This document shows positions 1-64,000 of a DNA stretch of 64,000 nucleotides, in pieces. Origin of the DNA: Devosia rhizoryzae (GTDB lineage: Bacteria > Pseudomonadota > Alphaproteobacteria > Rhizobiales > Devosiaceae). Below the pieces are notes generated by a model. The model was not told where the DNA came from and did no database searches. It was given only the letters and a program-made list of their open reading frames with translations. Location: assembly GCF_016698665.1 (NCBI RefSeq), contig NZ_CP068046.1, positions 2,232,001-2,296,000 of the forward strand, given 5' to 3'. The position numbers and the translations under genes are program-made. Each line of letters starts with the position of its first letter. Position 1 is the stretch's first letter.

Positions 1-595
1 CGCGGTTCTGGACGGAGGCGAAGCTATCCGGCCCGGTGACATGGACGAGGCGGCGACGGCCATGGGCCAGCAGGTGCTCGGTGGCTTCCCGCGCACCTTG
101 CCTATCGTCGGAAACCAGCGTCACTGCATCGGCCGGACCTTCAGTAAAGGCATAAACCACCGGCACGGGGAGATCGGACAGATCCACCGGCAGGCGGCGG
201 TCGATGCGCTTGCCAGTGGCGATGATGCCATCGACCTGCTTGTCGAGCATGGCATCGACATGGATTTTGCCGAGCGCCGCATCGTCCTCGATCCCGCACA
301 GGAAAACCGATACGCCCTGGTCGACCAGCGCTTCGTTGATGCCGGCCATCACCGGCAGGGTGAACCGGCCATAGGTGTCGTTGGTCAGAAGTCCGATAGT
401 AAAGCTGCGCTGACGCGTCAGCGCCCGCGCCATGGCATTGGGCCGGAACCCCAGAGCGGTGGCCGTTTGTTTGACGCGGGTGCGTGTCGCCTCGGTCATC
501 CTGCCAGTATCGTTGAGGGCCTTGGAAGCAGTCGCAACGCTGACGCCAGCCACGCGGGCGACGTCATAGATGCGAATGCGCTCAGCCTTTGCCAC
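1..595 (-). CDS. LacI-family transcriptional regulator (3' end cut by window edge)
   Basis: The first 198 residues of a LacI/GalR repressor are visible; the rest lies left of the window. The N-terminal helix-turn-helix is clear at about residues 9-28 (YDVARVAGVSVATASKALN), followed by the hinge and the start of the periplasmic-binding-like effector domain (FTIGLLTNDTYGRF). I chose the GTG at 595 because GAGG lies 9 bases upstream and the HTH starts at the usual distance from the N-terminus. It lies 75 bp downstream of the isomerase gene on the same strand, so it may end that operon or have its own promoter; an operator-like AAACGGTTT lies in the gap. The effector is probably a sugar or sugar acid, by family and neighbours only. 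Confidence 0.88.
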   Translation of the reverse strand, partial: MAKAERIRIYDVARVAGVSVATASKALNDTGRMTEATRTRVKQTATALGFRPNAMARALTRQRSFTIGLLTNDTYGRFTLPVMAGINEALVDQGVSVFLCGIEDDAALGKIHVDAMLDKQVDGIIATGKRIDRRLPVDLSDLPVPVVYAFTEGPADAVTLVSDDRQGAREATEHLLAHGRRRLVHVTGPDSFASVQNR

Positions 596-634
596 GTCGG
601 CGTACCTCAAAGGAAAACCCTTTTCTCACTCTTG

Positions 635-649
635 GTAAAACGGTTTCTC
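635..649. promoter_or_regulatory. Possible LacI-type operator upstream of the first regulator
   Basis: The gap between the isomerase and the truncated LacI gene contains GTAAAACGGTTTCTC, whose core AAACGGTTT is a near-palindrome with the central CG typical of LacI/GalR operators. It resembles the stronger GTAAACGTTTAC site at 2669. It may be an autoregulatory site, but it is a single imperfect copy and no convincing promoter boxes were found beside it. Confidence 0.35.
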
Positions 650-670
650 ATATTTGGTCAATAGTCATAC

Positions 671-1567
671 TTATATGTGGACAAAACTGCCGCCGCGGGC
701 ATTCTGCAGGTGTTTGAGCGCGTAAAGCTGCCCGGTCATTTCCAGTTCGTCGCGATAAACCGGATCGTGCCAGCCTTCGATGTCGATCGAGCCTGACCAT
801 CCAGCCAGACGCAGCTCGGAAATGATGTCGGTCCAGTTGCTGTCGCCAAAGCCGGGCGTGCGCATGAAGACGAAGGGCAGCTTGCCGAATATGCCGTGCT
901 CGCGAATGACGTCCCAGCGGATGGTCGCGTCCTTGCCGTGCACGTGGAAAATCTTGTGCGCCCATTTGCGGATCTGCGGCAGCGGATCGATCAAGTAGAC
1001 CATCTGATGGCAAGGCTCCCATTCGAGCCCGATGTTGTCCTGCGGCGTCTCGTTGAACATCAGCTCCCAGGCGTCGGGATTGTGGGCGATGTTCCAGTCG
1101 CCGGTCTGCCAATTGCCGTCCATGGCGCAATTTTCGAAGGCGATGCGGACGCCCTTGTCGGCAGCGCGCTGCGCCAGTTCGGTCCAGACCTTTCTGTATT
1201 GCGGCAGGCTGTCGGTCAGCGGCTTGCCCCGCACCCGGCCAGTGAAGCCAGCGACACAGGTGGCGCCGAAGTGGTGGGCGTTGTCGATGCAGTCCTTCCA
1301 GCCCTGGAGGGTCTGCCGGTCCATCTCCTGGTCTTCGAGCGGATTGCCGAACATGCCGATGGTCGAAATGGTGATGTCGCGATCCCCGATCGCATCGAGG
1401 CTGCGCTTGCCGAGTTCGGCAATGTCCTGGCCATTGGTGGTTTGCCAGAAAAAGGGCTCGAAGCTTTCAAAGCCCTGGTCGGCAATCTCGGCAATGCGCT
1501 CGGCGGCCTTGCCGGACGAGGCAGAAATCATGGTGCCGATGCGAATGGTTTTTGCAGGATCGCTCAC
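671..1567 (-). CDS. Sugar phosphate isomerase/epimerase-like TIM-barrel protein
   Basis: A 298-residue protein of the xylose-isomerase-like TIM-barrel superfamily (AP endonuclease 2 fold), soluble and without signal peptide. Candidate metal ligands sit where the family places them: Glu in AFENC, Glu/His in LEWEPCH, His in HVHGKD and Glu in DIEGWHDP. Relatives isomerise, epimerise or dehydrate sugars and inositols. It starts with GTG at 1567, which overlaps the stop of the upstream dehydrogenase by four bases (GTGA), so the two are translationally coupled. A MocA-type dehydrogenase plus this fold is a common pair in inositol and sugar catabolism. The exact substrate cannot be read from the sequence. 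Confidence 0.85.
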   Translation of the reverse strand: MSDPAKTIRIGTMISASSGKAAERIAEIADQGFESFEPFFWQTTNGQDIAELGKRSLDAIGDRDITISTIGMFGNPLEDQEMDRQTLQGWKDCIDNAHHFGATCVAGFTGRVRGKPLTDSLPQYRKVWTELAQRAADKGVRIAFENCAMDGNWQTGDWNIAHNPDAWELMFNETPQDNIGLEWEPCHQMVYLIDPLPQIRKWAHKIFHVHGKDATIRWDVIREHGIFGKLPFVFMRTPGFGDSNWTDIISELRLAGWSGSIDIEGWHDPVYRDELEMTGQLYALKHLQNARGGSFVHI

Positions 1568-2607
1568 TTGGTCTGTCCTAGGTCGATAGTGACGCGCTGG
1601 CCGGTTTTTGCGCTTTCGATCGCGGCAAAGACCATGGCGAGGCTCTTGATGTTGTCGGTAGAAACCGTTTCCGGCTGCCGACCGCTCTCGATGGCGTCGA
1701 GAAACTCGGCGATGACGCTGGCATGGCCGTGCGTCTGGTCCTCATCTGCCGGCGGCGGGACGTCCATGGTTTCAAGTTCGCGGAAAAAGCCGGTGTCGCT
1801 GGCGGCGACCTTGGCATCGAACCTTTCGTCTCCATCCCACAGCAGCGTGCCCTTACTGCCGACGACGCGCCATGAGCTCTCCCACGACGTGTTCGCGCCT
1901 TCCGCAGCCCAGGAGCCGCGATAGTTGAAGACGACATTGTCGGCAAATTCGAAGATCGCGTTGGCGGCAGCGCCGTGGCGGTACCAGGAGCCCGGCGGAT
2001 TGGTCTCGAGGCAATAAACCGCCTCAGGCAACTTCCCTGACATGAAGCGCGCGGCATCCAGCGTATGGATGGCCATGTCGAGCAGCAGCACGTTTTCCAT
2101 CTCGTCGCGAAAGCCGCCGAAATGGGCGCCGATGAAGAAGTCGCAGTTGAGGCTCGCGAGCTCGCCGATGGCGCCGCTCTCGATCAGCCGGCGAATGCGC
2201 CGCACGCCCGAGATGAAGCGCCGGTTCTGCACCACCGCATGAACGCGCCCGGCCGCCTCGGCCTCGGCGATCATTTTTCGACCCTCGTCGAGACTCGTCG
2301 CCATCGGCTTTTCGCTCAGGACGTGGCAGCCATGGCGGAGGCCGGTCGCCACCACACCGTCGCGGGCCGCCGGGATGACAACGTCGAACAGGAGATCGGG
2401 CTTGGTCTTCTCCAGCACGGCATCCAGGTCGGTCCCGACCACCGCTTCTGCCAAGCCGAACTCCGCCGCCCGCGCCTCTGCTGTCGCGCGGTGGAGATCG
2501 ACCAGGCCCACGACCTTCACCCGCCCCTGCAGCAGCGGGTGCTCGGAAATAGCCGACAACCAGCCTTTGGACATGCCGCCGCAACCGGCTAGCACCGCCG
2601 TAAACAC
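1564..2607 (-). CDS. Gfo/Idh/MocA-family NAD(P)-dependent oxidoreductase
   Basis: A protein of about 347 residues with an N-terminal Rossmann fold (glycine-rich AGCGGMS near residue 8) and the family's EKP motif in HVLSEKPMA, whose Lys is the usual catalytic residue. It would oxidise or reduce a sugar or cyclitol hydroxyl with NAD(P). The start is taken as GTG 2607, 8 bases after GGAGG; an in-frame ATG at 2661 would add 18 residues and cross the operator region, so it is less likely. It is the first gene of a short operon with the downstream isomerase and diverges from a LacI regulator; paired operators lie between them. Confidence 0.87.
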   Translation of the reverse strand: MFTAVLAGCGGMSKGWLSAISEHPLLQGRVKVVGLVDLHRATAEARAAEFGLAEAVVGTDLDAVLEKTKPDLLFDVVIPAARDGVVATGLRHGCHVLSEKPMATSLDEGRKMIAEAEAAGRVHAVVQNRRFISGVRRIRRLIESGAIGELASLNCDFFIGAHFGGFRDEMENVLLLDMAIHTLDAARFMSGKLPEAVYCLETNPPGSWYRHGAAANAIFEFADNVVFNYRGSWAAEGANTSWESSWRVVGSKGTLLWDGDERFDAKVAASDTGFFRELETMDVPPPADEDQTHGHASVIAEFLDAIESGRQPETVSTDNIKSLAMVFAAIESAKTGQRVTIDLGQTK

Positions 2608-2668
2608 CAAGATTTCCTCCCTGGGCCTCGCGCGCCTGCCATCTATCGCAGCTTTCGGCACAATGTCC

Positions 2669-2682
2669 CGTAAACGTTTACG
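2669..2682. promoter_or_regulatory. LacI-type operator 1, perfect palindrome
   Basis: CGTAAACGTTTACG is a perfect 14-bp palindrome with the central CG of LacI-family operators. It lies at the expected transcription start of the leftward dehydrogenase operon: a TTGACA hexamer on the minus strand at 2707-2712 would place a weak -10 near 2684-2689. The likely binder is the divergent LacI protein encoded from 2762. Confidence 0.75.
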
Positions 2683-2720
2683 ACGCTATTCTTGGCAGAC
2701 CAGACGTGTCAATACGAAAT

Positions 2721-2734
2721 CGTAAACGTTTCTG
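2721..2734. promoter_or_regulatory. LacI-type operator 2
   Basis: CGTAAACGTTTCTG repeats ten bases (CGTAAACGTT) of operator 1 and the half-site pair AAAC-GTTT, with an imperfect right flank. It lies 52 bp from operator 1, about five helical turns, upstream of the TTGACA of the leftward promoter and just before the divergent lacI gene. Two sites on one face of the helix suit a looping or doubly bound repressor that also controls its own gene. Confidence 0.65.
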
Positions 2735-2761
2735 GAGCCAACCAGAACGGTGGAGATCCTT

Positions 2762-3826
2762 GTGGAAATGACCGGCATCAGGCGTCTCGCGCAGGAGCTC
2801 AACGTCTCGATTGGCACGGTGTCGCGCGCCCTGAATGGCAAACCGGACGTCAACGAGGAAACGCGCAAACGCGTGCTCGAAACCGCCGCCGCCATGGGCT
2901 ATGTCGCCAACCAGGCCGGCCGCGCCCTGCGAAAAGGTTCGACGGGCGTCATCGGCTTCATGATGCAGACCGGCCACGAAATCACCGGCGAGGGCGACGT
3001 CTTCTTCATGAGCGTTTTCGATGGCGTGCAGACCGTCTTCGCCCGCCATCAGCTCGACCTCGTCGCCCTCCTTTGCTCATCGGAAGAAGATCCGGACGCC
3101 TACATGCAGCGCGTCGTCGCCCGCGGTTTTGCCGATGCCCTGATCATCTCGGCGACCAAGCGCGAGGATCATCGCATCGATTTTCTCGCCAGCCGCAACA
3201 TCCCGTTCATTGCGCTAGGCCGGTCCGAAACCGATGCCGGCCATCCCTGGCTCGACCTCGACTTCGAAGGCATGGCGGAAGTCGGTGTATCAAGGCTAAT
3301 CGACAAAGGGCATCGCCGGATCGGCATTTCGGCGCCGCTTGATGACACCAATCTGGGCTTTGTTCTGGTGGATGCCTATCAAGAAGTGCTGGCTCGACAC
3401 GGCATTCAGTTCGACCCTGACCTTGTGTTCCGCGCTAACCCGAACGAGCGCGGGGGCCATGCCATTGCTCATGCCATTGCCGCTATGCCGGACGATCGGC
3501 GTCCCACTGGAATTTTGCTGACCAACGAGGTCATGTCCCTTGGGCTTTACAATGGTCTATACGAGGTTGGTCTCCCCCCCGGGCAAGCCATTGCCGTTAT
3601 AGGCCGAAACAGTCCGCAGGCGCATTTTCTTGTTCCGAAGCTGACCTGTTTCACGCTGTCCTTGCGCGAACTCGGCATATCCTTGGCAGAAGCGCTATTG
3701 GCGACCATGCCGGGTTTTCGGGAGCACTATCCGCTAGGCACCGTCCGAAATGTCGTATCGTTAGAGCTTTTGGTCGGTGAGAGCGACGACCTTGTCGTGG
3801 AGACTGGTTCGCCCCGTCCTGCTTGA
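2762..3826 (+). CDS. LacI-family transcriptional regulator
   Basis: A repressor of about 354 residues with an N-terminal HTH (IRRLAQELNVSIGTVSRALN) and a full periplasmic-binding-like effector domain, the usual family length. GTG 2762 is preferred since GGAG lies 6 bases upstream; GTG 2750 and ATG 2768 are in-frame alternatives. It diverges from the dehydrogenase-isomerase operon, and the two GTAAACGTTT sites in the gap make that operon its probable target. It is not in an operon on its own strand. The effector is probably the substrate or an intermediate of the neighbouring enzymes. Confidence 0.9.
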   Translation: MEMTGIRRLAQELNVSIGTVSRALNGKPDVNEETRKRVLETAAAMGYVANQAGRALRKGSTGVIGFMMQTGHEITGEGDVFFMSVFDGVQTVFARHQLDLVALLCSSEEDPDAYMQRVVARGFADALIISATKREDHRIDFLASRNIPFIALGRSETDAGHPWLDLDFEGMAEVGVSRLIDKGHRRIGISAPLDDTNLGFVLVDAYQEVLARHGIQFDPDLVFRANPNERGGHAIAHAIAAMPDDRRPTGILLTNEVMSLGLYNGLYEVGLPPGQAIAVIGRNSPQAHFLVPKLTCFTLSLRELGISLAEALLATMPGFREHYPLGTVRNVVSLELLVGESDDLVVETGSPRPA

Positions 3827-3921
3827 CCCAAGATCACACGTCAGCGCCCAAACCTGCTGAAAGCTGCATGCCGAGAGCGGATACTGGCCGGCACTCTAAG
3901 CTACGCCATTTTAGACCACCT

Positions 3922-4614
3922 TTAGCGCAGCCTGCGTGTTTGCTCTACTATGCCCGCGACAGCGCGATACATGCTGGCCGTGGTGTCGCCGGTAACAATC
4001 GCGCCCAGCAATGGCGCCGCAACACCAATGTCCTTTAGAGCCGCCGCGTCCTCGGGCGTGAGTTGAAGCTGGCTTGGTACAATAACAGGAACGTCCACCG
4101 CATCGACGATCTCGCGGTATTTCTGCAGATCAGCGTCCGACATGTTTGTACGATAACGTTCGAACGGCATGATCGAGGCTTCGATGATGCAGCCGGGAAT
4201 GGCGGCAATCCTGCTCACATCTTGCGCACCGCTGGTGGAGGCGAGTGCCGGCATTGGCCGCAGCTTGGACCGGAGCAAGTGTGGCTGCAGGTGGTCGACA
4301 TAGACGTTGAAGCCTTTAAACCCCAAGTCATGGAGCGCGTCCATCTCCCCTTCGGTCGGGACGGTTTCCTGGCCGGCCATAACCAGCAGCGGGCAGCCGA
4401 GCTTGCTCAGTTCTTCAAAGAATGGGCGCTCCTCAGTAAAAGAGCCAAAGGTGGTTCCCGTAGCGCGGTGATAGGCGTTGAGATGGGTCTTGATGGCCGT
4501 GGCACCGGCGTCGAGCGCCGCCTTGGCGAGATCGAGATCATGGCGTGCCAGCGAAACGATCACCGGAAAGCTGCCGTCGACCAGCGAGCGATAAAACGGG
4601 GTCTCGGCGTACAT
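3922..4614 (-). CDS. Uncharacterised TIM-barrel-like protein, last gene of the sugar ABC operon
   Basis: A 230-residue soluble protein that I cannot assign to a named enzyme. The alternating beta-alpha pattern (PVIVSLARHDLDLAKAALDAGATAIK near the start; PVIVPSQLQLTPEDAAALKDIGVAAPLLG near the end) suggests a small beta/alpha barrel with a phosphate-binding-like C-terminal turn, as in aldolases and sugar-phosphate epimerases. Its ATG shares one base with the stop of the upstream ABC ATPase gene (TGATG), so it is made with the transporter and probably acts on the imported compound or its phosphate. No catalytic residue can be named with confidence. Confidence 0.7.
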   Translation of the reverse strand: MYAETPFYRSLVDGSFPVIVSLARHDLDLAKAALDAGATAIKTHLNAYHRATGTTFGSFTEERPFFEELSKLGCPLLVMAGQETVPTEGEMDALHDLGFKGFNVYVDHLQPHLLRSKLRPMPALASTSGAQDVSRIAAIPGCIIEASIMPFERYRTNMSDADLQKYREIVDAVDVPVIVPSQLQLTPEDAAALKDIGVAAPLLGAIVTGDTTASMYRAVAGIVEQTRRLR

Positions 4615-5657
4615 CAGTTGATCCTTTGACCCTGAGCATCGAAAAGGTGGATGGAGGAGAGGTCGGGCTGGATGCGGATGGTTTGGCCTGGTGCAACGCC
4701 GATCCGCTCGCGGAACACACCGATAATCGTGTGCTCGCCCAGAGTCATGGTGACCTGGGTTTCCGAGCCGGTGGGCTCGATCAGCAGGACCCTGGCTTCA
4801 AGGCCTGCAGGATCAAGCATCAGATGTTCTGGCCTTATGCCATAGCTTGCCTGTCCAGCGGCGGCTACGCCCTCTGACAGCGGCAGGGTGACGCCCGCGG
4901 CCAGAAAACCCTCCGGGCCGATGCTGCCGCCGATTATGTTCATGGCCGGTGAGCCAATGAATCCTGCGACGAAGAGATTAGCGGGACGGTCGTAAAGCTC
5001 CAGCGGAGCTCCGATCTGCTCCACTCGGCCGGCATTCATCACCACAATGCGATCTGCCATGGTCATGGCTTCGATCTGGTCATGCGTCACATAGACAGTG
5101 GTGACACCGAGCCGCTGATGGAGGCCTTTGATCTCGCCGCGCATGACGACGCGCAGCTTGGCATCGAGATTGGAAAGTGGCTCGTCGAACAAGAACACCT
5201 GCGGGTTGCGCACGATGGCGCGGCCCATGGCGACACGCTGCCGCTGGCCGCCGGAAAGCTGGCGCGGATAGCGGTCGAGCAGGTGCGAAAGATCGAGGAT
5301 ATCGGCCGCCCATTTCACCCGCTCGGCGATCTCGCTCTTGGAGGCGCCGCGGTGTTCGAGCGAGAAGCCCATATTGGTGGCGACGGTCATATGCGGATAG
5401 AGCGCATAGTTCTGGAACACCATGGCGATGTCGCGATCCTTCGGCTCGAGGTCGTTGACCACCCGATCGCCGATGGCGATTTCGCCCGAGGTGATGGTTT
5501 CCAGCCCAGCGATCATGCGCAGCAAGGTTGACTTGCCGCAGCCGGACGGTCCGACCAGGACGATGAACTCGCCATCGGCGATCTCGACGTCGATGCCATG
5601 CAGCACATTGACATCGCCATAGGACTTGCGCGCGGCGGAAAGGGTAACGGGTGCCAT
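4614..5657 (-). CDS. Carbohydrate ABC importer ATPase (MalK/UgpC type)
   Basis: A 347-residue ATPase that powers import through the two adjacent permeases at the inner face of the membrane. Walker A GPSGCGKST is at 36-44, signature LSGGQ at 134-138 and Walker B ending in DEP at 158-160, followed by SNLD. The C-terminal third has the regulatory OB-like domain of the MalK/UgpC group (family length about 350-370). It lies 4 bp after the MalG-type permease gene and overlaps the following barrel gene by one base. Substrate is probably a carbohydrate or glycoside, from the subfamily and not from any residue. Confidence 0.95.
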   Translation of the reverse strand: MAPVTLSAARKSYGDVNVLHGIDVEIADGEFIVLVGPSGCGKSTLLRMIAGLETITSGEIAIGDRVVNDLEPKDRDIAMVFQNYALYPHMTVATNMGFSLEHRGASKSEIAERVKWAADILDLSHLLDRYPRQLSGGQRQRVAMGRAIVRNPQVFLFDEPLSNLDAKLRVVMRGEIKGLHQRLGVTTVYVTHDQIEAMTMADRIVVMNAGRVEQIGAPLELYDRPANLFVAGFIGSPAMNIIGGSIGPEGFLAAGVTLPLSEGVAAAGQASYGIRPEHLMLDPAGLEARVLLIEPTGSETQVTMTLGEHTIIGVFRERIGVAPGQTIRIQPDLSSIHLFDAQGQRIN

Positions 5658-5661
5658 GGGA

Positions 5662-6504
5662 TCAGCCTTTCAGACCGGTATGAGCAAGACCTTCGACGAA
5701 CTGTTTCTGCGCCACGATGAAGACCAGCAGCACCGGGATAGCCGTCATGGTGGCGGCCGCCAGCTGGATGTTCCACATGGCGCCGCCATAGGCGTCGGTG
5801 AACTGGGTCAGCGCCTGTGGCAGGGTGAACATGTGGGTGGAGGACAGGAACACGATTGGCTCGAGATAGAGGTTCCAGGAGTGGAGGAAGGTGAAGATGG
5901 CCACCGCGCCGAGCGCCGGCTTGGCGAGCGGCAGGGCTATGGTCCAAAAGATCTTGAAGCGGCCAAGGCCATCGACGCGGGCGGCTTCCTCGAGCTCGCC
6001 GGGCAGCGAGATAAAGAACTGGCGCATGACGAAGGTGGCAAACACCGACGGCGCACCAAAGATCGGCACAAGGATCAGCGGCCAATGGGTATTGATCATG
6101 TTCCAGCCCAAAAACATCTGGAACAGCGGCACGATGGTGACTTCGGAGGGGATCAGCAGGCCCAGGAGGACCACCATGAATAGGGCATTGCTGAAGGGAA
6201 ACTTGATCCGGGCAAAGGCGTAGCCAGCCATGGATGAGACCACCATGGTGCCGACGGTGACGATCGCGGCGATATAGGCCGAGTTCCAATACTGCCTTCC
6301 GAACGGCTGCAGTTCGAAGACGCGCTGATAGGTCAACCAGTCGAAGCGGCGCGGCCAGAGGTCCGGCGGAAAGGCGAAGATGTCGCTGATCGGCTTGACC
6401 GACGAGGTGATCATCCACCACGTCGGAAAAACGAAGGGGATCAGCAGCACGCACATGAGGCCGTAAAGGGCGACCTTGGCGCGGGGCGAAAGCTCAGTTT
6501 TCAT
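5662..6504 (-). CDS. Carbohydrate ABC importer permease (MalG type)
   Basis: A 280-residue inner-membrane permease with about six hydrophobic helices and the cytoplasmic EAA loop (EEAARVDGLGRFKIFWTIALP), which docks onto the ATPase. Length and N-terminal layout match the CUT1 MalG/UgpE group. Its start overlaps the end of the MalF-type permease gene by 11 bases, which suggests coupled translation and equimolar assembly. Confidence 0.94.
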   Translation of the reverse strand: MKTELSPRAKVALYGLMCVLLIPFVFPTWWMITSSVKPISDIFAFPPDLWPRRFDWLTYQRVFELQPFGRQYWNSAYIAAIVTVGTMVVSSMAGYAFARIKFPFSNALFMVVLLGLLIPSEVTIVPLFQMFLGWNMINTHWPLILVPIFGAPSVFATFVMRQFFISLPGELEEAARVDGLGRFKIFWTIALPLAKPALGAVAIFTFLHSWNLYLEPIVFLSSTHMFTLPQALTQFTDAYGGAMWNIQLAAATMTAIPVLLVFIVAQKQFVEGLAHTGLKG

Positions 6505-7411
6505 AGAAGACGATCCGCTTGCGCATCTGCCACTGGATAAAGGTGAGCACCGCGACGATCAGGAAGAGAAGGATCGACAGGGTCGAGCCATAGCCGAAGA
6601 AGTTGAACTGGAAAGCCTGCTGGTAGAGGTAATAGACCAGCACTGTTGTGGAGACGCCGGGCCCGCCCTTGGTCAAGATCGCGATCTGGGCAAAGACCTG
6701 GAGCGACCCCACGATGGTGATGATCGAGGTCAGAAGGATCGTCGGCGAGATCATCGGCAGGGTGATGCGGCGGAATTGCTTGAAGCGACCTGCCCCGTCG
6801 ACGCGTGCGGCCTCGTAGAGTTCCTTGGGCACGCCTTGGAGGGCTGCAAGGAACAGGATCATGTTGAGGCCAACGTTCTTGAGCACCTGCACCACGACCA
6901 CCGAGACCATGGCGGTTGACGGGAGGCGCAGCCAATTGGGGCCCTCGATGCCGATCATGGCCAGCATGCCGTTGATGCCGCCATTGGCCTGCAGCAGAAA
7001 GCTCCAGACGATGGTCCAGGCGACCAGCGACACAACCACTGGCGAAAAGAATAGCGTGCGGAAGACGACGATGCCTTTGAGCTTTTGGTCGAGCAGCACG
7101 GCTAATAGCAGCGCCAGGCTCATGTTGAGGACGACGAGGCCGGCAGAAAACACGGCGGATGCCCAGAGCACCTGCGGCAGGTTGGGATCACGCAGCAGGA
7201 GCTGGTAATTGGCATCGCCGACAAAGGTGAAGGTGTTGGCGAGCACGTTCCATTCGTGCAGCGAATAGTAAAAGACCAGACCCAGCGGGATCAGCACGAA
7301 AGTAATGATGCCCAGCAATTGCGGCGCGATGAACAGATAGCCTGCTGCGGCGTCGCGGCGGTGCATCGTCCAGAACGCTGGCTTACGCTTCGTGTCGATC
7401 GGCTGAGACAT
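6494..7411 (-). CDS. Carbohydrate ABC importer permease (MalF/UgpA type)
   Basis: A 305-residue inner-membrane permease with about six helices; the EAA loop is YEAARVDGAGRFKQFRRITLP. It belongs to the CUT1 MalF/UgpA group and lacks the long periplasmic insert of enterobacterial MalF. It pairs with the MalG-type protein encoded next. It is separated from the upstream binding-protein gene by 95 bp holding a strong hairpin, which would let the binding protein be made in excess. Confidence 0.94.
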   Translation of the reverse strand: MSQPIDTKRKPAFWTMHRRDAAAGYLFIAPQLLGIITFVLIPLGLVFYYSLHEWNVLANTFTFVGDANYQLLLRDPNLPQVLWASAVFSAGLVVLNMSLALLLAVLLDQKLKGIVVFRTLFFSPVVVSLVAWTIVWSFLLQANGGINGMLAMIGIEGPNWLRLPSTAMVSVVVVQVLKNVGLNMILFLAALQGVPKELYEAARVDGAGRFKQFRRITLPMISPTILLTSIITIVGSLQVFAQIAILTKGGPGVSTTVLVYYLYQQAFQFNFFGYGSTLSILLFLIVAVLTFIQWQMRKRIVFYEN

Positions 7412-7436
7412 AGTTGGTCCTCAGGTCTAGCTTGGG

Positions 7437-7468
7437 TTCCACCGCGCCGCCGAGACAGCGCGGTGGAA
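7437..7468 (-). other. Intercistronic hairpin after the binding-protein gene
   Basis: A perfect 11-bp inverted repeat (TTCCACCGCGC ... GCGCGGTGGAA) with a 10-base loop lies between the SBP gene and its first permease. It has no T-run, so it more likely protects the 3' end of the SBP message or attenuates than fully terminates. Similar hairpins follow every SBP gene in the window. Confidence 0.75.
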
Positions 7469-7506
7469 GAACAGGATGGGAGCTGACCTGTTCTGATGGG
7501 CGCGCC

Positions 7507-8775
7507 TTAGCGCATCAGCAGCGGGTTGATGCTGGTGCAGACATTGCCCAGCACGGCAGGCACGTCGGCATCGGCGACCCAAAGGGCGTCGAGAGCGGCG
7601 CGCACGCTTTGCTGGATCTGGGCAAAGTTGGTGCGCCCGGCGATCACCTGGCCATTGGTGATGCCGTTGACCACCACGGTTTCGATCTGCTCAGGCGTCA
7701 ACAGCGGATTGGTGGCGGACAGCGTTTCAGTGTTGAGAAGGCTTGCGCGGGCCGGCGGGAAGAACTGGGCCAGCTTCTGGCTGTTTTCCGGATTGGTCAT
7801 GTAAGCGAGAAATTCGACCGCCGTTTCGGTGTTGGGGCGATTGGCGAAGACGCCGACGCCGGCCTGGCCAACCACGGAATAGGACCCCGCCGGACCTTCC
7901 GGCAGCGGCACCAGATCCCAATCGAAACCATCCTGCGGCAGCAGCGACGCACGCGAAATCTGCGTCACGGTCATTGCAGCATCACCGGCAAAGAAGTCGA
8001 CGTTTTCGCCTGGACCCGGGATCGAGCCATCGACGAAGACTGCATTGTGGAAGGCTGTCATGGCGTCGATCATCGGCTGATCAGCGAAGGTGCAGGTCTT
8101 GCCGTCGGCGCTCCAGCTATCGGCGCCCCATCCACGCCAGAACGAGGTGAGGTTCTGCCAGGTCTGGTAGTTGAAATCGCGGATCACAAGGCCTTCATTG
8201 CCTGCATCGGCTACGGCCTTGGCAGTGGCAAGAGCGTTGTCCCAGTTCCATTCACCGGCTTCGATCAGCTCAGCAGGCGTGCGGGCGCCTGCTGCAGTGA
8301 TGAGGTCGTTGTTGGAAAAGACGGCGAATGGCGAGGTCGAGAACGGATAGGCATAGAGCTGGCCCTCGCGGGTCCACAGGGCCGTTGCGCTTTCGGTGAC
8401 GTCGTCGAGTTCGTAGCCATCGGTGGCGCCGAAAGCGTCGGTCAACGGCGCGAGGGCATTGGAGGTGACGAAATCGGCAGCGCTGGTCTCAAAAATCCAG
8501 GCCAGGTCAGGTGCGTTGCCGCCAGCGATCTGGGTGGTCAGCGTCGTGGTGTAGTTTTCGAACGGCAGCGGCTCGAAAGTGACGGAAACGTTGGGGTGCG
8601 TTTCCGTAAAGCCTGCGGCGATCTCGTTGAAGAGGGCCAGGTGCGCTTCGTTGGCGCTCCAGATGGTCATGCGCAGGTTGACTGCATCCTGCGCCCAAGC
8701 AGTGCCGGACGCTGCAAGCGGCAGCAAAATGGCAGCCAGTGCAGCTGTGTTCTTGAGATAGGCGAATTTGGACAT
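7507..8775 (-). CDS. Carbohydrate ABC importer substrate-binding protein
   Basis: A 422-residue periplasmic binding protein of the extracellular solute-binding family 1. The start is ATG 8775, behind a strong AGGAGG five bases upstream. A Sec signal peptide covers residues 1-28 (hydrophobic core AALAAILLPLAAS; cleavage after AWA). The mature part begins VNLRMTIWSANEAH and has the family hinge pattern DLAWIFETSAADFV. It follows the FAD oxidoreductase gene by 23 bp. The ligand is probably a sugar or glycoside, unidentified. Confidence 0.93.
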   Translation of the reverse strand: MSKFAYLKNTAALAAILLPLAASGTAWAQDAVNLRMTIWSANEAHLALFNEIAAGFTETHPNVSVTFEPLPFENYTTTLTTQIAGGNAPDLAWIFETSAADFVTSNALAPLTDAFGATDGYELDDVTESATALWTREGQLYAYPFSTSPFAVFSNNDLITAAGARTPAELIEAGEWNWDNALATAKAVADAGNEGLVIRDFNYQTWQNLTSFWRGWGADSWSADGKTCTFADQPMIDAMTAFHNAVFVDGSIPGPGENVDFFAGDAAMTVTQISRASLLPQDGFDWDLVPLPEGPAGSYSVVGQAGVGVFANRPNTETAVEFLAYMTNPENSQKLAQFFPPARASLLNTETLSATNPLLTPEQIETVVVNGITNGQVIAGRTNFAQIQQSVRAALDALWVADADVPAVLGNVCTSINPLLMR

Positions 8776-8798
8776 GTGTTCCTCCTGTTGTCCCTTGA

Positions 8799-10412
8799 TT
8801 AGTAGCCGCGCACGTCCGGCCAGCGGATCTCGATCCCCTCGCGATAGAGCTGGGCCTGGAAGTCTTCGAGCTTGGCGTCCTCGGCCTGCACCTGGTGCGG
8901 CGTCAGGCCGTTGTTGAGGCAGTGCGCGGCGAGCAGACCGGCCACTTCGCCCACGTTCCACTCCACGGGATGGAGCCGGTAGCAACCGTTGGTGATGTGG
9001 GTCGTGCCCATGTTCTTGCCGCCGGCGAGCAGGTTCTTGACCCGGCGCGGCAGGAGCGACCCCAGCGGAATTTCGAAGGGGGCGGACTCGACATCGACAT
9101 AGTTGTCGCCACCCGTCGATGGATGAAGGTCGATGCGGTACATGCCGATGCCGACGCTGTCGCGGTAATGCTTGGACAGCGCATTGCCGTGGATGGTCAT
9201 CGACACGTCCTGCTCGACGATGCGCGTCACCGGCAGAATGCGGCGGCTTTCGCGAATATAGGGGGCCATGGCGAGGCCATGGTCGGTGCCGGTGACGTCG
9301 CCGCGCAGGCGCAGACCCGGGAAGCCCTGCCCGCCATCAACCCGCGGCGCCTCGGTCTGCAGCCAATAGAACATGGAATAGGAAAGCTCGGCTGCACGCT
9401 TGAGATGCGCCGCCTTTTCCTCTTCCGACACGTCGATAATGGTGTGTTCCATGTAGTCGATCATCGGCCAGTTCACGAGGCAGATGTCGGACTGGTAGGC
9501 GCCGGGTAGAAAATTGCGGCGCGCGGCAATGCGGCGGAAGGTCCAGAGATTGCCATCGCCCGGATTGCGGCGCTGGTCGGCGTCGACCAGGGTCGGATCA
9601 TCATCGGGATTGGGCGTAAAGCTGCGCGTTGTCAGCTCCAGCGTGCGCGGATGCGGCGCCGTGAAACTGACCAGCGGCGCACCCCAGAAATCGGGCTGAT
9701 ACTTGCGCCAGAATTCGTAGTTTTCCGGCTTGTCGATCACCTGGTTGCCATCGACATGGTCGACGGCAAAACAGACGGAGACTGCCTGGACATTGTCTGG
9801 TTGCGCCACGGCGGGAGCACTGGGTTCGCCGGTGTCGGACTGCGCTTCGAAACCCTTGGCGTATTCGGTGCCGGTCATGGGCAGGAGATCGCCCAGTTCG
9901 GTGGCATCGACCACGTAGGCGGCCGAACACACGATCTCGACGCCGCTGTCGCGGTGGCGCAATGTGATTGAGCGCACGGTGTCGCCGTTTACATCGGCGG
10001 CGACCGGGCGGTAGGGCTGCAACACGGTAAGCTTGCCGCCACCGCGCCAAGGGGCAAGCATCGCCTCGATCACGGCAACGCCGACACGCGGCTCGGCACA
10101 CAGCCGGCTGACGAAACCGGCGCCGGGATTGAGATCGCCCCAGGGGCGGCTTTCAGCGGTCAGCGGGTAATGGTCGCGATAATATTGGCGGATGCCGGTG
10201 CGCAGCTGCCGATATGTCCGGGTAATACCGAACTGCTCGACCCAGGAATGCTCGTCGGGTGGCACGGCCTGGCTGGTCAGCTGTCCGCCGAGCCAGTCGA
10301 ACTCCTCGCTCATGATGACGGTGCGGCCGGAGCGCAGAGCGCCCAGGGCCGCGGCGACGCCACCAAGTCCGCCGCCAACGATGAGAATATCTGCGTGAAG
10401 CTCTTTGGTCAT
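8799..10412 (-). CDS. FAD-dependent oxidoreductase (FAD_oxidored family)
   Basis: A 537-residue flavoprotein with the N-terminal dinucleotide-binding turn VGGGLGGVAAALGALRSG (residues 12-29) and an EEFDWLGGQ segment typical of the large family of FAD-dependent proteins in sugar-utilisation operons. There is no signal peptide, so it is cytoplasmic. Its start overlaps the stop of the upstream lacI gene by four bases, and the sugar transporter follows, which suggests it oxidises the imported substrate. Many relatives are found beside CUT1 transporters but few have known substrates. Confidence 0.88.
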   Translation of the reverse strand: MTKELHADILIVGGGLGGVAAALGALRSGRTVIMSEEFDWLGGQLTSQAVPPDEHSWVEQFGITRTYRQLRTGIRQYYRDHYPLTAESRPWGDLNPGAGFVSRLCAEPRVGVAVIEAMLAPWRGGGKLTVLQPYRPVAADVNGDTVRSITLRHRDSGVEIVCSAAYVVDATELGDLLPMTGTEYAKGFEAQSDTGEPSAPAVAQPDNVQAVSVCFAVDHVDGNQVIDKPENYEFWRKYQPDFWGAPLVSFTAPHPRTLELTTRSFTPNPDDDPTLVDADQRRNPGDGNLWTFRRIAARRNFLPGAYQSDICLVNWPMIDYMEHTIIDVSEEEKAAHLKRAAELSYSMFYWLQTEAPRVDGGQGFPGLRLRGDVTGTDHGLAMAPYIRESRRILPVTRIVEQDVSMTIHGNALSKHYRDSVGIGMYRIDLHPSTGGDNYVDVESAPFEIPLGSLLPRRVKNLLAGGKNMGTTHITNGCYRLHPVEWNVGEVAGLLAAHCLNNGLTPHQVQAEDAKLEDFQAQLYREGIEIRWPDVRGY

Positions 10413-11443
10413 GTGGTCCGATTGGTTCTGGTAGAAACAGGCCCGAGGGTGTCGCCCTCGAGCAATTCGCAGGGCAGCAACACCTGTTCGACAGGGGCGT
10501 CGTTCTCGACGCGGCGCACCAGCATCTCGGTGGCGGCACGGCCCATGGCCTCCCGCGGGATAGCGAAGGACGTGAAGCGCCGCCCCGGCTCTTCGGCGCG
10601 GATGTGGTTGCCCAGAACAACGATCGAGAGGTCATCGGGCACTGAAAGCCCGCGCTCGCGCGCTGCCGCTTCGACGCCGATGGCGTCGGCCAGTTCAGTG
10701 AAGAAGACGCAGGTTGCGCCAGATCGAAGGACGTCATCGAGCGTTTGCGCCGCCGCCCCACCAACCGAGAAGCGGGAATAAACCAGCGATGCATCGCCGA
10801 GTGCCGGCTGGAAGCCAGACCAGCGATCAGCGGTCGATTCCGCGCCCTGGTTGAGGCCGATAAAAGCAATTTTAGCGTGACCAAGCTGACGGGCCCGGCC
10901 GACCAGCGCACGCGTTGCAGTCACATATTCACCGCCGACATACGGCACCGGGCCGCCCGCATCGTCGCGTCGTCCAACGGCGACAAAGGGGAAATCACCC
11001 CCCACCAGCCTTGCCAGTTCTTCGCGGTCGAACTGCCGGCCAAGAATGATGCAGCCATCGGAGAGGCGAAGGCGAACATTCTCCCCGAAGATGCGCCGCT
11101 GTATGCCGGCGCCGGTCAGCAGCAGGAGATCATAGCCCAGCATCTGCGCCGCTTCCTCGATACCAAGAAGAAACGGAGTGAAAAAGTCCGCCTGCGCCGA
11201 GGGAAAGGCAGGCTCATAGGTGAAGACACCAAGGATGCGATTGAGCCCCTTGACCATGCGCCGCGCGACCGGATCGGCAACGTATCCGGTTTCCCGAATA
11301 ACTTTTTGCACCCGCTCACGCGTGTCCGGCGGAATGCGGTTGGCATTCTCCGGTGAGCCGTTGAGCACAAACGATACCGTCGCCTGACTGACGCCAGCCA
11401 GCCGCGCAATGTCCTTCTGTGTCAAACGCTTTGCCGTTGCCAA
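10409..11443 (-). CDS. LacI-family regulator heading the FAD-oxidoreductase/ABC operon
   Basis: A 344-residue repressor with HTH at about residues 8-29 (TQKDIARLAGVSQATVSFVLNG) and a complete effector domain. It starts with TTG 11443 behind GGGAGG; the distance from start to HTH supports this. It is the first gene of the operon, overlapping the oxidoreductase gene by four bases, and two adjacent operator palindromes sit immediately upstream. The operon therefore looks autoregulated, derepressed by the transported sugar. Confidence 0.93.
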   Translation of the reverse strand: MATAKRLTQKDIARLAGVSQATVSFVLNGSPENANRIPPDTRERVQKVIRETGYVADPVARRMVKGLNRILGVFTYEPAFPSAQADFFTPFLLGIEEAAQMLGYDLLLLTGAGIQRRIFGENVRLRLSDGCIILGRQFDREELARLVGGDFPFVAVGRRDDAGGPVPYVGGEYVTATRALVGRARQLGHAKIAFIGLNQGAESTADRWSGFQPALGDASLVYSRFSVGGAAAQTLDDVLRSGATCVFFTELADAIGVEAAARERGLSVPDDLSIVVLGNHIRAEEPGRRFTSFAIPREAMGRAATEMLVRRVENDAPVEQVLLPCELLEGDTLGPVSTRTNRTT

Positions 11444-11459
11444 AGCACCTCCCCCATTT

Positions 11460-11475
11460 GCTAATGCGTATTAGC
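11460..11475. promoter_or_regulatory. Tandem LacI operator, proximal copy
   Basis: GCTAATGCGTATTAGC is a 16-bp near-palindrome with central CG. It lies between the lacI ribosome-binding site and the second copy and would block transcription start. Binding by the LacI protein encoded directly downstream is inferred. Confidence 0.75.
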
Positions 11476-11491
11476 GCTGATACGTATTAGC
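11476..11491. promoter_or_regulatory. Tandem LacI operator, distal copy
   Basis: GCTGATACGTATTAGC directly abuts the first copy with no spacer, giving a 16-bp repeat period. It covers a candidate minus-strand -10 (TAATAC, 11484-11489) placed 17 bp from TTGCAA (11507-11512), so bound repressor would occlude the promoter. Confidence 0.72.
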
Positions 11492-11708
11492 TTGGTAGTT
11501 GGGTTTTTGCAAGCGGGAGTTTGAAGATCAATTCGAGGCGGTCGCATCAATCATGGGCGCCAGCGTAGAAAGCAAATTGGCTGCTTTCGGCACACCCTCT
11601 GGCGGGCTGACCAAGCGTTGTTCTCTGTGAATGTTAAATCTTTAGGGACAATCCACGCAGATCGCCAACTTCAACATGACACCTTTCTCTCGTTAGGCGA
11701 CAGAGGGA

Positions 11709-12569
11709 ATGACCATGGGAATGGTGGAGCGGCTTAGAGGCTCGCTGGTTGCGAAGGTGTTCGGCGTAAGCTTCTTGGCTATCCACGTGCCCCTTCTTTC
11801 CCTCAGCCTTTATCTCGGCCTAGGACGTCCGGCAGACCCAATCTCGATCCTTGTCGTCGCGCTTATCGCCACGCTGCTTGGTTCGGTTCTGTCCTATCTT
11901 GCGATCTTCCAAATGGTCAGCCCGATAGATCGCCTTGTCAGGGCGGTAGACCGTTATCAGGAAGAAGGCATCGAGCCTTTCGTCGAGGTTCGCGGCAGCG
12001 ACGGTGTGAAAAGGCTTGCGGAAAAGGTCTCAAGCCTGGTGCGAGCTCAAGAGCAGTCTTTGAGTGCCCTAAGAAGGCAGGCAAACAGCGATCCGCTCAC
12101 GGGCCTCGGCAACCGTCGTTGGCTACAGAATGCTGTTTCGCTTGAGATCAGCCGTGCATTGCGACGCAATCAATGGGTTTGGGTTATCGCCTTCGATCTC
12201 GATCGATTCAAGGAAATCAACGATCGCTTCGGTCACGCGGCTGGCGATGAAGTGCTCATGATCGTTGCCGAAGTGACCCAGCGCCAGCTCAGGCCCTACG
12301 ATCTCATAGCCAGGATCGGTGGAGAGGAGTTCTGCGTCGTCTCCGCGGATGCCAGCGATGATTTCGGCATCAAGGCGGCTGAACGTATCAGACAGGCGAT
12401 CGAGGCGTGGCAACCTGCCCTGGGCGGAGTCGCCACGACAATCACGGCAAGTTTTGGCGTGTTTCGAGGTGATCCTGCCACCCATAGCTTCAACGAAATG
12501 CTGCGCTTGGCAGATGACAGGCTCTATTCAGCCAAAGCGAGAGGCAGAAACCAGGTGGTCGCTGCCTAA
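11709..12569 (+). CDS. Membrane-anchored GGDEF diguanylate cyclase
   Basis: A 286-residue protein that would make cyclic di-GMP at the inner membrane. Two hydrophobic segments (about 14-36 and 45-68) are followed by a HAMP-like linker (MVSPIDRLVRAVDRYQEEG) and a GGDEF domain from about residue 125. The active-site loop is GGEEF (204-208), an accepted active variant. The inhibitory I-site RPYD (195-198) lies exactly five residues before it, so product feedback inhibition is likely. There is no periplasmic sensor of any size. It is not in an operon with the neighbouring sugar genes. Confidence 0.93.
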   Translation: MTMGMVERLRGSLVAKVFGVSFLAIHVPLLSLSLYLGLGRPADPISILVVALIATLLGSVLSYLAIFQMVSPIDRLVRAVDRYQEEGIEPFVEVRGSDGVKRLAEKVSSLVRAQEQSLSALRRQANSDPLTGLGNRRWLQNAVSLEISRALRRNQWVWVIAFDLDRFKEINDRFGHAAGDEVLMIVAEVTQRQLRPYDLIARIGGEEFCVVSADASDDFGIKAAERIRQAIEAWQPALGGVATTITASFGVFRGDPATHSFNEMLRLADDRLYSAKARGRNQVVAA

Positions 12570-12656
12570 GCAGGGCTTGGCATCAACATATGCCTGAGCT
12601 GGAGCGATCTTTAGCCGGCCAGCTGAGTGGGGCGCATTTGCGTTCCCGAACGCGCA

Positions 12657-12902
12657 TCAGGTCGGATGAGCTTGCGGATCGTCTTTGGTCGGATCTATGT
12701 CGCGCTCGAATCGATCAAGAGCGTCAGCGACCTTCATGGCGATGGTTGGATTGCCATCACTCTCAGACTTTGCGTGTTCGTATGCGGTAAGCTCGTCAAC
12801 AGATATGCCAGCACGAGCGGCGAGATCATCGACGCTGATGCCGAGTTGCTCGCGACGGTCCCGATCTGATGCCGGCGAACGGTCGGTGATGTTGATGGTC
12901 AT
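12657..12902 (-). CDS. Small HTH (XRE-like) protein
   Basis: An 81-residue protein starting at ATG 12902 behind AGAGG. The segment REQLGISVDDLAARAGISVDELTAYEHAKSE reads as a Cro/C1-type helix-turn-helix. The C-terminal half is short and acidic. It stands alone between the cyclase gene (convergent, 87 bp away) and the cytosine deaminase gene. It could be a stand-alone regulator; there is no visible toxin partner. Confidence 0.6.
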   Translation of the reverse strand: MTINITDRSPASDRDRREQLGISVDDLAARAGISVDELTAYEHAKSESDGNPTIAMKVADALDRFERDIDPTKDDPQAHPT

Positions 12903-13041
12903 GGATCGCCTCTTTCTCTGCGAAGCTTGAACCACCAAAGATCGAGCTTCGTTCCGGACCACCTTTCGTCGGGAGGGACGCATACTGTGCGACTGCTATG
13001 CCGGCTCAGCACATCGTCACAGGTCCCGCGCTCCAATGAGA

Positions 13042-14334
13042 TTACCGATCATGGCGGGGCACGACCTTGGATGGATCCAGCCGTTCTGGCCGGCCGGTGA
13101 GGTCTAGAGCGCTGATGCGAGGTGCGGTACGGGAAATCACCTTGCCAGATTTTATCACTGCCAGGCGTGTCGCCTTTAGACGGATGGCTTCGATCGGGTC
13201 GGCTGCCTGGAGCAGCACCATGTCCGCCTTGCAGCCAACATTGATGCCATAGCCGTCGAGATGAAGAATTTCGGCCGGGCCTGTGGTGACGGCGGCAAAA
13301 CACTGGCGCATGGCGTCGCGGCTGGTCATCTGCGCGACATGGAGGCCCATATTGGCGACCTCAAGCATGTCGGCCGAGCCCAGCGAATACCAGGGGTCCA
13401 TCATGCAATCCTGGCCGAAGGCGCCGGTGATGCCGTAGCTCAGCATTTCGGGGAAACGGTTCATGCCGCGGCGCTTAGGATAGGTGTCGTGGCGGCCCTG
13501 GATGACGATGTTGATGTTGGGATTGGCGATGGCGGCAACCCCGGCCTCGGCCATCAGCGGCAGGAGCTTTGAGACGTAGTAATTGTCCATGGAATGCATG
13601 GAGGTGAGGTGCGAGCCGGCGACGCGGCCGCCAAGACCGAGGCGCTGGGTTTCGTAGGTCAACGTCTCGATGTGGCGGCTGAGCGGATCGTCGGTTTCGT
13701 CGCAATGGAGATCGACCAGGAGGCCGCGCTCGGCCGCGATTTCGCAGAGGGCGGTGACGCTGGCGGCGCCATCGGCCATGGTGCGCTCGAAATGGGGAAT
13801 GCCGCCGACGACGTCGACGCCCATGTCGAGGGCGCGGTTGAGAAGATCGACGGCACCGGGATAGCGGTAGTAGCCGTCCTGCGGGAAGGCGACGAGCTGC
13901 AGGTCGATATAGGGGGCGACGAGGCGCTTGACCTCGAGCAGGGCTTCGACGCCAAGGAGGCGGTCGTCGCAGATGTCGACATGGGTGCGGATTGCGAGGA
14001 GGCCCTGCGAGACGGCGAGGTCGCAATAGGCAAGCGCGCGCTCGATGACGGCTTCGTGGGTGAGGAGCGGCTTGAGCTCGCCCCAGATCTGAATGCCTTC
14101 GAGAAGACGTCCGCTTTCGTTCAGCCGCGGCAGGCCGAGCGACAGGGTCGCGTCCATGTGGAAGTGGCAATCGACGAAGGGCGGGGACACGAGTTGGCCC
14201 ACGGCATCAATGACTTCGCCAGCCTCGCCGCCGAGATTGGCTTCGATAGCGGCGATGCGCCCGTTGGAGACGCCGATATCCATGCCGGTGCGGCCATCTG
14301 CAAGAGTGGCATTGGTGAGCTTGAGGTCGAACAT
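13042..14334 (-). CDS. codA: Cytosine deaminase (CodA-like amidohydrolase)
   Basis: A 430-residue cytoplasmic amidohydrolase that converts cytosine to uracil and ammonia, or acts on a related pyrimidine or creatinine-like base. The start is ATG 14334. The metal site is seen in FVDCHFHMD (HFH 57-59), the HCDETDD motif matches the His and catalytic Glu of E. coli CodA, and GQDCMMDPWYSLG holds the conserved Asp. It follows the BMP-type nucleoside permease gene by 13 bp on the same strand, so a transported nucleobase or a product of nucleoside cleavage is the probable substrate. The exact base is inferred. Confidence 0.85.
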   Translation of the reverse strand: MFDLKLTNATLADGRTGMDIGVSNGRIAAIEANLGGEAGEVIDAVGQLVSPPFVDCHFHMDATLSLGLPRLNESGRLLEGIQIWGELKPLLTHEAVIERALAYCDLAVSQGLLAIRTHVDICDDRLLGVEALLEVKRLVAPYIDLQLVAFPQDGYYRYPGAVDLLNRALDMGVDVVGGIPHFERTMADGAASVTALCEIAAERGLLVDLHCDETDDPLSRHIETLTYETQRLGLGGRVAGSHLTSMHSMDNYYVSKLLPLMAEAGVAAIANPNINIVIQGRHDTYPKRRGMNRFPEMLSYGITGAFGQDCMMDPWYSLGSADMLEVANMGLHVAQMTSRDAMRQCFAAVTTGPAEILHLDGYGINVGCKADMVLLQAADPIEAIRLKATRLAVIKSGKVISRTAPRISALDLTGRPERLDPSKVVPRHDR

Positions 14335-14347
14335 GGCAGTCTTTCGG

Positions 14348-15295
14348 TTAGTGGCGCTGGCCCTTGAACCAGGGCTGCAGCAAGGCACGGGGATAGTCGG
14401 CGCGGCGGGCCACAAGGACAAGCGCCACGATGGACAAAAGATAGGGCAGCATCAGGAAGACCTGGCCCGGAACGACCTGGCCGATTTCGGCCTGGAGGCG
14501 GATCTGGAAGGCGTCAAATGCGCCGAACAGCAGCGCGCCCAGCAATGCCTTGCCGGGCTGCCAGGAAGCGAAGACGACGAGAGCGATGCAGATCCAGCCA
14601 CGGCCATTGACCATGCCGAAGAAGAAGGCGTCGAAGGCCGACATGGTGAGGAAGGCGCCGCCCAGCGCCATCAGCGCCGAACCGGCCACGACGGCACCGA
14701 TGCGCAGGCCTCGGACGGACAGGCCCTGGGCTTCAACCGAGGCCGGATTATCACCGACGGCTCGAATGGCGAGGCCAAGGGGGGTGCGGTAGAGCACGAT
14801 GGCGACAAGGGCGACGAATGCCAACGCGAGAAAGGTCAGCGGCGTTTGCTGGAAGAGCGCCGGGCCGATGAAGGGCAGGTCGCTGAGGCCGGGGATATTG
14901 AGCGGGCTAAACGGGACGATGCGCGGCGGCGAGGTCACGTTGGGAAGCGCTGTGCGGTAGGTGAAGTAACTGAGGCTCGTGGCCAGCAGGGTGATGCCGA
15001 TGCCCGAGACGTGTTGCGAGAGGCCGAGGATGACGGTGAGTAGCGCATGCAGCAGGCCAAAGACGGCGCCGGTGAGCATGGCAACCAGGACGCCGCCCCA
15101 GAGACCGGCACCGAGATAGACGGCGAGCCAGCCGGCCATGGCGCCAGCAACGAAGATGCCTTCGATACCGAGATTGAGCACCCCTGCCCGCTCGCAGATC
15201 AGCGCGCCGAGAACGCCGAAGATCAGCGGGGTGGCGATGCGGATGGCGGCGGCCCAGAAGTTGGCGGAGCCGAAGATTTCGATCAGCACGTCCAT
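14348..15295 (-). CDS. Nucleoside-type ABC importer permease (second, BMP family)
   Basis: A 315-residue permease with about eight to nine hydrophobic segments and the glycine-rich EGIFVAGAMAGWLAVYLG and NPASVEAQGLS stretches of the branched-chain/ribose-type superfamily, closest in layout to YufQ/BmpD partners of PnrA-like binding proteins. It lies 2 bp after the first permease gene. With the BMP binding protein it would import nucleosides across the inner membrane. Confidence 0.9.
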   Translation of the reverse strand: MDVLIEIFGSANFWAAAIRIATPLIFGVLGALICERAGVLNLGIEGIFVAGAMAGWLAVYLGAGLWGGVLVAMLTGAVFGLLHALLTVILGLSQHVSGIGITLLATSLSYFTYRTALPNVTSPPRIVPFSPLNIPGLSDLPFIGPALFQQTPLTFLALAFVALVAIVLYRTPLGLAIRAVGDNPASVEAQGLSVRGLRIGAVVAGSALMALGGAFLTMSAFDAFFFGMVNGRGWICIALVVFASWQPGKALLGALLFGAFDAFQIRLQAEIGQVVPGQVFLMLPYLLSIVALVLVARRADYPRALLQPWFKGQRH

Positions 15296-15297
15296 GG

Positions 15298-16380
15298 CTA
15301 TTCTCCCGCTACCGGCGCCGCGGCGGGTTCATAGCGCACGCGGAAGCGGAGGAAGAAAGCGCCGACGAGGACGCAGAGCAGCGACAGCGCGACAACGAGG
15401 TCGGCGAGGTAATTGGAGATGCCGGTGGCGCGGCTCATGGAGTCGGCGCCCACGAAGACGGCAGCGACGAAGATGGCGGCGAATACGGTGCCGACGGGGG
15501 AAAGACCGGCCAGCATGGCGACGACGATGCCGGAATAACCAAAGCCCGGCGAGAGGTCGGCGGAGAGGTAGCCCTTGACGCCCGACACCTCGCTGACGCC
15601 GGCAAGACCCGCAAGACCGCCGGAGATCAGCGCGACCTTGAGCATGGTAGCATCGACCGGGATGCCGGCAAAGCGAGCGGCTGCGCGGTTTTCACCGACG
15701 GCCTTGATCTCGAAGCCGAGCACGGTCTTGCGCACCATGAACCAGAGGATCAGTGCGCCGCCGATGCCGACGATCAGGCCCCAATGCATGCGCAGGCGAG
15801 GCACGAGCTTGGCGAACTTGGCCTCGGCAAGGAGCGGCACCGACTGGGGCCAGCCCATGGCGAGCGGGTCCTTCAGTGGACCTTCGATCAGCATCTGCAC
15901 GAGGAGGATGACGACGAAATTGAGGAGCAGCGTGATGACGACTTCATCGGCGCCGAACCGCTGCTTGAGGATAGTGGGGAGTACCATCATCATGCCGCCA
16001 GCGAGGAAACCGGCAATCATCACGGTGGGGATGAGCAGCGCTGGCGGCATCTGCAGGAGGCCGCTGCCGACAAGGACTGCGGCGAGCGCGCCGATATAGA
16101 GCTGCCCTTCGGCGCCAATGTTCCAGAGCTTGGCGCGGAATGCCACGGCTGCTGCAAGTCCGGTGAGGATTAGCGGCGTGGCGCGGTTGAGCGTTTCGGA
16201 CAGGGCGAAGAGAGAGCCAAAGGCGCCCTGAATGATGAGGCCATAGGCTTCGATGGGGTTGCGCCCGGCGAACAACACGGGGACCGCGACGAGGAGCAAT
16301 GCGGCAAGGCCTGCACCGAGCGACACGGAAAGCTTGAGCGCCACGGACGCATCGGTGCGTGGTTCGAGACGGAAGCTCAT
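15298..16380 (-). CDS. Nucleoside-type ABC importer permease (first, BMP family)
   Basis: A 360-residue permease with about nine to ten hydrophobic helices. Family stretches include RATPLILTGLAAAVAFRAKL and NIGAEGQLYIGALAA, typical of the YufP/BmpC group. It partners the 315-residue permease encoded next. Its start overlaps the stop of the ATPase gene by four bases. Confidence 0.91.
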   Translation of the reverse strand: MSFRLEPRTDASVALKLSVSLGAGLAALLLVAVPVLFAGRNPIEAYGLIIQGAFGSLFALSETLNRATPLILTGLAAAVAFRAKLWNIGAEGQLYIGALAAVLVGSGLLQMPPALLIPTVMIAGFLAGGMMMVLPTILKQRFGADEVVITLLLNFVVILLVQMLIEGPLKDPLAMGWPQSVPLLAEAKFAKLVPRLRMHWGLIVGIGGALILWFMVRKTVLGFEIKAVGENRAAARFAGIPVDATMLKVALISGGLAGLAGVSEVSGVKGYLSADLSPGFGYSGIVVAMLAGLSPVGTVFAAIFVAAVFVGADSMSRATGISNYLADLVVALSLLCVLVGAFFLRFRVRYEPAAAPVAGE

Positions 16381-17906
16381 GCGGCCTGTCCTGCCATCAA
16401 GAGACCCACCGCGCCGCGATCCAGGAGATCGGACGGTCCGGCATCGCTGACTTCCCCGGCATGAACGACGAGGAACCGATCGGCGAGCGCGAACAATTCA
16501 TCGAGGTCTTCGGAGATGACCAGCACGGCGGCACCGCGATCGCGGGCAGCGATGATGCGGCGATGCACTTCGGCTTGGGCGCCGACATCAAGGCCGCGCG
16601 TAGGCTGATTGGCGAGAATGATCTGCGGCGTGCGTTCGAGCACGCGGGCGAGGATCAGCTTTTGAACATTTCCACCGGAAAGGAGTCGCGCCTCGGCGTC
16701 CGGGCCAGGGCAGCGGATGTCGTAGGCGGCGATGGCGCTGGTGGCGCGGCTTTCCATGGCTTTGCGATCGAGCAGGCCCATGCGCGAAAAGGCAGCGCCA
16801 CGAACTTCTTCGATGGCGATATTGTCGGCGACGCTCATGGTGCCGACGACGCCATCATGTTGGCGGTCTTCCGGCATGCGGGCGACACCAGCCGCGACGA
16901 GAGCACGAGGATCTGCGGCATTTATCGGCTTGTCGTTGAGGAGCACTGCACCAGTGTCGGGTACGGCAAGGCCCGAGATCAAGGCGGCGATACCGCCCTG
17001 CCCGTTGCCGGAGACGCCGGCTAGGCCGACGATCTCACCGGCACGCAAGGCAAAATTGACGCCGCGCAGGGACTGACGTGCCGAGCCCTGCTTGAGGTGA
17101 ACGTTCGTAAACTCGAGCAGAGTCTTGCCCGGCGTGGCAGGGGTACGGGCGACTTCGGCAACGGCTTTGCCGACCATGAGATCGGCGATGGCGCGGCGGT
17201 CGGCATTGGCGGTGACGAGTTCGCCCGCCTTGCGGCCACCGCGCAGGACGAGGATGCGGTGGGACACGGCGAGCACTTCGCCGAGCTTGTGGGAAATGAA
17301 GATGACGCCCAGACCATTGCTGGCCAGGCGGCGCAGCACGGTGAAGAGGCCGTCTGATTCCTGGGGCGTGAGGACGGCTGTGGGCTCGTCTAGGATCAGC
17401 ACCCGGACATTGCGGTAGAGTGCCTTCAAGATTTCGACGCGCTGCTTTTCGCCGACCGTCAGCGCGGCGACAGGGCGATCGAGGTCAACATCGAGCCCGC
17501 TTTCGGCTATGATCTGTGCGACTTTCTTGCGGGCAGCGGCTTTGCCGCCAAAGGCGAAAAGCCCTTCGGTGCCGAGGCGGATATTGTCGAGGCCGGAAAG
17601 ATTTTCGGCGAGGGCAAAATGCTGGTGCACCATGCCGATGCCGGCATCGAGCGCGGCGCCGGGCGAGCCGGGTGGCAGGGTTTGGAGATTGCCTTGGGCA
17701 TCGGCGGCGCGGACTAGGCCCTCATCCTGCACATAGTGGCCGAAAAGGATGTTCATCAGCGTCGTCTTGCCGGCGCCGTTTTCGCCCAGGAGCGCAAGAA
17801 TTTCGCTGCGACGCAGTTGCAGGTCGAGCGCGTCATTGGCGACGAGCTTGCCGAAGCGCTTGGTAATGCCTTCGAGCGAGAGGACGATGCTGTCGGAAAA
17901 GGCCAT
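16377..17906 (-). CDS. Nucleoside-type ABC importer ATPase with two nucleotide-binding domains
   Basis: A 509-residue fused ATPase of the RbsA/YufO type. The first domain has Walker A GENGAGKTT (41-49), LTVGEKQRVEI and Walker B VLILDEPTA. The second domain has the family's degenerate Walker A (GVSGNGQGG), the signature LSGGNVQKL and ILANQPTRGLD in place of a standard Walker B. Such asymmetric second sites are normal in this group. It is separated from the binding-protein gene by 48 bp with a hairpin. Confidence 0.94.
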   Translation of the reverse strand: MAFSDSIVLSLEGITKRFGKLVANDALDLQLRRSEILALLGENGAGKTTLMNILFGHYVQDEGLVRAADAQGNLQTLPPGSPGAALDAGIGMVHQHFALAENLSGLDNIRLGTEGLFAFGGKAAARKKVAQIIAESGLDVDLDRPVAALTVGEKQRVEILKALYRNVRVLILDEPTAVLTPQESDGLFTVLRRLASNGLGVIFISHKLGEVLAVSHRILVLRGGRKAGELVTANADRRAIADLMVGKAVAEVARTPATPGKTLLEFTNVHLKQGSARQSLRGVNFALRAGEIVGLAGVSGNGQGGIAALISGLAVPDTGAVLLNDKPINAADPRALVAAGVARMPEDRQHDGVVGTMSVADNIAIEEVRGAAFSRMGLLDRKAMESRATSAIAAYDIRCPGPDAEARLLSGGNVQKLILARVLERTPQIILANQPTRGLDVGAQAEVHRRIIAARDRGAAVLVISEDLDELFALADRFLVVHAGEVSDAGPSDLLDRGAVGLLMAGQAA

Positions 17907-17925
17907 GCCCGCCCCAGAAAGAAGA

Positions 17926-17948
17926 GCCGGGCACCCGGGGCGCCCGGC
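17926..17948 (-). other. Intercistronic hairpin after the BMP binding-protein gene
   Basis: A perfect 7-bp inverted repeat (GCCGGGC ... GCCCGGC) with a 9-base loop sits between the binding-protein stop and the ATPase start. No T-run follows. Probably a 3'-end stabiliser or partial attenuator for the binding-protein message. Confidence 0.65.
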
Positions 17949-17954
17949 AGAAAA

Positions 17955-18953
17955 CTACATGGTGGAGGACGGCTCGGAGTCGTTGATCTCGACCTTGAAG
18001 CTGCCGTCGAGGATTTCGGCTTCCTTGGCCTTGGCGGCGGCGACAGCCTCGGGACCAGCCAGAGCCTCGTCGTAAACGGCGCTCGAGCCACCATATTCCA
18101 TGAAGGCATAGATACCGTAGTCGGAAGCGGTGAAAGAGCCAGCCTTCACATCGGCAATGGCTTTGTCGATCATCGGCTCGCCATGCCAAAGAGCGCTGGC
18201 GAGAATGGTGCCGGGGTAATCGGCTGCGGTGTCGATGACGTTGCCGATGGCGAGGATGCCGCGTTCCTTGGCAGCGTCGGAAACACCGAAACGCTCGGCG
18301 TAAAGAATGTCAGCGCCAGCGTCGACCATCGCGAAGGCAGCTTCCTTGGCCTTTGGCGGATCGTACCAGGAATTGATGAAGCTGATCGAGAACTTGGCTT
18401 CCGGATTGACCGACAATGCACCGGCCATGAAGGCGTTCATGAGGCGGTTGACTTCCGGGATGGCGAAGCCGCCGACCATGCCGATGACGTTGGACTCGGT
18501 CTTGGCGCCAGCGATCATGCCGGTCAGGTAGCTCGGTTCCTGAATGAAGTTGTCGAAGGTCGCAAAGTTGGGTTCGACGGGCGGCAGCGACGAGCCCATC
18601 AGGAACTTGACCTCGGGATAATCGGCAGCCACGGCGCGGGCCGGCGCCTCGACGGCGAAGGCTTCGCCGATCAAAAGGGCGATGCCCTGCTCGGCATATT
18701 CGCGCATGACGCGCTCATAGTCGGTGGCAGTGGTGTTTTCGGAATAAACGTATTCGATCTCGCCGCGCTCCTGCGCCGCGACCAGCGCATTGTGCAGGCG
18801 GCTTGCCCATTGCTGTTCGACCGGCACGGTCCAGACCGCGGCGACCTTGATCACGTCCTGCGCAAAGCTTGCGCCGGAAAGCGCAACAGCGGTGCCGATG
18901 GCCAGCATCGACACGAAGGCGCGGCGTCCGAGTTTAAGTTGATCCATCATCAT
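17955..18953 (-). CDS. BMP-family (PnrA-like) nucleoside-binding protein
   Basis: A 332-residue periplasmic binding protein of the basic membrane protein family, whose studied members bind purine or pyrimidine nucleosides. The signal peptide has GRRAFVSM before a hydrophobic core (LAIGTAVALSGASFA), so export may be Tat-assisted; cleavage is near FAQ. The mature part starts VIKVAAVWTVPVEQQW and keeps the family's DAGADILYAERFGVSD region. Start is at ATG 18953, with two more in-frame ATGs directly behind it. It lies 108 bp downstream of the adenine-deaminase-like gene and heads the transporter genes. Confidence 0.92.
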   Translation of the reverse strand: MMMDQLKLGRRAFVSMLAIGTAVALSGASFAQDVIKVAAVWTVPVEQQWASRLHNALVAAQERGEIEYVYSENTTATDYERVMREYAEQGIALLIGEAFAVEAPARAVAADYPEVKFLMGSSLPPVEPNFATFDNFIQEPSYLTGMIAGAKTESNVIGMVGGFAIPEVNRLMNAFMAGALSVNPEAKFSISFINSWYDPPKAKEAAFAMVDAGADILYAERFGVSDAAKERGILAIGNVIDTAADYPGTILASALWHGEPMIDKAIADVKAGSFTASDYGIYAFMEYGGSSAVYDEALAGPEAVAAAKAKEAEILDGSFKVEINDSEPSSTM

Positions 18954-19061
18954 AGTTCCCGATCTGTGTAAAAAACGCCCACGCTTCCCGACTGCTCATC
19001 TAAGTGGCAAGGCATGGCTGTTGGCAAGGCCAATGATGGCTGGATTAACAGGCGCTTATGT

Positions 19062-20927
19062 TTACCAGACGATATCGTGCGTCTCTCCGGTGGCGACGTT
19101 GACGAAGCCATTGGGCGCCAGCGGGGACGGCGCGACAAGCACCCAGCGCCAGGGGGCGCAGGTGAGCGTTGCAAAGGCGAGGCGTTCCGGAAAGCCGGGC
19201 CACCAGCGCGGCGAGAAGGTCGGCTCATACATCCAGTCGATGGTTTCGCCAGCCTTGTAGAGCTGCTGCATTTCCCTATCGAGTTCGGGTGCCGGGCGGC
19301 AGGTCATGAGGCCGCCGACCTCGTATTTGACGGTCGCCAGGAGTTCGCCGCGCCCCACCAGGGCCCAGCCGCCCTGAGTTTCCCGCAAGGCGTTGACGGC
19401 CTTGGCCATGGCGGCGTCAGAGGAGCCGACCACCCAGATGTTGTGCTTGTCGTGGCCCATGGAACAGGCCAGCGCCGTATCCTCGGTACGCGGGCCCGTA
19501 CCGAGCCAGAACATGGCCGAGGTTTTGCCTTCGCCGGAGAAGCGGTCGACGATGGCGAACTTGGTGATGTTTCGATCAGGGTCGCGCTCGACGAGACCAT
19601 CGCGTACGGGGAGCTCGGTGGTGATGAAATCGTCGGCCCAGTGGAATGGCCGCAGCAGCGCAGCGTTGACGCTTTGCCGGCCCTCGGGTGCGTGGATGGC
19701 AAAGTCGTCGGCGGTCATTTCGCGATCGATGGTGACGGTTTGCGTCGCCCAATCCGGCCAGTCGATACTCGGGAGCGCTCCCACATAGTCCCGGCCCTTA
19801 GACACCTGCTGCCCATCGGCCCAGACCTCGGCGATGGACAGGGTTTGGACGTCGTCGAGTAGGACCAGATCGGCGAAACGACCGGGCGCGATCGAGCCGA
19901 CCCATGGCGTGAGGCGCATGTGGCGTGCCGGGTTGATGGTCACGAGCTGGATGGCGATTTCGGGCGCAAGGCCAGCTTCGATGGCGAGCCGTACATTGTG
20001 GTCGGTGGCGCCCAGCTTCATGGTGTCGGAGCAGGACCGATCATCGGTGCAGAGCGCAAACTGCGACCAGTCCTCCTGGCCGGACGCCAGGAGGCCGGTG
20101 ACGATCTCTTTGAGCGAATGCGGGCGGATTTCCATGAAGAGGCCACGTCGCAGCTTGTCGGCGACTTCCTCAGGGGTCCAGGCTTCGTGGTCGGAGGCCA
20201 TGCCGGCTGCGGCGAAAGCGTTGATATCGTCGATGGCGCGCATGCCGGCGGCGTGGCCTTCGACAACGCCGCGCTGCTCGAAGGTTGCGCCGATCATGCC
20301 CCAAAGCCGCTCGTAAGATGGGTTTTCCGGGTTCCAGACGGCAGGCCAGTCCATGACTTCGTCGAGGCCGGCCACCATCAACTGGCTGGAAAGAAAGTCA
20401 CGTTGTTCATCATAGCCGAAGTGACCGCCGCCCCATTCATAGGCTGTCGGCGGCACTGCCGAGCCGGGCAGCGGGAAGATCTTCATCGGCGAGCCGGCGA
20501 GACGTGCCTTGAGCCAGAATTCAAGGTTTTTCGGCCCGTTGACGTTGGAAAACTCGTGGCTGGCTTCGCAGGTCCAGGTACAGCCAAAGGGCAGAACGAG
20601 AGCCGCCTCGTATTCGGGCGTCAGGTGGCTCGATTCGATATGCTTGTGCACTTCGCCAAAGCCGGGGACAGCCGCCAGATGCGAGCGATCGATACGCTCG
20701 TCGACGACGCCGGGGTATTTTCCGGTCGGTCCCACCCAGGCGATGCGCCGGCCCGAAACCACGATTTCCTGGTCGTCATGCCAGCGGCGGCCGTGAACAT
20801 CGAGGAGCCGGCCGACGCGAATGGCGCGGTTTGCCGGCCGCTTGCCCAAGGCGACCAAAGCAAGATTCTGGCGGATTTTGACTTCGTCAGCGGCGCTGAT
20901 CAGGAGGTCTTCTGGCGCCTGGCTCAT
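19062..20927 (-). CDS. Adenine deaminase-like amidohydrolase (divergent)
   Basis: A 621-residue protein of the adenine deaminase family, with an N-terminal amidohydrolase domain and the family's C-terminal domain (MGHDKHNIWVVGSSDAAM, cf. the canonical HDSHNI). The metal-binding N-terminal motif is GEVHKHIESSHLTP (HKH 94-96), so the residue pair before HxH is EV where the second copy at 27601 has DP. A TCEASHEFSNVNG segment replaces the usual C/DxHEIxNV. Activity on adenine is likely by family, but a different purine or related base is possible. It is transcribed toward the BMP nucleoside transporter and away from a second transporter operon. Confidence 0.82.
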   Translation of the reverse strand: MSQAPEDLLISAADEVKIRQNLALVALGKRPANRAIRVGRLLDVHGRRWHDDQEIVVSGRRIAWVGPTGKYPGVVDERIDRSHLAAVPGFGEVHKHIESSHLTPEYEAALVLPFGCTWTCEASHEFSNVNGPKNLEFWLKARLAGSPMKIFPLPGSAVPPTAYEWGGGHFGYDEQRDFLSSQLMVAGLDEVMDWPAVWNPENPSYERLWGMIGATFEQRGVVEGHAAGMRAIDDINAFAAAGMASDHEAWTPEEVADKLRRGLFMEIRPHSLKEIVTGLLASGQEDWSQFALCTDDRSCSDTMKLGATDHNVRLAIEAGLAPEIAIQLVTINPARHMRLTPWVGSIAPGRFADLVLLDDVQTLSIAEVWADGQQVSKGRDYVGALPSIDWPDWATQTVTIDREMTADDFAIHAPEGRQSVNAALLRPFHWADDFITTELPVRDGLVERDPDRNITKFAIVDRFSGEGKTSAMFWLGTGPRTEDTALACSMGHDKHNIWVVGSSDAAMAKAVNALRETQGGWALVGRGELLATVKYEVGGLMTCRPAPELDREMQQLYKAGETIDWMYEPTFSPRWWPGFPERLAFATLTCAPWRWVLVAPSPLAPNGFVNVATGETHDIVW

Positions 20928-21126
20928 AGGGCTGGTCTCTCGTGCTTGATCTCGCCGGCAAACTCGTCAGAGCGCCCTATCGGGTCAAGCAAATAGATGT
21001 GGTGCAAAGCTGGTGCGCGCTTAAAGATTGAGCTTGCAGTCGCACCGCCGCAAAAATAGGCTTTGCAGCGGGGAGCAAAATATTAATCAGCCGTCGTGCC
21101 TAGCCGACGCGAACAGGAAGCCGTCT

Positions 21127-22161
21127 ATGAACAAGTTCTTCGTTACCGCTCTGGCGATCTCCGCCACGGCCATGCTGTCTGCTGCCCCGGCAATGGCACA
21201 GGGCAAGACGCTGACCATCTCCTGGTGGGGTTTTAACGGCGAAAAGCTCGAATCCATCGTGCTGGCGCCCTTCCGCGAGCAGTGCGGCTGCGAGATCGTG
21301 TTCGAAACCGGCAACAATGGCGAGCGCCTCAACAAGATCCAGATCCGCAACGGCGCGGGCGTCGACGTCGCCTACTTCTCCGACAGCTTCAGCCAGCAGG
21401 GCATCGAAGCCGGCCTGTTCCAGAAGATCGATCCGGCCAAGTTGCCGAACCTTGCCGGCATCTATGATCTCGCCAAGGACCCGCAGGGCGGCTACGGCCC
21501 GGCTTATACGATTGGCCGCGTCGGCATCGTTTACGACACCGCCAAAGTCGCGACCCCCATCACGTCCTGGGAAGATCTCTGGCGCGAAGACCTCGCCGGT
21601 TCGCTGTCCCTTCCCGGCATCACCACCACGGCCGGTCCGATGGTCGTGATGAAGGCCGGCGATCACGCTGGCGTCGACGCCTTTGCCGACCAAGACTCAG
21701 CCTTTGCAGCAGTCGAAGAGCTCAAGCCGAATGTGGTCAAGAACTACAATACCGGCTCGGAAATGATCAACCTGTTCTCGACCGGTGAGATCACTGCCGC
21801 CGTCGCACAGGACTTCACCCTCGGGCAGATCCAGGCCGCCGTTCCGACCGTCGAGTGGGCCGAGCTTGAAGAAGGCGCGATCGCAACGCTTAACACCGTC
21901 AACATCCCGACCGGTGCTGCCGAGCCCGAGCTGGCCTACGAGTTCATAAACTTTATCCTGTCGCCCGAAATCCAGCAGCAGCTGGCCGAACAGGGCGTCG
22001 ATGCTCCGGTCGTGACTTCGGTTGAACTGACGCCAGAACAAGCATCGCTTTGGACCTATGGTGCCGACGTGATCGCCGGCCTGCAGCGCATCGACTATGC
22101 CAAGATGAACGCCGCCAAGGGCGGTTGGGTCGACCGCTGGAACGAAATCTTCGGCATGTAA
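21127..22161 (+). CDS. ABC importer substrate-binding protein (PotD/spermidine-putrescine-like family)
   Basis: A 344-residue periplasmic binding protein. The start is ATG 21127 with AGGAAG upstream; the signal peptide is residues 1-24 (ALAISATAMLSAAPAMA), and the mature protein starts QGKTLTISWWGFNGEK. The fold and C-terminal PEIQQQLAEQG segment fit the PotD/PotF-like group. It heads an eight-gene operon whose later genes are nucleobase- and nucleoside-processing enzymes, so the ligand is more likely a purine derivative than a polyamine; this is inference from context. Confidence 0.88.
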   Translation: MNKFFVTALAISATAMLSAAPAMAQGKTLTISWWGFNGEKLESIVLAPFREQCGCEIVFETGNNGERLNKIQIRNGAGVDVAYFSDSFSQQGIEAGLFQKIDPAKLPNLAGIYDLAKDPQGGYGPAYTIGRVGIVYDTAKVATPITSWEDLWREDLAGSLSLPGITTTAGPMVVMKAGDHAGVDAFADQDSAFAAVEELKPNVVKNYNTGSEMINLFSTGEITAAVAQDFTLGQIQAAVPTVEWAELEEGAIATLNTVNIPTGAAEPELAYEFINFILSPEIQQQLAEQGVDAPVVTSVELTPEQASLWTYGADVIAGLQRIDYAKMNAAKGGWVDRWNEIFGM

Positions 22162-22169
22162 TCGACTTT

Positions 22170-22195
22170 GGCGGGGTGGCCACGGCCGCCTCGCC
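22170..22195 (+). other. Intercistronic hairpin after the PotD-like gene
   Basis: GGCGGGGTGGCC and GGCCGCCTCGCC form a 12-bp stem with two mismatches and a 2-base gap, located between the SBP stop and the first permease. No T-run. Same position as the other post-SBP hairpins in the window, with unrelated sequence. Confidence 0.6.
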
Positions 22196-22216
22196 GCTCT
22201 GCTTGAAGGCCATAGT

Positions 22217-23041
22217 ATGAAACGTTTCGCCGGCTGGACTCTGGCCTCCCCTGCCACGCTGTTGGTCGTGGTTTTTCTTGTTCTGCCGGTGCTGGCGACG
22301 ATCGTCACCACATTCACGACGCCCGGCGGCCCGTTCGCCACCTATGCTGCATTTTTCGGCAGCGGCTTTCGTCGCGCAGTGCTGTTTCGCACTATCCAGG
22401 TGTCGCTGGCCGTCACCGTGATCGCGCTGGTGATCGGATTTTTGACGGCCTATGTCGTGTCGCGCGCGCCCGGCTGGCTCAAATCCATCCTGATCATCGC
22501 AGCGGTCTTTCCGCTCTTGACCGGCGTTGTCGTCCGCTCCTTCGCTTGGCTCATTATTCTGGGCAAGAACGGCATCCTCAACTCGACCCTGATCAATCTC
22601 GGACTGATCGCCGAACCATTCCAAATGCTCTACACGCAGGGCGCGGTGATCGTGGCCATGGTCTACCTCTTCGTGCCGCTGATGATCCTGACTCTGGTCG
22701 GCGTGCTGGAATCCATTCCGGACGATCTGATCCAGGCCTCGTCCTCGCTCGGTGCAAAGCCCTCGGCAACCTTCATGCAGGTCACCCTGCCCCTTGCCGT
22801 TCCGGGCCTGATCGTCGGCGCGGTGCTGGTTTTTACCGGAAGCTTCACCTCCTACGCGACGCCGCAGCTTTTGGGCGGCGAGCAGGTGATGATGATGGGC
22901 ACGCTGATGTACCAGCAGGCCATGGTCACCTTTGACTGGGTCGCCGCCTCCACCATCGCCGCCGTCATGGTCGTCATCACCATCGCCATCGTCGCCGCGA
23001 TGAACGCCATGGCCCGCCGCCTCAACCCGATGACCGCCTGA
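22217..23041 (+). CDS. ABC importer permease (PotB-like)
   Basis: A 274-residue inner-membrane permease with about six helices; the EAA loop reads DDLIQASSSLGAKPSATFMQVTLP. It belongs to the PotB/spermidine-type group. Its stop and the ATG of the next permease share one base (TGATG). It follows the hairpin-containing 55-bp gap after the SBP gene. Confidence 0.92.
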   Translation: MKRFAGWTLASPATLLVVVFLVLPVLATIVTTFTTPGGPFATYAAFFGSGFRRAVLFRTIQVSLAVTVIALVIGFLTAYVVSRAPGWLKSILIIAAVFPLLTGVVVRSFAWLIILGKNGILNSTLINLGLIAEPFQMLYTQGAVIVAMVYLFVPLMILTLVGVLESIPDDLIQASSSLGAKPSATFMQVTLPLAVPGLIVGAVLVFTGSFTSYATPQLLGGEQVMMMGTLMYQQAMVTFDWVAASTIAAVMVVITIAIVAAMNAMARRLNPMTA

Positions 23042-23829
23042 TGACCCGCAATATCCATCCCCTGCTTATCGCCGGCACTGCGCTGGTCTTCATGTTCCTG
23101 GTCGGGCCGCTGATCATCGTGCTCGGCGCGGCGCTCAGCGACACGACCTACCTGACCTTTCCGCCGCAAGGCCTGTCGCTACGCTGGTTCGAAAACATCT
23201 TTGCCATCGACGCGTTCCGCCGCACGATCCTGACGAGCCTGCAGATTGCCCTGCTCTCGACGACGATCGCCCTGATCATCGGTATTCCGGCCGCCTATGC
23301 GCTCAATCGCCACCGCATCCAGCTGCCGGGCTGGCTCTCAACGCTGTTCATCCTGCCCGTACTGGTGCCCGAGCTGGTGCTGGGCTTTTCGCTGCTCAAG
23401 AACGTCGCCGTCCAGTTGAACTCGCCGATCTACCTCTCGCTGCTGTTCGGCCACGCGCTGATCGTCTTGCCCTATGTGGTGCGGGTGATCAGCGCCTCGC
23501 TGGCCTCATTCGATTTCTCCATCGAAGAAGCAGCGATCAGCCTGGGCTCTCCACCGCTCAAGACCTTCTTCACCGTGCTTTTGCCCAACGTGCGCTCGGG
23601 CGTCATCGCGGCCTTCATTCTCGCCTTCATCACCTCGATCAATGACGTCTCCATCTCGATCTTCCTGACGGGGCCGGGGCTTTCGACCCTTCCCATTCAG
23701 TTGCTCGCGCATATGGAGCAGTTCTTCGATCCCACCGTAGCTTCGGTTTCGGTGCTGTTGATGATCCTTACCGTGGCCGTGATGGCCGTTGTCGAGCGTA
23801 CGCTCGGCCTCACCTTCCTGGCCAAATGA
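23041..23829 (+). CDS. ABC importer permease (PotC-like)
   Basis: A 262-residue inner-membrane permease with about six helices; its EAA loop is EEAAISLGSPPLKTFFTVLLP. The PotC-like partner of the preceding permease. It ends 4 bp before the ATPase start. Confidence 0.92.
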   Translation: MTRNIHPLLIAGTALVFMFLVGPLIIVLGAALSDTTYLTFPPQGLSLRWFENIFAIDAFRRTILTSLQIALLSTTIALIIGIPAAYALNRHRIQLPGWLSTLFILPVLVPELVLGFSLLKNVAVQLNSPIYLSLLFGHALIVLPYVVRVISASLASFDFSIEEAAISLGSPPLKTFFTVLLPNVRSGVIAAFILAFITSINDVSISIFLTGPGLSTLPIQLLAHMEQFFDPTVASVSVLLMILTVAVMAVVERTLGLTFLAK

Positions 23830-23833
23830 TCTT

Positions 23834-24891
<1,058 letters not shown>

Positions 24892-24895
<4 letters not shown>

Positions 24896-26223
24896 CGATC
24901 CTTCTCACCAATGCCTGGGTTTTGACGCTCGACGACACTCTGAGCGAGCACAATCCAGGCTGGGTGCGCATCGACGGCTCGACTATAACCGGGATCGGGT
25001 CTGGCCTTCCGCCTACAAAAACTGGCGCTGAGATCGTCGACTGCGGCGGCGACATCGTCATGCCGGGCATGGTCAACACTCACTGCCATATGGGGATGTC
25101 CGTTTTCCGCGGCTTGGCCGAAGATGTGGACGATCGGCTTTATCGCTACATCCTGCCGCTCGAGCGCAAATTCGTTACGGCCGAGATGGTGCGGATCGGC
25201 TCGACGCTATCGGCTGTCGAAATGATCCAGGGCGGCGTGACCACAGTCGCCGACATGTATTATTTCGAGACCGAAATGGCAGAAGTCTGCGATCTCTCCG
25301 GGCTGCGCGCCATCGTTGGGCAGACGCTGGCCGATTTCGATCCGCCGGACCACAAGAGTTTCGACGCGGGTTTTGCGCGCGTTGACGAGTTAGTCGATCG
25401 TTACCGCGATCATCCCCTGGTGACGCCCTCGATCGCGCCGCATGCGCCCTACTCTACTGGCCGTGCCGTCATGGAGCGCATTGCTGACTGGTCCCATGCC
25501 AACCCGGATGTTCCGGTGCAGATGCATCTGGCGGAAAGCACGCTCGAAGTGGAATGGGCGCGAAAAACGCATGATCAGAGCACGGTCGCGGTGACGCGCG
25601 ATGCGGGTCTCCTCAAACCCAATCTCATCGCCGCGCATTGCCTGCAGCTCGACGATGCCGACATCACCATGATGAGCGAGGCGCAAATCTGCGTCGCCAC
25701 CAATCCGCGCTCCAATGGCAAGGCAGGGCGGGGCATTTCGCCGGTGGAAAAGATGCGCAATGCCGGCCTGCCCGTCGGCATCGGCAGCGACGGCGCGATG
25801 AGCGGCAATACGCTCGATCTCTTCTCCCAGTTCGCGCCGGTCTCGATGTTTGCCAAGCTTCTGGGCGGTTCGCGCAAGCCGCTGCCTGCTGTGGAAGTCG
25901 TGCGCATGGCGACCATCGAGGGCGCCCGGGTGCTGAGCCTTAACCTGCAGACCGGTTCGCTTGAGGTCGGCAAGCAGGCGGACCTCATCCGCATCAGCCT
26001 CGCCGCGCCACGCCTGCACCCGATCTACGACCCATATTCGCTGCTGGTCTTTGCCGCGATGCCCAGTGACGTTACCCATTCGATGGTTGCCGGTCGATGG
26101 CTGATGCGGGATCGTCGGCTGGAAACGCTCGACCCGGTCGGCGCCCTGCGTGACGCCGTCCAGATCGCCAATTCCTTCAAGGCCGAAATGCGCCGCATCG
26201 ACGAGAGCCATGACCCAGCTTGA
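24892..26223 (+). CDS. MtaD/SAH-deaminase-like amidohydrolase
   Basis: A 443-residue cytoplasmic metal-dependent deaminase of the chlorohydrolase/MtaD group, whose members remove the amino group of S-adenosylhomocysteine, methylthioadenosine, guanine or related rings. Motifs: VNTHCHM (HCH 64-66), VQMHLAES, AAHCLQLDD and GIGSDGAMSGNTLDLF, the last matching the family's catalytic Asp region. Start ATG 24892 overlaps the ATPase stop by four bases. The substrate is presumably what the PotABCD-like importer brings in, perhaps a methylated or modified purine nucleoside. Confidence 0.85.
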
Positions 26224-27604
26224 CCGCATCCTCGCCCGCGTCGACGCCGACATTCCTGCCAGCCTCGACCGCCTGTTCGAGCTGATCCGCATTCCTTCGG
26301 TTTCGACTGAAGCCCAGTATGCATCGGACTGCCGGCGCGCTGCCGAGTGGCTGCGGGATCAGCTGTCGGCGCTCGACTTCGATGCCAGCGTGCGCGCCAC
26401 CGCGGGCCACCCCATGGTCGTGGCCCATGGCCCCTCCAGCGAGGGGCCGCATGTCCTCTTTTACGGCCATTACGACGTCCAACCGGTCGATCCACTCAAC
26501 CTCTGGAACACGCCGCCCTTCGAGCCGTCGCTTTCCCCGCAGCCGGATGGCGAGACCCATATTCTTGGCCGCGGCGCTTCCGACGACAAAGGCCAGCTGC
26601 TGACTTTCATCGAGGCTTGCCGCGCCTGGAAGGCTGAAACGGGCGCGCTGCCGATCAGGGTTTCGATGCTGTTCGAGGGCGAGGAAGAAGCGGGCAGCCC
26701 GAGCCTTGGGCCGTTTCTTGAACAGCATGGCGACAACCTTCGGGCCGATGTCATGCTGGTCTGCGACACCGATATGTGGGACCGCGACACGCCGGCCATT
26801 ACCACGATGTGGCGCGGCTTCGTATCGGAAGAGTTCACTATCAACTGCGGCGACCGGGACCTGCATTCGGGCATGTTCGGCAGCGCGGCGCGCAATGCCG
26901 CGCAAGTCATCGGCAGCATTATCGGCAAGCTGCGGAACGATGAGGATGGCAGTGTTGCCATACCCGGCTTCTACGATGGGGTGGCGGACCTGCCGCAAGA
27001 GGTCGTCGAGCAATGGAGCCGACTGCCCTTCGACGCCGAAAAATTCCTGTCCGATGTCGGACTGACGACGCCCGCCGGCGAGAGCGGTCGCTCGGTGTTG
27101 GAGCAGGTTTGGGCGCGGCCGACCTGTGAGATCAACGGGGTCTGGTCGGGCTATACTGGCGATGGCTTCAAGACGGTTATTCCGGCTCAGGCTAGCGCAA
27201 AGCTGAGCTTCCGGTTGGTTGCCGGCCAGGATCCGCACCGCATAAGGCAGCTTTTCCGCGACTATGTGACAAGCCTTCTGCCACCCGATTGCACGGTGTC
27301 GTTCAAGGCCTATGCTGCGGCGCCTGCCCAAGCCATGCCGCTCGACGGCGCGCTTTTGAACGCGGCGCGCACAGCGCTTAGCGACGAATGGGGTCGCGAG
27401 ACGGCGCTTGCCGGCACCGGCGGCTCGATCCCGATCCTCGGTGAATTCAAGCAGCGGTTGGGCATGGATGCGCTGCTGATCGGCTTTGGCCGTTTCGACA
27501 ATCGCATCCATAGTCCCAACGAAAAATACGACCTCTCGAGCTTCCACAAAGGCATCCGATCCTGGGTGCGCATTCTCGCAGCCTTCGCGGAGACCAAGCC
27601 ATGA
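26210..27604 (+). CDS. M20-family metallohydrolase (dipeptidase-like)
   Basis: A 464-residue zinc hydrolase. Motifs in order: [12 protein letters not shown] (first metal His and Asp), [11 protein letters not shown] (bridging Asp), [10 protein letters not shown] (catalytic Glu and metal Glu) and DTDMW; the C-terminal His is in [12 protein letters not shown]. The fold includes the usual inserted dimerisation domain. Relatives are dipeptidases and N-carbamoyl or N-acyl amino acid hydrolases. The start ATG 26210 overlaps the preceding deaminase by 14 bases. Between two purine enzymes, a carbamoyl- or formyl-amino compound from ring catabolism is a possible substrate; unproven. Confidence 0.85.
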
Positions 27605-29400
27605 CCCTTAACCGCTTCTCCGTCGCGCCGCTTCATGCCAGCACGATGCATCTGGCGGCCGTCGCAGGTGGCCGCGCAACGGCGGACCTCGTGATCACCG
27701 GCGCAAGGGTACTCTCGACCTATTCCGAGCGCATCTCCGCGGATCGCGAAATTTGGGTGGCCAATGGTCGCATCGCTGCGGTCATGCCGTCGGGTGCGCA
27801 TCGCAAGGGTCCAGCACCCAAGGCCGTTTATGACGCGCGTGGTGGCATCATCGCACCGGGTCTGGTCGATCCGCATATCCATATCGAAAGCTCGATGGTC
27901 ACGGCTTGCGCCTATGCGGAAGCCGCGCTGCTTAACGGCACGACGACGATCTTTTGCGACAGCCACGAGATCGGCAATGTCATGGATGTGGCGGGCGTCG
28001 CGGCGATGCTGGAAGACGCGCGCCTGGCGCCGCTATCGATTTTCCTTACCGTGCCCTCGACCGTTCCAGCGACGTCGCCAGAACTCGAAACCGCTGGTGG
28101 CGACCTGACGCCGGAAAAAATTGGCGCCTTGTTCGACAAGTGGCCCGAGGCGATGGCCCTGGGCGAGAAGATGGACTTCGTACCGGTTGCCATGGGCGAT
28201 CCGCGCAGCCATGCGATTATCGCCGAAGCCTTGAAGCGCAACCGCCCGGTGTCGGGCCATATCTACGGACGCGAATTTGTGGCGCCCTATGCCGCGGCCG
28301 GCGTGACCGATACGCACGAAGCCATCGACCGTGACATCTCCAATAATTTCGTTGATGCCGGGGTCTGGGTGTTCTTGCGCGGCGGCAATCCGGCGACGCC
28401 CTGGAACTCGATCGTCGAGGCGATCAAGCCGATCACCGAGCTGGGCGCCAGTCACAAGCGGTTTTGCGTTTGCACCGACGATCGCGATGCAGACGACCTC
28501 TTAAGCTTCGGCCTCGACTGGGTCGTGCGCGAGGCGATCCGCTGCGGCATGAAGCCGGAACAGGCCTGGTCCATGGGATCGCTGCATGGCGCGACCCGCT
28601 TCGGCCTGGGGGACGAGATCGGCGGGCTGGGTGGCGGACGCCGCGCGGACCTCCTGCTGCTCGACGACAGCATGAAGCCGATCAGCACCTGGTATGGCGG
28701 CGAACTTGTAGTCGACGACCGCAAGATCACGCCGCTGCTCGAGGAGACGCTCAACCAGCGCTACCGCTATCCCGAAGCGGCGTATAATACCGTTCACCTG
28801 CCCACGGGCCTCAAACTCACGCCGGAACTTCCGACCGCCCCGGTGGTTGCCAATGCCATCGGCATCGAGATGCCCGGCATCGTCTTGCCGCATCGGAAGG
28901 TCGCGATCGAGCCGGCTAATGACTGTTCGACGATCCTCGAGAAGCACAACCTGAGCTTCGTCACCATCATCGAACGGCATGGGAAATCCGACGGTGGCAT
29001 CGCGCATGGGCTGCTGCAGGATTTTGGCATCACCAACGGCGCGGTGGGTTCAAGTGTCGGTCATGACAGCCACAACATCATCCTTGCCGGGACGAATGAG
29101 GCTGACATGGCGCTCGCGCTCAAAACGATTGAGGCAGCCAAGGGCGGCATTGTCGTCGTGCAGAATGGGCAGGTGAAAGCCTTTGTCGGCCTGCCGGTCG
29201 CGGGCCTCATGTCGGACAAGCGCGTGCATGAGGTCGCGGCGGAAAACCAGGCGCTCAAGACCGCATGGCAAAATGCCGGCTGCACCATTCCCTATATGGG
29301 CTTCAACCTGATCCCATTGTCGGTAATCCCCGAGATCCGCATCACCGACAAGGGGTTGGTGAAGGTTCCGGAAATGGTGCTGGCGCCGCTTTATGAATAG
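27601..29400 (+). CDS. ade: Adenine deaminase
   Basis: A 599-residue adenine deaminase, converting adenine to hypoxanthine and ammonia in the cytoplasm. The metal-binding motif is the canonical [14 protein letters not shown] (HIH 92-94), followed by [12 protein letters not shown] and [14 protein letters not shown]; the C-terminal domain has [18 protein letters not shown]. Length matches the family (about 570-600). ATG 27601 overlaps the M20 gene stop by four bases. It is the second member of this family in the window and the more typical one. Confidence 0.93.
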
Positions 29401-30283
29401 AAAGGTCATCATCGATACCGATCCTGGCCTCGACGACGCGGTGGCCATTCTTTTTGGCTTGGCGAGCGACCGCTTCAAGGTGCTGGGCCTGACGACGGTG
29501 GCGGGCAATATCGGGCTGGCGCGGACGACGGCGAATGCGGGGGGCCTGCTTGCCGCGATGGGGCGGAGCGACATTCCGGTCGTGGCCGGGGCGTCGGGGC
29601 CGCTGCGGCGCAAGACCATCGATGCGGCCGAAATCCACGGCAATGACGGGCTAGGTGGCGTCACGCTCCCGGCAGCAGCGCCGCTTTTGAGCGATGACGC
29701 GGTGGACTGGATGGCCGAGACGTTGCTGTCGGAGCCGAGCGGCTCGATCGATATCCTGGCGCTAGGTCCACTGACCAATGTCGCGCAGCTGATCGAAACT
29801 CATCCGCAGGCGGCAAGCCGTATCGGGCACCTGATCGTCATGGGTGGCGCCATTGTGGAAAAGGGCAATGCCGGACCGACGTCGGAATTCAACTTTGCCG
29901 CCGATCCGGAGGCGACCGCACTGGTGCTTGCAAGCGGCGTAAGAACGACGCTGATCCCGCTCGATGTCACGCGTCGCATCCGCGCCGATCGGGACTATGT
30001 CGAGGGACTGCGCGGCACGGTGGCTGGCGATACTGCCGCGGCGCTGCTGACGGCCTATGTTCAGGATGAAAAGACCAGCAGGCCGCTACACGATCCGTGC
30101 GTCATGGTGCTGGCGCTGGCGCCGGAGCTCTTTGGGGTCGACAGCTATCGGTTGTCGGTCAATGTCAGCGATGACACCGATGCCGGTGGGCTGATCCAGG
30201 ACGAGGCTGGTTCGCCGGTATCCGTCGCGATGCGGGTCGACGCAGCAGGCGTGCTTGCGCTTTTGGCGGAGGGGCTGCGCTAG
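29393..30283 (+). CDS. Inosine/uridine-preferring nucleoside hydrolase
   Basis: A 296-residue hydrolase that splits ribonucleosides into base and ribose. The hallmark calcium-binding motif DTDPGLDDA is at residues 8-16; [11 protein letters not shown] and [11 protein letters not shown] are the other family signatures. It overlaps the adenine deaminase gene by 8 bases and is the last gene of the eight-gene operon. Its stop TAG lies in a 26-bp inverted repeat that also contains the stop of the convergent M20D gene. Confidence 0.93.
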
Positions 30284-30294
30284 CGCAGCTCCTC
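30269..30294. terminator. Inverted repeat spanning two convergent stop codons
   Basis: GAGGGGCTGCGCT and AGCGCAGCTCCTC form a 26-bp inverted repeat with a single mismatch and no loop spacer; the inner CTGCGCTAGCGCAG is a perfect palindrome. Both the nucleoside hydrolase (plus) and the M20D hydrolase (minus) read CTG CGC TAG here, so both proteins end in Leu-Arg. It may act as a bidirectional terminator or mRNA end, though there is no T-run on either side. Confidence 0.5.
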
Positions 30295-31446
30295 TTCGAC
30301 CACTGCGGTCCAGAAGCGGGCGCCGGTTTCGATGGCCGCATCGTTGAAGTCGTAGCGCGAATTGTGATGCAGGGCACCGACAACGGCGGGTCCGTTGCCG
30401 AGCCAGACATAGCAGCCGGGCACGCGATTGCCGAACTCGGCGAAGTCGTCGCCGGCCGTCGAGGGCGGGAAGTCGGTGACGACGGGTCGACCGGTAGCGG
30501 CCTCGGCGGCCTTGAGCGCTACCGAAGTGGGCCCGGCGGCATTGACGACGGGGGGAATGCGGCGCTTGAACTCGTAGCTGGCGCGAATGCCGAAGGTGGT
30601 GGCGATGCCCTGGGCCAAGGTGCCGATTTCGGCTTCCAGCTGATCGCGCACTTGAGGCGTATAGGCGCGGGCCGTGCCGCCGATGCGGACATCGTCGGGG
30701 ATAACGTTGAGGGCCCGGAAGTCGCCGCCTGTGATGGCGCAGGCGCTGACCACGGCCGGCTGCAGCGGGTCGACGATGCGGGCAACGATGGTGTGAATGG
30801 CAGTGAGAAAATGTGCGGCCGCGGTCATGGCGTCGCGCCCAAGATGAGGCTTGGCGCCATGGGTGCCGACGCCGTGGAAGGTGACTTCCCAGCTGTCTGA
30901 AGACGCCAGTTGTGGGCCGACGACAACGGCCATTTCGTCTGTGGCGAGGCCCGGCATGTTGTGAAGGCCATAAACGGTGTCGATGGGGAAACGATCGAGG
31001 AAGCCGTCGTCCAGCATGGCCTTGGCACCGCCGCGGCCCTCTTCGGCGGGCTGGAAGATAAAATGGACCGTGCCGAAAAAGGCTCGGGTCCGCGCCAGGT
31101 GTCTAGCGGCGGCAAGCAGCATGACCGTATGTCCGTCGTGGCCGCAAGCATGCATGGTGTTGGCGGTGCCGGACTTATAGGGGACATCACCAAGTTCGGG
31201 CATAGCCAGCGCGTCCATATCGGCGCGGAGCGCGATCGAGCGGGAGCCATCGCCGACGCGCAGGGTGCCGACGACACCGGTCTTGCCCATTCCACGGTGC
31301 ACTTCGATGCCGGCGGCTTCGAGCTCTGCGGCAACGATCTGGCTGGTGCGCTCTTCCTCGAAGCCGAGTTCGGGATGGGCATGAAGGTCGCGCCGAAGCT
31401 TGATCATGGCATCGAGGTCGAAAGGGTCGTTGTGGCCGTGGGACAT
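30280..31446 (-). CDS. M20D amidohydrolase (hippurate hydrolase/AbgB-like)
   Basis: A 388-residue metal-dependent amidohydrolase that removes acyl or aryl groups from amino acid nitrogen. Motifs: LRRDLHAHPELGFEE, MHACGHDGHTVML (metal Cys and His), QPAEEGRGGA (catalytic Glu) and the late TAGDDFAEFGNRVPG. Family length is about 380-400. It converges with the nucleoside hydrolase, sharing four bases at the stops, and diverges from the phosphoribosyltransferase gene. The substrate is unknown; a place in purine or N-acyl amino acid breakdown is possible. Confidence 0.9.
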   Translation of the reverse strand: MSHGHNDPFDLDAMIKLRRDLHAHPELGFEEERTSQIVAAELEAAGIEVHRGMGKTGVVGTLRVGDGSRSIALRADMDALAMPELGDVPYKSGTANTMHACGHDGHTVMLLAAARHLARTRAFFGTVHFIFQPAEEGRGGAKAMLDDGFLDRFPIDTVYGLHNMPGLATDEMAVVVGPQLASSDSWEVTFHGVGTHGAKPHLGRDAMTAAAHFLTAIHTIVARIVDPLQPAVVSACAITGGDFRALNVIPDDVRIGGTARAYTPQVRDQLEAEIGTLAQGIATTFGIRASYEFKRRIPPVVNAAGPTSVALKAAEAATGRPVVTDFPPSTAGDDFAEFGNRVPGCYVWLGNGPAVVGALHHNSRYDFNDAAIETGARFWTAVVEEELR

Positions 31447-31519
31447 GGGACTATAAGCTCATCGTTATAGGGTCGGCCTAGCATCCGCCCTCCGCCTTTG
31501 GCCAGCAAGGAAACCGTGA

Positions 31520-32215
31520 TTGTCGCTTCTTCCCCACCAGTTCTGGCAGACCGTCGACCCCGCCGGCTCGCATGCTTCACGCGCCGAGGGGTGGGTCGAC
31601 AGCTATCCGGTATCGCTTCCCGATGGTCGCCAGGTTCTGCTGCCCATTCGCGTCTTGCCGGGGGACGGAACGGCTGCGGTGGCGTCGCTGATCATCAATC
31701 AGGCGAGCTTTGCGGTGGAGGATGCAATCTCCGCCGCCCTGGCCGAAATGCTTCAGTCCTTTTCGCCCGATGTCATTATCGGCGTTCCCACGCTTGGCCT
31801 AACTCTGGCCAACAATGTTGCCCGAAGGCTGGGACATCCTCGCTTGGTGGCCTTGGGGACATCCCGCAAGTTCTGGTATCGCGATGAGCTTTCGGCCCCC
31901 ATGTCTTCGATCACCAGCCCCACGCATCAAAAAACCTTATTCCTTGATCCCCGCTCCTTGCCGCTGCTGGAGAACCGCCGGATTGTTGTTGTCGATGATG
32001 TCATTAGTTCAGGAACGTCAATGGCAGCCGTATTGCACCTGCTGAGTCGAGCTGGATTAGCACCCCTAGGCATCGGGACGGCCATGCTGCAGGGCACAAG
32101 ATGGCACGAGACCCTGGTTAATTGGCGCAGCAGGATCGTAGCGCCACTCGTTTCCCCTCGGTTTCAACGAACAGCATCCGGGCATTGGCGGCAGGCTGAT
32201 GGCCTGGATGGTTAG
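31520..32215 (+). CDS. Phosphoribosyltransferase-domain protein
   Basis: A 231-residue type I phosphoribosyltransferase fold. The PRPP-binding signature is RIVVVDDVISSGT (154-166), preceded by the IIGVPTLGLTLANNVARRLG segment. It would join a nucleobase to PRPP, as adenine, hypoxanthine or xanthine PRTases do, although the long N-terminal segment prevents naming one. The start is TTG 31520 with AAGGA upstream; no ATG or GTG suits better. Standing next to the nucleobase cluster, it could provide the final salvage step. It is the last intact gene before the gene-poor tRNA-fragment region. Confidence 0.82.
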   Translation: MSLLPHQFWQTVDPAGSHASRAEGWVDSYPVSLPDGRQVLLPIRVLPGDGTAAVASLIINQASFAVEDAISAALAEMLQSFSPDVIIGVPTLGLTLANNVARRLGHPRLVALGTSRKFWYRDELSAPMSSITSPTHQKTLFLDPRSLPLLENRRIVVVDDVISSGTSMAAVLHLLSRAGLAPLGIGTAMLQGTRWHETLVNWRSRIVAPLVSPRFQRTASGHWRQADGLDG

Positions 32216-33046
32216 TACTTCCGGGCTATAGCCACAAAGATGTGGCCATGCAAAGGACCGCGCTTGCCAATTCGGCCACCCCCATCCGGTATGTCAGGGA
32301 AAGGTGGGTTAAAGCCGTGCGCCGAAGCGCTGATGAATGGCAGCCATATCGATGTACCCGCCTGAGAGCTGCCGGTCAGCAACCGGGCCAATTGTACCCG
32401 CAGGTGATAATTCGAGGAGTGTCAGCAATAGGTCTGCCCTTCAGCGGTGATCTGATCAATGCCTTTATGCATACGAACGGCAGATCATCGACACTGTCGG
32501 CTGCCCACCGGACATCAGGCTTCGATAACGTTATTTATCGAACCACGACAACAATGACGAAAGAAGACTGGCGCGCCCAGCGAGCTTCGAACTCACGACC
32601 TCTGCCTTCGGTGCCGGTACGGAGCTATTTCCTATTTGCTTACAGTGTCTTAGGCGCCTACAAAGTATCGAATGCCTTCCTATGACGCAACACAACTTTG
32701 CATAGCTTTGTAGGTGGCGATGTCCCATTTCGTCCCTCCCCGCCTGTTCGCAAGTAAGCGTCGTCGCATCCATCAATTAATCGGTTAACGAATGCCACCC
32801 AGACTTAGCCGACTGAAGGGCGAGCTAACGACAGCTTTGCGTACGAACTGCTGCTTCCATTGTGGTCGGAGATGCGCCCCATTCCGGCCGTTCCGACGAC
32901 CATTGCGATTTACCGGAAGGGGCCGTTCTGCTTTGGTGACGGCCGTGTCCTCAACGGGGTGGTTTGCTGCCGGCCCGCTTTAGGTAAAATCTCCGACTTA
33001 GCAGACGTCATGCAACCGTCAGTGGCGCGAATTTGTGGTGTCTATT
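32216..33046. other. Gene-poor scar of about 830 bp
   Basis: No convincing gene is present. Base composition looks lower in GC than in the neighbours. It contains a short hairpin after the phosphoribosyltransferase stop (GCCACA/TGTGGC, 32231-32246), a perfect 8-bp inverted repeat TTCGATAA...TTATCGAA with a 6-base loop at 32521-32542, and the tRNA-Arg 3' fragment. From about 32815 to 33099 an open plus-strand frame (containing FAYELLLPLWSEMRPIPAVP) runs into the end of the next gene; it has no clear start and I do not recognise it, but it could be a gene remnant. Confidence 0.6.
32569..32611 (-). tRNA. 3' fragment of tRNA-Arg(CCG), probable attachment site
   Basis: On the minus strand the 43 bases run from a CCG anticodon through the 3' anticodon-stem strand GGCAG, the variable loop, a T-arm with stem GTGAG/CTCGC around loop TTCGAAG, then TGGGCGC, the discriminator G and an encoded CCA. 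This fits the 3' half of an alphaproteobacterial tRNA-Arg(CCG). The 5' half is absent: the bases before the anticodon do not form CTGCC, and the invariant U33 is A. It is therefore not a working tRNA. A 3' tRNA half on its own is the normal footprint left by tyrosine-recombinase integration. Confidence 0.75.
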
Positions 33047-34705
33047 TTAGCAAATGGCATCCGCGCTTCCCGTACGGCGGAAGTCGGCGCTGCTCTTGAG
33101 GCGGCCGCCGTCGCGCCAACTCATCTGGAACGATCCCTGGTTCCAGTCCCATTGCGGCATGGGTCCGAGCAGGAGGCCCATGGACGTGAGCTCCGTTACC
33201 GTCTTGGCTGACAGGCGGCTCTCGACATGAAGTGTGTAGTCATCCTCGAGTGGCAGCATGCGCGGCGCGTCGGATGCCTCCTGTGGGTCCATGCCGAAAT
33301 CGAGAATGTGGACAAGCAACTGCGCCACCGTGGCATAGACATTGCCAGGCGTGCCGAGGGCCAGCCAAGGCGCACCGTCCTTGAGGACAAACGTGTTGCC
33401 CAAGATGTTGCGCATTCGCGCGCCGGGCACCCGAAAGTTCGAAAAATGCGAATTCATCGATGTCTGCTCATGCGAGCCCATCATGAAGACGCCATCCACC
33501 GCCATGCCTGGGATGCCTCCGGACTGGATGGTGTTCATCATCTGGATCCAGTTGCCTTGGGCATCGACGATCGAGATTTCGCAGGAGCCGACGGGCGGCT
33601 TGCGGCTGGCGCTGTTCCAGCCACTGGCGGCGAGAGCCGCGCGGCCTCGGGTAAGGCGGACATGCTCGGTGAGGTCGACATGCGGCTTGCTGGCTGCGAT
33701 AAGCCTGGCTTGGCTCGCGTGATATGCCGGGTCCATCAACACCGCTGCCGCATCGCCCGCCACCATCGGATCATGCATGAAGCCGCAGGCGTGTTCAGCG
33801 AGGCGCAACGCATGTGCCATGGTGAAGACGTAATATGCGCCAAACGGCTCCATCTCATCGATGCCGGCATGATCGAGAATGCCCAGCACCATGGCGCAGA
33901 AAGCGCCTTGCCGCTCGGGCGGAGCCAGACCGACAATCTCGTGGCCGCGATGGGTGAAGCGCAGCGGCGTCTGCCAGCGCGGCGGATTGGCGGTGAGGTG
34001 GTCGAGGCGCACTGGCCAGCCGAGCTCGTTGCCAGCGGCGATAAATGCCTTGGCCCAGCCACCGGTCGTAAAATAATCCGGCCCCTTCTCCGCAAGCCGT
34101 TTCATGGTCACGGCAATGGCCGGGTTACGCACCACCTGCCCCACTGGCGTCAGATAGCCATTGGGCATGAAGACGGCGCGGCCGGACTCGAAATAGGTGC
34201 AGAACGGCGCGGCAAAGACGTTGACGCCATATTCGAACGAGGACACGGCATGGCCGCGTTCTGCCCATTCGACTGCCGGAGTGCAGAGCTCAGCCCAGCT
34301 TTTGCTGCCATAGCGTTCGTGCAAGGCGGCAAGTCCGGGCATGAAGCCGGGAATGGCGGCCTGCGGGCCGGGTGCCCCTTCGCGGGCCCAGCCTCCAACC
34401 CCATTGATCGGCCGGAACGGCGGCAGATCGGGCGCCAGCGTGCCCAAGGCGTTGAGCTGCTGCGCTTCGCCTTTGGCGCCATCCCAATACAGGCAAGACA
34501 CCATGCCGGCATGGCTGGTCAGATGCGGCTCGACCACGGCTTGCACCAGCGCTGCTGCAATAGCCGCGTCGGCAGCGTTGCCGCCGTCGGACATGATGCG
34601 GATCGCGGTTTCTGTAACTATCGGATTACCCGCACTGGCCACGGCACGGCCCTCGGCCAAGGGTTTTGGTCCCTGGTCGGCGATATAGCTTTCGAGCGGG
34701 CGCAT
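33047..34705 (-). CDS. Gamma-glutamyltransferase-family protein with altered nucleophile
   Basis: A 552-residue Ntn-hydrolase of the gamma-glutamyltransferase family, which normally self-cleaves and uses a new N-terminal Thr to attack gamma-glutamyl bonds. The start is ATG 34705, 2 bp after the DppC-type gene. Family landmarks are present (MSDGGNAADAAIAAALVQAVVEPHLTS near the N-terminus; the late LGTPGN). At the processing site, where E. coli has TTHYSVVD, this protein has GSCEISIVD, so Ser374 takes the place of the catalytic Thr and Cys375 the next Thr. There is no signal peptide, so it would act in the cytoplasm on what the adjacent oligopeptide importer delivers. Confidence 0.85.
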   Translation of the reverse strand: MRPLESYIADQGPKPLAEGRAVASAGNPIVTETAIRIMSDGGNAADAAIAAALVQAVVEPHLTSHAGMVSCLYWDGAKGEAQQLNALGTLAPDLPPFRPINGVGGWAREGAPGPQAAIPGFMPGLAALHERYGSKSWAELCTPAVEWAERGHAVSSFEYGVNVFAAPFCTYFESGRAVFMPNGYLTPVGQVVRNPAIAVTMKRLAEKGPDYFTTGGWAKAFIAAGNELGWPVRLDHLTANPPRWQTPLRFTHRGHEIVGLAPPERQGAFCAMVLGILDHAGIDEMEPFGAYYVFTMAHALRLAEHACGFMHDPMVAGDAAAVLMDPAYHASQARLIAASKPHVDLTEHVRLTRGRAALAASGWNSASRKPPVGSCEISIVDAQGNWIQMMNTIQSGGIPGMAVDGVFMMGSHEQTSMNSHFSNFRVPGARMRNILGNTFVLKDGAPWLALGTPGNVYATVAQLLVHILDFGMDPQEASDAPRMLPLEDDYTLHVESRLSAKTVTELTSMGLLLGPMPQWDWNQGSFQMSWRDGGRLKSSADFRRTGSADAIC

Positions 34706-34707
34706 GC

Positions 34708-35595
34708 TTACTCCCGAGGCTCCATGGCGTCGCGCAAGCCGTCGCCGAGGAAGTTCACTGCTAGCACGGTGAAAAGAATTAGCAGGCCCGGCGGTATGGC
34801 TAGCCAAGGCGCCTGCGACAGCCACGAGGAAGCGCTGTTGAGGAGGTTGCCCCAGGTCGGCACCGGCGGCTGGATGCCAAAGCCGAGGAAAGACAAAGCC
34901 GACTCCAGCATGATGGCGCTGCCGACGGCGAGGGTCGACGCTACCGTGATCGGGCCAATGGCATTGGGCAGGATATGCCGGAACATGAGGCGCGGGCCGC
35001 TGGCGCCAAGCGCGCGGGCGGCTTCAACAAATTCGCGCTCCCGCAGCGCCAGGAATTGGCTGCGCACCAATCGTGCCGTACCCATCCAGATCAGGATACC
35101 GACAATGGCGACAAGGAGCGGCGGGCTCGGCCTGAACAGGCCTGAGAGCAGCAGCACCAGGGGCAAGGTCGGGATCGACATCATGACGTCGGTAAACCGC
35201 ATGAGGATAATGTCGGGAATGCCGCGATAAAATCCTGAAACGGTGCCCACCAGGGTGCCAACGATCCCAGCGATCAGCGCACCGGCAAGACCAACAGCAA
35301 GCGACACGCGGCCACCGTGCAGAAGACGCGTCAGCGCATCACGGCCCAGCTCGTCTGTGCCAAGCCAGTGTTCGGCCGACATCGGGCCCGGCATGCCGAG
35401 CAGGTCGAAATCCTGGTAGTCGTAGCTATAAGGCGAAACCATCGGGCCGATGGTGACGACGATGCCGAGCAGGATCAGGAATGCAGCCCCAATCACCGCC
35501 AGCCGGCGCTTGAAGAACCGCTTGGTAACGCGTCGCCAATAGCTTTGCGGTGGCGAGGCGGGCGCGATGGCGGCAGGAACCGTTGCGTCAGTCAT
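34708..35595 (-). CDS. Oligopeptide-type ABC importer permease (DppC-like)
   Basis: A 295-residue permease with an N-terminal cytoplasmic stretch, about six helices and the DppC/OppC motif EAARALGASGPRLMFRHILPNAIGP. ATG 35595 overlaps the end of the DppB-type gene by 8 bases. It forms the channel with the DppB-type partner; the GGT homologue gene follows 2 bp later. Confidence 0.93.
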   Translation of the reverse strand: MTDATVPAAIAPASPPQSYWRRVTKRFFKRRLAVIGAAFLILLGIVVTIGPMVSPYSYDYQDFDLLGMPGPMSAEHWLGTDELGRDALTRLLHGGRVSLAVGLAGALIAGIVGTLVGTVSGFYRGIPDIILMRFTDVMMSIPTLPLVLLLSGLFRPSPPLLVAIVGILIWMGTARLVRSQFLALREREFVEAARALGASGPRLMFRHILPNAIGPITVASTLAVGSAIMLESALSFLGFGIQPPVPTWGNLLNSASSWLSQAPWLAIPPGLLILFTVLAVNFLGDGLRDAMEPRE

Positions 35596-36541
35596 AGCGG
35601 ATCCTCGGATCGAGCGCGGCATAGCAGAAGTCGGCGATGATGTTCGCGGCCACGATGGCGAGCGAACCCATCATCATCAGCCCCATCAGCATGGGATAAT
35701 CCCGGCCGTTCATGCTCTCCATGAAGAGGCGTCCGATTCCCGGCCAGGCGAAAACGGTTTCGGTAATGACGGCACCGGAAATGATGGTGACGAAGTCCAC
35801 AGCGATCACGGTGACCGCTGGGATCATTGCGTTACGCAACGCATGGAGGAATAGCACGGCCTTTTCGCCACGACCCTTGGCATAGGCCGTGCGGATATAG
35901 TCCTGGTTCAGCACGTCGATCATGCCGGAGCGGATGAAGCGGCTCCAACTCGCGACAGTCGCCAGCGAGAGAACCGAAGCCGGCATGATGATGTAGCGCA
36001 GGCGGTCGAGGAAGGAGCCGTCGCCGATGGACTGGTAGCCGGCAGAGGGCAGCCAGCCGAGCTGCACGCTGAACAACAGCTGCAGCAGCAAGGCGAGCCA
36101 GAACACCGGGGTCGAAATGCCGGCAAAGCTCAAGACGGTCACGGTCCCGTCGAGCTTGGAGCCACGGCGAGCCGCGCTGATCATGCCGACAGGAACGGCG
36201 ATGATCAGGGAGATGATCATGGCGAGCCCGCCCAGCTGCAGCGTCGGTCCGAGGCGCAAGAGGATTTCGTCCAGCACTGGACGGCCGGTACGGATCGAGT
36301 AGCCCCAATCACCGACAACGATGGCCTTGAGCCACATGAAATATTGAACGGGAACCGGCTGGTCGAGGCCATAGCGCGCAGCGATCTGCGCCAGCGCTTC
36401 CTTACTGACCGACGGGTTTTCCGCATACATGTCCAGCGGGCCACCTGGCGCCAGCTGGATGATGACGAACAAAATAACCGAGATGCCCAACAAAAGCGGG
36501 ATGGCGCCGAGAATTCGGCGAATAATAAAACCTAGGCTCAT
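35588..36541 (-). CDS. Oligopeptide-type ABC importer permease (DppB-like)
   Basis: A 317-residue permease with the DppB/OppB N-terminus (FIIRRILGAIPLLLGISVILFVIIQLAPG) and the late RNAMIPAVTVIAVDFVTIISGAVITETVFAWPGIG region. About six helices. The gene lies 78 bp after the SBP gene, with a hairpin in the gap. Confidence 0.94.
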   Translation of the reverse strand: MSLGFIIRRILGAIPLLLGISVILFVIIQLAPGGPLDMYAENPSVSKEALAQIAARYGLDQPVPVQYFMWLKAIVVGDWGYSIRTGRPVLDEILLRLGPTLQLGGLAMIISLIIAVPVGMISAARRGSKLDGTVTVLSFAGISTPVFWLALLLQLLFSVQLGWLPSAGYQSIGDGSFLDRLRYIIMPASVLSLATVASWSRFIRSGMIDVLNQDYIRTAYAKGRGEKAVLFLHALRNAMIPAVTVIAVDFVTIISGAVITETVFAWPGIGRLFMESMNGRDYPMLMGLMMMGSLAIVAANIIADFCYAALDPRIRYD

Positions 36542-36566
36542 CTTGCTCCTCGGGGCCCCGGAGCCA

Positions 36567-36590
36567 CCGGCCCTGCTGAAACAGGGCCGG
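36567..36590 (-). other. Intercistronic hairpin after the peptide-binding-protein gene
   Basis: A perfect 9-bp stem (CCGGCCCTG ... CAGGGCCGG) with loop CTGAAA lies between the SBP stop and the DppB-type start. No T-run. One of six such post-SBP hairpins. Confidence 0.75.
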
Positions 36591-36619
36591 CATGCAGTTG
36601 AAGATTGGCGCCTGGGGCC

Positions 36620-38233
36620 TTAGCCCTCAAGGTACCATTCCTTGGTGTCCACGAAATTGGTCATGTTGGTGGGGTTGGGAACGAAGTTCTTCAGTTCCAC
36701 CGGCTTGGCAATGACCGACACGCCCTGGGTAAGAGCAATGGCAGGCAGGTCTTCGGCGATGATGCGCTGCATCTCGGAGGCAGCGGCCTTGCGCTCTTCG
36801 GCATCCAGCGTGTTTTCGAGACGTGCGAACACTACGTCGAGCTCTGGATTGGAATAGCCCTGGCCGTTGTTCTCGCCTTCCGAACCGTAGAAGGTCGAAT
36901 AGACCGGGTCGGCAGAGGTAATCCAACGACCGTAGATCAGGTCATAGCCACCGTTGTAGCGGGCTTCACGGTAGGCAACGCCAGCCTTGTTGTCGGCGGT
37001 CGCTTCGATGCCGATTTCCTTGAGCTGGGCAATGATCACCTGCTGCACGTTCTCGTCGTCCGCACGGCCGGACTGGATCACAAAGGCAAAGCTCAAGCGC
37101 TTGCCGTCCTTTTCGCGGATGCCGTCGCCACCGCGGGCATAACCGGCGTCGTCGAGCAGGGCGTTGGCCGCTGCAGGATCATAGGCGTATTCGGGCGTCG
37201 CGTCGTCGTAGAGGTCGAAAATGGGCAGAACCAAGGACTTGATCGCGATCGGGAAGCCGCCCTGCACGCGGATCAGCGTCTCGCGGTTGATGGCATGCGC
37301 CACTGCCTTGCGGACGTTGACGTCGGCCAGCAGTTCATTGCGGAAGTTGAAGTCGAGGTGGCCCCAGCTCAGCTGCGGTCCGACGATGATTTCGAGACCT
37401 TCAACGCCCTCGAGCTGCGAGGCGCGGCCGTAGGGGACCGAAACCGCCATGTCGAGCTCACCGCTCTGCAGCTGCGTCAGCAGGGTGTTGCTGTCGGTAA
37501 CGATGCGGAACACGAGACGATCAAGGTATGGCAGTGCATCCCCGTTTTCGGCAGTGCGCCAGTAATCGGTGTTCTTGTCGAGCACGACATACTGGCCACG
37601 CACGAATTCGGCGACCTTGAACGGGCCGGTGCCGACAGGGGTCTCGTTGTAGGACGAGGTGTTGAGGTCGGTGCCTTCGAGCAGGTGCTTTGGCATGATG
37701 CCGAAGGTGAAGAGCGTCGACGCGAAGTTCGGCTTCACCGTGTTGTAGTTGCAAACCACGGTGTAGTCGTCCGGCAGGTCGATGCTGTCGATGTCCTGCG
37801 TGCCATCCTTGGATTCGGCGATGAAGGCCGGGTCCTTGACCGCTTCCCAGGTAAACTTGACGTCGGCCGAGGTGAAGGGCTCGCCATCATGCCACTTCAC
37901 GTTTTCCTGGAGGTGATAGGTGATGGTCATCTTGGAGCCATCGTCGGACAGGACGATGCCGCCATTGTCCAGCGTCGGCACTTCCTTGGCGAGCACAGGC
38001 ACGTAGCGCGCATCCTTGTCGGGAGCGATAAGGCCCTCGATTACGGTGTGCTGCGCATCGGCCAAAAAGCCGGTGGAATAGGTGTTCATGGTGTCGAGCT
38101 CATAGGTGAGACCGACATTGAGCGTGCCGCCCGACTGCTGCGCCATGGCGGGGAATGCGCGCATGGTGGCGAGTGCGGTCGTGGTGGCGAGAATGCCTTG
38201 CAGTAAGACGCGACGTGAGAGTTTGGTGTTCAT
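36620..38233 (-). CDS. Oligopeptide-type ABC importer substrate-binding protein
   Basis: A 537-residue periplasmic binding protein of solute-binding family 5. The start is ATG 38233, preceded by AAGGAAGGG. The signal peptide carries a twin-arginine-like SRRVLLQ (6-12) before the hydrophobic stretch and ends near AMAQ, so Tat export is possible. The mature part starts GGTLNVGLTYELDTMNTYS and has the family's DNGGIVLSDDGSKMTITYHLQENVKWHDGEPFTSADVKFTWE region (abridged landmarks). It would capture a peptide-like or opine-like ligand for the adjacent permeases. Confidence 0.93.
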   Translation of the reverse strand: MNTKLSRRVLLQGILATTTALATMRAFPAMAQQSGGTLNVGLTYELDTMNTYSTGFLADAQHTVIEGLIAPDKDARYVPVLAKEVPTLDNGGIVLSDDGSKMTITYHLQENVKWHDGEPFTSADVKFTWEAVKDPAFIAESKDGTQDIDSIDLPDDYTVVCNYNTVKPNFASTLFTFGIMPKHLLEGTDLNTSSYNETPVGTGPFKVAEFVRGQYVVLDKNTDYWRTAENGDALPYLDRLVFRIVTDSNTLLTQLQSGELDMAVSVPYGRASQLEGVEGLEIIVGPQLSWGHLDFNFRNELLADVNVRKAVAHAINRETLIRVQGGFPIAIKSLVLPIFDLYDDATPEYAYDPAAANALLDDAGYARGGDGIREKDGKRLSFAFVIQSGRADDENVQQVIIAQLKEIGIEATADNKAGVAYREARYNGGYDLIYGRWITSADPVYSTFYGSEGENNGQGYSNPELDVVFARLENTLDAEERKAAASEMQRIIAEDLPAIALTQGVSVIAKPVELKNFVPNPTNMTNFVDTKEWYLEG

Positions 38234-38286
38234 TTGGTCCCTTCCTTGATCTTCGAACGCTTGTAAGTGCCGGTTTTCCGGTCTTG

Positions 38287-39216
38287 TCAGTAACCCAGGC
38301 TGCGATCGACGACGTTGCGCACCGGCTCGCCGTTTTCGAAGCGTCGGATGTTTGCGGCCATCTCCTTGACCGCCATGTTCTGGTGGGTCGGCGCCGCCAC
38401 ATGCGGCGAAAGCCGGACCTTTGGATGCTTCCAAAGCGGGTCTTCGACCGGCAGCGGCTCGGTGCGGAAGACGTCGAGCGCCGCACCGCTAAGCTTGCCG
38501 CTGTCCAAAGCCGCGATCAGGTCGGCATCGACAACGTGGCCGCCACGCGCGCCGTTGATGAAGAAGGCACCGTCGTTCAGCACGCCGAGAAGCTTGGCAT
38601 CGACCAGATCGGCCGTTTCGGCCGTCAGCGGCAACAGGTTGACCAGAATGTCGGCGCCGCGTGCCGCGTCGGGCAGTTGATCCTTGCCGGCAAAGGTCGT
38701 CCCACCCGCGACATCGTGCTTGGAACGCGCCCAGACGCGCGTATTGAAGCCGAAGCGGACGAAATGCTCCGCAACCGGTCGGCCCAACGCACCGGCGCCC
38801 AGCACGGTGACCGTCCGCTCATTGGCAAGCTTTTCTGCTTGCGGCGTCCACTCACCTTTGGCCTGAAGCTCGGTGTAGAGGAAGAGATTGCGGTGCCAGG
38901 CGAGCGCCTGCGCCAGCACCCACTCGGCCATGCCAAGCGCGAGGCCTTCATCGACGAGGCGGACGATCGGCAGTTCGTCCGGCACTTCGCCGCTGGCGAG
39001 CAGATGCTCGATGCCGGCGTTGAGGCTCAGGACGAGCTTCAACCCCGGGACGGCGCGGATGACGCCGGGCAACGGACGACCGACGATGATGAATGGCACG
39101 TCCGCATCGCCCGCTTTGGGCTGCTCGGTCAGGACCTCGAAATCCGGCAGCTCTGCACGGAAAAGTTGGGCCAGTTGTTCAGGATTTCCGCGCGAGGCGA
39201 TGAATAAACGTTTCAT
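38287..39216 (-). CDS. D-2-hydroxyacid dehydrogenase (glyoxylate/hydroxypyruvate reductase A-like)
   Basis: A 309-residue NAD(P)-dependent reductase of 2-keto acids such as glyoxylate or hydroxypyruvate. The nucleotide-binding turn is VLGAGALGRPVAEHF; catalytic residues fall in INGARGGHVVDADL (Arg), RTEPLPVEDPLW (Glu) and SPHVAAPT (His). Length and lack of a regulatory domain match GhrA. It lies 53 bp before the SBP gene on the same strand and downstream of a probable terminator, so it may head the SBP-permease-GGT operon. Confidence 0.87.
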   Translation of the reverse strand: MKRLFIASRGNPEQLAQLFRAELPDFEVLTEQPKAGDADVPFIIVGRPLPGVIRAVPGLKLVLSLNAGIEHLLASGEVPDELPIVRLVDEGLALGMAEWVLAQALAWHRNLFLYTELQAKGEWTPQAEKLANERTVTVLGAGALGRPVAEHFVRFGFNTRVWARSKHDVAGGTTFAGKDQLPDAARGADILVNLLPLTAETADLVDAKLLGVLNDGAFFINGARGGHVVDADLIAALDSGKLSGAALDVFRTEPLPVEDPLWKHPKVRLSPHVAAPTHQNMAVKEMAANIRRFENGEPVRNVVDRSLGY

Positions 39217-39319
39217 GACAAGAGCATGATGTGTCCAGCTTGGATCATGCAATGGCCGAAAAAATTCAAATTCCCGGCACTTGAGATCATGCAACTTGGA
39301 ATTTGGCTGCAAAACAGCA

Positions 39320-39347
39320 AAGCACGCGCCGGGTCTGGCGCGTGCTT
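39320..39347 (-). terminator. Probable terminator after the OppF gene
   Basis: A perfect 11-bp stem (AAGCACGCGCC ... GGCGCGTGCTT) with a 6-base loop lies 33 bp beyond the OppF stop. On the minus strand it is followed by TTGCTGTTTT, a broken T-tract. It would separate the VOC-to-OppF operon from the dehydrogenase and SBP genes downstream. Confidence 0.7.
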
Positions 39348-39379
39348 ACCCACAGTGCTCGCGATTTGATCAGGCAGAC

Positions 39380-40372
39380 TTAGGACAGCGGCTTGCGCAG
39401 GTCCAGTTCGTGGCTGCGAATGCACGCTACCCGATGTCCGCTTTCGAAAGTCTCCAGCGGCGGCACGACCTCGGCACACGCCTCGACGGCGTAAGGGCAA
39501 CGCGTGCGGAAGACGCAGCCGGATGGCGGGTTGATGGGGCTGGGTAAATCGCCCTTGAGCGTGATCCGCTCGCGCCGCACCGTCGGATCCGGCACCGGCG
39601 CCGCATCGAGCAGAGCACGCGTGTAGGGGTGGCGGGGATTGGAATAGAGCTCGGCGGCCGTTCCCATTTCCATTATGCGGCCGAGATAAAGCACGATGAC
39701 GCGGTCGCAGAGAAATTCAATGACGGATAAATCGTGGCCGATGAACAGGAGTGACAGGCCGAGTTCGCGGCGGAGATCCTGGAGCAGGTTGATGATCTGC
39801 GCCTGGATCGAAACGTCGAGCGCCGAGACAGGTTCGTCGGCGACGATGAATTCTGGATTGACCGCAAGGGCGCGGGCGATGCCGATGCGCTGGCGTTGCC
39901 CGCCGGAAAACTCATGCGGGAAGCGCGCCGCGGCGCTCCGCGGCAAGCCAACCTTTTCCAGAAGATCGCCGACCCGCTGCTCTCGGTCTTTGCGCGTGCC
40001 GATCTTGTGCAGCATCAGCGCTTCGGCCAACGTCTGACCGACGCTCATGCGAGGGTTCAAGCTCGCATATGGGTCCTGGAAGATGATCTGCATCTTGCTG
40101 CGCAGGGCCTTGAGATCTCCCGCCGAAAGCGTCGTGACCTCTTGACCATCGAGTTGCACCTTGCCCGAGGTCGGCTCGACAAGGCGCAGCACGGCGCGGC
40201 CAAGCGTGGTCTTGCCCGAGCCGGATTCACCGACGAGGCCAACGACTTCGCCCTTGCCCACTGTAAAGGAAACGCCATCGAGCGCACGCAGGGTGACGCC
40301 AGGTTTGAAGAGCGTCTTGCCGATTGGATAATGGACCTTAAGGTCTTCAACGACGAGGAGCGGCTCAGCCAT
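39380..40372 (-). CDS. Oligopeptide-type ABC importer ATPase (OppF/DppF-like)
   Basis: A 330-residue ATPase with Walker [10 protein letters not shown], signature [15 protein letters not shown], Walker [13 protein letters not shown] and the C-terminal oligopeptide-type cysteine region ([15 protein letters not shown]...). The start is ATG 40372, overlapping the OppD gene by 8 bases. It works with OppD below; the matching permeases and SBP are encoded downstream of a dehydrogenase gene and terminator. Confidence 0.94.
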
Positions 40373-41387
40373 GGACTTCGTTCCAGCGGATGCAGCGGGC
40401 CCGATGTTCGGGAACGACCGGCAGGAGGGCAGGCACCGCGGCGCGGCATGCCGGAATAACCCAGGCACAGCGCGGATTAAAATCACAGCCTTGGGGCGGA
40501 TTGCGCGGATCGACTACGCTGCCGGGAATAGCGCGGAGCCGCAGCCCTTGGCCCGATGCGCGGGCGGCATGATCGATCACCGGCAGGCTATCGAGAAGGC
40601 CGCGCGTATAGGGATGGCTCGGACGGGCGAAGAGCTCGCGCACAGGCGCGGTTTCGACGATGCGGCCGCCATACATCACCGCGACACGGTCAGCGACTTC
40701 AGCCACGACGCCGAGATTGTGGGTGATGAAGAGGATGCCCATGCCGATCTCGCGCTGCAGGCGCCGCATGAGTTCGAGGATTTGCAATTGCACCGTGACG
40801 TCGAGCGCGGTGGTTGGCTCGTCGCCGATCAGCAGCGCGGGATTGCAGGCCAGCGCCATGGCGATCATGACGCGCTGCCGCATGCCGCCCGACATCTGGT
40901 GCGGATAGACATCGGCGCGGCGGGCGGGATCGGGAATTTCGACCAGAGCCAGCATCTCAACGGCACGGGCCCAGGCCTGCTTGCGCGTGAGGTTCTGGTG
41001 CAGGCGAGCAGCCTCGGCGATCTGGGCGCCGACCTTTTGGGTCGGATTGAGCGAGGTCATCGGCTCCTGGAAGATCATGCCGATCTCGTTGCCACGAATG
41101 GCGCGCATGGCGTTTTCGGGCTGCTTGACGAGGTCGACGACCTGGCCCGAGCGCGTGCGGAACAGCATTTCGCCGCCCGTGATGGCGCCAACACCCTTCT
41201 GGATCAGGCGCATGACCGAAAGGCTGGTGACGGACTTGCCCGAGCCGCTTTCCCCGACCAGGGCAACGGTCTCGCCCTGCCCGATGGTGAGATCGACGCC
41301 TTTGACGGCGCGAACGACGCCGGTTTCGGTCGAGAACTCGGTGACGAGGCCACGGATGTCGAGCAGTGGAGTGGTCTGATCCGTCAT
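40365..41387 (-). CDS. Oligopeptide-type ABC importer ATPase (OppD/DppD-like)
   Basis: A 340-residue ATPase with Walker [10 protein letters not shown], signature [15 protein letters not shown], Walker [14 protein letters not shown] and the C-terminal Cys-containing oligopeptide region ([15 protein letters not shown]). ATG 41387 overlaps the stop of the DUF885-type gene by four bases; the longer in-frame reading upstream is a shadow of that gene. Confidence 0.94.
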
Positions 41388-43000
41388 GGGTTGAGGTGCC
41401 CTGCCCTTTCCATTTCCTCGCCGATCCAGGCCAGCGGCATGTGACCGTAGCTCAGCAGGTGATCGTGGAACCCGAGCGTGTCGCCCTTCCAGCGCTGGCG
41501 CAAGCTCTTGATGCCTTCTACGCCTAGCCAATACATCAGGCGCGAGCCGGGCAGCATGGAATTGCGCACCACTTCGCCTTCGACGCGGGCAGCGGCAAAG
41601 CCGGCCTCGCGGTAAAAAGCCATGGCCTCGTCGGGGCTCCAGTCGCTTAAGTGCAGCTTGATGTCGACAAGCACGCTTGCGGCGTTGCGGCGCTCGAATT
41701 GCTTGAGGAGCAGGATTTCGGCTGGGGTGTAGAAGCCCGAAACTTCCATCAGAAGGTCTTCGACGTAGCAGGCCCAGCCTTCGATCAGCGTGCCTGAGCC
41801 GAGGAAGGCAAGGCCGAGCGCGCAATCGGTGCCCGCAATACGCGCGAGACGCGACTTGGCGGTGCGGGCGCGGGTGTTTTGCGTGTGATGGCCGATGCTG
41901 CCGTGGTGCACGGCATGGATGGTCTTGGTCATGGCGGTGTTGTTGGCGCGCAAGAACGCACCCTCATCATCGCCGGGCGGAGTTACCCAGTAAACGCTGC
42001 CGGCACCGGGATTGAGGCCGGGGGGCGAGCGATAGAAGAGGAAATAGAGCGGCTGGCTGATCTTGCGGAAGCAAGGCGCCATCCACCGATAATCAAGATC
42101 GTATTCCTGCGCCGGAGTAACAAGCTCGGCGCCCTGGGCGATAGCGCGAACATCCCACTCCATGTAGCTGTCAAAAACCTCTTCGGCGTCCGACGGGTGG
42201 ATGTCGGCTAGCCCGGCGATGATCTCTTCGGCCGTACGGCTAGGGTCGATGGCGTGCGCCATGTCCGCCATCTCGTCGCCCATGCGCTTGTAGGCAGCTT
42301 CTGCCAGATCGACGGCTTCGCGCGGCGACATCCGAAGGCCGTGGATCTCAGCCATGAGCTGGGTAAGATAGGCTTCACCACACGCCGGATCGGCATCGGG
42401 CTGGGTGTCGAGTGCGGCAGCAAAGGCTTCGAAGGCGTCGGCAGCCTGGCGCGCGGGCTCGGCCCAGTCATCGGCAAATTCTTCGTGCAGCTTTATGTCG
42501 GTGCGGAGGAAACCGGCCATGGCCGTCGCTTCCTTTTGCGCGCGCTTGACCCAGCCTTGGGCGGCCGGCACGCCATCGAGGCGTTCGGTCGCCGCGCGAA
42601 GGAAAGTGCCGATGCCGTTGAGCCTTGCGATCAGCGCCGCGTGGCGGATCGGCATGGATTGCGGCAGCAACAGCGAGATGATCGCGAATGCGGCTTCGCC
42701 CGAATACCATGCGGGATTGTGGAGGCGCGGACGCGTTTCGGCGGCGAGACGCTGCATGCGCAGCTCGGCCAGCATCATGCGCCGGTCGAGCCGATCGCCG
42801 AGGTCCTGTGGTTCTTCGCTTGCTTCCAACCGGGCAAGGAGATCTTCGATTTCGGCAATCTCTTCGACAAGCGTTTCGGGGCCGGCCGGCGGCAGCTCGC
42901 TATCATGAGCATTGTCGCCCATGAACGTCGCATCCACCGGGCGAAAGCGCCAGTGATGGGCGAGAAAGTCCTCAACCAGCGCCGGATCGTAAGTCACCAT
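41384..43000 (-). CDS. DUF885-family protein with altered zinc motif
   Basis: A 538-residue protein of the DUF885 (M32-like metallopeptidase fold) family. The family's HExxPGHH motif appears as HHGSIGHH (365-372), with His in place of the catalytic Glu and Ile in place of Pro. The second landmark, LIEGWACYVEDL with Glu407, is intact. Starts at ATG 43000 and ATG 43003 are adjacent; 43000 gives better spacing from AAGAG. It overlaps the MocA-type gene upstream and the OppD gene downstream. It could be an inactive relative, a binding protein, or a hydrolase with changed chemistry. It has no signal peptide. Confidence 0.82.
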   Translation of the reverse strand: MVTYDPALVEDFLAHHWRFRPVDATFMGDNAHDSELPPAGPETLVEEIAEIEDLLARLEASEEPQDLGDRLDRRMMLAELRMQRLAAETRPRLHNPAWYSGEAAFAIISLLLPQSMPIRHAALIARLNGIGTFLRAATERLDGVPAAQGWVKRAQKEATAMAGFLRTDIKLHEEFADDWAEPARQAADAFEAFAAALDTQPDADPACGEAYLTQLMAEIHGLRMSPREAVDLAEAAYKRMGDEMADMAHAIDPSRTAEEIIAGLADIHPSDAEEVFDSYMEWDVRAIAQGAELVTPAQEYDLDYRWMAPCFRKISQPLYFLFYRSPPGLNPGAGSVYWVTPPGDDEGAFLRANNTAMTKTIHAVHHGSIGHHTQNTRARTAKSRLARIAGTDCALGLAFLGSGTLIEGWACYVEDLLMEVSGFYTPAEILLLKQFERRNAASVLVDIKLHLSDWSPDEAMAFYREAGFAAARVEGEVVRNSMLPGSRLMYWLGVEGIKSLRQRWKGDTLGFHDHLLSYGHMPLAWIGEEMERAGHLNP

Positions 43001-44115
43001 CATGCGCTCTTGCCCGGTAGGTCGACCCAGCGGCGCTCGAAATGCGCCTTGATGATCGCATCGACGATTTCCTGGCTCTTGGCTCCGTCGAAGAAGGTGC
43101 ATTCCTGCGGCCGGTCTTCGAGAATTTCATCGACGAAGTGGCGGACGAGATTGCGATAATAGAGTTCTGGCCAGGGCGTGTTGAGCGTTGTTCCCGGCGG
43201 TAGGGCTTCGGGGCCGACATCGTAGGGGATGAACTCGACGGCCTCGGCCTTGGCGATCTTGAGGGTTTCGGCGGTGCCGAATTCCGAGATCAGGCGGGCA
43301 ACGGCTGCACCCTTCGATCCGTAGACGCGGATTTCGACGCCGGGATAATTGCCCACGGCCACATAAGAGGTCTGGAGCAGACCCTGCGCGCCAGTTGCAT
43401 ATTCAACAAGCGCCACGGCACCGTCTTCGACCTTGATCTTCTGCAGCCCGACTTCACCGCGGACGATACGCTCGGGAATGAAATTCTTCATGGTCGAGGC
43501 GACGGAGCCGAACTCGCCGCCGAGCCAGCGCATCAGGTCGATCAGATGCGAGCCATAGCCGACGATCGAGGCCGGGATTAGCGAGTTGCGATCGACGCCC
43601 GGAGTAATCTGGCGCAGCGGCTCCTGCGGATCGAGCCATTGCGAATTTTGCTCGAAGCCGTGGATGTGGAAGACTTCGCCGAGCGTGCCGTCATCGATCC
43701 ACTTCTTGATCTGACGGATGGCGGGCGAATAGCGGAAGGTGAAGCCGAGCTTGGTGCGGACGCCCTTTGCATTGGCCTTTGCGGCAGCATCAAAGGCGGG
43801 TGCGGCTTCGGTGTGCAGCGGCTTTTCCGAGAGCACATGCTTGCCGCCTTCGATGGCGATAAGGCTGAGCGGAAGGTGCGTATGGGTCGGAGTGCAGACG
43901 TCGACCATCTGCACATCCGCATCGGCGATCAGCTTTTCGGGGTCGGTGTAGACCTTCTTAGCACCGTACTTTTCGCCCATCGCCTTGGCGCGATCGGGAT
44001 CGAGATCGCAGACGGCGATCAGGTCGACGCGCTCATGCGCCTTGTAACCGGGAAGGTGTGCCTTATCGGCCCAGGTGTGCGCGCCGATGAGACCGACGCC
44101 AAGCTTTGTGGTCAT
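43000..44115 (-). CDS. Gfo/Idh/MocA-family oxidoreductase
   Basis: A 371-residue NAD(P)-dependent dehydrogenase. The N-terminal Rossmann segment is GVGLIGAHTWADKAHLPGY and the catalytic-Lys motif is HVLSEKPLH. The C-terminal domain has the family's beta-sheet layout. It overlaps the PanE-like gene by four bases and the DUF885 gene by one to four. In a cluster with peptide import and hydrolases it may oxidise a sugar- or opine-like moiety; the substrate is not evident. Confidence 0.88.
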   Translation of the reverse strand: MTTKLGVGLIGAHTWADKAHLPGYKAHERVDLIAVCDLDPDRAKAMGEKYGAKKVYTDPEKLIADADVQMVDVCTPTHTHLPLSLIAIEGGKHVLSEKPLHTEAAPAFDAAAKANAKGVRTKLGFTFRYSPAIRQIKKWIDDGTLGEVFHIHGFEQNSQWLDPQEPLRQITPGVDRNSLIPASIVGYGSHLIDLMRWLGGEFGSVASTMKNFIPERIVRGEVGLQKIKVEDGAVALVEYATGAQGLLQTSYVAVGNYPGVEIRVYGSKGAAVARLISEFGTAETLKIAKAEAVEFIPYDVGPEALPPGTTLNTPWPELYYRNLVRHFVDEILEDRPQECTFFDGAKSQEIVDAIIKAHFERRWVDLPGKSA

Positions 44116-45194
44116 GGCAGTGTCTTTCCGATCTCGGCGGCATAGGCCTCAAGTTCATCATAATTATGGAAGCCGAGCTGGCGCTTGCCGTCCTCGATCT
44201 CGTAGATCATGCCGACCATCTTTTCGTTGAGACGGGTATCGGCACCGGCCTTCTTGCCGAACTCGATGAGTTTGCCGGCAAAGGCGCGGGTTTCGGAGGG
44301 GCGCTTGCGATAGACGATGTCCCACCAGATGCCCGAACCCTTTTTCTTGAAATTGTGGGTGGGCTTGTTGTCCTGGTCCTTCTTGAGGAGCCAGATGGCA
44401 TGGTCGATATTGGCGAGGAGCTTCTTGGTATCCTCGGCCGTCTTCACGCGGTAATTGGCGGGATCGAAGAAATCGAAGGCCTGGATGTCGATATTGTTGG
44501 CGTCGGCGATCTCGAGCGCTTCCTTGACGATCGCGCCGGCAAGGCGGGCATAGCGCTCGACCCCAAGCGTGTCGCGGATCTTGGCGTCGGCGAGGGCTGA
44601 GAAGACGACCTGAGCGGAATAAACTTCCTTGGCCCAGATCTGTCCCCAGATGCGGTCCGAATACTGAACCTCGGTCAAGGCCGAGAGCGCATCGCCGATC
44701 TCCTTGAGCCGCGGCGTCGTCTCGCCGCTGAGTTCACCCAGCTGGATCGGGCCTTCGTGGACGAACTCGATGTAACCAGGGTCGACCAGCGCACCGCCAT
44801 AGTTGGGGATCGAGCCGATCACGATGTCCTTGCCCGGCAGGCCGGCTTCGTCCAGCATCGCCACCATATCGGGCTCGTTGAAGCCGTTTTGGTAGGAGAC
44901 GACAGCGCTGTCTGCGTTGAGCAGCGGCACGATCTGCTTGAGGGCTTCGAGCGTGTGCTGCGATTTGGTGGCGACGAGGATGACACCGAGATCGCCAGAG
45001 AGCTGATCAGGAGTCGCAGCCTTGACCTTGACGTTGAGATCGCCGCGGACTCCGTCGATGGTCATGCCCTTGTCGTTTAGGGCATCGACATGCTCTTTCC
45101 AGCGGTCAACCAGGAGCACGTCATGGCCAGCTTTGGTCATGTAGGCGCCAGCCAGACCCCCAATGGCGCCGGCACCGATAATGGTGAACTTCAT
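44112..45194 (-). CDS. Ketopantoate reductase-family (ApbA/PanE-like) dehydrogenase
   Basis: A 360-residue protein with the N-terminal FTIIGAGAIGGLAGAYMTKAG NAD(P) fold, the GVILVATKSQHTLEAL loop and the YQNGFNEPD segment characteristic of the PanE family. It is longer than PanE itself (about 300), because of an extended C-terminal half (WLLKKDQDNKPTHNFKKKG), so it is probably not a pantothenate enzyme. It lies 15 bp after the second DUF885-like gene. It may reduce a 2-keto acid or form part of an opine-dehydrogenase-like reaction; inference. Confidence 0.82.
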   Translation of the reverse strand: MKFTIIGAGAIGGLAGAYMTKAGHDVLLVDRWKEHVDALNDKGMTIDGVRGDLNVKVKAATPDQLSGDLGVILVATKSQHTLEALKQIVPLLNADSAVVSYQNGFNEPDMVAMLDEAGLPGKDIVIGSIPNYGGALVDPGYIEFVHEGPIQLGELSGETTPRLKEIGDALSALTEVQYSDRIWGQIWAKEVYSAQVVFSALADAKIRDTLGVERYARLAGAIVKEALEIADANNIDIQAFDFFDPANYRVKTAEDTKKLLANIDHAIWLLKKDQDNKPTHNFKKKGSGIWWDIVYRKRPSETRAFAGKLIEFGKKAGADTRLNEKMVGMIYEIEDGKRQLGFHNYDELEAYAAEIGKTLP

Positions 45195-45209
45195 GGGGCC
45201 TGAACCTTC

Positions 45210-46394
45210 TTAGTTGGCAACCTGGGGGAACATCGAGAGGCTCTCGGGCGAATTGGCATAGGAGTAGAGCGCCTTGATGAAGGCGGGACGCTGGGCATCG
45301 CTGACGCGCTCGCGCACCTTGCGGACGACTTCGTTGCCAGCCCAATAGGAGGAGATAAACGGCCCGCGGAACGGGTGGGCGGCCATGCGCAGGCGGCCCT
45401 GCACCCAGGCTTCCTGGCCCATCGCCGTGGTGCGGAGGTAATTGGCGACATCTTCGCGCGGCACACCATCGACCATCAGCATCCAGGCGGCGCTGGTCTG
45501 GGCAGCGGAACGGACACGGCGCAGTTCGATGTGGATCGCATCGTCGTCGTCTTCGACGAAATCGATCAGGTGCACGCCCTGGTCGCCAATGCCTTCCTGC
45601 ACGCAGCCGGTAATGGCATCAGTGGTGATCAAAAGCGCGTCAGCAGGCGCCTCACCTGCATCGACGGCGGCCTTTGTCGACAGCAACTGCGTGGAGTGAC
45701 CGGGATAGACCTCGTGGCAAACCAGGTGCTTGAGCGCAGCGCGCGTAAAGCTCAAGTCGAAATTGAGGTCCATCTTGCCTTCGTTGAACGAACACCGGGC
45801 GGTATAGAACATGCCCCGGACCGGGTTCAGGACCATGTCGTAGTCGCCGGTGTCGAACACCATGGCGTCGGTCTTTGCCTTGGCCTGCGCCATCAACTCG
45901 CGAAACACGGTCTCGACCTGTTCGGCCGGCACGGCGCGCGCCTCTTCCCAGGCCGCGACCCGCTCGCCCAGGCTGCCGTTGACGAACCCCGAACGCTTCA
46001 AAACCGCGTCGAGCTTGGCGCGAGCATCTTCGATAACCGCTGCGTCTTCGCGACCCGCAGGTGCACCGACCAGCTGAGTAACCTTTTCCTCAAAGGTCGG
46101 GCTCGCACCAGCCAGCATCTTGGTGGCGGTCCGCACCGAGCGGATCATGCCTTCGAGGAACACCTTGCGCGGCCCAGCCTCAAGCGCGGCGGCTTCGCTG
46201 GCCAACCTATCCAAATCCGCCTTGATGGTTTCGACGTCATCATACTGGCGGGGCACCACGCTGTCGGCGCCAAGGTAAATCGGCACCAGGCCTTCCCCGC
46301 CAAGCAGGCTACCATCGGCCGGCTGACGGCGCTCATAGGCATCGATGCCCATGGTGATGGAGGTAAGGTCGCGACCGATCTCGAAGGAATTCAT
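45210..46394 (-). CDS. DUF885-like metallohydrolase with intact HExxPGH
   Basis: A 394-residue protein whose CHEVYPGHSTQ (HEVYPGH 227-233) is the zinc-binding and catalytic motif of the DUF885/M32-like fold, and whose GCVQEGIGDQGVHL segment holds the likely third ligand Glu. It is shorter than the 538-residue relative in the same operon. It would hydrolyse a small peptide-like bond in the cytoplasm. It lies 11 bp after the VOC gene and 15 bp before the PanE-like gene. Confidence 0.8.
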   Translation of the reverse strand: MNSFEIGRDLTSITMGIDAYERRQPADGSLLGGEGLVPIYLGADSVVPRQYDDVETIKADLDRLASEAAALEAGPRKVFLEGMIRSVRTATKMLAGASPTFEEKVTQLVGAPAGREDAAVIEDARAKLDAVLKRSGFVNGSLGERVAAWEEARAVPAEQVETVFRELMAQAKAKTDAMVFDTGDYDMVLNPVRGMFYTARCSFNEGKMDLNFDLSFTRAALKHLVCHEVYPGHSTQLLSTKAAVDAGEAPADALLITTDAITGCVQEGIGDQGVHLIDFVEDDDDAIHIELRRVRSAAQTSAAWMLMVDGVPREDVANYLRTTAMGQEAWVQGRLRMAAHPFRGPFISSYWAGNEVVRKVRERVSDAQRPAFIKALYSYANSPESLSMFPQVAN

Positions 46395-46405
46395 GGCGCT
46401 CAAAC

Positions 46406-46816
46406 TCAGTGTTCGAAAATGGCTTCGGGATTGCGGAAGGACTTGAACTCCATCGCATTGCCCGACGGATCGAGGAGAAAGAACGTGCCCTGCTCGCCCG
46501 GCTCGCCTTCGAAGCGGATTTTGGGCTCCATCACCAGCGGATAGGATGCGGCGCGCAGGCGCTCGACAAGCCCGTTCCAAGTTTCCCAGGGCAGCACGGC
46601 GCCGAAGTGGTGCAGCGGCACCATGTCGTTGCCGACCTTGGACTTGGCCTCGGACTTCGGGTCATTGTTGATATGAGCGGACAGCTGATGACCGAAGAAA
46701 TCGAAATCGATCCAGTTTTCGGCCTCGCGACCGACCTTGCAGCCGATAACCTCGCCGTAAAATTTCCGGGTGCTTTCTTTGTCCTTCACCGCGAAGGCCA
46801 TGTGGAATGGGATCAT
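46406..46816 (-). CDS. VOC-family (glyoxalase/dioxygenase) protein
   Basis: A 136-residue single-module-pair VOC protein. PFHMAFAVKDKESTRKFYGEVIG is the first betaalphabetabetabeta unit with a metal-ligand His, and FFLLDPSGNAMEFKSF the second with the ligand Glu. The group includes glyoxalase I, dioxygenases and isomerases. The start is ATG 46816. It is the first gene of the minus-strand operon that runs to OppF and diverges from the LysR gene. Confidence 0.85.
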   Translation of the reverse strand: MIPFHMAFAVKDKESTRKFYGEVIGCKVGREAENWIDFDFFGHQLSAHINNDPKSEAKSKVGNDMVPLHHFGAVLPWETWNGLVERLRAASYPLVMEPKIRFEGEPGEQGTFFLLDPSGNAMEFKSFRNPEAIFEH

Positions 46817-46875
46817 TTGGGCAGGTCCAGCCAAGAGAATGGGTCGGCGCTTATTGCGTCCTTGCGAAAAAGCTA

Positions 46876-46902
46876 GCGCCTTGGCAGCGCGCTGCAAGGC
46901 GC
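46876..46902. promoter_or_regulatory. Large palindrome in the VOC/LysR divergent gap
   Basis: GCGCCTTG-GCAGCGCGCTGC-AAGGCGC: a perfect 12-bp palindrome flanked by 7-bp arms that pair exactly apart from one extra G. It lies in the 126-bp gap between the VOC operon and lysR. It may be a LysR-type or other dimeric operator; it does not show a clean T-N11-A box. Confidence 0.45.
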
Positions 46903-46942
46903 ATAAAGATTGCCCTTGCATGATCCTATGGAATGATAATTT

Positions 46943-47833
46943 GTGAAACGGCGCGTTCTCCCTTCGCTCAACGCATTAAGAACCTTTGAAGCCGTTGCTC
47001 GGCACAACTCCTTTACGCGCGCTGCGGAGGAACTGAATGTAACTCAGAGTGCCGCAAGCCGCTTGGTGCATAGCCTAGAAGACTACCTCGAAGTGCCCCT
47101 GTTCACCCGCCGAAGCAGGCGTATCCAGCTGACCGACCAAGGCAGTTACTACAGCCGACTGGTCAGCCGTTCTCTGGACCTGCTCGAGGCGGGTACCGTA
47201 GAACTGATGTCATCCAAGGCTGGTAAGGGCACACTGTCGGTCGGCATGTTGCCCACATTTGGCACACGCTGGCTCCTGCCGCGTCTGCCTTCGTTTCAGG
47301 CACTCTATCCAGATGTATCGGTTAATGTCGTTTCAAGCGATGGCGAACTCGACTTCACGCGAGAACGCATTGATATCGCCATACGATTCGGTCATGGCCA
47401 ATGGTCGGAGGCACTGATCGACCCTCTAATGGGCGAGGAAATCCAAGTCGTCTGCTCACCGGCGCTGCTCGAAGGTCGTCCGCCACTCACCGAACCGGGT
47501 CAGCTTGGCAGCTATCGCTTGATCGACCATTCGACGCGGCCTGACAGCTGGGAATACTGGTTCCGCTCGATCGGCTCTACCATGCCCGAAGTCAATTGGG
47601 GCCCACGGTTGGAGCACTTCTTCATGATAACGGAAGCGGCAAAGGCGGGCTTGGGGATGGCCTTGTTGCCGACCTTCTTGATTCAGGAAGAATTAGCAGA
47701 GGGTTATTTGGTCTCCCCTTTCCCTGAGCGGATTGCGGGCCCAGGCGCCTACTACCTCGTCACGCCAGATACAAAAGCCGGTCTGCCTCGAGTGACGGCC
47801 TTTCGGCAATGGGTTCTGGATCAACTAAAATAG
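46943..47833 (+). CDS. LysR-family transcriptional regulator (GcvA-like)
   Basis: A 296-residue LysR regulator: N-terminal winged HTH (LNALRTFEAVARHNSFTRAAEELNVTQSAASRLVHSLE, residues 9-46) and a C-terminal effector domain from about residue 93. The layout and wording (LPSLNALRTFEAVARH) are typical of the GcvA-like subgroup. It begins with GTG 46943. Divergence from the VOC-DUF885-Opp operon makes that operon its likely target, with an amino-acid-like inducer. Its base composition appears a little lower in GC than the operon's. Confidence 0.92.
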   Translation: MKRRVLPSLNALRTFEAVARHNSFTRAAEELNVTQSAASRLVHSLEDYLEVPLFTRRSRRIQLTDQGSYYSRLVSRSLDLLEAGTVELMSSKAGKGTLSVGMLPTFGTRWLLPRLPSFQALYPDVSVNVVSSDGELDFTRERIDIAIRFGHGQWSEALIDPLMGEEIQVVCSPALLEGRPPLTEPGQLGSYRLIDHSTRPDSWEYWFRSIGSTMPEVNWGPRLEHFFMITEAAKAGLGMALLPTFLIQEELAEGYLVSPFPERIAGPGAYYLVTPDTKAGLPRVTAFRQWVLDQLK

Positions 47834-48161
47834 CGGAAAGTCAAAAAACGCACTCGGTAGTCAGCGGCGGCTTCCGGAGCGCACTACGTGGTGCAACCGC
47901 TGAAATAGGGTCGAAACCACGCGTAACGCACACACGATACCGAGGCCTAACACCAACCAATTGAAACCGAGCTATTCCGAACAACGAACGCAGGGGCAGA
48001 CGGGCATTGCCGAAGAAGAGCCTGACCATCGTGTTGCTTCCCTGTGTTCAGTGCGTAGCGTCTCGCGGTTAAATGACGCTCTCCATCAAGCGCACAACAG
48101 CGGACTTGGCTGGCAGCAAAGGGCCCAGCTGGGCCTCATTCGCGAAGCGGAGACCATGGTC
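47834..48161. other. Intergenic stretch without recognisable genes
   Basis: About 330 bp between the LysR and GNAT genes, which converge. Short open frames on both strands have no ribosome-binding sites or recognisable domains, and I see no T-tailed hairpin or repeat. It separates the Opp/GGT region from the murein-recycling locus. Confidence 0.5.
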
Positions 48162-48584
48162 TCACAAAGGTTTTTGAAGAAACGTTCTGGTGCGGCCTGG
48201 TGGGAAGTTCGGAAGCGACCCAAAGGACTCGTAACCAGCGCGCTGATAGGTTCTTAGGGCATCGGGGTTGAACGTATCGATGTAGGAACCATGGCACCCG
48301 CGTTTCTGCGCCGCGGCTTCTGCAGCGGCGAGCATTCGCGCCGCAAGGTTTTGCCCGCGGTGCTGCTCTTCGACCCACAGCCACTGCACGTAGAGCCAAT
48401 CCCAGGCGGTGTAGCCGGAAATGCCGGCGACGACGATGCTGCCTGGATTGCGCAAGAACACGGCGAGCGGCAGCTTGTTGGAGGGGCCGACGTCGTCGTG
48501 ATTGAAGTCGGCGAGTGAGTTTCCAATCAGCTCAAGGTCACTGGCACTGGGTACCTCAGTCACCTCGATCGTTAGTCCCTCCAT
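48162..48584 (-). CDS. GNAT-family N-acetyltransferase
   Basis: A 140-residue acetyl-CoA-dependent acyltransferase. Motif A is LWVEEQHRGQNLAARMLAAAEAAAQKRG, with RGQNLA as the pyrophosphate-binding loop; DTFNPDALRTYQRAGYE is motif B. The start is ATG 48584, 2 bp after the anmK stop, so it is the last gene of the murein operon. It may acetylate an amino sugar or amino acid; the acceptor is unknown. Confidence 0.85.
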   Translation of the reverse strand: MEGLTIEVTEVPSASDLELIGNSLADFNHDDVGPSNKLPLAVFLRNPGSIVVAGISGYTAWDWLYVQWLWVEEQHRGQNLAARMLAAAEAAAQKRGCHGSYIDTFNPDALRTYQRAGYESFGSLPNFPPGRTRTFLQKPL

Positions 48585-48586
48585 GA

Positions 48587-49705
48587 TCAGGCCGCCAAGA
48601 CGCCGCCGATTAGCGGATGTGGCGCACCGGTCGTGGTGGGGAAGCTGATCGGCAGGCCGCGGAGCACTCGCACAGCCAGAAAAGCGAAGCATTCCGCCTC
48701 GACGGCGTCACCGCGCCAGCCGACCGCTTCGGCCGGTACGGCCTCGACCCGCGCGCGCTTATCGAGCATGGCCATGATCGCCGGGTTGTGTCGGCCGCCC
48801 CCGGACACGATCAGGCGCTGAGGACGCTGCGGCAGAAGGTCGAGTGCCTTTCCGACCGCCCCCGTGGTGAAGGCGGTGAGTGTGGCGGCGCCGTCTTCGG
48901 CGCCAAGCCCGTCGGCCATCGAAGACAAAAAGTCGAACCGGTCGAGCGATTTGGGGAAAGGTGCGGAGAGATAGCGATGGGTCAAGAGCCTGGCGAGCCG
49001 CTCTTCGTCCACCGTTCCCCGCAGGGCCATGGCGCCGTCGACATCCATGTCCCCCATGCCAAGACCTTTGACGAAGTCATTGATCGGCGCATTGGCGGGG
49101 CCGGTGTCGAAGGCAATCAGCGTATCGGCACCGTCCCAAAAGGTGACGTTGGCAACACCGCCCAAATTAAGAACGGCTGTCTTGCCGTCGGTCGCCCCGA
49201 TCTTGCGCAACAGGGCCTGGTGATAGAGCGCAGCCAGGGGAGCCCCCTGCCCTCCTGCGCGGACGTCGGCGGAGCGGAAATCGTAGGCCACCTTGATGCC
49301 GGTCAGTTCATGCATCAGCGCGCCATTGCCGAGCTGGCGCGTGGCGCCGATGCGACCCGGCTGCGGCGCGCGATGCAGCACCGACTGGCCGTGAAAACCG
49401 ATAATGCCAATGTCTTCCGGTCGCAGGCCCGCCTCGGCGACAAGGTCGAGGACGGCAGCCGATTGCGCGCGGGTCAACGCATCCTCTGCTTCGGCAAAGA
49501 TGGCAGGCTCGGCGCCGGCAAAGTTCCACTGCCGCGCTTGTGACAGGGCTTCTTGGAGCGTGTCGCGGATCGACTGCGGATAGGGCGCAAGCGTATACGC
49601 GCCAAACTCGTCGACCGTTTCGCCATCGGTGCGCAGCAGGGCGACGTCGATATTGCCATCCAGAACGGTGCCGGTCATCAGCCCCACAGCCCAGATCGGT
49701 TCCAT
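48587..49705 (-). CDS. anmK: Anhydro-N-acetylmuramic acid kinase
   Basis: A 372-residue cytoplasmic kinase that opens the 1,6-anhydro ring of anhMurNAc and phosphorylates it to MurNAc-6-phosphate. The N-terminal [17 protein letters not shown] matches the family's [47 protein letters not shown] and [10 protein letters not shown] follow in the usual order. ATG 49705 has GGGAG six bases upstream. It lies 10 bp after the serine hydrolase gene. The product is the substrate of MurQ, encoded 7 kb upstream in the same orientation. Confidence 0.95.
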
Positions 49706-49715
49706 TGTCGTCTCC

Positions 49716-50708
49716 CTATTCGGCATTGATGGCGTCGCCCACGGCGCGCCGTAGCGGCAGGATGCCGCTATCGAAATGACGCGTCGGGTGCACCCTGTTG
49801 GTCAAAAGCGTCCAGGCATGACCGCGCTCGAAATCGATCCAGAGCCCGGTGCCGGTAAAGCCGGTATGGCCGATCGTCTGGCCGGAGTTGCGTTCGCCGC
49901 CTGACCAGCCCTCATAGGGCCGCTCCCAGCCGTGGGTACGGCGACCCGAAAGCGGCGTGCGGATCAGCGCATCCGGACCGGCAGTTGTGAGCTTGCCATG
50001 TGCAAAGTCGAGCACGCTGGCGACAGTGCCGAAAAGCCCGGCATGCCCTGCCCCCTCGAGCGCCGAACAGTTGTCGTCGTGCACTTCGCCCACCAGCACC
50101 CGATGGCGCCAGTAGCAATCCTCGGTTGCGGCAGCCGTCTCGGGACCGGCGGACCAGGCAAAGCCGGCACCGGGCTCCATCTCACGGATCCACTTGTCCT
50201 CGATGCGCTCCAGCGCGATGCCAAGGAGGATGAAATTGATATCGGAATAGACCGCTGGGCCGGCGGGAAATTCGTGCTGCAGCAGGAAGGTGCGCAATAG
50301 GTCGGGATCGCGGCCATAGGTATAAAGCGGAAAGACCGCAGGATAAGGCGTCTGGTGACCGAGGCACTGGCGGAAGGTGATCTTCCTCTCCCAGTTGTCG
50401 AGATTGTAGTGCCGATAGTCGGGAATGACGCTGGTCAACGGCGCGTCGAGATCGATGCGGCCGGCTTCGGCCAGCACCAGAATGCGTTCGGTGGTGAACA
50501 GTACCTTGGTCAGCGACGCCAGATCGAACCAGGTGTCCTCGGTCATCGGACGCGACTTGGGCACGGTTTGCGCCTCACCCATGGTGCGCACGGCGCGATT
50601 GCCATCGCGGTCGATGACGCCCAGGACGCCGCCGGGAATGCGGCCGCTCTCGATAGCCTTTTCAAGATGCACGAAGGCGCGGTCGAGCTTTGTCGAAACC
50701 GATGTCAT
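49716..50708 (-). CDS. Beta-lactamase-family serine hydrolase (possible muramyl amidase)
   Basis: A 330-residue class C beta-lactamase/DD-peptidase-fold hydrolase. SLTK (65-68) is the SxxK nucleophile motif, YSD (in AVYSDINF) replaces YxN, and HTG (in [10 protein letters not shown]) replaces KTG. There is no signal peptide, so it acts in the cytoplasm and is not a resistance enzyme. A family relative, B. subtilis YbbE/AmiE, lies in that organism's MurNAc operon and removes peptide from MurNAc; the setting here suggests a similar role. ATG 50708 overlaps the upstream ATPase gene by four bases. Confidence 0.85.
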
Positions 50709-52435
50709 GCTATTTCCTCGATGCGCACGCGATGATCCTCGCCCGCTTCGCGCCATTGCGCTGCCGGCGGCTCAAAGCCAGGAGGACGCACCAGCGACGG
50801 TACCTGCGTCATGTCGACAGTGAAATGCTGACGCCGCCGCTCTACTGCCGGCACGGCAGCGATCAAGCGCCTGGTGTAGCTGTGCTGCGGCTCCGATAAC
50901 ACCGAGCGCGCGTCGCCGATCTCGACCACCTGACCGGCAAACATCACCGCAATTCGATGCGCAATGCGCTCCACCACAGCCATGTCGTGCGAGATGAAGA
51001 GGTAGGCGAGGCCAAACTCTTTTTGCAAGTCGATCAGCAGATCGAGCACCCGCGCCTGCACCGAGACGTCCAGTGCCGATACGGCCTCGTCGAGCACGAC
51101 GACATCGGGGTTCAGCATCAGTGCCCGGGCGATGCAGAGGCGCTGCCGCTGGCCGCCGGAGAACTGGTGTGGGTAGCGTGTGAGGGCGTCCTGAGGAAGC
51201 CCGACGCGGTCGAGCAAGAATGCCATGCGCTTGCGCAGGTCGGTATCGAGGCGCTGGCCATTGGCGATGGCGGGCTCCGCCAGCAAGGCTTCGACGTTGA
51301 GCCTTGGATTGAGCGAGGCGAACGGGTCCTGGAAGACCATTTGCACGGGACGCCTGGAGTGCCCTGTTCCGGCGACGATCCGTCCGCGGGTGATGGTGTT
51401 TAGACCCAGCAAGGCGCGCGCCGTCGTCGACTTGCCGCAGCCGCTTTCACCAACGATGGCTAGCGTTTCTCCGGGCACGAGATCGAAGCTGACGCCATCC
51501 ACAGCATGGATAGCGCCCTTTGGCTTGAGCCAACCCTTGCCGACAGGAAAGCGGACGACGAGGTCGTCGACCGTGACGATCGGGTTTCGCGCCGGCTTGC
51601 CTTCTTCGGCAGCGCGCACCGACTTACCGGCGGTAAAATGCGGCACGGCGCGGAGAAGGTGCTTGGTGTAGTCGTGCTGCGGATGGTCGAGCACGCGATC
51701 GGCTAGATCCTGTTCGACGGCGACGCCGTTCTGCATGACCATGATGCGGTCGGCAATGCCCGCCACGAGGCCGATATCGTGCGTGATGAAGATCATCGCC
51801 ATGCCGGTCTCGGCGCGCAACTCGGCTAGCAGCGCCATGATCTGCGCCTGCACGGTGACGTCCAAGGCGGTCGTGGGTTCGTCAGCGATAAGAAGGCGCG
51901 GGCTTGCGGCAAGCGCCATGGCGATCATGATCCGCTGGCGCATACCGCCCGAAAGCTGATGCGGATAATAGCCGAGGCGCGACTGGGCATCGGGAATGCG
52001 CACCCGCTGCAAGACGTCCAGCGTTGCCGCGCGCGCCTGGCTGCCGGTCAATCCCTTTGACAGGCGGAAGGCTTCCTCGATCTGGTCGCCTACGGTGTGC
52101 ACCGGATTGAGCGAAGTCATCGGCTCCTGGAAGATCATGCCCACGTCATGGCCGCGCACGCTCCGCAGGATCCGCTCCTCGGCAGTGCGGACATCGAGAA
52201 CGGATCCGTCGCTGCGCGTCAGGGCGATGCTGCCGCTGGTGATGCGACCGCCACCGAAATCGACCAGGCGGTTGATCGACAAGGCAGTGACCGACTTGCC
52301 CGAACCGGACTCCCCGACAATGGCGAGGGTTTCACCGGCGTCGAGGTCGAAGCTGACGCCTTTGACCACTTCATTGGCCTTCGGGTCGCGTCCGAAGCCG
52401 ACCCGCAGATCTTTGACGGAAAGCAGCTTGGTCAT
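50705..52435 (-). CDS. Oligopeptide-type ABC importer ATPase with two fused domains
   Basis: A 576-residue fusion of DppD- and DppF-like ATPases, as in YejF and GsiA. Domain 1: Walker [10 protein letters not shown] (41-49), [28 protein letters not shown]. Domain 2: [37 protein letters not shown]. YejF-type systems take up peptides including muropeptides, which fits the adjacent anmK, hydrolase and murQ. Overlaps the DppC gene and the serine hydrolase gene by four bases each. Confidence 0.94.
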   Translation of the reverse strand: MTKLLSVKDLRVGFGRDPKANEVVKGVSFDLDAGETLAIVGESGSGKSVTALSINRLVDFGGGRITSGSIALTRSDGSVLDVRTAEERILRSVRGHDVGMIFQEPMTSLNPVHTVGDQIEEAFRLSKGLTGSQARAATLDVLQRVRIPDAQSRLGYYPHQLSGGMRQRIMIAMALAASPRLLIADEPTTALDVTVQAQIMALLAELRAETGMAMIFITHDIGLVAGIADRIMVMQNGVAVEQDLADRVLDHPQHDYTKHLLRAVPHFTAGKSVRAAEEGKPARNPIVTVDDLVVRFPVGKGWLKPKGAIHAVDGVSFDLVPGETLAIVGESGCGKSTTARALLGLNTITRGRIVAGTGHSRRPVQMVFQDPFASLNPRLNVEALLAEPAIANGQRLDTDLRKRMAFLLDRVGLPQDALTRYPHQFSGGQRQRLCIARALMLNPDVVVLDEAVSALDVSVQARVLDLLIDLQKEFGLAYLFISHDMAVVERIAHRIAVMFAGQVVEIGDARSVLSEPQHSYTRRLIAAVPAVERRRQHFTVDMTQVPSLVRPPGFEPPAAQWREAGEDHRVRIEEIA

Positions 52436-53274
52436 GCTTCCCTCCTCTGGGTGCGTGGATCGAGAATGTCGCGCAAGGCGTCACCCGTGAGATTGAAGCC
52501 CAGGATCCCGAGCATGATGGTCAGGGCCGGGAAGATCATCAGCCATGGCGCGTGCTGCATGAGGTTTCGACTTTCCGCCAGCATAAGACCCAGGGAGGGT
52601 GTCGGCGGCTGCGTGCCGAGGCCGAGGAAGGACAGGCCCGCTTCGGTCAGCAGCGCCCAGGCAAGCGCCAGAGTCACCTGAACCGCCAGCGGGGCTACGA
52701 GATTGAGCAGCAGATGACGGCTCAGGATAAAGCCTTGCGAACTGCCGAAAGTGCGCGCGGCGTCGACGAAGTCGCGTTGTTTCAGCGACAGCGCCGGCCC
52801 ACGCACGACGCGGGCAAAGATCGGCGTGTAAACGATGGCGATGGCCGCAACGCTGGTCATGGTGCCAGGCCCGACGATGGCGATGATCAACAGCGCCAGA
52901 AGGATTGCCGGGAAGGCCAGCAACACGTCCATGATGCGCATGAAGATACCATCCCAGATGCCACCCCACCAGGCAGAGAGCAGTCCGATAATTGTGCCGG
53001 CAAGGGTCGCGATGCCGACCGCCGCGAAGGCAATGATCATCGACTGGCGAATGCCGATGACCAGGCGGCTGAAAGCGTCGCGGCCGAGGAGATCGGTGCC
53101 GAACCAGTAGGTGCCGCTTGGTCCCTTGAGGCGATCGATGGCGAAGAGCTTGAGCGGATCATGTGGCGTTAGGCCGAGCGACCCCATAATGGCAGCGAGG
53201 AGATAAAGCCCGATGATCGCGACACCGATGCGCCCGGAGGGATGACGGAACAAAGCAGAAGCCAACCTACCCAT
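52432..53274 (-). CDS. Peptide/muropeptide ABC importer permease (DppC-like)
   Basis: A 280-residue permease with about six helices and the DppC motif FVDAARTFGSSQGFILSRHLLLNLVAP. It shares one base with the DppB stop (TGATG) and overlaps the fused ATPase gene by four bases. Confidence 0.93.
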   Translation of the reverse strand: MGRLASALFRHPSGRIGVAIIGLYLLAAIMGSLGLTPHDPLKLFAIDRLKGPSGTYWFGTDLLGRDAFSRLVIGIRQSMIIAFAAVGIATLAGTIIGLLSAWWGGIWDGIFMRIMDVLLAFPAILLALLIIAIVGPGTMTSVAAIAIVYTPIFARVVRGPALSLKQRDFVDAARTFGSSQGFILSRHLLLNLVAPLAVQVTLALAWALLTEAGLSFLGLGTQPPTPSLGLMLAESRNLMQHAPWLMIFPALTIMLGILGFNLTGDALRDILDPRTQRREA

Positions 53275-54233
53275 CAGCGGCCCCCGATCCGGATGCGTGG
53301 GTCGAGCGCCACATAGGCGAGGTCGACAAGGAGGTTCACGACAAGGAAGTTGAAGGCAATGAACAGGATCGTGCCCTGCACCAGTGCATAATCGCGCTGG
53401 GTAATGGCATCGAGCACCAGCCGGCCAAGCCCCGGCAAGGCAAAAATCTGCTCGACGATCACGGCACCACCGAGGAGATAGCCGAATTCGACGCCGGAGA
53501 GGGTCACAACAGGGATCAGCGCGTTGGGCAAAGCATGGCGCCAGATGACGCTTCCGGGCGATGCGCCCTTGGAGCGCGCGGTGCGGACATAATCGTCGCT
53601 CAGCACATCGAGCATGGCGGAGCGGGTGATGCGCGTCACTGAAGCGGCAAAGGCAAAGCCCAATGTGATGGCTGGAAAAATCAGCTGGCCGATGCTGGCC
53701 AATGGGTCGGCGAAGAGCGGCGTGAAGGTGCCCATGGCAGGCACGAAGCCGAAAAACACTGACAGCACGTAGATGATCAGGATGCCGATAACAAAGCTCG
53801 GGGTCGACTGGCCGAGCATGGCGAGCACACGCACCAAAAGATCGCTCGGGCGCTCGTTGCGCGATGCGGCCAGCACGCCGAGCGGGATGCCGACGGATAG
53901 CGAGATCGCCATCGACATCAGCGACAGTTGCAGCGTCAGCGGGAAGCGCTCGAGCACAACGGTGAGCACGGGCTTGCCATAGATCGAGGAGATACCGAGG
54001 TCGCCGCTGAACAGACCACCAAGCCAGCGCAGATATTGCGACCAGATCGGCTGATCGATGCCGAAATAGGCCGCCAGCGTTTCGCGTTGCGCCGGGGTCA
54101 GCAGGCCTGCCTCGGTGCCGAGCATGGCCGTGATCGCGTCGCCTGGTATCAGGCGGATCGACACGAAGACCAGGATCGACACGCCGAGCAGGATCAGCGG
54201 AAAGGTCAGCAGGCGCTGGACCACATAGTTCAT
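53274..54233 (-). CDS. Peptide/muropeptide ABC importer permease (DppB-like)
   Basis: A 319-residue permease with the DppB N-terminus (MNYVVQRLLTFPLILLGVSI) and the RTARSKGASPGSVIWRHALPNALIPVVTLSGVEFG EAA-like region. About six helices. It lies 50 bp after the SBP gene, with a hairpin in the gap. Confidence 0.94.
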   Translation of the reverse strand: MNYVVQRLLTFPLILLGVSILVFVSIRLIPGDAITAMLGTEAGLLTPAQRETLAAYFGIDQPIWSQYLRWLGGLFSGDLGISSIYGKPVLTVVLERFPLTLQLSLMSMAISLSVGIPLGVLAASRNERPSDLLVRVLAMLGQSTPSFVIGILIIYVLSVFFGFVPAMGTFTPLFADPLASIGQLIFPAITLGFAFAASVTRITRSAMLDVLSDDYVRTARSKGASPGSVIWRHALPNALIPVVTLSGVEFGYLLGGAVIVEQIFALPGLGRLVLDAITQRDYALVQGTILFIAFNFLVVNLLVDLAYVALDPRIRIGGR

Positions 54234-54251
54234 AAAAACAATCCAGGAGGT

Positions 54252-54273
54252 GGGCCGGCCGCGAGGCCGACCC
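54252..54273 (-). other. Intercistronic hairpin after the muropeptide SBP gene
   Basis: GGGCCGGCC and GGCCGACCC form a 9-bp stem with one mismatch and a GCGA tetraloop, between the SBP stop and the DppB start. No T-run. Same placement as the other post-SBP hairpins. Confidence 0.65.
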
Positions 54274-54283
54274 GGGGGAGACG

Positions 54284-55795
54284 TTACTGCAGGCTGACCT
54301 TGGTCAAGCCGAACAGCGTACCGGTCGGCGATGACTCAAAGCCGGTTACCGCATTGGTCTGGGCGGTGTAGCTGTAGCCGGTTGAGAGCCAGAGCCACGG
54401 CGCCTGCTCGGCCAACCGGCTTTCAAAGGCCTGGAAGATCTCGACGCGCTTGGCCGGGTCGGTTTCCGCCTGGCCCTGCTTCATCAGGCTGTCGAGCTCG
54501 TCATCGGTGAAGTTCGAGACGTTGACGAGATTGCCGTCCTTGGTGAAGTAGCGGTTGTACATCGGGTACGGGTCGGGACGGCCGCCGTTCTGCGCCACCG
54601 CCATGTCGAAATCGCCAGCCAGCCAGCGATCCACATAAACGTTGAGTTCCATCATCTCGATCTCGAGCGTGACGCCGATTTCAGCCAGCTGCGCCTGTAA
54701 CACCTGCGCTTCGGAAGCCGCGACCGGCGGCTCGCCGGTGGCGCCGATGACGGTGGCGGTAAAGCCATCGACACCGGACTCTTCCATCAGCTGCCGGGCC
54801 ATATCGAGGTCCTGCTGGTAGCAGAAGAGATTGGCCGGGTCCTGCGCGAAGGCAGGCATGGTCAGCGGGCCGGTGACAGTGCCTTCGCCGGCGAGGGCGG
54901 CGTCGATGATCGCCTGGCGATCGATGGCACAGCTCATGGCCTGGCGGACCTTGAGATTGTCCATCGGCGGACGCGAGGGGTTGAGTTGCAGCACGTTATA
55001 GGCCAACACGCCGACGCGATTGAGCGTCAGATTGGCTTCTATCGGCACGAGCGTTGCGATCAGCGGATCGTTGAGCAGAGCAAAGTCGGTCTGGCCAGCG
55101 CGCAGCGATGCGAGGATCGCAGTTTCGTCGGGCAGCACGGAAATGGTGATGCCGTCGATCGCAAGATCGCCGCCCGCCCAATTCTCATTGGCCGAGAGCA
55201 CTTCGCGGGAATTGGGTTCCCAGCTGTCCAGCACGAAGGGACCGGAGCCAAGCGTCTCGGTGCCGACAGTGTCAGCTTCGATGGTGGAAGCAGGGACGAT
55301 GGCGGCATTGATGGTCGCCATGGCAACAAGGATCGGCACGTCGGCGGTCGATAGGTTGAAGACAACGGTCGTGTCGTCGGGCGTGTCGATGCTTGCGATC
55401 GACAAGAAGTTGGAGCGCGCGGCTGCGGCTGTTGCCTCATCGAGCAGGCGCTCGAAGGAGGCTTTGACGTCGGCCGAAGTCACCTGCTCGCCATTCGAGA
55501 ATTTGGCATTGGGATCAAGCGTGAAGGTCAGCGTCTTGGCGTCCTCGGCGAACTGCCAGCTTGAGGCGATCGCAGGAACGACATTCAGTTCGGCGTCGAG
55601 GCGCACCAGCGGCTCGTAGATCAGCTCAAGCAGGCGCAGCGAAGAAAAGGCGGTCTGCGTGTGCGGATCAAGCCCGGTTGCGTCTTGCGACCAGGCCATC
55701 CGCAGGTCTGCAGCCTGTGCCGGCATGGCGACACCGACAGACGTCAGCGCCGTGGCCAGCGCCAAGCCTGTAAGAAGTTTTCTGGAAAAGATCAT
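54284..55795 (-). CDS. Peptide/muropeptide ABC importer substrate-binding protein
   Basis: A 503-residue periplasmic binding protein of solute-binding family 5. The start is ATG 55795 with GAGG 8 bases upstream; the signal peptide is MIFSRKLLTGLALATALTSV and onward to PAQA. The mature part starts ADLRMAWSQDATGLDPHTQ and keeps the family's TLDPNAKFSNGEQVTSADVKASFERLL order. The reading frame stays open upstream for another 117 codons into a nagZ-like fragment, but the signal peptide and ribosome-binding site mark 55795 as the true start. Confidence 0.92.
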   Translation of the reverse strand: MIFSRKLLTGLALATALTSVGVAMPAQAADLRMAWSQDATGLDPHTQTAFSSLRLLELIYEPLVRLDAELNVVPAIASSWQFAEDAKTLTFTLDPNAKFSNGEQVTSADVKASFERLLDEATAAAARSNFLSIASIDTPDDTTVVFNLSTADVPILVAMATINAAIVPASTIEADTVGTETLGSGPFVLDSWEPNSREVLSANENWAGGDLAIDGITISVLPDETAILASLRAGQTDFALLNDPLIATLVPIEANLTLNRVGVLAYNVLQLNPSRPPMDNLKVRQAMSCAIDRQAIIDAALAGEGTVTGPLTMPAFAQDPANLFCYQQDLDMARQLMEESGVDGFTATVIGATGEPPVAASEAQVLQAQLAEIGVTLEIEMMELNVYVDRWLAGDFDMAVAQNGGRPDPYPMYNRYFTKDGNLVNVSNFTDDELDSLMKQGQAETDPAKRVEIFQAFESRLAEQAPWLWLSTGYSYTAQTNAVTGFESSPTGTLFGLTKVSLQ

Positions 55796-56002
55796 CTTGG
55801 AAGCCTCACCCTTGTTATGTTCGAACCAGGTCCCTCGACCTGTTCTTGTTTCCATCGGCCTTTTTAGGCGCTGGGACTGGACGATAGAAGTGGTTGTCGC
55901 CTGCGGTTGCAATCGCTGCTTGCGGACGTGCTGCCTGGTCGTACCGGGGACGTCGAGCATCGATGTGGAAGGCGATGAAATGATGTCTTTGCTTGCCGGA
56001 GC
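55796..56002. other. Region between the nagZ relic and the SBP gene
   Basis: About 200 bp that probably holds the promoter and leader of the peptide-importer operon. The minus-strand frame is open throughout but the translation (SSPSTSMLDVPGTTRQHVRKQ and beyond) resembles nothing I know. No GGAAT-N5-ATTCC operator was found here. Confidence 0.4.
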
Positions 56003-56146
56003 GCGCAAGATCTCTTCAGGAGTGCCAAGATTGCGCTTGAAGAGAAACACGCCGAGCGAGTTGGCGTTACGGAAGAAGGCCACTGCCGATGCGAAGAGTT
56101 CCTGATCAGGCATGCCGTAAGGAAGCGCGACAGGGGCTAGCGCCAT
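56003..56146 (-). pseudogene. nagZ: N-terminal relic of nagZ (beta-N-acetylglucosaminidase)
   Basis: From ATG 56146, behind a good GAGG at 7 bases, about 48 codons read like a NagZ N-terminus: the stretch AFFRNANSLGVFLFKRN followed by LGTPEEILR matches the family's AFFRexxPxGxILFKRNxxxPEQv. The match stops there; the rest of the roughly 340-residue glycoside hydrolase family 3 enzyme is missing and the in-frame continuation runs into the SBP gene. The start lies 9 bp after the murQ stop, so an ancestral murQ-nagZ operon was probably cut by a deletion that brought the peptide importer close. It could still be translated as a short peptide. Confidence 0.7.
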
Positions 56147-56155
56147 CCTTTTACC

Positions 56156-57091
56156 TCAGCTTGCCACGCGCGGCTGGTGCTGCGCGGCGGCGCGGCGCAA
56201 AAACCCGTCGGCATTGTTAAGCGCAGTCTGGCCGTCAACTGCATTCATGCCGGTCAGCGCCATGAGGATTGCGAGCTTAACGTTGTTGTTTGCGGCCTTG
56301 AGGAATTGCTCGGCAGAATCGGCAGAGCACCCGGTGGCATCGACAAGAATGCGGTGCGCACGGGCGACGAGCTTTTCGTTGCTCACCGACAGGTCGACCA
56401 TTAGGTTTTCGTAGGACTTGCCGATGCGGACCATGCTGGCCGTGGTCAGCATATTGAGCACGAGCTTTTGAGCCGTGCCCGATTTCAAGCGGGTCGATCC
56501 GGTCAGGGCCTCGGGACCGACAACGGGCGAGATGGCGATATCGGCCATGCGGGCGATAGCTGAATCCGGATTGCAGGAAAGCGCTGCGGTGAAAGCGCCA
56601 ACCCCCTGGGCATAATCGAGCCCACCGATCACGTATGGCGTGCGACCGCTGACGGCGATGCCGACAACGACGTCTTTGTCGGTAAGATCGATCTTTTCGA
56701 GGTCACGCCGGCCCTCATCACGCGAGTCCTCGGCACCTTCGATCGGGTGACGCAAGGCACGATCGCCGCCTGCGATAAGACCGACAACCATGCCTTCCGG
56801 CACGCCGAAGGTGGGAGGGCATTCCGAAGCATCAAGCACGCCGAGCCGCCCGCTGGTGCCGGCGCCCATATAGATCAACCGCCCGCCAGCCCGGAAAGCC
56901 TCGACGATCTTGTCCACGGTCGCCGCCACCTGCGGAAGAACCTTGTTCACGGCCTCCGAAACGCGCGTATCTTCCCGATTCATCGCCGCGACGATTTCGG
57001 CAGACGACATAAGGTCGATCTGCATGGTCTTGGGATTGCGGGCTTCGGAAACGAGCTGTTCGAGCTCAGCCATGAGGTTGGTTTTTGTCAT
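56156..57091 (-). CDS. murQ: N-acetylmuramic acid 6-phosphate etherase
   Basis: A 311-residue cytoplasmic etherase that removes D-lactate from MurNAc-6-phosphate to give GlcNAc-6-phosphate. It has a SIS domain with [21 protein letters not shown] (77-96; Glu90 is the likely acid/base) and [10 protein letters not shown] (118-127). ATG 57091 is preferred to the TTG at 57106. A minus-strand promoter (TTGACA, 17 bp, TAGCAT) and two RpiR-type operators lie upstream, and a murR-like gene diverges from it. It heads a run that includes the nagZ relic. Confidence 0.96.
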
Positions 57092-57118
57092 CGTGCCTAT
57101 GCTCAAATTCCATGGTCG

Positions 57119-57147
57119 ATGCTAGAAGCGATTATTCCGACTGTCAA
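57119..57147 (-). promoter_or_regulatory. Promoter of murQ
   Basis: TTGACA (57142-57147, minus strand), a 17-bp spacer and TAGCAT (57119-57124) form a good sigma-70 promoter about 28 bp before the murQ start. The spacer carries an operator half-site. Confidence 0.6.
57124..57138. promoter_or_regulatory. MurR-type operator, imperfect copy
   Basis: AGAAGCGATTATTCC (GGAAT-AATCG-CTTCT on the other strand) matches one full half-site and most of the second half of the GGAAT-N5-ATTCC pattern. It lies between the -35 and -10 of the murQ promoter, 32 bp centre-to-centre from the perfect copy. Confidence 0.5.
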
Positions 57148-57155
57148 CGAAGGGC

Positions 57156-57170
57156 GGAATATTGTATTCC
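57156..57170. promoter_or_regulatory. MurR-type operator, perfect inverted repeat
   Basis: GGAATATTGTATTCC is a perfect 6-3-6 inverted repeat in the murQ/murR divergent gap, just upstream of the murQ -35. The same pattern recurs at 58239 in front of the sugar-importer operon. The likely binder is the RpiR-family protein encoded from 57284. Confidence 0.7.
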
Positions 57171-57283
57171 TATACCGATTGGCACTTGGGCTAGTGGATG
57201 GTAAACCCTTGTGGTGCCAGTTGCATTTTGGGCTGTGTCGGCTTTAGACCTCGCCGGTCGGCGCGGATTGGGTGGAAGTTGCC

Positions 57284-58135
57284 ATGTCGGTTCTCAAAGT
57301 ACTGAGCGCTCAACTCGACAGCATGACCCAGGCTGATCGGCAGATCGCGCGATTCATTATCGATCATCCCGAAAAGATGCTGACGCTTTCGTCGGCGGCC
57401 CTGGCGGAAGTGACCGGGCGCAGCCAGTCTAGCGTTGTCAAATTCAGCCAGAAGCTCGGCTATGGCGGCTATCAGCAGCTCAAGCTCGCGGTAAACAAGG
57501 CCAAGGCCATGGAGTGGCATACGCCGGGCGGCGTGATCCATGGCACCATCGATGCGGCGGATAGCTATGTCACCATCCTCCAAAAGTTGATTGGCTCGAA
57601 GCTGCTTTCGATGCGCGAAACGCTGGCGGCGAACAACGAGCAAACCATTGATTTGGCTTCGGAAGCTCTGGTCAGTGCTCGCAAGATCCAGCTTGCGGGT
57701 GTCGGCGCATCCTCCCTGGTAGCCAAGGACTTTTCCTTCAAGCTGTTGAAACTGGGGCGGGTCGCGCTGATCGACACCGACAGCCATATCCAGATTTCCA
57801 ATGCCTCGGCGCTCAATGATGCCGATGTGCTGCTGGCGCTGTCTTATTCGGGGCGAAGCGTTGAAACGCTGCGGATTGCCGAGACTGCGAAGCAACGGGG
57901 CGCCACGGTGATCTCGATGACCGGTCTACAACCCAATCCGCTGCTCGATCTGGCCGATATCCACCTGTTTACGGTTGCCGACGAAGAGCGGGTGCGATCG
58001 TCGGCCATCACCTCGCGCGACGCCCAGCTCATGCTGATGGACATGCTGTTCATCCTGATGGTGCGGCAGCAGGCGGATGCGCATGACTTCATCCATAATT
58101 CCGAAACCGCCGTCACCGTTCTCAAGGTCCGCTGA
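57284..58135 (+). CDS. RpiR-family transcriptional regulator (MurR-like)
   Basis: A 283-residue regulator with an N-terminal HTH_6 domain (MTQADRQIARFIIDHPEKMLTLSSAALAEVTGRSQSSVVKFSQKLGYGGYQQLK) and a C-terminal SIS phosphosugar-binding domain (IQLAGVGASSLVAKDFSFKLLKLG; LALSYSGRSVETL). ATG 57284 is preferred to GTG 57272 because GGTGG lies 8 bases upstream. It diverges from murQ and precedes the amino-sugar importer operon, both with matching operators, which parallels MurR of E. coli that responds to MurNAc-6-phosphate. Confidence 0.9.
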   Translation: MSVLKVLSAQLDSMTQADRQIARFIIDHPEKMLTLSSAALAEVTGRSQSSVVKFSQKLGYGGYQQLKLAVNKAKAMEWHTPGGVIHGTIDAADSYVTILQKLIGSKLLSMRETLAANNEQTIDLASEALVSARKIQLAGVGASSLVAKDFSFKLLKLGRVALIDTDSHIQISNASALNDADVLLALSYSGRSVETLRIAETAKQRGATVISMTGLQPNPLLDLADIHLFTVADEERVRSSAITSRDAQLMLMDMLFILMVRQQADAHDFIHNSETAVTVLKVR

Positions 58136-58220
58136 CGGGCGGGGTTGAAAACCTTTCGATGAACCGATGATGACGACCAATGTGTGAGAAAGCCGCAATC
58201 CGCTTCGTGATCGGATATTC

Positions 58221-58250
58221 TTGACACAATTAAAAATCGGAATTTACTAT
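58221..58250 (+). promoter_or_regulatory. Promoter of the amino-sugar importer operon
   Basis: TTGACA (58221-58226), an 18-bp spacer and TACTAT (58245-58250) lie 67 bp before the first gene. The -10 is inside the operator at 58239-58253. Confidence 0.6.
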
Positions 58251-58253
58251 TCT
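58239..58253. promoter_or_regulatory. MurR-type operator overlapping the importer promoter
   Basis: GGAATTTACTATTCT shares the GGAAT-N5-ATTC(C/T) pattern with the perfect repeat at 57156. It covers the -10 of the importer operon, the position expected for repression. Confidence 0.62.
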
Positions 58254-58316
58254 ACCGTGGCATTTGGATAAATGCCTTAGGACCTGCGTGGGGCGGGTCT
58301 GGTGGAGGAACACTTC

Positions 58317-59378
<1,062 letters not shown>

Positions 59379-59428
59379 GGGGGTTGCACAAGACCATTAC
59401 GAGACGTTTTCAAGGGAAGGGAATCCAG

Positions 59429-60667
59429 ATGAAAACCATACTCCGCACCGGGGCTATTTTGAGCGCCGTGCTTGTTGCTGCCCCAGCCTTCGCCCAGGAC
59501 CTGACGTTCTGGAGCTGGCGCCAGGAAGACCGCGCTGCCTACGAGCAGTTCATCGACACGTTCGAGGCGGCTAATCCGGGCATCACCGTCACCTTCGAAA
59601 CCTTTGAAGCAACCAACTACAACACCATCCTCTCGACCGCCCTTGCCGGCGGCACTGGTCCGGACGTAATGATGGTGCGTGCCTATGGCGGGCTCGAGAA
59701 CGTCGCCGTCGCTGGCTACCTCGAAGAGCTGACCACCGAAAGCGTCCCTGCCCTGGCCGAGTTTGCCGCTCCCGCAATCGCTGCCGAAAGTGTTCGCGCC
59801 GACAGCAAGATCTACGCCGTCCCCTTCGCCAGCCAGACCCAGCTCGTCATCTACAACGCCACGATCTTTGCCGATAACGGCGTCGAGGAGCCACAGACCT
59901 GGGACGAGCTGATGGCAGCAAGCCAAAAGCTCAAGGACGCCGGCATCATCCCCTTTGCCAACGGCACCGCCACCGCATGGCAGAACGAGACCGTAACCTT
60001 CGGCCTCGGCTCTTCGCTGATGGGCAAGGAATTTTACGACGAACTGATGGCTGGCACAGCCGACTTCACCGACGCGCGCTTCACCTCGGCACTGACCTCA
60101 GTCAATGAACTGGCCCAGGAATACTTCCCCGATGGCTTCATCGGCCTCGACTACCCATCCGCCCAGCAGTTGTTCTCCTCGGGCATGGCCGCAATGTTTG
60201 TGGGCGGCTCCTATGAACTCGCGACCTTCAAGGCGCAAAATCCCGATATCGAACTGGGTGTCTTTGCTGCGCCGGGCGAAAATGCGGATGACGCAAAGCT
60301 TGTCGGCCTTTACTTCGACGGCGGCTATGCGGTGAATGCGGCAACGCCCAACAAGGAAGCGGCGATCACCTTCGTCAACTACCTGGCAAGCCAGGAATTC
60401 GGCCAAGCCTTTGCCAACACGCTCAACAACATCTCGACCATTCCGGGCGTCACCTTCGACAACCCTCTGCTAGCCGAAGTCAACGAGCTCAACCAGTCCT
60501 CGATCCCCTACCTGATGCTCGCTCACTTCCGTTATGGCGAACCCTCCGGTTCGGTGCTGATCCAGGCTGAAATGCAAAAGCTGTTCTCGGGTGAAACGAC
60601 CCCCGAAGCCATCGGCGAAGCGCTGACCACCGGCCTTGCCGCCTGGTACGAGCCCTTCCAGAACTAG
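59429..60667 (+). CDS. Amino-sugar ABC importer substrate-binding protein
   Basis: A 412-residue periplasmic binding protein of solute-binding family 1. ATG 59429 follows AAGGGAAGG; the signal peptide is about residues 1-23 (GAILSAVLVAAPAFA), and the mature part starts QDLTFWSWRQEDRAAYEQF. It has the family's ALAGGTGPDVMMVRAYGGLE hinge. The ligand is probably MurNAc, GlcNAc or a short amino-sugar oligomer, inferred from MurQ, NanE and the regulator. Confidence 0.92.
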   Translation: MKTILRTGAILSAVLVAAPAFAQDLTFWSWRQEDRAAYEQFIDTFEAANPGITVTFETFEATNYNTILSTALAGGTGPDVMMVRAYGGLENVAVAGYLEELTTESVPALAEFAAPAIAAESVRADSKIYAVPFASQTQLVIYNATIFADNGVEEPQTWDELMAASQKLKDAGIIPFANGTATAWQNETVTFGLGSSLMGKEFYDELMAGTADFTDARFTSALTSVNELAQEYFPDGFIGLDYPSAQQLFSSGMAAMFVGGSYELATFKAQNPDIELGVFAAPGENADDAKLVGLYFDGGYAVNAATPNKEAAITFVNYLASQEFGQAFANTLNNISTIPGVTFDNPLLAEVNELNQSSIPYLMLAHFRYGEPSGSVLIQAEMQKLFSGETTPEAIGEALTTGLAAWYEPFQN

Positions 60668-60687
60668 GCGGCCACTCCCCCCGCCTT

Positions 60688-60731
60688 GTGGGGTGGAGCA
60701 TCGGGTCCTCCGGCCCGCTTCTCCACCCCAC
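60688..60731 (+). other. Intercistronic hairpin after the amino-sugar SBP gene
   Basis: A perfect 11-bp stem (GTGGGGTGGAG ... CTCCACCCCAC) encloses 22 bases that can form an inner CGGG/CCCG pair. It fills the 85-bp gap between the SBP and the first permease. No T-run. Confidence 0.75.
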
Positions 60732-60752
60732 CCTCACCTCAGCGAGCCCTCG

Positions 60753-61673
60753 ATGCCCCACTTTCGGATGACCGGCCGCGGCCTTTGGATCACGGCACTG
60801 ATCGTGCCGCCACTGTGCTTTGTGGCTCTGTTCATCGTTTATCCGATCATCTCGGCTTTCGCTTACGCCTTCTTCGACTGGCAGGGATTGCGCCGCCTCG
60901 ACTTCGTCGGCCTCGAAAATTTCCACACCGTGCTGTTCGTTGAGCCCTATCGGAGCTGGACGCTCAACGCCTTCAAGAACAACATCATCGTCTTCTTCGC
61001 GCTGATGGTGCTGCAGAACGGGCTGGGCTTTATCCTCGCCTATGCGCTCTGGCGCGAACTGCCCGGTACCCGCTTCCACCGTATCGCGGTGTTCCTGCCC
61101 GTGGTGCTCTCGACCATCATCGTCGCTTACCTCTTCAAGCTCTTCTACCACCCGCTTTTTGGCGTCGTGAACATCAGCCTCAAGAGCATCGGGCTGGGCG
61201 AATGGGCGCAGCCCTGGCTCGGTCAATCGGGCACGGCGCTCTGGAGCATCATCGCGGCGCAGGCCTGGCATATGGTTGGCTTCCCGACCCTCGTCTTTCT
61301 CGCCGGCATGCAGCGCATCCCGGGCGAAATTCTCGATGCCGTGCGCATGGAAACCGAAAGCGAATGGGTCAAGATCACCAAGATCGTCTGGCCGCTGGTT
61401 GCGCCCAGCGCCACCATTGTTTTCACGCTGCTGTTCGTCGGCGCGTTCAACTGGTTTGAGCTGCCCTATATCATGGGCGGACTTGACGGTTCGCCCTTCG
61501 GCTCCACGGACGTGCTGGGCCTTTATTTCTACCGCACTGCCTTCGGCAACGTATCGGCCGGCCAGCAGGATTTCGGCCTTGGCTCGGCGCTGGCCGTGCT
61601 GATCTTCATCAGCATCGCCGCGATCGCTACCGTCATCACCACGCGCCTGCGCGCCCGGGAAATCCAATTATGA
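60753..61673 (+). CDS. Amino-sugar ABC importer permease (MalF/UgpA type)
   Basis: A 306-residue permease with about six helices; its EAA loop is GEILDAVRMETESEWVKITKIVWPLV, in which Glu-Ala-Ala is changed to Leu-Asp-Ala. The start is ATG 60753. It overlaps the next permease gene by four bases. Confidence 0.92.
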   Translation: MPHFRMTGRGLWITALIVPPLCFVALFIVYPIISAFAYAFFDWQGLRRLDFVGLENFHTVLFVEPYRSWTLNAFKNNIIVFFALMVLQNGLGFILAYALWRELPGTRFHRIAVFLPVVLSTIIVAYLFKLFYHPLFGVVNISLKSIGLGEWAQPWLGQSGTALWSIIAAQAWHMVGFPTLVFLAGMQRIPGEILDAVRMETESEWVKITKIVWPLVAPSATIVFTLLFVGAFNWFELPYIMGGLDGSPFGSTDVLGLYFYRTAFGNVSAGQQDFGLGSALAVLIFISIAAIATVITTRLRAREIQL

Positions 61674-62533
61674 GCGTGGCCACCACCAATTACTATGATC
61701 GCCGGGGCATACTCGGCACGCTGGGCCGCGATGGTCTCTTGCAGATCATCCTCATCGCCAACACCATCCTGATGCTGGCGCCGATCGTCATCATGGTGTT
61801 TTCGGCCTTCAAGACCACGCCACAGATCTTCCAGTCGCCGTTCGGCATTCCGGACTTTAGCCAGGTCCAGAACTTCATCAAGATCTGGTCCGAAACCAAC
61901 TTCCTGCGTTACCTGCTCAATTCGTTTCTGGTCACCGGCGCCTCGATGCTGCTGATCCTGACGCTGGGCACCATGGCCGCCTATGCCATCGGCCGCTATG
62001 CCTTTACCGGCGCGAACTTCATCCTGATGTTCTTTTTGGCCGGCCTGACGCTGCCGCTGAAGCTCGCCATCATTCCGCTTTTCATGCTGATGCGGGACCT
62101 TTCGATCCTCAACAATCAGCTCAGCCTCATCTTCGTTTATACCGCCATGGGCCTGCCCTCGACGGTCTTCATCATGACCGGCTTCATCCGCACCCTGCCC
62201 AACGAGCTCGAGGATGCCGCGCGCATGGATGGCGCCTCGGAAGCGCGCATCATGTGGTCGATCATGCTGCCGCTGGTGCGTCCCGCAATGGTCATTGCCG
62301 GCATCCAGAATGTCGTGCCGATCTGGAACGACTTCTTTTTCCCGCTGGTCTTCATCCAGAACGACAGTTTGAAGACCCTGCCCCAGGGCCTCACCACCTT
62401 CATGGGCGAATATACGACGGACTGGGGCGTGCTGTTCTCGGGGCTGACGCTGTCGGCTGCGCCGATCATCATCATCTATATCGTCTTGTCACGGCAGTTC
62501 ATTGCCGGCATGACCTCGGGCGCCATCAAGTGA
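61670..62533 (+). CDS. Amino-sugar ABC importer permease (MalG type)
   Basis: A 287-residue permease with about six helices and the EAA loop NELEDAARMDGASEARIMWSIMLPLV. It overlaps both neighbours by four bases; the next gene begins with GTG inside its stop (GTGA). Confidence 0.93.
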   Translation: MSVATTNYYDRRGILGTLGRDGLLQIILIANTILMLAPIVIMVFSAFKTTPQIFQSPFGIPDFSQVQNFIKIWSETNFLRYLLNSFLVTGASMLLILTLGTMAAYAIGRYAFTGANFILMFFLAGLTLPLKLAIIPLFMLMRDLSILNNQLSLIFVYTAMGLPSTVFIMTGFIRTLPNELEDAARMDGASEARIMWSIMLPLVRPAMVIAGIQNVVPIWNDFFFPLVFIQNDSLKTLPQGLTTFMGEYTTDWGVLFSGLTLSAAPIIIIYIVLSRQFIAGMTSGAIK

Positions 62534-63195
62534 CGTTGCCTAAAGGCCTCATCGTGTCTTGCCAGGCGCGGGCGGACAATCCGCTGCATGGCCCGCAGTT
62601 CATGGGCGCCATGGCGCTGGCCGCGCGCGACGGCGGCGCGGTGGCCATCCGCGCCAATGGGGCGGCGGATGTCGCGGCGGTCGCCAAAGCCGGATTACCA
62701 GTGATCGGCATAAACAAGGTCTTTTCGGACCGCTATCCGGTCTACATCACGCCCGATTTCGCGTCGGCTGCGGCCATCGTCGAGGCCGGGGCGGCCATTG
62801 TCGCGCTCGACTGTACGGAACGGGCGCGCGCCGGCGGGCACCCGAGCGTTTTGATCCGCCGCATCAAGGATGAACTGGGCGCCGAAGTTTTTGCCGATAT
62901 CTCGACATTCGATGAAGGCATCAAGGCTGCCGATTGGGGCGCCGACTATGTCGCCACCACGCTTTCGGGCTATACCGAAGCCACCATGCCCAAGCCGGAC
63001 GAGCCTGATCTGCGGTTGCTGGGGGCCCTGACCGCGCGACTCGCAGTGCCGGTTGTAGCCGAAGGCCGCTTCAACACGCCTGATCTCGTGCGCCAGGCTT
63101 TCACCGCCGGAGCGCATGCGGTGGTCGTCGGCACCATGATCACCAATCCGCGCGAGATCACCCGCAGCTTCGTCCAGCAGGGCGTACCCCGATGA
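62530..63195 (+). CDS. nanE: N-acetylmannosamine-6-phosphate 2-epimerase
   Basis: A 221-residue TIM-barrel epimerase that interconverts ManNAc-6-phosphate and GlcNAc-6-phosphate. Family landmarks run in order: GLIVSCQARADNPLHG, AIRANG, PVIGINKVFSDRYPVYITP (catalytic Lys), ALDCTERARAGG, ADISTFDEG, VAEGRFNTPD (catalytic Glu) and HAVVVGTMITNPREIT. The length is exactly that of NanE. It starts with GTG 62530, overlapping the permease stop; earlier in-frame codons belong to the permease in another frame. It overlaps the kinase gene by four bases. Confidence 0.93.
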   Translation: MTLPKGLIVSCQARADNPLHGPQFMGAMALAARDGGAVAIRANGAADVAAVAKAGLPVIGINKVFSDRYPVYITPDFASAAAIVEAGAAIVALDCTERARAGGHPSVLIRRIKDELGAEVFADISTFDEGIKAADWGADYVATTLSGYTEATMPKPDEPDLRLLGALTARLAVPVVAEGRFNTPDLVRQAFTAGAHAVVVGTMITNPREITRSFVQQGVPR

Positions 63196-64000
63196 AAAAG
63201 GTGCATCTGGGCCTCGATGTCGGCGGTACGGCCAGTCGCTGGGTCGCCTGCGACCCGGATGGACAGGTGGTGGCGCGTGGCAGTGTCGATGGCGCGACTG
63301 CTCATGTGTTCAACCCCGCGGAGCGGCAGCGGCTAGGCACGGCTCTGGCGCAAATGGCAGCAGCGCTCGTCGCGGAAGACCTTGTGGCGGTCGGAATGGT
63401 GGGCGGGTTGACGGGCTTCGGAAGCGCCGCAGCGGCCGAAATTGCAGCGCTTGCCAAGGAAGCGCTAGGGCTGGCGCCGGCGCAACTGCTTCTCACCGAT
63501 GATATCGTTCTCGCCTTTGCGGCGCAGTTTCAGCCGGGCGAAGGCCATCTGATTTCCGCAGGCACCGGCTCCATCGGCGTTCACGTTGCGGCAGACGGCA
63601 AGATGACACGGGTGGGTGGCCGCGGCATCCTGATCGACGATGCCGGCTCCGGCAGTTGGATCGCCCTTCGCGCCCTTGATGCCATCTACCGTGTGCTGGA
63701 CCGCACTGGGTCCTTAGCCGAGGTGCAACGGCTTGCAGGGGCGCTGTTCGCCTTAGTTGGCGGCAGCGAATGGCACCATGTGCGTCAATATGTTTATGGC
63801 GGCGACCGCGGACGGATCGGCGCCCTGGCAGTCGGCGTCGCGCAGGCGGCCGAAGCTGGCGACGCGACTGCCCTCCAGATACTGGCAGAAGCCGGCGCAG
63901 AGCTGGCAAGACTCGCGCAAGCTCTTCAGACCCGTGCCGGCGATCGACCGATAGCCCTCATCGGCGGCGTGCTGAACCTTCATGGGTCGATCGGCACTGA
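63192..64000 (+). CDS. BadF/BadG-type N-acetylhexosamine kinase (3' end cut by window edge)
   Basis: The first 269 residues of an ASKHA-fold kinase of the BadF/BadG/BcrA/BcrD family, which includes GlcNAc kinase and the GlcNAc/MurNAc kinase MurK. The phosphate-1 loop is GLDVGGTASRWVACD (near residue 7), the catalytic-Asp region LLTDDIVLAFAAQF and phosphate-2 loop ISAGTGSIGVHVAADG follow, then GSGSWIALRALDAIYR. It would phosphorylate the imported amino sugar at O6. ATG 63192 overlaps the nanE stop by four bases. The C-terminus lies beyond the window. Confidence 0.9.
   Translation, partial: MKKVHLGLDVGGTASRWVACDPDGQVVARGSVDGATAHVFNPAERQRLGTALAQMAAALVAEDLVAVGMVGGLTGFGSAAAAEIAALAKEALGLAPAQLLLTDDIVLAFAAQFQPGEGHLISAGTGSIGVHVAADGKMTRVGGRGILIDDAGSGSWIALRALDAIYRVLDRTGSLAEVQRLAGALFALVGGSEWHHVRQYVYGGDRGRIGALAVGVAQAAEAGDATALQILAEAGAELARLAQALQTRAGDRPIALIGGVLNLHGSIGT

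Follow-up and report, generated by a model that had tools for sequence, protein, structure and literature searches.

Gene content of the locus

The 64,000-nucleotide stretch of the Devosia rhizoryzae genome analysed here (the window) ends in two divergent gene units, each with its own promoter. The genes that the initial annotation had named there, anmK, murQ, an RpiR gene, a serine hydrolase gene, two ABC importers, nanE and a BadF-type kinase gene, were all confirmed by family models. Within each unit, adjacent genes mostly overlap by 1-4 bases or sit at most 50 bases apart; wider gaps separate the family 5 solute-binding protein gene from murQ (360 bases) and rpiR from ugpC (166 bases).

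The minus-strand unit is headed by murQ (56156..57106), encoding MurNAc-6-phosphate etherase (TIGR00274, 414.5 bits; cut-off 302). A peptide-type ABC importer follows, comprising a family 5 solute-binding protein (SBP_bac_5; 54284..55795, likely start 55795; PF00496, 276 bits) with a signal-peptide-like start, permease 1 (53274..54233; PF00528; Opp2B 325 bits, cut-off 350), permease 2 (52432..53274; PF00528, Opp/Gsi type) and a fused double ATPase (50705..52435), which scores 645 bits with GsiA and 547 bits with YejF, neither reaching the cut-off. Relatives of the solute-binding protein in the PDB include AgaA, YliB and dipeptide- and murein-peptide-binding proteins. The ATPase gene is overlapped by 4 bases by a gene for a serine hydrolase of the class C beta-lactamase/S12 type (49716..50708, likely start 50708; PF00144, 110.9 bits). 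This protein carries the S12 motifs SLTK, YSD and HTG, no signal peptide was seen in its sequence, and its best named family, PBP4B, gives 52 bits, far under the cut-off of 385; it is likely a muropeptide amidase or peptidase. The unit continues with anmK, for anhydro-MurNAc kinase (48587..49726; NF007141, 472.4 bits; cut-off 352), the single PF03702 match in the genome, and directly after it a GNAT acetyltransferase gene (48162..48692; PF00583, 42 bits), whose product is conserved from near residue 41 onward.

The plus-strand unit opens with an RpiR/MurR-type regulator gene (57272..58135; PF01418 and SIS domains), followed by genes for a UgpC/MalK-type ATPase (58302..59378; PRK11650, 443.7 bits; cut-off 432), a CUT1 solute-binding protein (59429..60667, likely start 59429) and CUT1 permeases 1 (60636..61673; PF00528) and 2 (61670..62533; PF00528). 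The 32-base overlap at permease 1 arises because the first in-frame start was taken, and the true start is probably later. The unit ends with nanE, for ManNAc-6-phosphate 2-epimerase (62545..63195; PRK01130, 241.6 bits; cut-off 189), and a gene for a BadF-family, MurK/NAGK-like sugar kinase (PF01869, 96 bits; cut-off 31.5), whose reading frame runs from 63192 to 64175, so that its final 175 bases lie beyond the window end at 64000. The genes downstream of it are unrelated.

Genome-wide, PF02378 EIIC has no match, and the same search was positive in 7 of 14 control genomes, which upholds, for this PTS family, the earlier claim that the route has no PTS. Comparison supports the kinase-MurQ link of the same account, but its description of the route as self-contained is wrong: nagA and nagB lie 0.6 Mb away, and a true YejB is encoded separately, at 358190. 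The best genome-wide match to MurU reaches 117.6 bits (cut-off 250), a cut-off that none of the 14 control genomes attains either. A candidate for an AmgK-MurU route at 2948210 scores 149 bits against a cut-off of 370, and none of four APH-family genes adjoins either MurU-like gene. Sialic acid catabolism, to which nanE could point, is very unlikely and was rejected because the best nanA match in the genome gives 110 bits against a cut-off of 382; the locus itself has neither nanA nor a ROK-type kinase gene.

Shared palindrome and exchange of MurQ lineages

A conserved palindrome, GGAATA-N3-TATTCC, precedes both units. The copy at the murQ/rpiR promoters, GGAATATTGTATTCC (57156..57170, no strand), is a putative operator, and the genome contains no other exact match; 28 of 31 loci have the palindrome at this position with no more than 1 mismatch, and the remaining three (L078, L084 and L088) were positive on re-scan. 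A second, weaker putative operator copy, GGAATTTACTATTCT (58239..58253, no strand), adjoins TTGACA before the CUT1 operon and has 2 mismatches. There, 28 of 29 rows, the window included, have the palindrome with at most 2 mismatches, against 0.11 expected from base shuffles, and the site in the sole miss (L074) was found on re-scan. These counts become 27/30 and 27/28 once a D. indica contig that entered twice (L047 and L090, of equal length and with identical MurQ) is counted once. For the upstream scan without rpiR, 19 loci were chosen, of which L138 and L146 were dropped (no ugpC above 350 bits), leaving 17. The RpiR protein is the presumed ligand of the palindrome. Among NCBIfam models it scores highest with PRK11557 (233 bits) and next with MurR (161 bits), both under the cut-off, so that the earlier designation "MurR-like" is a loose term. 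The conserved palindrome marks a likely regulon and hints at a sugar-phosphate inducer.

The window MurQ gives 349 bits with H. influenzae MurQ (4lzj) and belongs to an H. influenzae-like lineage, as a separate clade on a long branch; in the alignment of the two, one of the two segments that we take to hold the catalytic Glu residues is identical, and EGAED is kept. In relatives, the CUT1-nanE-kinase operon has a different MurQ lineage immediately behind the kinase, and the murQ/peptide-importer/hydrolase/anmK operon of the window type has a BadF-family kinase of its own. Judged by sequence comparison, the Devosia locus is a hybrid in which each module is without what the other provides. Two Microvirga genomes have the kinase gene beside murQ, the hydrolase gene and anmK, and a CUT1-nanE operon elsewhere without a kinase. 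Such module exchange lets the kinase and importer function be probed by simple swaps.

At the level of sequence, comparison establishes the gene content, the shared conserved palindrome, the exchange of MurQ lineages and the kinase-MurQ linkage. The last three, the kinase-murQ grouping in Microvirga among them, make the locus look like one murein-sugar catabolic regulon with two ABC importers. This cluster of a soil bacterium, apparently under common control, probably scavenges bacterial cell-wall pieces by means of a sugar kinase and a pair of importers driven by ATP, in place of the phosphotransferase uptake of E. coli, and we favour, with reasonable confidence, a single RpiR-controlled regulon for the catabolism of bacterial cell-wall fragments fed by ABC importers. 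That two unrelated operons are neighbours by chance, as divergent units with separate promoters might suggest, is most improbable given their conserved adjacency, the MurQ lineage exchange and the common operator.

In the proposed regulon, all substrates are predicted ones. The minus-strand importer would take in muropeptides or their peptides, the serine hydrolase would remove the peptide in the cytoplasm, AnmK would phosphorylate anhydro-MurNAc, and MurQ would convert MurNAc-6-phosphate to GlcNAc-6-phosphate and lactate. The plus-strand CUT1 transporter would import an amino sugar, the BadF-family kinase would phosphorylate this sugar as well as cytoplasmic MurNAc, NanE would convert any ManNAc-6-phosphate to GlcNAc-6-phosphate, and NagA and NagB, encoded elsewhere, would complete the route.

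Several observations weigh against this regulon, among them the 2 mismatches in the second operator copy of the window and the presence of NanE, which MurNAc does not require. Others come from a survey of the best 80 of 140 loci, with gene presence counted by tblastn above 80 bits and L084, L116 and L120 assigned to groups by similarity. Among these 80, some murQ lineage accompanies the CUT1 operon in 36/40 Devosiaceae loci. An adjacent murQ is absent from 8/9 Neorhizobium/Rhizobium, 20/20 Microvirga and 4/4 Bosea loci, although a full-length murQ match was present somewhere in 10/10 genomes probed. D. oryzisoli has a CUT1-nanE-badF operon with rpiR, and murQ elsewhere (L115, L170), and in Rhizobium CF080 (L111) murQ and the hydrolase gene adjoin the CUT1 operon and no BadF kinase was found in the flanks. 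Within the flanks of 29 Devosiaceae loci (best 80 of 140), the serine hydrolase gene occurs in 13 and anmK in 5, although the flank stops 10 kb from the solute-binding protein gene, a limit that would truncate anmK in a locus built like that of the window. Several loci do, however, have another peptide importer. The GNAT gene is present in 7/80 loci (best 80 of 140) and also in L048, L049 and L173.

Candidate substrates of the CUT1 importer and the kinase

The near-constant partnership of nanE with the CUT1 importer suggests ManNAc/GlcNAc: among the best 80 of 140 loci, nanE is present at 29/29 full-flank Devosiaceae, 4/4 Rhodobacterales and 18/18 Microvirga solute-binding protein loci, with or without murQ. 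The CUT1-nanE-kinase operon might serve ManNAc/GlcNAc (or sugars of the chitobiose-like or teichoic-acid-linker kind) rather than MurNAc, with MurQ, AnmK and the hydrolase acting on murein fragments only and co-regulation explained because both parts yield GlcNAc-6-phosphate. The fold of the CUT1 solute-binding protein, closest to chitin-oligosaccharide binders, agrees with this, and we regard it as a serious contender, if somewhat short of an even chance. It leaves unexplained the kinase beside murQ, the hydrolase gene and anmK in Microvirga, and is further opposed by the murQ in 36/40 Devosiaceae loci and by the lack of nanE from 9/9 Neorhizobium/Rhizobium loci (both best 80 of 140). An attempt to read the substrate from the CUT1 solute-binding protein sequence was rejected, since R31 and R84 are also invariant in ten solute-binding proteins of nag loci (27-32% identical) and do not discriminate.

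A second alternative, along the lines of the initial annotation, makes CUT1 a dedicated importer of MurNAc (or GlcNAc-MurNAc) and the kinase a MurK. The kinase has a BadF-family fold closest to MurK/NAGK, with MurK, NAGK and S. tokodaii hexokinase tied in Z and not separable as fold matches; over aligned structures it is 23% identical to C. acetobutylicum MurK (8zo3) and 13% to T. forsythia MurK, and it reaches 78.1 bits with the NagK equivalog SO3507 (NF046058; cut-off 370). Arg144, at the MurK Leu135 position in the lactyl pocket, is found in 30/30 linked kinases, versus Trp or Tyr in 20/20 others, and Gly142-Gly143 stand where this pocket has the small residues S133/P134. However, Asp103, next to the catalytic Asp, occupies the position of T. 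forsythia MurK Thr94, which is called crucial in the available text of PMC10465942; according to the same text, MurNAc binding is not identifiable from sequence. At the positions of Arg144 and Asp103, T. forsythia MurK has Leu and Thr and C. acetobutylicum MurK has Trp and Asn. Asp103 in place of Thr, like the low NagK score, counts against the favoured regulon. A dedicated MurNAc importer, for which the kinase-murQ linkage, the common operator and Arg144 speak, is opposed by this residue, by the nanE linkage and by the operons of Neorhizobium, Microvirga and Bosea, most of which have no adjoining murQ, and we rate it as possible but less likely than not.

These two alternatives differ over one step of the favoured regulon, the sugar of the CUT1 importer. 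More speculatively, and doubtful as a whole, CUT1 could be the first ABC-type system to take up MurNAc (or a GlcNAc-MurNAc/ManNAc mixture, released from foreign walls including Gram-positive ones) and the kinase a third kind of MurNAc kinase, with Arg144 reading the lactyl acid, in a debris-scavenging regulon fused from two independently evolved MurNAc modules, each of which lost the gene that the other supplied.

Comparison with known systems

In A. tumefaciens, muropeptides are imported by YejBEF-YepA and MurNAc is recycled anabolically through AnmK-MupP-AmgK-MurU, as far as the available text of PMC9790009 describes. The Devosia locus resembles YejBEF-YepA in its predicted ABC import of muropeptides, within the same order (PMC9790009, available text), but its permease 1 gives 121.6 bits with YejB, against a cut-off of 445. 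If the favoured regulon is correct, a PTS-free MurNAc catabolic route would exist in the order of A. tumefaciens; titles and abstract openings of the best-ranked open-licence PMC literature contained no description of this locus type. The Hyphomicrobiales nag locus (ugpC-Gfo/Idh-permeases-SBP-murQ / BadF-GntR-nagB-nagA; L051, L062, L063, L065 and others) likewise joins an ABC importer, a BadF kinase and a murQ-like gene, but its solute-binding protein and kinase are 27-32% and 21-27% identical to those of the window, and its murQ clades and regulator are different. The transporter of the T. forsythia MurT-MurK system is, to our knowledge, not of the ABC type. The MurNAc pathway of E. coli and B. 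subtilis employs the PTS permease MurP, MurQ, MurR and YfeW or AmiE. The Devosia locus shares with it MurQ side by side with a regulator of the RpiR type and with a serine hydrolase from the same superfamily, but differs in having ABC importers and a BadF-family kinase, in a genome without PF02378 EIIC.

Divergent units and a putative operator

In the window, the murQ/rpiR promoter region is flanked by two divergent units. The minus-strand unit consists of murQ, the gene for a family 5 solute-binding protein (SBP5), two permease genes, a double ATPase gene, a serine hydrolase gene (49716-50708), anmK and a GNAT acetyltransferase gene, and the plus-strand unit consists of rpiR, an ATPase gene, the CUT1 solute-binding protein gene (59429-60667), two permease genes, nanE and a BadF-family kinase gene (badF, 63192 onward). 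Genes in both units mostly overlap by 1-4 bases or are separated by gaps of at most 50 bases. The arrangement described in the initial annotation is confirmed. The serine hydrolase carries SLTK, YSD and HTG motifs and is probably cytoplasmic, since no signal peptide was seen when reading from start 50708. The GNAT gene (48162-48692) recurs near anmK/murQ in relatives' loci L048, L049, L097, L104, L105, L107, L109, L122, L152 and L173; speculatively, its product might re-acetylate de-N-acetylated murein sugars.

In 28 of 31 loci the palindrome GGAATA-N3-TATTCC, a putative operator, lies in the murQ-rpiR gap with no more than one mismatch, and a re-scan recovered it in the remaining three. A second copy, between rpiR and ugpC, has at most two mismatches in 28 of 29 rows including the window (0.11 expected from base shuffles), the single miss being recovered on re-scan; in both counts one contig enters twice, as L047 and L090. 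At the two sites, motif columns hold 1.96 and 1.93 bits, left flanks 1.38 and 1.01, and right flanks 0.25 and 0.20; the left flanks include half sites as well as TTGACA or its complement. Where that rpiR is missing (17 loci), the best match before ugpC has at least three mismatches in 16. In the window itself, the site at 57156 matches exactly and the one at 58239 is weaker, with two mismatches. The whole genome contains a single exact match plus two sites that deviate at one position; these two mean little, because a reversed-pattern control also gives two matches.

Gene content around the CUT1 operon

A single scan based on 14 aligned binding proteins yielded 140 relatives of the CUT1 protein, and nanE, badF and murQ were counted by tblastn around the best 80 of these 140. 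The named relatives of the window's CUT1 protein are Devosia (up to 99%, D. aurantiaca). The 40 Devosiaceae loci contain nanE in 38, badF in 38 and murQ in 36 (29, 29 and 28 of the 29 with full flanks), all five Rhodobacterales loci have all three genes, and so do the single Chelativorans and Pararhizobium mangrovi loci. Against a murein-sugar role, the nine Neorhizobium/Rhizobium loci lack both nanE and badF and include a single murQ, the 20 Microvirga loci contain nanE in 20 and neither badF nor murQ, and the four Bosea loci nanE and badF in three each and no murQ. A full-length murQ match of at least 272 bits occurs somewhere in each of the ten genomes probed, of which nine lack the gene in the flank and one carries it there. 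Since many of the loci are closely related, none of these counts represents independent events. In Neorhizobium vignae (L112:8252-18116), a HAD hydrolase gene precedes the importer of this CUT1 (SBP1) type, and TPR, YcaO and TfuA genes follow it in place of nanE-badF.

Kinase-MurQ linkage and finishing steps

The window-type murQ operon comprises a MurA paralogue, a BadF-family kinase, murQ, SBP5, permeases, ATPase, hydrolase and anmK, with rpiR divergent; this kinase-bearing form occurs in L168 and L169 (Neorhizobium and its relative) and in L048 and L049 (both f23 genomes). The other operon ends badF-murQ in 11 loci, from Chelativorans, five Rhodobacterales and some Devosia. In the Devosia hybrids, which join the two operons, neither the kinase and MurA of the first nor the murQ of the second was found. 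The simplest reading is that the kinase and MurQ of both modules do the same jobs. Two loci are exceptions: in Rhizobium CF080 (L111), window-type murQ and hydrolase adjoin the CUT1 operon and no BadF kinase was found in the flanks, and in D. oryzisoli (L170) murQ, together with a peptide importer, lies apart from the CUT1 operon. In the two genomes of Microvirga that were examined, the badF next to murQ, the serine hydrolase gene and anmK belongs to the window clade (motif GGRG; tree support 100/99), and their CUT1-nanE operon has no badF.

The MurA paralogue adjoins the BadF-family kinase in L048 (11618-12874), L049, L053, L055, L056, L057, L168, L169, L146, L147 and L149, with murQ next to them in eight of the 11. 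The L048 copy scores 538 bits to TIGR01072 (cut-off 392.7), and both copies checked retain GGCAIG.

The proposal of a non-PTS MurNAc route fed by two ABC importers is partly supported: the kinase-MurQ link and shared regulon now stand more firmly than sequence alone allowed, and the CUT1 importer's sugar is left open. The 3.52 Mb single-contig genome (window at 2232001-2296000) encodes no PTS EIIC of PF02378, has one anmK and two GH3 genes, and contains no nanA above cut-off. The route had also been called self-contained, which does not hold. The window regulon would yield GlcNAc-6-phosphate, and nagA (above cut-off) and a SIS-domain nagB-like gene lie at 1648601-1652614 with a GntR regulator and a second murQ-like gene, so the regulon would depend on that locus to finish; no ABC importer or BadF kinase was recognised there. 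The genome's true YejB lies at 358190; a YejB-like permease match at about 35585-36409 of the window (minus strand), with one internal TGA, may be a disrupted gene or a pair of neighbouring frames.

MurQ lineages

In a tree of 61 MurQ proteins, the window type is placed apart from a second lineage (L050 type), its branch measuring 1.62 changes per column. None of the 44 loci with murQ holds two lineages. The murQ of L074 and L152 matches as two abutting pieces, as in a frameshift or sequencing error. Window-type MurQ is closer to that of H. influenzae (349 bits versus 216 for the L050 type), which suggests that it was acquired laterally.
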